A DNA stretch of 33,502 bases from Desulfobulbaceae bacterium (GTDB lineage: Bacteria > Desulfobacterota > Desulfobulbia > Desulfobulbales > Desulfocapsaceae). A program made the translations under genes and the position numbers. The stretch is taken from contig QZLB01000050.1 of the NCBI GenBank assembly GCA_004796425.1, positions 1 to 33,502 on the forward strand. Direction: 5' to 3'. The notes beneath the pieces are model-generated. The model saw only the letters and a program-made list of their open reading frames with translations. It had not been told where the DNA came from and made no database searches. Shown piece by piece: positions 1 through 33,502 of this stretch (positions are counted from its first letter, which is position 1; each line of letters begins with the position of its first letter).

Positions 1-928
1 ATTGCTCGGGATTTTCCTGAACTTCCTGATCGGCTGCCAGCAGATGACTGTATTGATCAGCAAGTTCGGCCGCATCACCTCTTCCTGCTGCTCTCAAGAA
101 GAGTGCCATTTCATCGTCATAGGGGAAAAGTGAGGTGGTCGCACCCAGCTCAGCACCCATATTACAGATCGTTCCCTTACCGGTACAGGAAATGTTGGCC
201 GTTCCATCACCAATATATTCAAATACCCGATTAGTACCGCCAGCAGTAGTGAGAATACCGAGCAACATTAAAATGACATCCTTGGGAGCACTCCAGCCCT
301 TCAGGCTACCGGTCAGTTTTACCCCGACAATTTCAGGATGCAGCACCTCCCATGGCATACCCACCATAACATCCACCGCATCGGCTCCACCGACTCCAGA
401 GGCGAAGCTGCCCAGGCCACCCGCATTGGGAGTATGGGAATCGGTACCGAGCATCATTAAACCGGGGAAGGCGTATCGTTCCAGTACAACCTGATGAATG
501 ATGCCGGCACCGGGAAGCCAGCAGCCAAAGCCATATCGTTTGGATGCAGAGGTAAGAAAATCATACACCTCACCATTTTCAGTTCGGGCCGTATCGAGAT
601 CCGGTTCGGCACCGGTATGTGCACGTATCAGGTGATCGCAGTGAACCGTGACTGGAACTTCAGCCTCGTTTTTATCGGCCAGCATGAACTGCAGAATTGC
701 CATTTGAGCAGTGGCATCCTGGAGTGCGACGCGATCGGGCCTGGTTTTGATATAGGAGGTTCCCGCTTCAAGCTCAGCATTTTCCGGGTCTGCCAGATGG
801 GAGTAGAGAATCTTTTCTGCGTAGGACAGCGGACGTTGAAGCCGCTCTCTGACAACCTCAAGGTTGCGTTCCATGCGCTGGTATACTGCTTTTATGAATG
901 TGGTGGTTGAGTCGACGCTGGTAGCCAT
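1..928 (-). CDS. acn: Aconitate hydratase, mitochondrial-type (5' part, runs off window)
   Basis: The gene encodes aconitase, the cytosolic [4Fe-4S] TCA-cycle enzyme that isomerises citrate to isocitrate. About 309 N-terminal residues of an expected 750 or so are present; the gene continues beyond position 1. Reading the minus strand from ATG 928 gives an uninterrupted frame with family motifs in the right order: [14 protein letters not shown], the substrate-binding [22 protein letters not shown] and the [15 protein letters not shown] block. These match mitochondrial aconitase much better than bacterial AcnB. The Fe-S cysteines of the SCTNSS type lie further on and are outside the window. The start is supported by AGGAG five bases upstream of the ATG. 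The tex gene lies upstream on the same strand, separated by 235 bases, so the gene probably has its own promoter. Confidence 0.95.
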
Positions 929-1163
929 GAATACTCCTGGGTTAAGTCAGGGAGTCCGCCTCCCTTATCGTTATGAATGAAAAGTTATATGCAACAGGAC
1001 AGTCGGGAATGTACCGGGAACCGGTATCCCGTGTATCCGGTTACTGAACACTAATAATTGACACAACCCTGTCAAGGTGTTCGACTGTGCTGCATCGGAA
1101 CCGTCGAAAATACAGAAAAACAGAAAGTTTTGTCAATAGTGTTTTGGCCGGAGAGGAGCGATG

Positions 1164-3293
1164 CTATGCTTTTTTCATACTGAGGCTGATCCTTTTTCGT
1201 TCCTTGTCCACACTTAATACTCGAACCATTACCTGTTGCCTGACCCTGACCACCTCGGCGGGGTCTTTGATGAATCGATCCGACAGTTCGCTGATATGGA
1301 TCAGTCCATCCTGGTGTACACCAATATCAGCAAAGGCACCAAACTTGGTAACGTTGGTGATTATTGCCGGGATGACCATATCAGGGTGAAGATCTTCTAT
1401 CGAATTGATCGCTTCAGCAAAGGTAAAGGTTTCAAATTGTGCCCGGGGATCTCGACCGGGCTTCTCCAACTCGGTCATGATATCCAACAATGTCGGCAGG
1501 CCGACTTCATCCGTGATGTAGGAAGACACCTCAATCTTATCCCTTAGATTTGCGGAACTCATCAGCTCTTTGAGGCTGAGCTTGTAGTCGGCAGCCATCT
1601 GTTCGACCAGCCGATAACGTTCCGGATGGACACCACTGGCGTCAAGGGGGTAGGTGGAGTTGCTGATTCGGAGAAAACCGGCAGCCTGTTCAAACGCTGC
1701 CGCTCCAAGTCGGGGAACCTTATGCAATTCTTTTCTGGTGGTAAAAGGACCGTGACTCTCTCGGTAGGCGATAATATTTTTGGCGAGCATCGGGCCAAGG
1801 CCAGAGACGTGGGTCAGCAATTCAGCACTCGCGCTATTGAGTTCCACCCCAACGCGGTTTACGCAGAGAGAAACCACTTCATCCAGTGCTGTCTTGAGTG
1901 CTTTTTGATTGACGTCATGCTGGTACTGACCCACCCCGATCGATTTGGGATCAATTTTTACCAGCTCTGCCAGTGGATCCTGCAATCGTCTGCCAATCGA
2001 CACGCTTCCCCGTACCGTCAGATCATGGTCTGGAAACTCAGCCCGGCCAATCTCTGAGGCGGAGTATATCGAAGCACCATCTTCATTTACCAGGGTGATC
2101 AGAATTTCCTCGGGCAGATCGCATGCCCGAACAAATTGCTCCGTTTCACGGGAGGCTGTTCCATTGCCGATAGCGATTGCCTCGATCTGGTGATTTTTTA
2201 CCAATCGATGCAGTGTTTGTTGCGCCTGTTCCTGCTGTTTTGGGCCATGGGTAGGATAGATAGTCGTTGATTCCAGCAGCGCACCCTGGGCATCGAGGCA
2301 CACCAGTTTTGCCCCGGTGCGAAACCCGGGATCAAGAGCGAGTACTCGTTTCTGACCCAGCGGGGGTGCGAGCAGCAGTTCTCTGAGATTATTGGAGAAT
2401 ACCTCAATGGCCTCAAGATCGGCCTGTTCTTTGAGTTCTTTACGGAATTCTGTCTCAAGCGCCGGTGCGATTAATCGTTTATAGCCATCTTCTATTGCCT
2501 GTTCGATCTGGGCTCGCGCAGGGGATTGCTTCAGATGAATACGGTAGAGAATCTCAAGCGCCCGTTTGTCATCAGGGCGAATTGAAACAGAGAGTAATTT
2601 TTCAGACTCTCCGCGAAAAAGCGCAAGCAGACGGTGACCAGGAACTCTCGAGACAGGTTCGCTCCAAGCAAAATAATCATTATATTTTTGCGCATTGTGC
2701 TGGTTTTTTTTGACCACCCGTGAATTGATGACGCCTTTCTTGCGAAAAAGTGTGCGGAGCTGCTCCCTGGAATATTGGTGCTCGCTGATCTGTTCGGCAA
2801 TAATATCGAGGGCACCAGCGAGCGCTTCCTCTTTGCTGATTTGTTGGTCCAGCGAACGAAGGTGGACTGATAAATCCAGCGCGTTTGGTTGCTGTCTGAA
2901 CAGTAGCATGGCAAGGGGTTCCAACCCTTTTTCACGTGCTTGCATCGCCCGGGTTCGTCTTTTCGGACGATAGGGTAAATAGATGTCCTCAAGTACAGTT
3001 AGATTCTCGGTCTGTTCTATTTTCGCCAAAAGTTGGTCAGTTAATTGCTGACTCTTCTCCAGGCTGTCGATGATGGTCGCTTTTCGTTTAGCCAACTCAT
3101 GAAGCCTAGTGATCTCCTTTTGAATGGAGGATAGGCTGACCTCATCCAGGGAGCCGGTCATTTCTTTTCGATAGCGGGCAATAAAGGGAATGGTTGCGCC
3201 CTGTTCAAAGAGCAACGCACTATTCTTTACCTGCTCTGGCTTCATTCCACCTTCCCGGGCGATTCTCTGGCACTGACTATTGGTAAGACTCAT
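1164..3293 (-). CDS. tex: Tex-family transcription accessory / RNA-binding protein
   Basis: The 709-residue protein is a cytoplasmic nucleic-acid-binding protein of the Tex/YhgF family, linked in other bacteria to transcription fitness and toxin gene expression. Domains in order: the N-terminal Tex helical region (FIARYRKEMTGSLDE, then IYLPYRPKRRTRA), an YqgF/RNase H-like domain from about residue 316 (LALDPGFRTGAKLV), a helix-hairpin-helix pair near residues 490-540 (VSGLGPMLAKNI, then KVPRLGAAAFEQAAGF), and an S1 RNA-binding domain from about residue 637 to the end (KFGAFADIGVHQDGLIHISEL). It is about 60 residues shorter than typical Tex because it stops right after the S1 domain. The start at 3293 gives the canonical N terminus although its ribosome site is weak. 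It stands alone on the minus strand, divergent from the ABC operon. Confidence 0.96.
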   Translation of the reverse strand: MSLTNSQCQRIAREGGMKPEQVKNSALLFEQGATIPFIARYRKEMTGSLDEVSLSSIQKEITRLHELAKRKATIIDSLEKSQQLTDQLLAKIEQTENLTVLEDIYLPYRPKRRTRAMQAREKGLEPLAMLLFRQQPNALDLSVHLRSLDQQISKEEALAGALDIIAEQISEHQYSREQLRTLFRKKGVINSRVVKKNQHNAQKYNDYFAWSEPVSRVPGHRLLALFRGESEKLLSVSIRPDDKRALEILYRIHLKQSPARAQIEQAIEDGYKRLIAPALETEFRKELKEQADLEAIEVFSNNLRELLLAPPLGQKRVLALDPGFRTGAKLVCLDAQGALLESTTIYPTHGPKQQEQAQQTLHRLVKNHQIEAIAIGNGTASRETEQFVRACDLPEEILITLVNEDGASIYSASEIGRAEFPDHDLTVRGSVSIGRRLQDPLAELVKIDPKSIGVGQYQHDVNQKALKTALDEVVSLCVNRVGVELNSASAELLTHVSGLGPMLAKNIIAYRESHGPFTTRKELHKVPRLGAAAFEQAAGFLRISNSTYPLDASGVHPERYRLVEQMAADYKLSLKELMSSANLRDKIEVSSYITDEVGLPTLLDIMTELEKPGRDPRAQFETFTFAEAINSIEDLHPDMVIPAIITNVTKFGAFADIGVHQDGLIHISELSDRFIKDPAEVVRVRQQVMVRVLSVDKERKRISLSMKKA

Positions 3294-3357
3294 CTTGATT
3301 AATGAATTGTTTTAGGATTAAGATACCTTAGAAGGAAAAATCATGTTATGTAAAATG

Positions 3358-3386
3358 ATCTTACTCAGCACGTTCTCGATATTCAA
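3358..3386 (-). promoter_or_regulatory. Candidate sigma-70 promoter for tex
   Basis: On the minus strand TTGAAT (3386-3381) is followed after 17 bases by TAAGAT (3363-3358). Each hexamer matches consensus at four of six positions and the spacing is ideal. The element lies about 65 bases upstream of the tex start in the divergent tex/ABC-exporter gap. It was read by eye and is not validated. Confidence 0.35.
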
Positions 3387-3472
3387 GCTTTCTTGGCCTT
3401 ACAGGTTCCTGACAGAGGTGCGTCCCCAGCTATTTGAAACTGTCAGCAAAATGCTCGTACACCAGGGATCAC

Positions 3473-5992
3473 ATGGATAACACGATAGAGACACCAATTG
3501 TCAAACGTACCCTTTTCTCCTGGGTCCGGACCAGCAGTTTACCGCTGCAATTGCTTCTGTTGGGAATCATTGTGGTACTGGTATTTCTGAGGGTCCTGCC
3601 GCTGGAGATGCAGAAGCGGATCATCAACGATGTGCTTGCCCAGAAAAATATCAATCTGCTTATCTACTATTGTTTAATTTACCTCTCAGCAGTACTGGGC
3701 GCAAGCTTGTTGAAATTTCTGATCAACTGGCTCCAGACCCTGATCGGTCAAAAAGCAATGACCGATATGAGGCGTCAGCTTTACAGTCATATTCTGAGGT
3801 TGCCACTTTCAGTTTTTCGCACGGTACAGACCGGTAGTGTCAGCGCTTCGTTAATCACTGAGCTGGCACCATCGGCTAGTTTCGTGGGCATGGCTGTTGC
3901 CGTACCGGTTATGAATGTCCTGACCCTGCTGGCTTTTGCCGCTTATCTTTTCTGGCTGAACCCATTGCTGGCGGTGATTACGCTCTCCATCTATCCAATT
4001 GCACTTTTTGTCATACCGTTGGTACAAAAAGGTGTGAACCGGGCGAACAAAGAACGGGTTGATGGTACCAGAAGAGTTGCCGACCAGATTACCGAGTCGG
4101 TTAGTGGGGTGAATGAGGTACACGCCCATGGCTCTTTCTTGACCGAGGAACGAAAATATAACCGGTTGGTTGATCATCTATTCCGGGTCAGGGTGCGTTG
4201 GACGCTTTACCGGTATGGGGTAAAGGTACTTAATAATCTTTTTGTCAGCCTTGGTCCGGTCATTGTTTTTATTCTTGGCGGCTACCTGATGATTATCGGG
4301 GAAATTGAGTTGGGCGCCATTGTAGCTTTTCTTTCAGCCCAGGAAAAGCTATTTGATCCCTGGAAGGAGCTGATAGATTTTTATCAGGTGTACCAGGACG
4401 CCTCAATTCGCTACAAGAAATCGATGCAGATGTTTGATTATGAGCCTGAATTTGAGCTCACCGGGAAGTTTGCTCAAGCAGACCCGTTCAGCGGGGCTAT
4501 TGCCGTAAAGGATCTGGAGTTCTCTCCTTCGGAAAACGTTATCCTGCTCGACAAGGTCAGTTTGGAAATCGAAGCGGGAGAGCATCTGGCGCTGGTCGGT
4601 TTTTCAGGGTCCGGCAAATCAACCCTGGCCAAATGTATAGGACAGCTCTACCCCTATACTGGCGGAGAAGTGTTGATTGATGAGGCACCGGTTGCCGTTC
4701 TCCCCAAGGAACAGATCGTCAAAACGGTTGGTTTCATTTCACAATCGCCTTTTATTTATACCGGCACGATAAACGATAACCTGCTTTACACCTGGCGGGC
4801 GCTGGGGGATTATCTTGGCCCCGATGAGCAAACACCCGAACCTGATCTGGATGATAAGATTGAAGTCCTGCAGCAAACCGGACTTTTCGTTGATGTCCTT
4901 CGTTTTGGTCTGAACAGTGTACTACCAGAGGGCCAGCGGGATGGTTTTGCACAGAAAATTCTTAATCTTAGAAAAAGTTTTCAGCAGAATTTCAGTAATG
5001 AGCTCTCTGAATATGTCGAATTTTACCACGAGGATCGCTACCTGTATCACTCTCCAATTGGTGAAAACCTCGTATTTGGATCCCCCCTGAAATCGGAATT
5101 CGATTATCACAATCTTTATAAAAATCCTGGCTTCCTGGGATTCCTGGAGCGTTCTGGCCTGCGCTTTCCTCTGGTTGAAACAGGCGCTGAGATTATTAGA
5201 CAAACCGTTGATATCTTGGGTGATGTGCCAGATGATGAGCTCTTCTTTACCAACACACCAATTCGATCTTTCGAGTATGAGGAGTGCAAACGAATCGGTT
5301 CAAGTCTCGAGCAATCGTCGGCTATTGAGTTGCCTGAAGGTGATATTGGCAGACTGATTGAAATTAGCCTGAGGTTTGTCCCGGCCGTGCATAAAATCAT
5401 GGCGCTTCAACCGCTACTGGAGCAGATGATCCTCAGTGGTCGGAGCACATTTAAGAAATGGTGCCAGGATCACAATCCGGACGGGGTCACCTTTTATGAT
5501 TCCCAGAAATATATTTCTTCTCAGTCCGTGCTCAATAATATCTTCTTCGGCAATCTGGCGATGAACTCGCAGGCCATAGAAGAGCGGGTCAATCAGTGTA
5601 TCGTATTTCTCTTGATAGAAGAGGATTTGCTCGAGAGTGTCGCCCGTATTGGTATGGATTTTCATGTCGGAAATAATGGGGATAGACTCTCTGGTGGGCA
5701 GCAGCAAAAACTGGCTATTGCCCGGGTGTTTCTGAAAAAGCCAACAATCCTGATTATGGATGAGGCCACCTCAGCCCTGGATAACAAGTCGCAGGCGCGG
5801 ATTCAGGGGGTGGTTGAAAAATGGCGCGGTCAACGTACTGTTATATCGGTCATCCATCGTCTGGATCTGCTGAGTTCTTTTGATAAAGTTGCGGTTATGA
5901 AGGCAGGGAAAATAGTTGAGTGGGGCACTCCCGCTGAACTGAAAAAGCAAAAAGGACTTCTATACGAGTTGATCCATGGAAAAAAACATTAG
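3473..5992 (+). CDS. Type-I ABC exporter (TMD-NBD fusion) with large insertion splitting the ATPase domain
   Basis: The protein is an 839-residue half-transporter of the ABC exporter fold, in the inner membrane. The N-terminal 330 residues or so carry about six hydrophobic helices of an ABC_membrane domain. The ATPase follows: Walker A GFSGSGKST at about residue 376, Q-loop GFISQSP near 420, signature LSGGQQQK near 738, Walker B ILIMDEATSALD near 758 and H-loop VIHRL near 793. Walker A and signature are normally about 100 residues apart; here they are about 360 apart, so roughly 255 residues are inserted in the helical subdomain. All catalytic motifs are intact. I chose ATG 3473 (AGGGA four bases upstream) over an in-frame TTG at 3434. 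The next gene overlaps its end by 17 bases. The substrate is unknown; lipid, peptide or polysaccharide export are all possible. Confidence 0.9.
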   Translation: MDNTIETPIVKRTLFSWVRTSSLPLQLLLLGIIVVLVFLRVLPLEMQKRIINDVLAQKNINLLIYYCLIYLSAVLGASLLKFLINWLQTLIGQKAMTDMRRQLYSHILRLPLSVFRTVQTGSVSASLITELAPSASFVGMAVAVPVMNVLTLLAFAAYLFWLNPLLAVITLSIYPIALFVIPLVQKGVNRANKERVDGTRRVADQITESVSGVNEVHAHGSFLTEERKYNRLVDHLFRVRVRWTLYRYGVKVLNNLFVSLGPVIVFILGGYLMIIGEIELGAIVAFLSAQEKLFDPWKELIDFYQVYQDASIRYKKSMQMFDYEPEFELTGKFAQADPFSGAIAVKDLEFSPSENVILLDKVSLEIEAGEHLALVGFSGSGKSTLAKCIGQLYPYTGGEVLIDEAPVAVLPKEQIVKTVGFISQSPFIYTGTINDNLLYTWRALGDYLGPDEQTPEPDLDDKIEVLQQTGLFVDVLRFGLNSVLPEGQRDGFAQKILNLRKSFQQNFSNELSEYVEFYHEDRYLYHSPIGENLVFGSPLKSEFDYHNLYKNPGFLGFLERSGLRFPLVETGAEIIRQTVDILGDVPDDELFFTNTPIRSFEYEECKRIGSSLEQSSAIELPEGDIGRLIEISLRFVPAVHKIMALQPLLEQMILSGRSTFKKWCQDHNPDGVTFYDSQKYISSQSVLNNIFFGNLAMNSQAIEERVNQCIVFLLIEEDLLESVARIGMDFHVGNNGDRLSGGQQQKLAIARVFLKKPTILIMDEATSALDNKSQARIQGVVEKWRGQRTVISVIHRLDLLSSFDKVAVMKAGKIVEWGTPAELKKQKGLLYELIHGKKH

Positions 5993-6497
5993 TCAGGAAC
6001 CTCAAAAGCAATCTGATTTTAAACAGGACTTTGATGTACTGCGGCGAACCTACCTGCTCTCTAACCTGTCCACCGATTGTTTAAAGCTGTTTGCCATGCT
6101 CAGTAAACGGGTCGTCATGGTGGATGATGAGACATTGACTGATCAGGGAGAGGTGCTCGATAAAGCCTTTTATCTGATATCTGGTTTGCTTGAAGTCCTT
6201 TACCAGGGTGAAAACAGCTCCCCTGAGGTGATCGGTGTATTTGAGCCCGGAACATTTGGTGGTGGCGCGTCACTACTGGCTCGCATGCAGTCCAATTTCA
6301 GTTTACGAGCTCAGGGCTCTTGTCAACTGATCACGATTGGTCGACTGGAGTTTGAGAAAATTGAACGTAAATTCCCCGAAATCAGACAGCAGATGGTTGC
6401 CAACCTGGTTCAGGAACTGGTTCGAAAAGATCGAGAAATGATGGTAAATGATAACGAGTCGGTTGATTTTGCCTCTTTGCCGGTCTCACTGATCTGA
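5976..6497 (+). CDS. Cyclic-nucleotide-binding-domain protein (Crp-like sensor fold, no HTH)
   Basis: The 173-residue soluble protein has a cNMP-binding beta-roll at about residues 35-140: the GE..KAFYLISGLLEVL strand pair, VIGVFEPGTFGGGASLLA, then a C-helix rich in charged residues. There is no DNA-binding HTH, so it is not a Crp transcription factor. The phosphate-binding cassette normally reads FGE.AL...PR; here it is FGGGASL and the usual arginine region is SNFSLRA. Both the ribose-contacting Glu and the phosphate-contacting Arg therefore appear lost, and cAMP binding is doubtful. Its start lies inside the end of the ABC exporter gene (17-base overlap), which indicates translational coupling. 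Inference: a regulatory subunit for the exporter or for the partner switch encoded just downstream. Confidence 0.85.
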   Translation: MEKNISQEPQKQSDFKQDFDVLRRTYLLSNLSTDCLKLFAMLSKRVVMVDDETLTDQGEVLDKAFYLISGLLEVLYQGENSSPEVIGVFEPGTFGGGASLLARMQSNFSLRAQGSCQLITIGRLEFEKIERKFPEIRQQMVANLVQELVRKDREMMVNDNESVDFASLPVSLI

Positions 6498-6545
6498 GTT
6501 CATAAAATATAAATCAGTATGGTGTAATCACAACGGTAGCACACG

Positions 6546-6953
6546 ATGAGAGAAATTCTGAAGATACCAATCAAGCCCGAAGGACTGGATGAAATTCACC
6601 AGCATCTTGAGCGCATATTGGATCCGGTCGAAGTGCCTCCGAAAATCAATTTTAAACTCAACCTGATGATTGAAGAGTTGTTTGTTAATCAAGTCGAACA
6701 TGGAAGCGTTGAAGATGACTCATACATGACCATTGCAATCGAGGTGGGCGACTCAACGATCGAGATCCGAATGGAAGATTCAGGACCTCGCTTCAATCCG
6801 CTTGATGAACCGGCCGTAGATACGGAACTCCCTTTGGAAAAGCGCTGCCAGGGGGGGTTGGGGATTCATTTTGTCAAGCATTATGCCGACACGGTAAGTT
6901 ACCAACGAAAAAATGGCAAAAACATTGTCGAGATAACGAAAAAATTCAGATAG
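6546..6953 (+). CDS. RsbW-like anti-sigma factor / Ser-Thr kinase (HATPase_c_2)
   Basis: The 135-residue protein is a stand-alone GHKL ATPase of the anti-sigma regulatory kinase type. Visible motifs are the N box EELFVNQVEHG (Asn48), the G1 box EDSGPRFNP and the G2 box GGLGIHFVKHY. Proteins of this family phosphorylate a serine on a STAS antagonist and bind either that antagonist or a target such as a sigma factor. The STAS partner is encoded 15 bases downstream and a SpoIIE-type phosphatase converges from the other strand, so all three parts of a partner switch are present. No sigma factor gene lies nearby, so the target may instead be the ABC exporter, the cNMP-like protein or a distant regulator. 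The start has a poor ribosome site but matches the expected N terminus. Confidence 0.9.
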   Translation: MREILKIPIKPEGLDEIHQHLERILDPVEVPPKINFKLNLMIEELFVNQVEHGSVEDDSYMTIAIEVGDSTIEIRMEDSGPRFNPLDEPAVDTELPLEKRCQGGLGIHFVKHYADTVSYQRKNGKNIVEITKKFR

Positions 6954-6967
6954 CAAATGGGTGATTC

Positions 6968-7303
6968 ATGGAGATTTCCTCATATGACAAAGCAGGACAG
7001 AAGGTTGTCGCGATAACTGGTCGCATTGATGCCGTTACCGCAACAGAGCTGAGCAGTTGGGTGGAAAGTGAGGTAACACCACCAACCGCCAATATTATTA
7101 TGGATTGTACAGGTGTTGATTATGTGTCCAGTGCCGGGTTACGGGTAATCCTCCAACTGACCAAACTGGCGAAACAGCACGAGTATATTTTTTCCTTGTG
7201 CAATCCTCAAGACAATCTGAAGGAAGTTCTTGATATAAGCGGTTTTTCATCGCTTTTCCCGGTGCATGGCTCGCTGGAGGATGCCCTGAACAACGATGAT
7301 TAG
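6968..7303 (+). CDS. STAS-domain anti-sigma factor antagonist (SpoIIAA/RsbV-like)
   Basis: The 111-residue protein consists of a single STAS domain. The phosphorylation loop reads DYVSSAGLR; aligned with SpoIIAA (MDSSGLG), the acceptor corresponds to Ser55. The N-terminal VVAITGRIDAVTATEL and the C-terminal LDISGFSSLFPVHGS are typical of the family. When unphosphorylated it should bind the RsbW-like kinase encoded immediately upstream and release that kinase's other partner; the CHASE2-SpoIIE phosphatase encoded opposite would reactivate it. A GGTGA ribosome site sits close to the ATG. The stop codon overlaps the stop of the converging phosphatase gene by four bases. It is the last gene of the 3473-7303 plus-strand unit. 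Confidence 0.94.
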   Translation: MEISSYDKAGQKVVAITGRIDAVTATELSSWVESEVTPPTANIIMDCTGVDYVSSAGLRVILQLTKLAKQHEYIFSLCNPQDNLKEVLDISGFSSLFPVHGSLEDALNNDD

Positions 7304-9423
7304 GAGTCGGTTGTCATCGCTTGCATTTCGCCTTTCAAACAGAGCATGGTGATATCGTCAAACGGTGGGGTATCACCCATAAATGTTTGCAGTTGATGAT
7401 CCAGATCTTCGATGATCTGAGCTGCACGCTTATTCCGAGTGTGCGTCATGTTTTCCAGAAATGCTTTGCCAAAATTCGCTCCACTGCTGTTGAGCGTATC
7501 AGTGATGCCGTCAGTATAACCAAAGAAGAGATCCGATTTGTTGAATTGGATTGATTCTGGTCGAAATTCCATTCCGGCCATCAAGCCGATCGCCGGCCCG
7601 GTTGGATTAAGATCCTGTCGGGCACCGTCAGGGTTGAAAATTGCTGGCGGTTCGTGACCGCAGTTGACATAGTGCAGCCGGTTGTCAGAACTATCCAGGA
7701 TGGCCAGAAAGATGGTGGCGAACATATTTGTTTCAGCGTGGTTCAGGGCAATATAGTCACTGGATTGACGGGCAGTATCAGCCAGAATTTCAGGTGGGTT
7801 TGCCGCTTGCTGCTGAAATATGGCAGATCTGACCAGACTTCTGATCAGGGCCATAAAAAGAGCTGCACCGACTCCTTTGTCGCAGACATCGGCAATGATC
7901 AAGACGAGTCGGTTTTGTGGCAATATGAAGGCATCATAAAAATCCCCCGCTACCTGGCGGGCCGGCTTAAAATGAGCAGCAAGGTCCCAACCGGGGATTT
8001 GAGGAATGGTGGCGGGAAAGAAATCGCTTTGGATCTGCCTGCCAATTTCCAGTTCCTTTTCAAACAGATTTCGTTTCAGCTCCGAAGCGGCCAATTCCCG
8101 AGCCTGCTCTCGGGCTCGAATCACCTGGCAGCTGATAAAACTAATCACTGCAGCAAAGAGTGGGGTGATAAGGGCGAGTTGTAAGGACCAGAAAAGCGCT
8201 AAGGATATAACAAGCGCCAGATAACTCAAAAGGGCAAGCAGAGAGTAGGCGGTAGATCGGGCAATTGAGTGTTGCAGGGAAAATAGCAGCATCAAGAGAG
8301 GGAGCAGGCACAACGCAACTGGTCGACTGATTGGAACATAATCCCTGATGAATGATCCAGTAAGAATGGTGTTGATTGCATTCCCATAAAGACCGCTGAG
8401 TGGATACGCTTGGTCGAGAGGTATTGAGCCGGTGTCTGATGAACCGGTCGAAACATCGGAGACGATGGCGATTGCACCCTTGAGTTCTTCCTGCCAGATC
8501 GCTAGCAGATCGGAGTCCTCCGATGCGAAATAGATATCACTAAAACCATAATGGGTCATACTCCCCCAGGGGCCCAGAAAATTTATGATCATATTTGCAT
8601 GGTGATCTACCGGGATGACGATTTTCTGAGGTCTATTGGAACCGGGGAATTGAGCCTGATCGAGGATTACTGACCTACCAGGGTTTACCTCTACGTTTTG
8701 GGGAGCAACACCAAGAAAGTCGCAGACCACGCGTAAAGACAGACTGGGGTAAAGTTTATCTTGATGGCGTATGAAAAGTGGAAGGCGCCGAAAGATACCG
8801 TCATGATCAGGCGAAACATTTATTGAGCCAAGACCCTTGGCAGCCTCCATCAATGCAGCCAGGGGGAGAATCATGGTGAAACCCTCGGGAATCGTATGAT
8901 GCTTGGGTTCTGCAGGGATGGTCCAGTCACTATGCCCGAGATCGTGGCTCTGGCTGAGTGATTCTTGATTCAGACCAGTCTTAATTCTCATATCAAACGC
9001 CATACCTAAAAAGGAGTTACTCCCCGATAGCGCATCTGCCAGTCTTCGGTCGTGTACTGGTGCAGAAGGGGCGGTAAAAATGAAATCGTAGAGTTGGCTT
9101 GCAACGGTCATAGAGAAGAGGTTTTCAGCAAGCTGACCATAATGGGAACGATTCAGAAATGGAGTGCCCAAGGCTGCGATGCTGCTGTCATCGAGGTCGA
9201 TATGGACAATAGCGGGATGATAGGGCTGGATAAGATGCGTTACCTGCCCCCGCATCCTGAGCAGGCTGTCGTGAATTCTCAAATTCCAGCGATTAAACTC
9301 GTCAATACGCAATGAGAGCAGATAGATGGCCGCGACAATCACCAGAAGGGTGATAAGCCGTTTGGCTATGGGATCATTCTTTATGTTCAATGGAGTACGT
9401 TTTGATGTAAAAATCTTGCCCAT
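7300..9423 (-). CDS. CHASE2-domain membrane PP2C (SpoIIE/RsbU-type) Ser/Thr phosphatase
   Basis: The 707-residue inner-membrane protein has an N-terminal helix (about residues 22-40), a periplasmic CHASE2 sensor domain (about 45-360), a cluster of three hydrophobic helices (about 370-435), a short coiled coil with the ERGRQI-like sequence ELEIGRQIQSDFFP, and a C-terminal SpoIIE phosphatase domain. Metal-binding motifs are present: GDFYDAF (about residue 492), DVCDKGVGAALFMAL (about 511), GYTDGITD (about 634) and PFDDITMLCL (about 686). The expected substrate is the phosphorylated STAS protein encoded convergently, which shares four bases with it. Its start overlaps the end of the DUF4384 gene by 50 bases with no clear ribosome site, suggesting translational coupling. 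The CHASE2 ligand is unknown. Confidence 0.95.
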   Translation of the reverse strand: MGKIFTSKRTPLNIKNDPIAKRLITLLVIVAAIYLLSLRIDEFNRWNLRIHDSLLRMRGQVTHLIQPYHPAIVHIDLDDSSIAALGTPFLNRSHYGQLAENLFSMTVASQLYDFIFTAPSAPVHDRRLADALSGSNSFLGMAFDMRIKTGLNQESLSQSHDLGHSDWTIPAEPKHHTIPEGFTMILPLAALMEAAKGLGSINVSPDHDGIFRRLPLFIRHQDKLYPSLSLRVVCDFLGVAPQNVEVNPGRSVILDQAQFPGSNRPQKIVIPVDHHANMIINFLGPWGSMTHYGFSDIYFASEDSDLLAIWQEELKGAIAIVSDVSTGSSDTGSIPLDQAYPLSGLYGNAINTILTGSFIRDYVPISRPVALCLLPLLMLLFSLQHSIARSTAYSLLALLSYLALVISLALFWSLQLALITPLFAAVISFISCQVIRAREQARELAASELKRNLFEKELEIGRQIQSDFFPATIPQIPGWDLAAHFKPARQVAGDFYDAFILPQNRLVLIIADVCDKGVGAALFMALIRSLVRSAIFQQQAANPPEILADTARQSSDYIALNHAETNMFATIFLAILDSSDNRLHYVNCGHEPPAIFNPDGARQDLNPTGPAIGLMAGMEFRPESIQFNKSDLFFGYTDGITDTLNSSGANFGKAFLENMTHTRNKRAAQIIEDLDHQLQTFMGDTPPFDDITMLCLKGEMQAMTTDS

Positions 9424-10069
9424 TGATTTCAGTGGACAGCAGGCTGATATCGCTGGTGATCAGCTGTGTGGAATCGACATCCCTGAATCCACCACCGATC
9501 TGGATCGGCCGTTCTGCCGTCTTGGCAAGCCGGAGTTGCTCTTTTTTCAAGTCTCTCAGATGAGTCGTAACCTGGTTCATATGGGTGATTTTGTCGGCAG
9601 CTGTTCCCTGCTTAAAATTCATTATCAGCGATTCAAAATCCATGCGTCTGGTGGTTGAGACGAGCAGGTGGAATTTCTCAATACCGGTTTGGTTGTCCAG
9701 GGTAAACCATTGGTTGCCGTCTGGGAGATAGATTCGTTTGCCAGGGGCGAGTGGGTCTTTAAATAAGCTAAAATCACCAGGGAAAAGCAGGCTCAGGTCC
9801 TCTCCATCACGTTCGTACAGCAGGTAAATATAACAGGGGCGGATTGGCTCCACCATCATCTTCATCTGGTCTCCGGTGTGGAGCACACTTCTCGGGCGAA
9901 CCGATATGAGTTTTTTTCCTGACGTTGGGCCGGATAGTGCGCCAAACGCCCATTTAAAGGAAAGCGCTGAGGAGCCATCAGCTGAAAACGTGGGCGCGGC
10001 TGCTGATACGACCCAAAAGGCAGCAATTAGAACACTGAGCAATGGGCGATTGAGTGACTTTGTAGCCAT
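9374..10069 (-). CDS. Exported DUF4384-domain protein
   Basis: The 231-residue protein has a Sec signal peptide (SLNRPLLSVLIAAFWVVSAA, likely cleavage after FSA) and a DUF4384-type beta domain at about residues 45-130, recognisable by GDQMKMMVEPIRPCYIYLLY, then DLSLLFPG. A more charged C-terminal region without a recognised fold follows. The function of DUF4384 is unknown; it often accompanies caspase-like or CHASE2 proteins. I chose ATG 10069, which has AAAGGGG upstream and gives a clean signal peptide; an in-frame ATG at 10102 directly abuts the caspase stop codon and is less likely. The gene sits between the caspase lipoprotein and the CHASE2 phosphatase and overlaps the latter, so the three form one transcription unit. 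A periplasmic adaptor for one of its neighbours is possible. Confidence 0.85.
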   Translation of the reverse strand: MATKSLNRPLLSVLIAAFWVVSAAAPTFSADGSSALSFKWAFGALSGPTSGKKLISVRPRSVLHTGDQMKMMVEPIRPCYIYLLYERDGEDLSLLFPGDFSLFKDPLAPGKRIYLPDGNQWFTLDNQTGIEKFHLLVSTTRRMDFESLIMNFKQGTAADKITHMNQVTTHLRDLKKEQLRLAKTAERPIQIGGGFRDVDSTQLITSDISLLSTEINGQDFYIKTYSIEHKE

Positions 10070-10102
10070 TTTTTCCCCTTTCCGTGCGTGGTCAGGCAGC
10101 AT

Positions 10103-11968
10103 TTACTCTGCCGATTTTCCCAAATAAATTTCGCCGGTGATTTCACCCTTGCGGACCGGGGTTTGTTCCTGCCCGGTTGCACGCTGGACGGCTGATGAAA
10201 CATGGCTGTAAGCTTCATCTACGGTTACATAGCCATCACCATCACTATCCGCCGCACCTTTCAGTCCCTCAATCAGGTGATAGGTAAATACTCCATGGCC
10301 TAGTTCTGGATCCTCTTTGGCAACCTGATTCGCACCAGATGCGGCAATGATTACCCGACCGCTTCCAGAGGAGAGCCGATCGAGAAAGTTATCAGAAATT
10401 GTTGCCCTCCGGGGACTGAATATGGTCCTGCCGCCAATGGCGCCGGAATAGCAGGCATCGGCAATAAATATCAGACGGTCACTTTTTATTCGGTTAAAAA
10501 TAGCGTTGAGGTCAGTCATGGAAAGAGCGGTGCCAAACAGTTCATCGGGGTCGGCATCGTGAGGCAGTAAATATTTCTCAAGTCCGTCACCATCGAGGTT
10601 CATATCATCTGATTCAACACTGCCATGTCCTGCATAAAAGATAATGACGGTATCCTCTTTGGCTGCCATTTTTCTCAGTTTTCCCCCCATCACCGAGCGC
10701 ATACTGCTGAGTGTGACCGCGTCATCGGTTAATTGAATCACCTGATCTGCCGGCACTTTGAGGTGATCGGTCAGGAATGCGGTAAAAGCCTGAGCATCTC
10801 CGACAGCATAGCGAAGGGGAGGTACTTTCTGGTAGTTGTTAATGCCGATGACCACCGCATAAATATTACCGTATGATTTTTCCCTGGTGAACTCGATCTC
10901 TTTTTCAGATACTACACCTTCTGATGTTCGGGCGATCAGAGTTATTTTGTTCGAACCGATCTGGACCGGAATGTTTTTGGTGATCTGGATGTCCTGAACC
11001 GTTTCCTGGGGCTCAACGCTCAGCCCTCTTCCCTGGCCATCCAGGGCTCTGACACCATTAATATAAACTTCTACAGATTCTATGTTGCTGGTGGAAACCA
11101 CCACGGTATCGAGATAGATTGTTGCTTTGTCTGTGACGTAACGGTTATCAGGGCTTCTGACAAAGATCGCAGGTTTCGCTCCTGAGGTTGTGGACGACTG
11201 GCTTACCGATTTATTCTCACGTGCCGTTTGCGGGTTCGTTTCAATCGCAACAGCCTCGGGAGAATCGGCAGCAATTGTGGTGGGAGCGGGAGCATCGTTG
11301 AGCTCATTTCTGGCAAGCAATACTTTAATCAGGCGTGGCTCTGCTTTGACCACCTGTTTGTTAAAAATGACCGTGAATTTCAGGAAGGTGTCTTTATTAC
11401 GCTTCTTTTTTGCTAGCATGAATTTATCTTCGGTGCTGACATCGATCAGTCCGACAAACATGTTTTGATAGGTGCCATCGCGGGCAAAAACGGCAACAAA
11501 ATCAGCATCGACCGCTCTCCCAAAATTGCGGGCCAGCTGAAACCTGTCTGGTGAAAGTTTTTGGTAATCAGTAAAATCTCCTGCCGGGTAATTAAATAAG
11601 GCAGCGAATTCGCTCTTCTGGTATTTCTGGCGAACTTCTTCTTCCGGGATGATATAAAAGCGATCGGTGACGGAGGGGATCATCGATTCCAGTAGATATT
11701 TCTTCAGTTCAAGGTTTGAAATACGGTAAGAGAACTCGGAGTGATCAAGTGGTCCCAATACCAGCAGCCGAACCTTGGCATTGGTTTGCAGGTTGGCCAG
11801 GGTCTTCTGGGTATCCGGCTGGCACCCCGTTCCAAGAAACAGGAACACAGTAAACAGTATGAAAATCACGGAGAACGATCGCTTGCTGTAAAAGTGGTTG
11901 ATCACCACCCGATCACTCAAGTCCATTGTACAAAACCCGAAACAGTGAGAAACGTAGCGTCTCATCAT
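10103..11968 (-). CDS. Caspase-like (peptidase C14) lipoprotein with C-terminal EF-hand
   Basis: The 621-residue protein begins with a lipoprotein signal: a long charged n-region, a hydrophobic stretch and lipobox LGTGC with Cys49. Residues 50 to about 365 form an unassigned region that includes an Ig-like beta segment (FVRSPDNRYVTDKATIYLDT, then SNKITLIARTSEG). From about 368 the caspase-like domain starts (NIYAVVIGINNYQ), with catalytic His448 in FYAGHG and Cys506 in DACYSG. Near residues 574-585 the sequence DSDGDGYVTVDE fits a 12-residue EF-hand loop, which suggests calcium control; a second Asp-rich stretch DMNLDGDG follows the catalytic His. Metacaspases and orthocaspases cleave after basic residues. 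The start has AGGA before ATGATG. It should face the periplasm, in one unit with the DUF4384 and CHASE2 phosphatase genes. Confidence 0.93.
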   Translation of the reverse strand: MMRRYVSHCFGFCTMDLSDRVVINHFYSKRSFSVIFILFTVFLFLGTGCQPDTQKTLANLQTNAKVRLLVLGPLDHSEFSYRISNLELKKYLLESMIPSVTDRFYIIPEEEVRQKYQKSEFAALFNYPAGDFTDYQKLSPDRFQLARNFGRAVDADFVAVFARDGTYQNMFVGLIDVSTEDKFMLAKKKRNKDTFLKFTVIFNKQVVKAEPRLIKVLLARNELNDAPAPTTIAADSPEAVAIETNPQTARENKSVSQSSTTSGAKPAIFVRSPDNRYVTDKATIYLDTVVVSTSNIESVEVYINGVRALDGQGRGLSVEPQETVQDIQITKNIPVQIGSNKITLIARTSEGVVSEKEIEFTREKSYGNIYAVVIGINNYQKVPPLRYAVGDAQAFTAFLTDHLKVPADQVIQLTDDAVTLSSMRSVMGGKLRKMAAKEDTVIIFYAGHGSVESDDMNLDGDGLEKYLLPHDADPDELFGTALSMTDLNAIFNRIKSDRLIFIADACYSGAIGGRTIFSPRRATISDNFLDRLSSGSGRVIIAASGANQVAKEDPELGHGVFTYHLIEGLKGAADSDGDGYVTVDEAYSHVSSAVQRATGQEQTPVRKGEITGEIYLGKSAE

Positions 11969-12192
11969 TTTTTTCCTCGCGTTGGGGTACCCCTGTCATT
12001 GTTGCGCTCCACCTAAAATATCCTATCACAGCGACCGAGTAATAATCCAGTTTACCATCCGATTTAAATGGGAATATATGATTAAGAAGCAAAACCAGGG
12101 ATCCTCTTTCGAACAATCACTCAGCGGATTTTTTCCGCTGCGCTCGCGCTCGTTCCCTTTGTTCAGCAGAGCTTCATCCGAAGCAGTTGGCC

Positions 12193-12220
12193 TTTACTTT
12201 CAGCCAATCATAATTAAAAT
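12193..12220 (+). promoter_or_regulatory. Candidate sigma-70 promoter for the PilZ gene
   Basis: TTTACT (12193-12198) and TAAAAT (12215-12220) are separated by 16 bases. The -10 matches five of six consensus bases. The predicted transcript would start near 12227, directly before a small hairpin (AAGACCA/TGGTCTT, 12229-12246), giving a leader of about 85 bases before the PilZ start. Read by eye. Confidence 0.35.
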
Positions 12221-12228
12221 TTTCTGGT

Positions 12229-12246
12229 AAGACCAGAGGTGGTCTT
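12229..12246 (+). other. Small hairpin in the PilZ leader
   Basis: A perfect 7-base inverted repeat AAGACCA/TGGTCTT with a GAGG loop lies at the very 5' end of the predicted PilZ transcript. It has no following T tract, so it is not a terminator; a 5' stabilising hairpin or an operator half-site are possible. Confidence 0.35.
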
Positions 12247-12312
12247 GGTCGTAAAAGTGCTCTTGCGGGTGATGCGGACACCCTGTAAAAGCGATGCAAG
12301 AAGGAGGAGAAT

Positions 12313-12690
12313 ATGGAACAAAACAGCAATAACGACAGGAGAAAATATCAGAGATATTACATTGGTGAGGGGTTGATTTTCAGTGATCGTCAAAACATCA
12401 TTGGCCTCGCACAGGTTGTTGATCTCAGTAGAAGCGGTATCAAATGCGTCTCCATTTCCGAGCCTACCTGCCCACTTGGTAAGATCAGGGATATTGATCT
12501 TGCAGGTGTCGGCGAGACAGCTCATCTCACCGGGTTGAGCGGGAGAATGATCCGATGCAGCGCCCTCAAAAACCGGAGTGACACTTCGCTTGGCTTGAAC
12601 AGTTTTGAGTTCAGCCTGGAGTTTCACCCTCGATTCCACCCGTTGATCAAGCGTTTCAAACAGAAATTACTCCAGGAACGGACCAGATAA
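12313..12690 (+). CDS. PilZ-domain protein (probable c-di-GMP effector)
   Basis: The 125-residue protein is a single PilZ domain. It carries both c-di-GMP-binding signatures: the N-terminal RRKYQR (the RxxxR loop) and DLSRSGIKC, matching the D/NxSxxG motif. The remainder fits the PilZ beta-barrel, ending in a basic helix (LIKRFKQKLLQER). Such proteins bind c-di-GMP in the cytoplasm and alter motility, polysaccharide synthesis or transcription. The ribosome site is strong (AAGGAGG before ATG 12313). It is monocistronic: divergent from the caspase unit and followed by about 400 bases without a clear gene. Its target cannot be read from the context. Confidence 0.9.
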   Translation: MEQNSNNDRRKYQRYYIGEGLIFSDRQNIIGLAQVVDLSRSGIKCVSISEPTCPLGKIRDIDLAGVGETAHLTGLSGRMIRCSALKNRSDTSLGLNSFEFSLEFHPRFHPLIKRFKQKLLQERTR

Positions 12691-13097
12691 TTGATAGTGT
12701 GCCTTATCCCCATTGGTTCCAGCCAATCGGATTGTGCCGGTAATGTGGAAGTAAGGAGCGATCAGTTCAAGTGGTCGGTATCTGAAATGATACCTGCGTC
12801 AGCCTGCCATTCTGGTTGGTACCAAGCTACCGAGTTCAGTCAGTGGGCTTAAGGTTATGGAATCATGGGAGAATTACTATCCTCGTTACTAAGCCGCAGC
12901 GGTTGCAAGTCGATTTGTCGAGACTGATCAACGGCTATGGCACAGCCTTGGTTGTAGATGCCTGACAGTTCATGGTGAGCTCCTGTCTGGCTAAAAGTTG
13001 GTAACCCTTTCAAAACTTGTTGATAGTACAATGTATTGTTGATTTAATCTTTGAAGGGAAACCCGGGGTGATTTATTAGCTGATTGAACCAGACAAG
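12691..13097. other. 407-base gap without a recognisable gene
   Basis: There is no convincing ORF or RNA gene here. Short coding-like stretches are interrupted by stops in all frames (for example an open stretch to about 12850 and another at 12895-12967), so it may be a decayed gene, but I cannot identify it. The last 80 bases hold the candidate promoter of the next gene. Confidence 0.5.
13020..13048 (+). promoter_or_regulatory. Candidate sigma-70 promoter for the 13098-14643 gene pair
   Basis: TTGATA (13020-13025) is followed after exactly 17 bases by TTTAAT (13043-13048). The start site would fall near 13055, 43 bases before the ATG. The spacer holds an imperfect palindrome (ACAAT, two bases, ATTGT at 13028-13039), a possible repressor site. 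Confidence 0.45.
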
Positions 13098-13523
13098 ATG
13101 AAACTGATTGGAAAAATCGTATTACTGCTGATTTTTGTTGTGGTACTCTTTTTTTATCGCAACGAGTTGCTCTCTGTTGCAGATCAATTCTCCTTCCGCA
13201 AAAAATCTACTATCGAGCAGGCCAGCTGGGGTGGCTTGCGTGAGGAAGCTTTTGCTGCATATGATCGTGACGAACCAGAGGTTGCCGTTACAACCCTGGA
13301 GCAATATCTTGTCCTGGTTGAACAGGAGCTTCGACGTCATGACTATCAATCCGAAAATGAACTGGAAACGACCCGGCTTGATGTGGTCTGTGAACTGAAT
13401 CTGATTCACAATCGCTTGAGTAACACCTACTATCGACTGAGCGATACGGAAAAGTATTTCTATCACGAGTCATTACATCGCGATTTTTTAAGTCAGTGTA
13501 CCGAGATGGAAGATGATGGCTAA
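13098..13523 (+). CDS. Small membrane-anchored protein of unknown function
   Basis: The 141-residue protein opens with a single hydrophobic helix (IGKIVLLLIFVVVLFFY, about residues 4-20) followed by a basic stop-transfer segment and a mostly helical, acidic domain of about 110 residues. There is no proline or glycine clustering, and the spacing of Leu, Tyr and Glu suggests a short helical-repeat (TPR-like) bundle, but I do not recognise a family. Its end overlaps the start of the following protease gene by 11 bases, so the two are translated together. It may be a membrane partner or chaperone of that protease. The signal-anchor would place the helical domain in the periplasm. Confidence 0.75.
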   Translation: MKLIGKIVLLLIFVVVLFFYRNELLSVADQFSFRKKSTIEQASWGGLREEAFAAYDRDEPEVAVTTLEQYLVLVEQELRRHDYQSENELETTRLDVVCELNLIHNRLSNTYYRLSDTEKYFYHESLHRDFLSQCTEMEDDG

Positions 13524-14643
13524 TCAATCAGCGGGGACCACCGAGCGATTTGAGCATTGTCCCAAATGTAATGCGGTTGTCAGAAACCCGCAGGAGTGCA
13601 GGTCCTGTGGGCTACTGTTCGAGCGATATCAAAGGGCCGATCGTAAGAAAAAAAGACGCCAGGAGGCTCAAGATCTGCTCCAGGCAAGGCGTCACTATCG
13701 CGGACGACTCAGCCTGTTATTTGCCGGAATTGTGTGCTTTTATGGAGTCAGCCTGACGTCCCTTATTGTGTTTCCCGGAGAAATAGTTGGTGGTATCGGT
13801 TTTATTGTCCGTTCGACATATCACTGGTTCCATGAGCCTCCACAGCGAATTTATAATCCGACCGACAAGCATTTTCTTGACTACGCCCGCCAGGCGACCG
13901 TTACTATTCGGGCACCCGGAGGTACGGGGTCCGGCTTTTTTATCAGTCCCAATCAGATTGTGACGAATCGGCACGTTGTTGAGCATGATAATGTATCCCT
14001 CGAACAATGGGAAAAAGAGCTGGGGCGTGAACGAGAGATTGTCGAACTTGAAAAACAAATCATAGATGATCTCAAAACAGCTTACCGAAAAATGAAAAAA
14101 GGGCCTGCAAGAAGGCAGCAAAAGCTGATAATCGAGCAGCGGGAAGAAAAGTACCGGGAGGCTTTGCAAGCCCTTGAAAGAAAGGAACAGCGGTTTCAAA
14201 GCGTTGAAAATTCTCTGCGGGAAGGTGAAATCACGGTGATGCTGTTCGATGGGAGTGACTGTAGGGTCGATAGGATAGAGAAAAGCAGCACGTTTGATCT
14301 GGCATTGCTGGAGGTCCCGATTCGCAGCACAGCCTACCTTGAGCCGGAGTCTGATGATTACCCTCTGCAACAAGGCGATACACTTTTTGCAGTCGGTAGT
14401 CCCAAAGGTTTGGAGAATACCGTGACCTCCGGAATCTTCTCCGGTTTCCGCTGGTATGGAAAATCGTATGAATATATCCAGACCGATGCTTCAATTAATC
14501 CCGGCAATAGCGGGGGACCGCTGATAAACCGTCATGGGTATGTGGTTGGGGTTAATACTGCAAAAATATTGGAGGCAGAGGGCTTGGGTTTTGCAATCCC
14601 GATCAGCTCAGTTTTGGACGAATTTGATGACCTGCTGTGGTAA
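13513..14643 (+). CDS. Zinc-ribbon, membrane-anchored trypsin-like serine protease (HtrA-like)
   Basis: The 376-residue protein has an N-terminal zinc ribbon (CPKC and CRSC; Cys16, 19, 29, 32), a basic linker, one transmembrane helix at about residues 68-90, and a periplasmic trypsin-like domain. The catalytic triad is visible: His154 in TNRHVV, Asp262 in STFDLALL and Ser333 in GNSGGPL. Between His and Asp, where HtrA proteases have about 30 residues, there is a highly charged insertion of about 75 residues (about 160-235) with coiled-coil character. No PDZ domain follows; the protein ends shortly after the protease fold. The start overlaps the upstream gene by 11 bases; two tandem ATG codons (13513 and 13516) are possible. 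Substrate unknown. Confidence 0.92.
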   Translation: MMANQSAGTTERFEHCPKCNAVVRNPQECRSCGLLFERYQRADRKKKRRQEAQDLLQARRHYRGRLSLLFAGIVCFYGVSLTSLIVFPGEIVGGIGFIVRSTYHWFHEPPQRIYNPTDKHFLDYARQATVTIRAPGGTGSGFFISPNQIVTNRHVVEHDNVSLEQWEKELGREREIVELEKQIIDDLKTAYRKMKKGPARRQQKLIIEQREEKYREALQALERKEQRFQSVENSLREGEITVMLFDGSDCRVDRIEKSSTFDLALLEVPIRSTAYLEPESDDYPLQQGDTLFAVGSPKGLENTVTSGIFSGFRWYGKSYEYIQTDASINPGNSGGPLINRHGYVVGVNTAKILEAEGLGFAIPISSVLDEFDDLLW

Positions 14644-14768
14644 CTTCAACAGTTGATCATTGCTTGTATAATCTATGAAAGTACGCTTTAATAGCCGCCG
14701 ATATTGATTGACCCTGTCCTCATGGTCATTATGAGAATCACCAGCAATTCCCCAGAGGTTGTTTGCCT

Positions 14769-15737
14769 ATGAATCGGTATGTGGAAGTATTTGAAGTGGT
14801 AACAGAGGAAAATTTTTCTGAAGAGCGGTATCTCGCCGAAAACCGGGATGTGCAGGACGCTATTACTGCCGGAAAGGTAAAATCCGGCTGGCACCATTTC
14901 AAACGGCATGGGAAAAAAGAACGCAGAAAGCAGCTCAAAGTTGATTATATTCAGGCCATTAACGGGATCAGGCAAGACAAGGCGGAGAAAATACGAAAGA
15001 TTATAAAGCCCGAGCTGCGTGGCCATGAATCAGATGAAGTATTTTTTGATTTCCTCAACGACACTCAAAAAGCTCAATTCGATTATGATCACACCGACAA
15101 GGTATCATCTTTTTTTTACGGGGAGGCGGCACTCTCCCTGGTCAATGGTTTTCCCGATGGACTGATCCTTGACTGTGGGGCGGGTTTCAGGCCGGTTTAT
15201 TACGAGAATGTTGTCAATTATGAGATTGAGCCTTATCCTACAACCGATGTGCTTGGCTTTGCAGAAGCGTTGCCGTTTCAGGATAACAGTTTCGATGCGG
15301 TGATGTCGTTTGCGGTCCTTGAACATGTCAAATACCCATTCAAGGTGGCCGAGGAGCTCATCAGGGTTCTGAAACCCGGTGGCAAGTTGACGGTCAGCGC
15401 TGCGTTTCTCCAACCTGCACACGGCTACCCCCACCACTACTTCAATATGACTTCATCCGGTATGCGCACACTTTTCGAAAACGGTATTGATATAGAGGAT
15501 CAATATGTCACTCCAGGCACCGGCCCGATCTCAACACTGAGCTGGGTACTGCGGGACTGGACCAACAGTCTGCCGCCAAAGGAGCGGAAAAAATTTAAAA
15601 AGATGCGTGTTGAGGAGCTGATAGGACCTGCTTTCGCATATTCTGACAAACCGTTTGTTTCAATATTATCAGAGTCGGTGAATTTTCAGTTGGCCAGTGC
15701 CACCTTTCTGGTGGGAGAGAAAAAACAGTCCCCCTAA
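14769..15737 (+). CDS. SAM-dependent methyltransferase with N-terminal YLxxNxDV-type repeat
   Basis: The protein (about 322 residues) has a class I methyltransferase core. Motif I is LILDCGAGFRP, then the acidic strand end VVNYEIEP, the motif II/III region NSFDAVMSFAVLEHV, and LKPGGKLTVSAAF, as in Methyltransf_11. The N terminus (about residues 15-55) carries a motif of the form FSEERYLAENRDVQDAI, then WHHFKRHGKKERR, a short helical repeat often seen in large bacterial glycosyltransferase and glycan-modifying proteins. This suggests a sugar or surface-glycan substrate. I chose ATG 14769; TTG 14763 lies closer to the AGAGG at 14754-14758 and is an alternative. The gene converges on the autotransporter gene with a 4-base overlap. 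Confidence 0.88.
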   Translation: MNRYVEVFEVVTEENFSEERYLAENRDVQDAITAGKVKSGWHHFKRHGKKERRKQLKVDYIQAINGIRQDKAEKIRKIIKPELRGHESDEVFFDFLNDTQKAQFDYDHTDKVSSFFYGEAALSLVNGFPDGLILDCGAGFRPVYYENVVNYEIEPYPTTDVLGFAEALPFQDNSFDAVMSFAVLEHVKYPFKVAEELIRVLKPGGKLTVSAAFLQPAHGYPHHYFNMTSSGMRTLFENGIDIEDQYVTPGTGPISTLSWVLRDWTNSLPPKERKKFKKMRVEELIGPAFAYSDKPFVSILSESVNFQLASATFLVGEKKQSP

Positions 15738-18091
15738 AACCGCCACTTTAATCCCAGGCTGATACCCACCGCGCTGAAATCCTCACCATAGCCGAGGCCT
15801 GCGTCAAGAGAGAAGGAAAGGTTGGTGCCGCAGGAGGCTGCAGCACCAATCTCTAAAGTTACCAGGTCTGGTGGTAATGGTTGTCCTTCAAAAGCGAGAG
15901 GCACCGATGACAGATCATTGAACGCCGCATCAATACCATATTCACCATTCAAAAAATCATGCCGCCAGCTCAGACCAATTCGCGGTAGTAAAGTGAACGA
16001 TTCTCTGACGATTTTTGTGATTCCACGTAATCCAATATCCAGCATGACACGATTTTCACTACGGGAAGCAACCTGAAGGCCAAAGGAACCGCGCTCGCTT
16101 TCTGTAAAATCATCGGAGCCTTGGTACCCATAGCCAAGATGCAGGCTCGGTCCGAGGAGCCAATTGGCAACCTGGTAATCATATCCGCCGCCGATCTGGG
16201 CCAGTACAATATGGCTTGTATAATCTGCGGTCGTCCTGAGACCAGGACTGCTCCCTGAAGGGTTGGGTCGACTGGCATCGTTTGTAACATACCCATAACT
16301 GAGCAGCAGGTCGAGATACCAATGATCAGTATCAAGTTGACTGTAAATACCAGCGATCATACCACTCTGTTCTCCCCGGTAACCAGGATCATCAAAATCA
16401 AGTGTTGTATCAACAATCTCGAGGGCAGCGCCCAATCGAGCTCCTGGGAAAAGTTGCCGGTCAAGCCCCACCCCTCCCGTTGAGGTCTCGGCGTCATATC
16501 CCATAGATTGACCTTTTGAACGGGTCAGCCAATCGCGGCCAACTCCACCCCAAAGACGCCAATCTGCCGTCTGCTCATTCGGGTTTTCAGTTTTGGCCTG
16601 ATGGTTGCTCATGGCCAGGGAGTCAAGGAATTGATTTTCACGGATGGAGCCGATCGATGAGGTGAGCTTTGCAGCGAACTGGTATACGTTATGGGATTGG
16701 ATACCGAGCAGCGTGGTGAAGTGTTCCGGGCTGATTGAAGCCAGCGTTCTAGCCAGTTGCTCTTGAGACTGGTCAAAATCCATGGAGATAAGCAGGTTCT
16801 CGAGACTGGAGCCCGTTCCCTTTACAATTGGAATGAGTTGATCCAGTGCAGCACCGGTCGATTGTTGTCCATGCGTCTGACCAAATATACGGTAAGAGTT
16901 TCGCTTCACGTTTAGTATCACATCAGTGGCCTGGTTGGTAACAGAAGCCGAGAGAACAGGGGATGGTGAAAGGCTCGCCACCTGGGTAAAAGAACCGGTA
17001 ATCGAGGAGGCAGATAGTATACGATAGCTGGAAGTCTTGGGGTAGAGCGCACGTATCAACTGTACTTCGACGCTACCACCATTGATGTTGGCGGGCCCAT
17101 TTATCTGTAAAGTGTCACCACTGCCACCCGGGCTGACCTCAACCTGCAGTACGCTACCGGGATTCTGAACATAGGATCCGTTAATGACCAGATTCCCAAT
17201 AGAATTACCAGGAGCCAGGATACCGTTATTGATTACCCTGCCGATAATGGTACCGCTGCCTTTCAGGGTACGATAATTGGTGAGTTGACTTTCCAACCTG
17301 CCGTTAACCTGGAGGGTGCCTTGCAAGACAACCGTCCCCTGTGAGAACAACCAGTAGTCAGAAAGGGTTGTGACACCGGGTCCAGTTATTAGAAGCTTTT
17401 CGAAATTGGCGTAGTCAGCGCTGCTTCGAGACCCGGCACCCTGGAACTCAAGAGTGTCTGTCCCTGATCCACCGTCTACCTTACCGCCGACCGATGCGCT
17501 CCCGATAATGGTAACCTGATCATCACCTCCTTGGCAAAAGATTGAACCGTTCACCACACCGCTATTGACGATTGTATCGTCGCCGTCCGCACCCATCGTG
17601 TACTCGGGTCCATTATCACCATAGATGCTGCCTTCTACGGTACCGCTATTATCGATATAGTCATCACCGCCTTCACCGGCTATGTAGGAGTGAACCTTAC
17701 CGCTGTTGAGAATCTGGTCATCGTCCTCTGCACCAAAGATTTCCCAGCCGACCGAGCCATGATTTTCGATGATATCGTTACCGTCTTCCCCGTCAATACC
17801 AAGGATATGACCATGGTTTATCAGGGTATCGTTGCCATCATATCCATAAAGTTCACCGATATATCCGTAATTGATAACGGTATCGTCACCAGGGCCGACA
17901 TCAACTTCGACCGCAATGATACCGCTTGACTTGTTCAATAGATAATCGTCATATACCGTGCCGATCCAGAAACCGAGAAGACCGTTATTGACATCCGTGA
18001 CTGCCAATAGGGATGTGGGGGGCAATATCAAGAACAGGACCAGCATGAGGCCGCTTAACCGGTGCGATAATCGCCAAACGATTGTTTTCAT
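15734..18091 (-). CDS. Autotransporter (type Va) with Asp/Asn-rich beta-helix passenger
   Basis: The 785-residue protein has a Sec signal (LSGLMLVLFLILPPTSLLA), a passenger and a C-terminal outer-membrane barrel. Passenger residues about 55-235 are repeats of about 20-25 residues combining GDD or GxDGDD turns with NxG strands (NYGYI, NHGHI, NSGKV, NSGTV, NSGVV). Residues about 280-340 include the passenger-associated segment GSGTIIGRVINNGILAPGNS. From about 505 the autotransporter barrel begins (WRLWGGVGRDW) and it ends in aromatic Phe (LGLKWRF), the BAM recognition signature. Length and architecture are normal for a small autotransporter. The ribosome site GGGAG precedes ATG 18091. No protease or adhesin domain is recognisable, so adhesion or biofilm matrix is only an inference. 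Confidence 0.94.
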   Translation of the reverse strand: MKTIVWRLSHRLSGLMLVLFLILPPTSLLAVTDVNNGLLGFWIGTVYDDYLLNKSSGIIAVEVDVGPGDDTVINYGYIGELYGYDGNDTLINHGHILGIDGEDGNDIIENHGSVGWEIFGAEDDDQILNSGKVHSYIAGEGGDDYIDNSGTVEGSIYGDNGPEYTMGADGDDTIVNSGVVNGSIFCQGGDDQVTIIGSASVGGKVDGGSGTDTLEFQGAGSRSSADYANFEKLLITGPGVTTLSDYWLFSQGTVVLQGTLQVNGRLESQLTNYRTLKGSGTIIGRVINNGILAPGNSIGNLVINGSYVQNPGSVLQVEVSPGGSGDTLQINGPANINGGSVEVQLIRALYPKTSSYRILSASSITGSFTQVASLSPSPVLSASVTNQATDVILNVKRNSYRIFGQTHGQQSTGAALDQLIPIVKGTGSSLENLLISMDFDQSQEQLARTLASISPEHFTTLLGIQSHNVYQFAAKLTSSIGSIRENQFLDSLAMSNHQAKTENPNEQTADWRLWGGVGRDWLTRSKGQSMGYDAETSTGGVGLDRQLFPGARLGAALEIVDTTLDFDDPGYRGEQSGMIAGIYSQLDTDHWYLDLLLSYGYVTNDASRPNPSGSSPGLRTTADYTSHIVLAQIGGGYDYQVANWLLGPSLHLGYGYQGSDDFTESERGSFGLQVASRSENRVMLDIGLRGITKIVRESFTLLPRIGLSWRHDFLNGEYGIDAAFNDLSSVPLAFEGQPLPPDLVTLEIGAAASCGTNLSFSLDAGLGYGEDFSAVGISLGLKWRF

Positions 18092-18297
18092 GAATTCTCC
18101 CGTCCCGTTAAATAGTCACGTTGGTGTTAAATAAGTTGTTGTTTTTGCATGAATATCAGAATACTTCATTTTCTTCAAGCAGACTTATGATGGTTCAGTC
18201 TAAAAGCATTGCACTAACGAAACCAGTTCTTCCCTTGATAGACTAGTAGATTCATGGCCGAGTCAATTGTTCTGTATGTGACAATAATGCTTTTGCA

Positions 18298-18325
18298 TTG
18301 ACTCCCGGCAGCTCTTAGATATACT
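18298..18325 (+). promoter_or_regulatory. Candidate sigma-70 promoter of the B12-sensor operon
   Basis: TTGACT (18298-18303) and TATACT (18320-18325) are 16 bases apart, each matching five of six consensus bases. The predicted start near 18332 leaves a leader of about 47 bases before ATG 18379. It is one of the best promoter matches noticed in the window. It sits in the divergent gap to the autotransporter gene. Confidence 0.55.
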
Positions 18326-18378
18326 AGGGTTATCAGCCAACCACCTTTTGTTAGATGAGTCGAACTTGAGGTCCTGCC

Positions 18379-19008
18379 ATGGATGAGAAATTGTATCAGC
18401 ACTATTTTGACGCTTTGATCAAGGGTGATAAAGCCACTTGCAACGAGATCATAATGGATCTGCTGGACAAAGATGTTGATATCCGAACCATTTACATCGA
18501 TCTGTTCCAGAGAAGCCTCTATCAGGTTGGTGAGCTTTGGGAGCGCAATAAGATCTCAGTTGCCACCGAGCACCTGGCAACCGCCATTACCGAAGGGTTG
18601 TTGGGGCTTCTCTACCCAAGAGTTTTTGGGGCGGAACACAACGGTAAAAAGGCGGTTGTCTCCTGCGCCGTAAATGAGTATCACCAGATCGGTGGCAAGA
18701 TGGTTGCTGATATCTTCGAGATCAACGGGTGGGACAGCCATTTTCTTGGTGCAAACACCCCCCTTGATTCATTGCTTGAGCATATTCAGGAATTTCAACC
18801 CGATGTGCTGGCCTTATCGCTTTCAATGTACTCAAATCTGCCAAAATTACTAAAAACCACCGATACCATTCGGGGTAATTATCTCCACCTCGATATTGTT
18901 TTTGGTGGGCAGGCGTTTCGTTGGGGAGGGCAGGATGATATGCTGAAAATATTGCGCACGCAGTATTTCCCATCCTTAATTGATTTTGAAAATTCTCTTA
19001 AACCATAA
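18379..19008 (+). CDS. Stand-alone cobalamin-binding protein with CarH-type photoreceptor signatures
   Basis: The 209-residue soluble protein has a four-helix B12-binding cap (about residues 1-85) and a Rossmann-like B12-binding domain (about 90-205). The cap contains W54 followed by nine residues and E64-H65, the Wx9EH signature of the adenosylcobalamin photoreceptor CarH. The B12 domain has E100-Y-H102-Q-I-G105, the ExHxxG motif whose His is the lower cobalt ligand; LSLSM and FGGQAF match later cobalamin-contact loops. There is no MerR DNA-binding domain and no enzyme domain. GAGG precedes ATG 18379 by eight bases. A histidine kinase gene starts three bases after its stop codon, so this is probably the sensory partner of that kinase. 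It could instead sense cobalamin itself rather than light. Confidence 0.92.
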   Translation: MDEKLYQHYFDALIKGDKATCNEIIMDLLDKDVDIRTIYIDLFQRSLYQVGELWERNKISVATEHLATAITEGLLGLLYPRVFGAEHNGKKAVVSCAVNEYHQIGGKMVADIFEINGWDSHFLGANTPLDSLLEHIQEFQPDVLALSLSMYSNLPKLLKTTDTIRGNYLHLDIVFGGQAFRWGGQDDMLKILRTQYFPSLIDFENSLKP

Positions 19009-19011
19009 TCG

Positions 19012-20127
19012 ATGAAAACACAATCTCCAGAACTTGTTGCACTCGTTTACCAATATGTGATGCAACAGGCGGATCTGCTTTTGATCATGCTTTCTGCTGA
19101 CGCAAAGGTAAAATACGTGAATAACAGTGTTGAAAAACTGGCAGGTTCTTCACCGGTCGGCAAATCATTTGATGAGCTGATCTTGAATTTTCACGGTTCG
19201 TTGCGACTTGACAAGATGGCAGACGATGGGCAGGTACATTTGCTCAATGTGGTCAATGCCTCGGGTCTTCCTCTGACCTATTATTTCCGTTTCACACGTT
19301 TTGAGGACAAAGTAATCGCAATCGGTCAGCAGGATGCCGATGAGATTGATGCGATGCGTCGGAATCTGGTGGATCTAAATAACGAACTCAATAACCTGAC
19401 GCGGGAGTTACACAAAAAGAATGCTGAACTGGAGAAGTTGAACATTCAGAAGAACCAGTTTTTTGGCATGGCCTCCCATGATCTGCGTCATCCGCTTGGG
19501 GTGATTTCCATGTACGCCACCTTTCTAAATGACGAGATAGGGACGAGCCTTAGTCCCACTCATCACAATTTCCTCGAATTTATCCGTAATGCAAGCACAC
19601 TGATGGAGAGTATCCTGAACGATTTTCTCGACTACTCCATTTTTGAATCAGGCAAGCTTGAGCTGAAGTGCAGTAGTTTCGAACTCAATGGATTTATTGA
19701 GAAACTCTCTGAATATACCCAGCATCTTGCTCAGCAAAAGAATGGCCGACTGTTGTTCACCCCTTCCCCAACGCCAATAAAGGTATATGGTGACGAAGCG
19801 AAGATAGAGCAGGTGATCAACAATCTGACCAGTAATGGCTTGAAGTTCTCAACCAGCGAGCCGGAGATCCAGATCACGGTAGAAGCTGAAGAGGGCAAGG
19901 CGATCATCCATGTCAGCGATAACGGTATTGGTATTGATGAGGAGCATGTGCCGATATTGTTCAAACCATTTAACACCTTACATGCAAAGGTACCAGCAGG
20001 GGAGAAGAGTTCAGGTCTTGGCCTGGCAATTGTTAAAAAGATTGTCGAAGCACATGGCGGGGAGATATGGGTTACCAGTTCACCTGGTAACGGTGCGACC
20101 TTCTCTTTCTCATTACCTTCCAGTTAA
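19012..20127 (+). CDS. Soluble PAS sensor histidine kinase
   Basis: The 371-residue cytoplasmic kinase has no transmembrane helix. Residues about 10-115 form a PAS-like domain (LLLIMLSADAKVKYVNNSVEKLAG). A coiled coil (NNELNNLTRELHKKNAELEKL) leads into HisKA with phospho-acceptor His156 in MASHDLRHPLG. The ATPase domain has N box QVINNLTSNGLKFS, G1 SDNGIGID, and GLGLAIVKKIVEAHGG. It begins three bases after the cobalamin-binding gene, and a response regulator gene follows after about 100 bases, so the three very likely form one signalling pathway. Because the kinase lacks its own obvious external sensor, the B12 protein may supply the input through the PAS or coiled-coil region. Confidence 0.95.
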   Translation: MKTQSPELVALVYQYVMQQADLLLIMLSADAKVKYVNNSVEKLAGSSPVGKSFDELILNFHGSLRLDKMADDGQVHLLNVVNASGLPLTYYFRFTRFEDKVIAIGQQDADEIDAMRRNLVDLNNELNNLTRELHKKNAELEKLNIQKNQFFGMASHDLRHPLGVISMYATFLNDEIGTSLSPTHHNFLEFIRNASTLMESILNDFLDYSIFESGKLELKCSSFELNGFIEKLSEYTQHLAQQKNGRLLFTPSPTPIKVYGDEAKIEQVINNLTSNGLKFSTSEPEIQITVEAEEGKAIIHVSDNGIGIDEEHVPILFKPFNTLHAKVPAGEKSSGLGLAIVKKIVEAHGGEIWVTSSPGNGATFSFSLPSS

Positions 20128-20179
20128 TCGAAATAGCCAGCGATGAGTTTTGTACTTGAGTATTCAGCGGTTTTTGTAG

Positions 20180-20208
20180 TTTAATGGAATGGTGTGGATC
20201 AGTATAAT
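20180..20208 (+). promoter_or_regulatory. Candidate promoter for the response regulator
   Basis: A perfect -10 hexamer TATAAT (20203-20208) is preceded at 17 bases by TTTAAT (20180-20185), a weak -35. Transcription would start near 20215, downstream of the TTG at 20211, which argues that translation starts at ATG 20226. The regulator may thus be transcribed both with the kinase and on its own. Confidence 0.45.
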
Positions 20209-20225
20209 ACTTGGATATAAAACCG

Positions 20226-20855
20226 ATGATTAGAGTAATTACCGCAGACGATCACGCCTTGATCCGTCAGGGAGTACAGCATATTCTCGAGAAAACAGAG
20301 GATATCAGCGTGGTTGCCGAAGCAGAAAACGGCCAGGAGTTGCTGCGCCGTTTACGTAGCGGCAAGTTCGATGTGGTTACACTTGATCTGAATATGCCCG
20401 GTATGGACGCTTTTGAGGTGATCGAAAAAGTCAGAATCATCGCCCCTGATCTGAAAATTCTAGTTCTGACCGTACATCCGGATAAACGATATGGTCTCCA
20501 GGTTATGAAGGCCGGCGCCTCCGGTTATTTGAACAAATCAAGCGACTTGACCGATCTGGTAAGTGCGATTCGTACCGTTCATGCGGGTAAGAAATATATC
20601 GGTCCCTCTCTCGCTGAAAAACTTGCCGATACTCTGGATGAAGATTACCAGACCCAGCCTCATGAGCTTCTCTCTGAGCGCGAATTTCAAGTACTCTGTT
20701 GGGTTGCCAAGGGCAAAACCTTGACAGAGATTGCGTCACAATTGAATCTCTCAACCAAAACGATTTCTACCTATCGGCGAAGGCTGCTTGATAAGATGAA
20801 ACTGGAAAACAACGCCCAACTAACCTACTACGCGATCGAGAACCGATTAGTGTAA
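20226..20855 (+). CDS. NarL/LuxR-family response regulator
   Basis: The 209-residue protein has a receiver domain (about residues 1-120) with acidic residues Asp8-Asp9, phospho-acceptor Asp54 in VVTLDLNMPGMD and conserved Lys in YLNKSSD. A LuxR-type HTH follows (about 145-205; LSEREFQVLCWVAKGKTLTE, then LNLSTKTISTYRRRLLDKM). It is the evident partner of the PAS histidine kinase encoded upstream and probably an activator. I chose ATG 20226; an in-frame TTG at 20211 lies upstream of the predicted transcript start. Likely targets include the gene immediately downstream, whose 5' region carries a duplicated 55-bp element with palindromic cores. Confidence 0.95.
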   Translation: MIRVITADDHALIRQGVQHILEKTEDISVVAEAENGQELLRRLRSGKFDVVTLDLNMPGMDAFEVIEKVRIIAPDLKILVLTVHPDKRYGLQVMKAGASGYLNKSSDLTDLVSAIRTVHAGKKYIGPSLAEKLADTLDEDYQTQPHELLSEREFQVLCWVAKGKTLTEIASQLNLSTKTISTYRRRLLDKMKLENNAQLTYYAIENRLV

Positions 20856-20895
20856 CAGAATTGCTTGAGGTTCCAGACCCTCCCTCTTGACTTCG

Positions 20896-20950
20896 CTTCC
20901 TTAAGACATGTCGGACATTCTCTGACAAGACAGTGAGAATCTATCTGATA
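20896..20950 (+). repeat. 55-bp duplicated regulatory element, copy A
   Basis: This 55-base segment aligns without gaps to 21040-21094, with 44 identical bases. It contains the near-palindrome ATGTCGGACAT (20908-20918) and, further on, CTGACA-18 bases-TGATAG, a weak promoter-like pair. The palindrome would be centred about 44 bases upstream of the predicted transcript start, a position typical for an activator site. It lies just after the response regulator gene and points towards the CheB-CheR gene. Confidence 0.7.
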
Positions 20951-21039
20951 GTAATGTGCTTGAGTTTGTCTGGGGTGAGGTAAAAACCCAATTAATATTG
21001 GTGATTTGTCTCATTATTTGTTCCCGTCTCCCTATCTCA

Positions 21040-21094
21040 CTTCCTAAAGATATGTAGGACATATTCGGACAACAGAATGGGAATCTGTCTGATA
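21040..21094 (+). repeat. 55-bp duplicated regulatory element, copy B
   Basis: This is the second copy, starting 144 bases after copy A. The core is ATGTAGGACAT (21052-21062), followed by GGACA-18 bases-TGATAC in the same geometry. It ends about 75 bases before the preferred CheB-CheR start at 21170. Eleven substitutions separate the copies; the 5' block and the GGACAT and ATCT.TCTGATA blocks are the best conserved. Confidence 0.7.
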
Positions 21095-21169
21095 CAGATC
21101 TGTCTGATAAATGGATATAATAATTGTAAATATATCAAAAAAATAATTATGCGCCCAAGAGGTTCCAGT

Positions 21170-24091
21170 ATGCGCGATTCAAATGGCCAGACCCGGGAAT
21201 TGAAGAATCAGGTGGTAGATCGCGAGAGTGCTACTCAGGTGATCGAAGATTCCGAGGAATCTTTTTACATTGTTGGCATTGGTGCCTCAGCCGGAGGGCT
21301 TGAAGCACTGGAACAACTCTTTCGCAAAATGCCGGATACAACCGGGATGGGATTCGTCGTTATCCAGCATCTCTCTCCCGACCACAAATCACTGATGGTT
21401 GAGTTGCTCTCAAAACACACTGCCATGGATGTGATCAGGGCGGAAAACGGGGTGAGTATCGAGCCTGACAAAATATACGTCCTGCCGCCCAAAAAGACGA
21501 TGACCCTTGAACACGGGGTGATCCAGCTCATTGATAAAGATCCGCGAGCCCACATCAACCTCCCCATCGATATGTTTCTTTCGTCGCTTGCTCGGGATAG
21601 AGGGGAACATGCGGTTGGAATCATCCTTTCCGGTACCGGTAGCGATGGAACGCGTGGCATTCGATCAATCAAGGAGGTTGGTGGTCTGGTCATGGTGCAG
21701 GAACAGACGAGTGCCAAGTTTGATGGAATGCCACGGAGCGCCATCTCCACGGGGTTGGTCGATTTTGTCCTGCATCCAAACGATATATCAAGTGAATTGA
21801 TCAGATATACCGATCAGCATAAGCTCAGGACAAAGTATGCCACCCAGGGCATCCTGATGTCGGATAGCGAGAAAATTAACGCGATATTTCAGTTGGTTAA
21901 AAATCAGAATAATATTGACTTTGCCCAATACAAACCGACCACCATCGCCCGTAGAATCCAGCGGCGAATGGACGTGATCCGACTCGAAACGTTGGATGAA
22001 TATCTTCGTCATCTACTGGCTTCCCCCCGTGAAGTGACTCAGCTCTGTAAAGAAATGTTGATCGGGGTAACGAGTTTTTTTCGGGACATGAAATCTTTTC
22101 AGAAGGTAGGGAAGGAAGTGATTCCTGAAATACTCTCAGGAAAACAGGGTCGGGATTCCATACGTGTCTGGTGCGCCGGTTGTTCGACCGGGGAGGAGGC
22201 ATACACCTTGGGTATACTCTTTGCCCAGGCGATGGAAGAGCGGGGAACCTTTTTTGATGTGAAGATTTTTGCAACCGATGTTGATCGTGATGTGCTGGAG
22301 TTTGCCAGTGCCGGAAGCTATCCGGATTCAATTGCTGCTGATGTTCCGGAAGAATACCTGAGGAGATACTTTACCCATCTCAATGGTAAATACTCGGTTA
22401 CCCGGGAGATTCGGGAGTTGATCGTCTTTGCCCCGCAAAATTTGATCAAGGACCCGCCATTCACCAAGATTGATTTGGTCAGTTGCAGGAATTTACTTAT
22501 TTACCTGCAACCGGTATTGCAGACAAAGGTATATGATTTTTTCAGGTTCTCATTGTTGCCCGGAGGGTATCTTTTCCTTGGTGGCAGTGAGACCCTGGGG
22601 GATCATAGTGAGTATTTTGAAACGGTTGATGCGAAATATAAGCTTTACCGGATGAAGCAGGACTCCAAGAGCGGTGTCGCTCAGGGTTTAAATCTCACCA
22701 TGAATCGCGGCGATCTTTTCATTCCCCATACCCAAAGGCTCAGGCGGGGAGGTGATAAAGAAGATATCCTGGTCAAAATTATCGGCAGTTTCCTCGATCA
22801 GGAAACCCAGGCGTGCATGGTGCTTAATGAAAAGTTCCAGATCACCTATACCTTTGGTGACCCGGGTGATTTCGTCTCATTCACCAGTGGGGAGGCCAGC
22901 CTGGATATCACCAAACTTGTTCCCAAGGATTTATCCCTTTCGTTGTCTACCGCTCTCTATCGGGCCCAAAAGGAGCGAAAGACCATTCATTACAAGGGTA
23001 TATTGCTCAAACGAGATGAACAGACCGATGTAGTCAACATCCGGGTGAGCCTGGTTGAGATCGGCCCGGATAACCGTTTGTTCTATATGGTCTTTCTGGA
23101 CATTGCCCAGCAGGATCAAGACCAGGATTCCGAGTCAGTCAGAACGGTACATGAGGAGATTTCCCAGCATGTCAGTGATCTTGAAAATGACCTTCACTAC
23201 ACCCGGGAAAACCTGCAGGCAACGGTTGAGGAGTTGGAAACCTCCAATGAAGAACTGCAGGCAGCCAATGAGGAGTTGTTGTCGTCAAATGAGGAATTGC
23301 AGTCTACCAATGAGGAGCTGCAATCGGTTAACGAGGAGCTTTTCACCGTGAATACCGAGTATCAGCAGAAAATCAAAGAGATGACTGAGCTCAACAATGA
23401 CATAGAGAATCTGGTGCGTTGTACCGATATCGGCTCGGTCTTTCTCGATAATCAGATGCTGATCCGAAGGTACACACCGGCCATGAATGAATTTGTCAAT
23501 ATCATCGATAAAGATGTCGGCAGGAACTTTTTTGATCTGACCCATAAGCTCGACTACGTGTACCTGGAAGAAGATACCCGGGCGGTTCGGGAAACCAAAG
23601 TGAACGTCGAAAAACAGATCGCCCATATCGACGGTCGGCCGATTCTTTTGAAAATTGTTCCTTATCTAGATGAGCGCAAGGATAGTGCTGGCACCATCAT
23701 TAATCTCATTGACCTGACGGCAATTCGAAATGTTGAGCTTGATCTGATGCAGCGGACCAATGAAAAGGACATTGTGCTTGAGGTAATTCCGGACCCGATT
23801 CTTTTTTTCAACGGGGCTCATCAGGTGGTCTGGGCAAACAAGGGTGCCTTTGCCAGCCTGGGACTTGAAATGCATCAACTGCTGGGTAAGAAGCCCGCTG
23901 ATATCTGGGGCAAAGCAGGGAAAAAACTGCTTATCAGAACCTTTCAATCAGGTAAGCGAACCAGCCACCAGCTCCAGTCAGATGATGGCCGGAGTTGGGT
24001 GCTTACTGATGTGCCGGTATTTAACGAGGATGGCTCGGTTCGAGCTGTTGTTGAAAATGCGCATCCACTGGAGCAGCAGGATGCTTCATAA
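21170..24091 (+). CDS. CheB-CheR fusion with coiled coil and PAS domains
   Basis: The protein has 973 residues from ATG 21170, chosen because AGAGG lies upstream; the frame is open further 5', but that stretch overlaps the duplicated element. Order: CheB methylesterase (about 32-225; Ser40 in GASAGG, His67 in IQHLSP, Asp159 in GTGSDG) without a receiver domain; CheR methyltransferase (about 240-510; [48 protein letters not shown]); an uncertain segment; a heptad coiled coil with repeated NEELQ units (about 690-755); then two PAS domains. There is no kinase domain; the next gene supplies one. Such fusions are thought to act on receptors or kinases outside the classical chemotaxis cluster; no MCP or cheA gene is nearby. 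Confidence 0.95.
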
Positions 24092-24114
24092 CCATTGTTA
24101 TTTACGGGGTTCAC

Positions 24115-26169
24115 ATGAATCGTGATGACAAAAGTATATTCTCTGAGATCTCGTCGCTCATCAGTCAGTCAACAAGCGGGCTGTCCGAGAAGGATCTGCA
24201 TTATATGAACGAGTTCAAGAAAATTATCAGTGAACTGCAGACCTACCAGGTTGAACTAGAGATGCAGAATGAAGAGCTTCGCAGAGTCCAGAAGGAGCTG
24301 CAGATCAGCAGGAATAAATATTTTGACCTGTTCGACCAGGCTCCTACCGGTTATCTCCTTTTGGATCAACATCTGATTGTTCAGGAGGCAAACCTTGCGG
24401 CCTTGGCGCTGTGTGGGCTGAGCACAGCAGAGATTCAACACAAGCTGTTCCTGTTCATGCTCAGATCCAAGGATCATGAACAGAGTTTGGGTTATCTCAG
24501 CCGAATTCTCAACGAGCAGGAAGCAGAAGATATTACCGTTCGCCTGGATCGAAAAGATGGGTCTTATCGTACCGTGCGGATCAAAGGGATTTTGTCTCCT
24601 CATGGTAATGAGCAAAAACAGGTTCTCGTCTCCCTCACCGACCTTACTGATCTCCACTCTGCACAGGAGGCATTGTCGCAGAGCGAAAACCTCTACCGTT
24701 CACTGGTCTACTCTTCAGAGGACCACATATTCATGCTCAGTGTGGACGGCCATTTCATGACCAGCAATGGAAATATTACCTGTCTGCCCGAGTTGACCGA
24801 GACGGTTATTGGGAAGCACATCAGCGAGGTATTTCCTGAAGATCACACGAAAACCATGATCGAGCAGATAAACCGGGTCCTGCTAGATGGCACCCAGGTT
24901 AATTTCGACAATCCCTGTCGCATTGGCAGCCAGGTATTCTACATGGCCTATCATCTCTATCCCATCAACCGGGATGGTTTTCTCTGGGCGGTCGGTGGCG
25001 TCTGCCACGATGTCTCTGATCAATGTGAGATACAACGCGAAAAAGAAGCACTTGAGGCACAACTTCGACAATCGCAGAAATTGGAGTCCCTGGGTAACCT
25101 CGCGGGCGGTATCGCCCATGATTTTAACAATATATTGTCTTCTATCCTCGGTTTCAGCGATCTCGCTCTGGATGAGATTGAACCAGGCACAACCCTGGAA
25201 GATGATATCATGGAGATCAAAAAGAGTGGTACCCGGGCCAAAGAGTTAGTCCAGCAGATCCTAGCCTTCGCCCGCAGCTCCAATAAGGAGATGGCACCCG
25301 TTTATATGCCGGCAATGGTCAATGAGGCAACGAAATTTATCCGGTCGACAACTCCCACCTCTGTTGCGATCGATTCACTGGTGGAAACCGATTCATACAT
25401 CTGGGGAAATGAAACGGAAATACTCCAGGTATTGATGAACCTGCTGACCAACGGTGCCCAGGCAATGGAAGAGAACGGAGGGGTGCTGTCAATTGCGGTG
25501 CAGGAGAGTTGTGATGATGGTGACATTGTAATTAGGATTGCGGATACCGGCAGCGGGATCGACTCGCAGATTATCGGGAAGATATTCGAACCGTATTTTA
25601 CCACCAAAGATATAGGGGAAGGGTCGGGTATGGGACTTGCTGTCGTCCATGGCATCATTGAAAGCTATGGAGGAGAGATATCAGTTGAAAGTATAAAGGA
25701 TCAGGGGACAACCTTTACGGTACGTATCCCGATCTATGTGCATGAAGTAGAGAATCAGTCAGCGGATGAATTAGAAGAGACTATCATTGGAGGTGACGAG
25801 CGGGTTCTGCTGGTTGACGATGAACCCTCCATTACCCGGGTGGGTACCAAACTACTGAAACACCTTGGTTACCAGGTGGAATCGACCAATGACTCTTTTG
25901 AGGCACTGAAACTCTTTCGACACGACCCTGATTTTTTTGACCTGGTGATCAGTGATGTAACGATGCCGGGCATGACCGGAGAAAAACTGGCCAGTGAGCT
26001 GATGAAGATCAATCCGAAGATTCCGGTTATTCTCTGCACGGGCTATAGTCGAAAAGTCACTGAGCAGGATCTCAAGAAGTGGAGAATCAAAGCTCTGTTG
26101 AAGAAACCGTACGAGCGGCGGACATTTGCCGGGATGGTACGCTCGGTACTTGATGAAAAGCAGTCCTGA
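24115..26169 (+). CDS. Soluble PAS-PAS hybrid histidine kinase
   Basis: The 684-residue cytoplasmic protein has an N-terminal coiled coil (about residues 30-70, EMQNEELRRVQKELQ), PAS domains at about 70-185 and 195-305, HisKA with His335 in GGIAHDFNNILSS, an ATPase domain (QVLMNLLTNGAQAM, ADTGSGID, GMGLAVVHGIIESYGG) and a C-terminal receiver (about 563-680; Asp614 in VISDVTMPGMTG, CTGYS, LLKKPY). The NtrB-like H box and soluble nature resemble PAS kinases paired with CheB-CheR fusions. It starts 23 bases after the CheB-CheR gene and shares its coiled-coil/PAS style, so the two are probably one operon and may act together. No DNA-binding output is attached, so a further phosphotransfer partner is expected. 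Confidence 0.95.
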   Translation: MNRDDKSIFSEISSLISQSTSGLSEKDLHYMNEFKKIISELQTYQVELEMQNEELRRVQKELQISRNKYFDLFDQAPTGYLLLDQHLIVQEANLAALALCGLSTAEIQHKLFLFMLRSKDHEQSLGYLSRILNEQEAEDITVRLDRKDGSYRTVRIKGILSPHGNEQKQVLVSLTDLTDLHSAQEALSQSENLYRSLVYSSEDHIFMLSVDGHFMTSNGNITCLPELTETVIGKHISEVFPEDHTKTMIEQINRVLLDGTQVNFDNPCRIGSQVFYMAYHLYPINRDGFLWAVGGVCHDVSDQCEIQREKEALEAQLRQSQKLESLGNLAGGIAHDFNNILSSILGFSDLALDEIEPGTTLEDDIMEIKKSGTRAKELVQQILAFARSSNKEMAPVYMPAMVNEATKFIRSTTPTSVAIDSLVETDSYIWGNETEILQVLMNLLTNGAQAMEENGGVLSIAVQESCDDGDIVIRIADTGSGIDSQIIGKIFEPYFTTKDIGEGSGMGLAVVHGIIESYGGEISVESIKDQGTTFTVRIPIYVHEVENQSADELEETIIGGDERVLLVDDEPSITRVGTKLLKHLGYQVESTNDSFEALKLFRHDPDFFDLVISDVTMPGMTGEKLASELMKINPKIPVILCTGYSRKVTEQDLKKWRIKALLKKPYERRTFAGMVRSVLDEKQS

Positions 26170-26208
26170 ACCCAGTCCCGAGTAATGATGGCACCCTCGC
26201 TTTCCCTG

Positions 26209-26235
26209 TTTATTCATGATAAGCTGCGCTATAAT
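26209..26235 (+). promoter_or_regulatory. Candidate promoter for the 26297 gene
   Basis: A perfect TATAAT (26230-26235) lies 61 bases before the ATG; the best -35 I see is TTTATT (26209-26214) at a short 15-base spacing. The -10 is good, the -35 poor, so activator dependence is possible. Confidence 0.35.
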
Positions 26236-26296
26236 TGTTCAAAACTGCAGGATCTTATTCTTGTCGCACGTAAACTCTGCTAATTGAGGTGAGCTG

Positions 26297-26731
26297 ATGA
26301 CGAAAGACGATCTGGTTAGTAGTGCAAAATCTTTGGAATTTCAGGAAAAAGCAGCCGATGATTACAGTGAGAAACGCGGCGAAATGGTATCAAGAGTTAA
26401 TTCAAAAATGGCTTCCCGTGATGATATCGATTTTTTAATCGGTGAGGCCAATCTGGAAATGATGAAGGATAATCATGCCAACCATGGACTCTTTATTGAG
26501 TCAATGCTTCACTCCTACAATCCAGAGGTGCTGGTTGAGACGATACATTGGGTCTTTCGAGCCTACAAGTCCAGAAATTTTCATGATAATTACTGGGCAG
26601 CGCAACTGAACGCCTGGTGCATGGTGATTGAAGACACCCTTTCAGAGGAATCAGCCAAAGCGGTACTGCCCCTCTATCATTGGATGACCGTAAATATTCC
26701 GCAGTTTAACGCGCTATCAGAACAAAGTTGA
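26297..26731 (+). CDS. Helical protein of unknown function, 144 aa
   Basis: The 144-residue soluble protein has no signal peptide or membrane helix. It looks all-helical, with conserved-looking aromatic and His residues in the second half: NHANHGLFIESML, HWVFRAYKSRNFHDNYW, LNAWCMVIED, LPLYHWM. I do not recognise the family. The several His and Trp residues on predicted helices would suit binding of a cofactor or another protein, but this is only an impression. The ribosome site is excellent (GAGGTGA, five bases before ATG). It follows the hybrid kinase gene by about 130 bases and has its own candidate promoter, so it may be a target or accessory of the signalling block. A long hairpin follows its stop codon. 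Confidence 0.8.
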   Translation: MTKDDLVSSAKSLEFQEKAADDYSEKRGEMVSRVNSKMASRDDIDFLIGEANLEMMKDNHANHGLFIESMLHSYNPEVLVETIHWVFRAYKSRNFHDNYWAAQLNAWCMVIEDTLSEESAKAVLPLYHWMTVNIPQFNALSEQS

Positions 26732-27058
26732 GCAGTATCAGGTAGGTATATCAAAAATCGGGACAGACCTTACTCTTTGGCAAAGGTCTGTCCCGACTGC
26801 GGTCGTTCATTGATTCGCTTTGATACACAAATCTATGCCTGATCTGTATTCTAACGATTTCGTGTTCTCCTGTCACATTGCCACCCTCCGGTTCTGATTA
26901 AAAGATTACCCAGAGAAGAAAACTACTTGATCGTTTTGATCAGATGCGGTTTCCTGCCTGGGTTGTGTGAATTTCGCTGCAGGTGTTATGCGCTGTTCCA
27001 AATCTGCCGCAGTGATAAATAACTTCTGGTGTAAGCCAGCTATTTTAGCAGTGAGAAA
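26732..27058. other. 327-base gap containing a long hairpin
   Basis: There is no gene of recognisable type. The first 65 bases hold a 14-base-pair hairpin (annotated separately). The rest is AT-rich sequence leading to the MFS gene; I see no strong promoter or riboswitch in it. Confidence 0.5.
26758..26796. repeat. Perfect 14-bp inverted repeat (REP/terminator-like hairpin)
   Basis: Arms 26758-26771 and 26783-26796 (TCGGGACAGACCTT and its exact complement) enclose an 11-base loop. On the plus strand no T tract follows; on the minus strand a run of five T follows, so it reads as a rho-independent terminator only for minus-strand transcription, where no gene needs one. The GGGACAGACC core resembles REP-like elements associated with RAYT transposases. 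It may still act as a 3' stabiliser for the 26297 transcript. Confidence 0.7.
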
Positions 27059-28255
27059 ATGCGCCCCCGACTCCTCCGCCAGATTATTATTGCCACCCTC
27101 CTGAAACTGCTGCTTAACACCGGCAGGCGCTTTATTTATCCGTTTGCACCGGCAATCAGTCGGGGTCTCGAGGTACCACTTACCGCTATTACCTCTATCA
27201 TTGCGACCAGTCAGGCTGCTTCATTGCTAGGCCTTTTCAGCGGTCCGATGGCAGATCGAATTGGCTATCGTTTCATGATGAGGGCGGGACTTGCGACGCT
27301 TGCACTGGGCATGCTTGTCTGTGGTCTGGTCCCAACCTACTGGGTTGTGTTCTGCGGACTAATTCTGGCCAGTTTTGGTAAGACCTTATTTGATCCGGCC
27401 ATTCAAGCCTATATAGGGCAGCATGTACCGTATGAGAAGCGGGGCAGGATTATCGGTATTATTGAAATTTCCTGGGCGGGCAGTACCTTGTGCGGAATAC
27501 CGGCATTAGCCTTAATCATCGAACATGCAGGGCTTCCCGCTTCCTTCTGGGTGATGGCGATTCTTGGTTTCGGCGGTTGGTTGACCCTGGGTCGTGTCTT
27601 TCCCAAAGATTCCCGAACCCCAGACCGTCCCCTGGCTCCAGGGTCGATGCTTTCCTCCCTGAAAGGGCTTTTATGTAACCGGGCAACGGCGGGTATGCTC
27701 CTTTTTGGTTTCTGGATTTCACTGGCCAATGATTGTCTCTTCGTAACCTATGGCGCCTGGTTTGAAACCGCATTTCTGGTCAGTATCGTAACCCTTGGCT
27801 TTTCTACGGTGGCCATTGGTGGTGCAGAATTGCTGGGAGAATCCATTACCGCTTTGCTTGCTGATAAAATCGGTTTGAAACGTACCATTATCATCAGTCT
27901 TACGCTGGCGATTTTTGCCTACCTGTTCCTGCCAGTTATCGGTCGAACGCTGCCGCTGGCCATGCTGGGTATGTTCTTTATCTTCTTCCTGTTTGAGATT
28001 GCCATGGTAACCAGCTTTTCATTGAGTACGGAACTTCTTCCTGAGGCTCGGGCTACCATGATGGCGGGATTCTATGCTTCTGCTGGCATTGGTAGAATGC
28101 TTGGCGTACTGGCGGGAGGGTTGCTGTGGCAATGGGGTGGCATTAAGAGTGTTGCTTTTTCCTCTGCATTTTTCTCGATAATCGGCTTGGGCTGCCTTCT
28201 TTGGGGGCTGCGAGGCTGGACCAGCCGGGCCGCTGATAGGCTTCGAAACAGGTAA
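27059..28255 (+). CDS. MFS transporter
   Basis: The 398-residue inner-membrane protein has about twelve hydrophobic helices with a central loop near residues 180-205 (PKDSRTPDRPLAPG). MFS motif A is present between helices 2 and 3 (GPMADRIGYR). A looser repeat of it lies between helices 8 and 9 (LLADKIGLKR). Length is normal for a drug/metabolite:H+ type antiporter or a sugar transporter. The substrate cannot be told from sequence; an efflux-type permease is a guess. The ribosome site is weak (GTGAG before the ATG). It converges on the outer-membrane barrel gene with a gap of 27 bases, and there is no obvious terminator between them. Confidence 0.92.
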   Translation: MRPRLLRQIIIATLLKLLLNTGRRFIYPFAPAISRGLEVPLTAITSIIATSQAASLLGLFSGPMADRIGYRFMMRAGLATLALGMLVCGLVPTYWVVFCGLILASFGKTLFDPAIQAYIGQHVPYEKRGRIIGIIEISWAGSTLCGIPALALIIEHAGLPASFWVMAILGFGGWLTLGRVFPKDSRTPDRPLAPGSMLSSLKGLLCNRATAGMLLFGFWISLANDCLFVTYGAWFETAFLVSIVTLGFSTVAIGGAELLGESITALLADKIGLKRTIIISLTLAIFAYLFLPVIGRTLPLAMLGMFFIFFLFEIAMVTSFSLSTELLPEARATMMAGFYASAGIGRMLGVLAGGLLWQWGGIKSVAFSSAFFSIIGLGCLLWGLRGWTSRAADRLRNR

Positions 28256-28282
28256 ACAAGCTGACCCTGTGACAGAAGGGGT

Positions 28283-28753
28283 TTACAAGAGGTGGAACGT
28301 AAGATTGACGGTAAAAGTAGAGACGTCCTCACCATCAAAGCCAAAAGAAGTATAGCTGGCACCTGCTGAGACGTTGTCCGTAAAGAAATATTCAGCGCCC
28401 AATCCATACATGAGATCGACGCCGTCATCGGAGAGCGTGCGGTCTCCATCTTTATCGAAACTGTTGAGACCCAATTTGGCAAAAAGGTGGACAGCGCCAA
28501 GATCAAGGCTTGGCTTGGCAGCCAGGTAGAAGCTGGAATAGTCAAAGCTGTTAAAGCTGCCGAAGTCCCAAAAACCCACTTCCAGACCAACAAAAGGTAC
28601 CAGACCGGTACCGATATGCACGCCAAAGGCGGCATCGCCGGAGCCTTCCGATTCAGCATATCCAGCTCCGATGCCCCCATAAATAAGTGCATCAGCATAG
28701 AGTGTTGCAGGTGTACTACAGAGGATCAGGACCAGTAATATGATTTTCTTCAA
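28283..28753 (-). CDS. Small outer-membrane beta-barrel protein
   Basis: The 156-residue protein has a Sec signal (KKIILLVLILCSTPATLYA, cleavage before DALIYGG) and about eight amphipathic strands rich in Gly, Tyr and Phe (YGGIGAGYAE, FVGLEVGFWDF, SFYLAAKPSLDL, LFAKLGLNSF, LMYGLGAEYFF, SAGASYTSFGF). It ends in alternating hydrophobic residues (FTVNLTFHLL), as in eight-stranded OmpA/OmpX/Opa-like porin-family barrels. It starts with TTG at 28753, preceded by GGGTGA; no in-frame ATG gives the signal peptide. There is no peptidoglycan-binding domain. It is the most downstream of three minus-strand genes for exported proteins and converges on the MFS gene. Confidence 0.88.
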   Translation of the reverse strand: MKKIILLVLILCSTPATLYADALIYGGIGAGYAESEGSGDAAFGVHIGTGLVPFVGLEVGFWDFGSFNSFDYSSFYLAAKPSLDLGAVHLFAKLGLNSFDKDGDRTLSDDGVDLMYGLGAEYFFTDNVSAGASYTSFGFDGEDVSTFTVNLTFHLL

Positions 28754-28886
28754 TGGATCACCCGATGATTGAATTGGAGAACAGCTTACGTTTTAATTTG
28801 TATCACCAAGATAATCGCTTATTATCTGGGAATAAAGAGAAAAATCAATATAGCTGGTACGAGCCGATGCAAGATGATAACGCGTG

Positions 28887-29231
28887 TTACTCCATAATCG
28901 CTTGTTGGGCTGCAGCGCGATTCTGGTAGAAGGATCCGCGCAGGAGATGACATTTTTGTCTGGTTGCCGGCAATAACATCTTATTACCAAGGGAACAAAA
29001 TCCATTAGCTGGTGCGATAAGACCTTGGTGGTTTCCTTTCGCAGGTATGTGAGCAGTGGATGAGGTGGCTGGAGGATGAATTCTGTGGTGCTGGCTACCG
29101 GGAAGGTGGGCAGAGGTTTTACCTCCTACTGTCGGAGTGAGGGGTGCACGATCCAATGTTATTCCACCAAGAGTGTCGCTGGCGAAAGCTAAGATCAGTG
29201 AGATGGCTCCAATGATTAATTTTCCTTTCAT
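28887..29231 (-). CDS. Small exported protein of unknown function, 114 aa
   Basis: The product has a clear Sec signal (KGKLIIGAISLILAFASDTL) and a mature part of about 90 residues that is rich in His, Pro, Ser and Ala (HLPGSQHHRIHPPATSSTAH), followed by a short Cys-containing segment (two Cys). No domain is recognised and low complexity makes folding uncertain. ATG 29231 is favoured by AGGAGA seven bases upstream and by the signal peptide; an in-frame start at 29258 lacks these. It lies between two other genes for exported proteins on the same strand, with gaps of about 130 and 200 bases. It may be a real small secreted protein or a decaying gene. Confidence 0.55.
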   Translation of the reverse strand: MKGKLIIGAISLILAFASDTLGGITLDRAPLTPTVGGKTSAHLPGSQHHRIHPPATSSTAHIPAKGNHQGLIAPANGFCSLGNKMLLPATRQKCHLLRGSFYQNRAAAQQAIME

Positions 29232-29426
29232 ATTTTCTCTCCTGGGCAGGCGAATCACTCATTAACGAATGCAACCTCATCATATCGGTACCGGCAGGTG
29301 AGCGAATGGTTCAAAGGGAAGTAAAAAAGGAGTGTGGGAATAGCAGGGAATGTTCTATAAAGAGACGGTAGATCCAGTTTCAGGCAAAAAAATTGACTTT
29401 GGTTGAGAGCGTTTTCTCGTCTCCTG

Positions 29427-29981
29427 TCAATTTTTGGAGACTTCCAGAAACGCTTTCTGCTCATTGAGATTGCCGGCGGTATCGGCAACGGTGAGCACAA
29501 TGAGATAGCGGCCGGCCCCGATCTTGGGAATTTTTGCATCGATCACATATTCAGCATCTTCTCCCTGCTGGGGATGGCGTAGAAATTTTTTGGTCCGCTC
29601 GGTGATATCAACGGTAAAAAAACCTCGTTTTCCTTTAATTTTCAAAGAATCGATATCAACCGGAGCTTTCTGCCCTTTGAAGTACACAAGCAGGCGAAGT
29701 GGGATAAATGCACGATAATGGTCGCCGGTGCGCTCGGGATGCATGATCAAAACGGTGGGGCCAGACTCCGTAGGTGTATTGATTCCTCTGGTTATGCCAA
29801 AACCGCTCTTGCCGGATTTGTTCTGATCCAATCGATACTGATAGATTTCATCTACCCAGTCTTCTTCACCAAACTGCAACTGTTGGATCTCATCTGCGGA
29901 GAAAAAGCCCGATGAAAATACGCTAGGTACCTGCAACAGAAGAAGAGAAATTGAAATGAAGCCTATCAGCATGGACCGCAT
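29427..29981 (-). CDS. Exported protein with predicted Ig-like beta domain, unknown function
   Basis: The 184-residue protein has a Sec signal (MLIGFISISLLLLQVPSVFS, cleavage near SVFSS), an acidic segment of about 40 residues, then a beta-rich domain with edges typical of Ig-like folds (SLKIKGKRGFFTVDITERTK, then GAGRYLIVLTVADTAGNLNE). The ending AGNLNEQKAFLEVSKN is like bacterial Ig-like or cadherin-like modules where the last strand carries alternating hydrophobics. ATG 29981 is preceded by GAGGTGG; GTG 29990 is in frame but sits inside that ribosome site. It is a likely periplasmic or surface protein in the exported-protein cluster. No enzymatic motif is visible. Confidence 0.72.
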   Translation of the reverse strand: MRSMLIGFISISLLLLQVPSVFSSGFFSADEIQQLQFGEEDWVDEIYQYRLDQNKSGKSGFGITRGINTPTESGPTVLIMHPERTGDHYRAFIPLRLLVYFKGQKAPVDIDSLKIKGKRGFFTVDITERTKKFLRHPQQGEDAEYVIDAKIPKIGAGRYLIVLTVADTAGNLNEQKAFLEVSKN

Positions 29982-30181
29982 AGTTGCCACCTCTAATGAT
30001 CTGTAATATATGAAATATCCAACAATGATCTTGAAATATATAATAATAACGTGATCGTGATTCTCAAGGTAGAAAAACAGTAAAATGATCCCCGTAGGCG
30101 ATTACCTGTTATCAGCACCTCCACGCTGGTTCTGGGGTTTAATGGTGCCTACAATCGCGAAGCACGAGAAATGGCTGAGTT

Positions 30182-32182
30182 TTAATGCAGAGGTACGATC
30201 CGATTCTGCTTTTTGGGCAGGATCTGGTGCAGGAGCGCCGCCATTTCATCTGGGTTAAATGGTTTGCTAAGATAACCATCCATACCGGCCGAAAACGACT
30301 TGTGCTGGTCGTTTTCCATGGCCCGGGCAGTAATCGCAATCACCGGCACGTAGCTGTTTTTTAACGTCTCAACCAACTGGCTCAGAACCTGATCGGGCAC
30401 AAGTGAATCTTCAGAAAACTTCCCGGTTTCGGCATCTCGTATAGCGGTCATAACCTGGTAACCGTCTAACTCCGGCATTTCAATATCGAGTAGAATGCCA
30501 TCCACCTCATTGTTTATCAGGAGTTCCAATGCAGCAAATCCGCTGCTTGCCTCAAGAACAGCGAAACCACGTTGCTCAAGCAGAATTCGTGCCAGGTCTC
30601 GGTTAGCCGCTACATCATCCACCAGCAGGATGGTTGCAGAAAAGGGGGTGTGAGGCGTTGTAAGAGCAGGGGGTATGAGTTCTTCTTTCGTATATATCTC
30701 AACACGGGTGGAGAAATAAACGGTTGTACCACTACCTTCCAGACTCTCAAGCCAGATTTTACCATCCATCAAGGTGACTAGTTTTTGACATATTGAAAGT
30801 CCCAACCCGGTACCGCCGTACCCTCGAGAGATACTGGAATCTGCCTGTTTGAAATTCTCAAATATGGTCTGTTGAGCAGCTTCGGGAATACCAATCCCAC
30901 TATCTATTACCCAGAAGTTCAACAGCAGATTATCAGCTGACTTTTCAGCCACCTTCACCCCTAATTTGATACCGCCTTCACCGGTAAACTTGATGGAATT
31001 GTCTATGATATTCATCAGGACTTGTCGAAGTCTGAGATCATCCCCTCTCACCATATCGATCGAGCCGATATCGATCGTATCCGCCACCAGGGATAATCCT
31101 TTGTCCTCCGCTTTAGACTGCATCATCCGGATGGCTGAATCAACCAGTTCCCGCAGTCTAAAGGGGCGGGGGTCAAGTTCAAGAGCACCCGATTCCAAGC
31201 GGGAATAATCGAGGATATCATTGACGATTCTCAGAAGCATTTCTGAGGAATCGTTTACCGTATTGAGGTAGAATTTCTGGGTTTCGTTGAGTTCTGTTTC
31301 GAGGACAAGTCTGGTCATTCCCAGAATGGCGCTCATCGGTGTTCGTACCTCATGGCTCATATTGGCCAGAAACTCACTTTTGATCTGACTGGCTTTTTCG
31401 GCCTCTTTTTTCGCGGCGACCAGCTGGATCTCCGTCATTTTTTTCCCGGTAACATCAATCGTGTACTCGATAACCTGGGCGAGTTCTCCCTCTTGGTCAT
31501 AGATCGGGTACCCATGGATTTCAACGTACCGTTCGTCACCGTCTTTAGCTTTGTGGATATGCTCGAGTACCACTGGCTCGCCACTTTTTTCGATTTCTTT
31601 AAGGGCGCAGGGATGACTCCGGTCGTCACACGGAATATTGATTCCGTGGGCCATGGTGTGACAAGTAATATCAGGAGCATCCAGGTCAAAACCGGTGGCG
31701 TCATTTGCCAGCAGGATTTTGTGTTTTTTAACATCTATCACATAGAATGGATGGGAGAGTGAGTTCAGGATGGTGGTGAGAAAGTTACTTCTTTGTTCAA
31801 CCTCGCGCTGTGATTCAAGCAGCTGGTTGTTAAGCATAGCAAGTTCAGTGGTCCGTTGTTCTACCTTCAATTCAAGGTTATCGTTTAAATCGCTCAACTC
31901 TTTAAAGGACTGATCGGTCATCTTGGTGATGACATAAACAAAAAGCGCTCCACCAAACAGTATGGAAACCACCAGCCATTCAAGGGGAACGTCCACTTCA
32001 AAAAGATGAATAAGGGCGTATCCACTGTAGCCCACGATAAAAAATATCAGGAACCCATTGAGTATGAGCCATTTTGATCGATAGTCGGCTGGTGCCAGGG
32101 TCGAGATCTTCTGGTTTTTGACCACCGAGCGGTAGAGAAGCATGGCACCGACCATGACCAGTGTGATGTAAAGCCACTTCAT
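30182..32182 (-). CDS. Membrane-bound hybrid histidine kinase with Cys/His-rich PAS domain
   Basis: The 666-residue protein has three hydrophobic helices in its first 90 residues (LYITLVMVGAMLLY; WLILNGFLIFFIVGYSGYAL; WLVVSILFGGALFVYVI), a coiled coil, a PAS domain (about 125-240), HisKA with His277 in MSHEVRTPMSAIL, an ATPase domain (NIIDNSIKFT, DSGIGIPE, GLGLSICQKL) and a C-terminal receiver with Asp566 in ILLDIEMPELDG and a YLSKPF lysine. The PAS holds a Cys/His-rich loop at about 172-195. BarA-like architecture without an HPt domain. ATG 32182 is used; the frame also opens at TTG 32191. No response regulator gene is adjacent, so it is an orphan. Confidence 0.95.
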   Translation of the reverse strand: MKWLYITLVMVGAMLLYRSVVKNQKISTLAPADYRSKWLILNGFLIFFIVGYSGYALIHLFEVDVPLEWLVVSILFGGALFVYVITKMTDQSFKELSDLNDNLELKVEQRTTELAMLNNQLLESQREVEQRSNFLTTILNSLSHPFYVIDVKKHKILLANDATGFDLDAPDITCHTMAHGINIPCDDRSHPCALKEIEKSGEPVVLEHIHKAKDGDERYVEIHGYPIYDQEGELAQVIEYTIDVTGKKMTEIQLVAAKKEAEKASQIKSEFLANMSHEVRTPMSAILGMTRLVLETELNETQKFYLNTVNDSSEMLLRIVNDILDYSRLESGALELDPRPFRLRELVDSAIRMMQSKAEDKGLSLVADTIDIGSIDMVRGDDLRLRQVLMNIIDNSIKFTGEGGIKLGVKVAEKSADNLLLNFWVIDSGIGIPEAAQQTIFENFKQADSSISRGYGGTGLGLSICQKLVTLMDGKIWLESLEGSGTTVYFSTRVEIYTKEELIPPALTTPHTPFSATILLVDDVAANRDLARILLEQRGFAVLEASSGFAALELLINNEVDGILLDIEMPELDGYQVMTAIRDAETGKFSEDSLVPDQVLSQLVETLKNSYVPVIAITARAMENDQHKSFSAGMDGYLSKPFNPDEMAALLHQILPKKQNRIVPLH

Positions 32183-32438
32183 CAGATTCAACGAACAAAA
32201 GGTTGACGAAAACTGAACCGTCAGCGATTCAGACCAGTAGTGTAACGTCTGCGGTAATCTGGATTTCTTTAATTATTCAATCACAACCAACCGTTAATTA
32301 CCAGGATGTAAAGGGGATAAACGGGAGAATAGATGAGTGTCGATCGGCCTGTCTTGTCCACGGATTGTTTCTTCAATAGTTTGGGAGGCAGGGTGGGACA
32401 GGGCAGTGCACGTATTGTATTTGCTGAAAATGTTCCCT

Positions 32439-32981
32439 TTAATATCGGTGTTCCGGCTTGATGGAGAATTCTCGAAAGGGGAATTGGTTGGTTTTCAAAT
32501 CATCGCAATAGTGTTTCAGGACTTCTCTAATTGAAGCAAAGGATAGCTGTTGCCATGGGATATCTTCGGGTGAGACAAGCTTAAGTTCAGAAGATTCGAA
32601 GCCGGGCTGAAAGTTGGTATCTTGAAGCATGGCCCGATACATGAAATACACCTGGTCAATGAATGGAAGATTGATCATTGCATACGGTATGATTTCAGTG
32701 AGCTCCGCACCCGCCTCCTCACGTGTTTCACGTATGGCACAGGCTCTTACACTCTCACCATTTTCAAGATAACCTGCCGGGAGTGTCCAGGTGCCAAGGG
32801 CAGGCTCAATGGCGCGTTTGCAGATGAGGATTTTCCCCTGCCAAAGGGGTATTACCCCGGCAACCATTCGGGGATTTGAATAGTGGATGGTCGAGCAGGA
32901 CTGGCAGACATATCGAGGTTTATCGTCTCCCTCGGGTATTTTAAGCTCGACCGGCCCTCCGCATGCGGAGCAGAATTTCAT
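32439..32981 (-). CDS. NUDIX hydrolase with N-terminal zinc ribbon
   Basis: The 180-residue cytoplasmic protein starts with a zinc ribbon (CSAC and CQSC; Cys4, 7, 26, 29). A NUDIX fold follows with a full NUDIX box: GYLENGESVRACAIRETREE, then AGAEL, matching Gx5Ex7REUxEExGU, so the Mg-dependent pyrophosphatase site is intact. The combination is seen in NUDIX proteins acting on NADH, ADP-ribose or other nucleoside diphosphate-linked compounds; which one cannot be told here. The start has AGGAGA about nine bases upstream. It is a single gene between the hybrid kinase and the truncated gene at the window end. Confidence 0.94.
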   Translation of the reverse strand: MKFCSACGGPVELKIPEGDDKPRYVCQSCSTIHYSNPRMVAGVIPLWQGKILICKRAIEPALGTWTLPAGYLENGESVRACAIRETREEAGAELTEIIPYAMINLPFIDQVYFMYRAMLQDTNFQPGFESSELKLVSPEDIPWQQLSFASIREVLKHYCDDLKTNQFPFREFSIKPEHRY

Positions 32982-33385
32982 CAGTGGGTTCTCCTGTCAA
33001 GTAAACGCTCATTGTTTCCTCCGTGTTCCTCGCCGGCGACCATATTGTGCTGCGAGTATGCTTTAGTTCTGAATGATTTTGGGAGTTGTTGCAATTGTTT
33101 TTTCTCTGAGCACATGCGCTTGAGGTATGGGCAGATTCAGTCAGATATCCAGATCATTAGTCTTATCTACCTGAAATGTTATGTTAAATATGTTTGTTGC
33201 GTGTGGTTTTAAAAGGGGCTAACAATAAGCCGTATAGTAGAAAAAACTACTATTAATATACAATAACACTATTATTGATTCTTGTTTGAACCTCCTTACT
33301 GTGTTCTCTAACGAGGAACAAGAACTCAGAGAAGAGATCGGGAAGAAGAGAACCAAATAGATAAAAATAAATAACGGAGGATGTC
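32982..33385. other. 404-base AT-rich divergent gap
   Basis: The gap lies between the NUDIX gene (minus) and the partial gene (plus). It is notably AT-rich towards 33385. It contains the small hairpin at 33234-33253 and a purine-rich leader. I see no reliable promoter hexamers; the start-proximal sequence has a strong GGAGG. Confidence 0.5.
33234..33253. other. Hairpin with A6 loop upstream of the last gene
   Basis: ATAGTAG (33234-33240) and CTACTAT (33247-33253) form a 7-base perfect inverted repeat around AAAAAA. It lies in AT-rich sequence about 130 bases before the last gene and could be an operator rather than a terminator, since no long T tract follows on either strand. Confidence 0.4.
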
Positions 33386-33502
33386 ATGAGAGGAGAAACT
33401 ATATCAAGCGTATATCAGACAGTTGAATGGGTACGGGACGAAAACGGTAAAGAATTTGCCTGTTACCAGGATGCGGTAGGCGACGATGGCAGGATTGATG
33501 AG
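33386..33502 (+). CDS. Unidentified protein, 5' fragment (39 codons, runs off window)
   Basis: ATG 33386 is preceded by GGAGG at the ideal distance, and the frame stays open to the window end. The 39 residues (starting MRGETISSVYQTVEWVRDEN) are hydrophilic and acidic, with no signal peptide or recognised motif. The good ribosome site makes a real gene likely, but the product cannot be named. Confidence 0.6.
   Translation, partial: MRGETISSVYQTVEWVRDENGKEFACYQDAVGDDGRIDE

What the first reader, a model, noticed from the sequence alone, without database searches (positions are those of the whole stretch)
18379..20855. CarH-like B12 photoreceptor domain wired to a two-component pathway
The small cobalamin protein has both signatures used to recognise light-sensing cobalamin domains, Wx9EH (W54, E64-H65) and ExHxxG (E100, H102, G105), but lacks the MerR DNA-binding domain of CarH/LitR. 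A soluble kinase starts three bases after it and a NarL-type regulator follows. This suggests a split photoreceptor in which light or cobalamin state controls a kinase through a separate protein, not through direct DNA binding.
Basis: partly seen in the sequence, partly recalled or inferred. Interest (0 to 1): 0.82.

Follow-up and report, generated by a model that had tools for sequence, protein, structure and literature searches.

The report
Three-part vitamin-B12 light-sensor kinase system
A small protein that probably senses light with vitamin B12 is encoded back-to-back with a signalling kinase and near a bilin-type globin, and this arrangement recurs in more than a dozen bacterial phyla, pointing to a light sensor built from separate proteins that plugs into different signalling outputs.

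Summary
The 209-aa protein has Wx9EH and ExHxxG exactly as stated. Its nearest solved relatives are photocobilins, not CarH. It lacks CarH's DNA-binding domain and CarH's second histidine ligand. The next gene encodes a soluble PAS-type histidine kinase, followed by a NarL-type regulator.

Comparative work adds three points. (1) In 78 of 81 loci from 13 named phyla, the cobalamin gene is flanked by a gene with the same PAS domain, almost always starting within a few bases of its stop (median -1 nt). The output varies: kinase, diguanylate cyclase, or a short Cys-rich tail. (2) The window holds a second, unreported component at 26297-26731: a globin whose predicted fold matches phycobiliproteins and the photocobilin bilin domain. 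It is clustered with the cobalamin gene in 45 of 81 loci and fused to it in three related genomes. (3) In 10 other loci a heme oxygenase gene is present instead; none has both.

Best reading: a split photocobilin-type sensor acting in trans on a PAS transmitter. Cobalamin binding, light response and kinase control are inferred, not shown. The NarL regulator is not conserved. This is a new variant of a predicted kind.

The parts
18379..19008 (+). Stand-alone cobalamin-binding domain protein (209 aa): four-helix subdomain with GELW-x9-EH and Rossmann subdomain with ExHxxG and GxxxP
   Evidence: Pfam PF02607/PF02310; nearest solved relatives photocobilins 8j2w/8j2x 84 bits; motifs
18379..18615 (+). 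Four-helix subdomain (residues 1-79) with W54, E64, H65, which in CarH/photocobilins hold the adenosyl group
   Evidence: B12-binding_2 hit residues 7-78; W54/E64/H65 invariant among order-level orthologues
18649..18918 (+). Rossmann-type B12-binding subdomain, residues 91-180, with H102 as the expected lower cobalt ligand
   Evidence: B12-binding hit residues 91-180
19012..20127 (+). Soluble PAS-histidine kinase (371 aa), start 3 nt after the cobalamin gene
   Evidence: HisKA 146-214, HATPase_c 260-370; H156 in HDLRHP, no transmembrane stretch
19051..19344 (+). PAS domain of the kinase (residues 14-111), the conserved partner domain of the cobalamin protein
   Evidence: Profile found next to the cobalamin gene in 78 of 81 loci; AlphaFold PAS topology, whole model aligns to LOV-PAS kinases
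20226..20855 (+). NarL/GacA-type response regulator (receiver + LuxR-type DNA-binding domain)
   Evidence: Response_reg 95.6 bits, GerE 66.3 bits; syntenic homologue 59% identical in L032
21077..24091 (+). CheB-CheR-PAS fusion protein, syntenic with the cluster in a Desulfopila-related MAG; likely accessory
   Evidence: CheB_methylest, CheR, PAS; 54% identical syntenic homologue
24115..26169 (+). PAS-PAS hybrid histidine kinase with receiver; likely accessory
   Evidence: HisKA, HATPase_c, Response_reg, PAS; 42% identical syntenic homologue
26297..26731 (+). Bilin-type globin (144 aa), homologue of the globin adjacent or fused to the cobalamin domain elsewhere
   Evidence: Homologues clustered with the cobalamin gene in 45 of 81 loci and fused in L042, L043, L045; AlphaFold pLDDT 96.4; best fold matches smURFP and allophycocyanin, photocobilin bilin domain Z 11.7

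Best explanation
The window encodes a split photocobilin-type photoreceptor. The 209-aa protein binds adenosylcobalamin between its helical bundle (W54, E64-H65 around the adenosyl group) and its Rossmann domain (H102 as lower cobalt ligand). In the dark it docks on the PAS domain of the kinase made from the coupled downstream gene. Green or blue light breaks the Co-C bond, the cobalamin protein changes shape or oligomer state, and this shifts the PAS-coiled-coil-DHp signal helix and so the kinase activity, which is passed to the NarL-type regulator. The globin at 26297-26731 is a third subunit. In related species it probably holds a bilin that extends the response to red light; in this species its bilin loading is doubtful. 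Shown here: domains, motifs, gene coupling, co-occurrence and predicted folds. Inferred: cofactor, light response, docking on PAS, direction of signalling.
For: Motifs intact, and the nearest solved proteins are the light-responsive photocobilins SasPcob (84 bits) and AbPcob and the light-responsive CtMerR (PMC10979010, PMC11796333). The GxxW, EH and GxxxP parts of the published light signature are met. Corrinoid methyltransferase-type proteins of the same order lack Wx9EH. The PAS partner lies next to the cobalamin gene in 78 of 81 loci; 77 of 83 PAS-partner ORFs lie directly behind the gene, median gap -1 nt where a start could be placed; 61 of 138 kinases in these loci carry this PAS domain and all 61 are at the cobalamin gene. 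In 258 whole genomes of the order the PAS domain has 11 places in 9 genomes, 10 of them at the cobalamin gene. The globin occurs in 9 genomes, all cobalamin-gene carriers (Fisher p about 6e-14, not corrected for relatedness). Heme oxygenase is in 5 of 258 genomes, 4 of them carriers, and adjacent to the cobalamin gene in three. The genome has two CobA/CobO-type adenosyltransferases, so it can probably make adenosylcobalamin.
Against: No cofactor, spectrum or phosphorylation data exist. GxxH of the published signature is NxxH here. CarH's H132 is E55, so light-state bis-His ligation is not expected, although CtMerR and photocobilins also lack it. The genome shows no PF01126 heme oxygenase, and its globin has SRNF where 47 of 53 relatives have an HGF triplet. 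The globin gene is five genes downstream with a 127-nt gap before it. The locus search used patterns including LWExNx[IV]SVA, so W/E conservation in the 81 loci is partly built in; the adjacency results are not.
Confidence: 0.68

Rival explanations
1. The cobalamin protein senses cobalamin form or supply (AdoCbl versus OH- or MeCbl, redox or oxygen), not light, and reports it to the kinase through the PAS domain.
For: Same motifs and same gene coupling would be expected. Many carriers are sulfate reducers and other anaerobes. The window genome also has other B12-binding proteins.
Against: The adenosyl-pocket residues W and EH of photoresponsive domains are kept. The recurrent partners are a bilin-type globin and heme oxygenase, which fit light better than cobalamin supply. 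No B12 synthesis or uptake genes stood out among the neighbours examined.
Confidence: 0.22
2. The cobalamin protein is a methyl-transfer corrinoid protein whose neighbour genes are ordinary signalling genes.
For: Same two-domain fold; weak hits to pyl_corrinoid and MtaC/MtgC/MtbC models.
Against: All such models score far below cut-off. Wx9EH replaces the methyltransferase-type cap. No methyltransferase gene adjoins it in the window, and the PAS partner is nearly invariable.
Confidence: 0.04
3. The globin at 26297-26731 is a heme-based gas sensor (globin-coupled-sensor type), so the cluster integrates oxygen with B12 rather than bilin with B12.
For: Fold scores to heme globin sensors (Z 13.1-13.4) tie with bilin globins (Z 13-14).
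Against: Foldseek ranks phycobiliproteins and smURFP first. Heme oxygenase is the alternative neighbour. The photocobilin bilin domain has the same fold and the same B12 partner.
Confidence: 0.2

Closest known systems
Photocobilins SasPcob and AbDPcob (PMC10979010)
   Same: Closest solved cobalamin domain by sequence; cobalamin domain paired with a bilin-binding globin; light controls an attached enzyme (AbDPcob: diguanylate cyclase)
   Different: SasPcob and AbPcob are single chains with the globin C-terminal to the cobalamin domain. Here cobalamin protein, globin and PAS-output are separate genes, and where fused the globin is N-terminal.
CarH/LitR
   Same: Wx9EH and ExHxxG, four-helix plus Rossmann cobalamin domain
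   Different: No MerR DNA-binding domain, no second His ligand (E55 instead of H132), output through a PAS kinase
AerR-CrtJ (PMC5362033, PMC6199135)
   Same: A cobalamin photoreceptor that acts in trans on a partner protein
   Different: AerR acts on a transcription factor; here the partner is a PAS transmitter with kinase, GGDEF or short-tail output. AerR was not compared by sequence here.
Photoglobin-B12 systems (Schneider et al. 2022, cited in PMC10151467 and PMC10979010) and BBAG-2 clusters (PMC10151467)
   Same: A bilin-type globin genetically linked to a B12-binding protein, predicted to act in light signalling; BBAG-2 lies beside a separate B12 protein
   Different: The BBAG-2 RGMC motif is absent in the window globin. 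The near-obligate PAS partner with swappable outputs is not described in the papers I could read; the 2022 paper was not held.
LOV-histidine kinases such as YF1 (4gcz)
   Same: Soluble PAS-helix-HisKA-HATPase layout, aligned along the whole length by Foldseek
   Different: The PAS domain here is proposed to receive the signal from a separate cobalamin protein; it has no LOV-type Cys motif that I could see.

Membership tests
CarH | MerR-type DNA-binding domain | tested here: not met
   Pfam finds only the two B12-binding domains; 209 aa
CarH | Score above NCBIfam CarH equivalog cut-off | tested here: not met
   50.4 bits against cut-off 400
CarH | Wx9EH plus ExHxxG | tested here: met
   W54, E64-H65, E100, H102, G105
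CarH | His after the Trp (H132, bis-His light state) | tested here: not met
   E55; E in all ten order-level orthologues
Light-responsive cobalamin domains (SignatureFinder: GxxW, EH, GxxH, GxxxP) | All four signature elements | tested here: not met
   GELW, EH and GANTP present; GxxH is N99-E-Y-H102. Three of four.
Light-responsive cobalamin domains (SignatureFinder: GxxW, EH, GxxH, GxxxP) | AdoCbl binding and green-light photolysis | not testable with these tools
   needs protein
[quoted passage not shown]
   Separate genes in the window; fused, with reversed domain order, in L042, L043, L045
Photocobilin | Cobalamin domain closest to photocobilin cobalamin domains | tested here: met
   8j2w/8j2x 84 bits versus 30-32 bits for CarH
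Photocobilin | Asp270-type bilin contact in the globin | not tested
   no residue-level superposition could be made; D58 is a guess
Photoglobin / bilin-type globin | Globin fold nearest to phycobiliproteins | tested here: inconclusive
   pLDDT 96.4; globin fold clear; Foldseek top ranks allophycocyanin and smURFP, TM about 0.65, but heme globins tie by Z
Photoglobin / bilin-type globin | Genetic association with a B12-binding domain | tested here: met
   45 of 81 loci, 9 of 9 genomes of the order, three fusions
Photoglobin / bilin-type globin | Bilin binding | not testable with these tools
   needs protein; no heme oxygenase found in this genome
BBAG-2 | RGMC motif | tested here: not met
   absent from the 144-aa sequence
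Two-component histidine kinase | HisKA with H-box, HATPase_c with G boxes | tested here: met
PAS domain | PAS fold | tested here: met
   AlphaFold topology and whole-length alignment to PAS/LOV kinases; Pfam does not recognise the window copy, only a weak PAS_8 hit in one relative
Corrinoid methyl-transfer protein | Above NCBIfam cut-off and methyltransferase-type cap | tested here: not met

The most novel reading that the evidence does not exclude
A whole class of two-chromophore photoreceptors assembled from separate, interchangeable proteins: a cobalamin sensor, a near-obligate PAS transmitter (kinase, cyclase or short-tail output), and either a bilin globin or a two-domain heme oxygenase that both makes and presents the bilin in place of the globin.
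Probability: 0.2. Interest if true: 0.85.

Novelty: new variant of a known kind. Interest (0 to 1): 0.68.

Why it matters
Known B12 photoreceptors act on DNA, a transcription factor or a fused enzyme. A trans-acting B12 sensor with a dedicated PAS adaptor would put coenzyme-B12 light sensing upstream of two-component and c-di-GMP signalling in anaerobic sulfate reducers, spirochaetes, Bacteroidota, Verrucomicrobiota and others not usually thought of as light-responsive. It gives defined gene sets (sensor, PAS partner, globin or heme oxygenase) for direct tests, and a candidate natural green-light-controlled kinase for optogenetics.

Tried and rejected
Viral contigs: no relatives. Plasmids: two 87-base matches only. 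Globin by phmmer and by profile against PDB sequences: no real hit, so its identity rests on fold and on gene context. Tested whether the C-terminal half of the heme-oxygenase protein is a second heme-oxygenase or globin domain: no similarity by hhalign. Tested whether the PAS domain is exclusive to the cobalamin locus: one orphan copy exists in the window's own genome. Corrinoid methyltransferase partner role rejected. The photoglobin paper PMC8717448 is not held, so its gene-neighbourhood results could not be compared.

Full report
WHAT IS THERE. The window is a complete 33.5-kb contig of a 4.4-Mb, 97% complete genome. It is a complete two-subdomain cobalamin-binding protein without DNA-binding domain. 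Nearest solved proteins are the photocobilins (84 bits) and CtMerR (67 bits), then corrinoid proteins, then CarH at 30-32 bits. It is the only B12-binding_2 domain found in its genome.

WHAT FOLLOWS IT. Three bases downstream lies a soluble kinase of PAS-coiled coil-HisKA-HATPase_c layout. Pfam misses the N-terminal domain, but the AlphaFold model shows PAS topology (strands 23-27, 32-36, 75-81, 87-97, 100-106), mostly at high confidence. Then come a GacA/NarL-type regulator, a CheB-CheR-PAS protein, a hybrid kinase and a 144-aa protein. The five genes from the cobalamin gene to the hybrid kinase are syntenic in a Desulfopila-related MAG, where a heme oxygenase gene lies 9 nt upstream of the cobalamin gene.

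THE PAS PARTNER IS THE CONSERVED LINK. An alignment-based scan of one genome per species gave 304 relatives; the best 80 were kept with flanks. They come from Thermodesulfobacteriota (39), Verrucomicrobiota, Bacteroidota, Spirochaetota, Myxococcota, Acidobacteriota, Pseudomonadota and others, 13 named phyla in all. A profile of the kinase's PAS domain, built without the kinase core, hits next to the cobalamin gene in 78 of 81 loci. 77 of the 83 PAS-domain ORFs lie directly behind the cobalamin gene, and in 76 of these a start codon lies between -26 and +39 nt of its stop, median -1; five more are tandem second copies and one is divergent. Of 138 kinase ORFs in these loci, 61 have this PAS domain and all are at the cobalamin gene. 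The output is not fixed. Besides kinases there are eight loci with GGDEF diguanylate cyclases and ten with a 200-220-aa protein ending in a Cys-rich 'ICxxCxxIR...SHxICxEC' tail unknown to Pfam. In 258 whole genomes of the order the PAS domain occurs at 11 places, 10 of them at a cobalamin gene; the other is an orphan kinase in the window's own genome. The NarL regulator is not a constant partner. The inference is that the PAS domain is the docking or signal-receiving element for the cobalamin protein.

A THIRD SUBUNIT. The 144-aa protein at 26297-26731 has no Pfam or PDB sequence match. Its relatives lie in the cobalamin cluster in 45 of 81 loci, often directly before the cobalamin gene or directly behind the kinase gene. 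In three genomes of the order the same domain is fused N-terminally to the cobalamin domain. In the order it is found in 9 genomes, all carriers of the cobalamin gene (13 carriers of 258). AlphaFold gives pLDDT 96.4; the fold matches allophycocyanin and smURFP best, and VIA-align gives smURFP Z 14.1 and the photocobilin bilin domain Z 11.7, with heme globin sensors close behind at 13.1-13.4. So it is a globin, most likely of the bilin-binding kind.

HEME OXYGENASE AS ALTERNATIVE PARTNER. Only 5 of 258 genomes of the order have a Pfam heme oxygenase; four are cobalamin-gene carriers, and in three the gene is adjacent to the cobalamin gene. In the 81 loci a heme oxygenase of about 440 aa with an unassigned C-terminal half occurs in 10, never together with the globin (45 loci); chance under independence is 1.4e-4, not corrected for relatedness or contig ends. 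The tree of the cobalamin domain interleaves both types within a supported clade and needs 7 changes for the heme-oxygenase label. The N-terminal His and the EGSxLG stretch typical of heme oxygenases are kept in most copies (their role is from general knowledge of the family). Since heme oxygenase makes biliverdin, this ties bilin to the cobalamin protein by a second line. Whether it only supplies bilin or takes the globin's place is open.

MECHANISM. Adenosylcobalamin is held between W54/E64-H65 and H102; light breaks Co-C; the change is passed to the PAS domain and along the continuous helix 109-179 into the kinase. Since residue 55 is Glu, the light state should resemble CtMerR or photocobilins (no bis-His), not Thermus CarH (PMC11796333). 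Two CobA/CobO-type adenosyltransferases show that the cofactor can probably be made. In the window's species the bilin side is doubtful: no heme oxygenase was found, and the globin has SRNF where 47 of 53 relatives have an HGF triplet. Here the cobalamin route may act alone.

KNOWN OR NEW. B12 photoreceptors acting in trans (AerR on CrtJ), B12-globin light sensors (photocobilin) and B12-globin gene pairs (BBAG-2, photoglobin) are known or predicted. What I did not find in the readable literature is the near-obligate separate PAS partner with interchangeable outputs, or the globin/heme-oxygenase alternation. The key photoglobin paper was not available, so part of this may have been noted there. 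I rate it a new variant of a known kind.

LIMITS. No biochemistry. The locus search used short patterns that include LWE and SVA, so motif conservation across the 81 loci is partly by construction; gene adjacency is not. Many loci are from MAGs, some possibly mis-binned. Gene calls were simple ORFs. Counts are not corrected for shared descent except for the label counts on the tree.

Noticed in passing
L140:6084-7208 (-), i.e. own genome contig C271:14083-15207: A second kinase with the same PAS domain but no cobalamin gene beside it, followed by a receiver protein with a Cys-rich SHxxCxEC tail; it could be a second target of the same cobalamin protein.
   Followed up: partly
L066:3813-4418, L079:10658-11263, L097:10636-11259 and others: A C-terminal Cys-rich 'ICxxCxxIR-D...SHxICxECxxKxYP' tail of about 60 aa, unknown to Pfam, replaces the kinase in ten PAS partners and also sits on a response regulator.
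   Followed up: partly
L032:6617-7948, L036:7358-8671, L041:8953-10305: Heme oxygenases of about 440 aa with a conserved C-terminal half ('NPEAGxHxxPxDxREIxAA...') of no assigned family, next to the cobalamin gene.
   Followed up: partly
L044:7690-8830: In genome G118 the cobalamin gene breaks off after about 130 codons and runs into the C-terminal part of the kinase in another frame, while the globin is intact: a deletion or assembly error.
   Followed up: partly
window 26297-26731: The window globin has SRNF where 47 of 53 relatives have an HGF triplet, and the genome shows no PF01126 heme oxygenase; bilin binding may have been lost or changed here.
   Followed up: partly
window 3434-14643: Dense signalling region: ABC transporter, cyclic-nucleotide-binding protein, HATPase_c_2, CHASE2-SpoIIE phosphatase, DUF4384, caspase-domain protein, and a trypsin-like protease.
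   Followed up: no
window 15734-18091: Autotransporter with repetitive passenger, convergent with and overlapping by 4 bp the methyltransferase gene 14763-15737.
   Followed up: no
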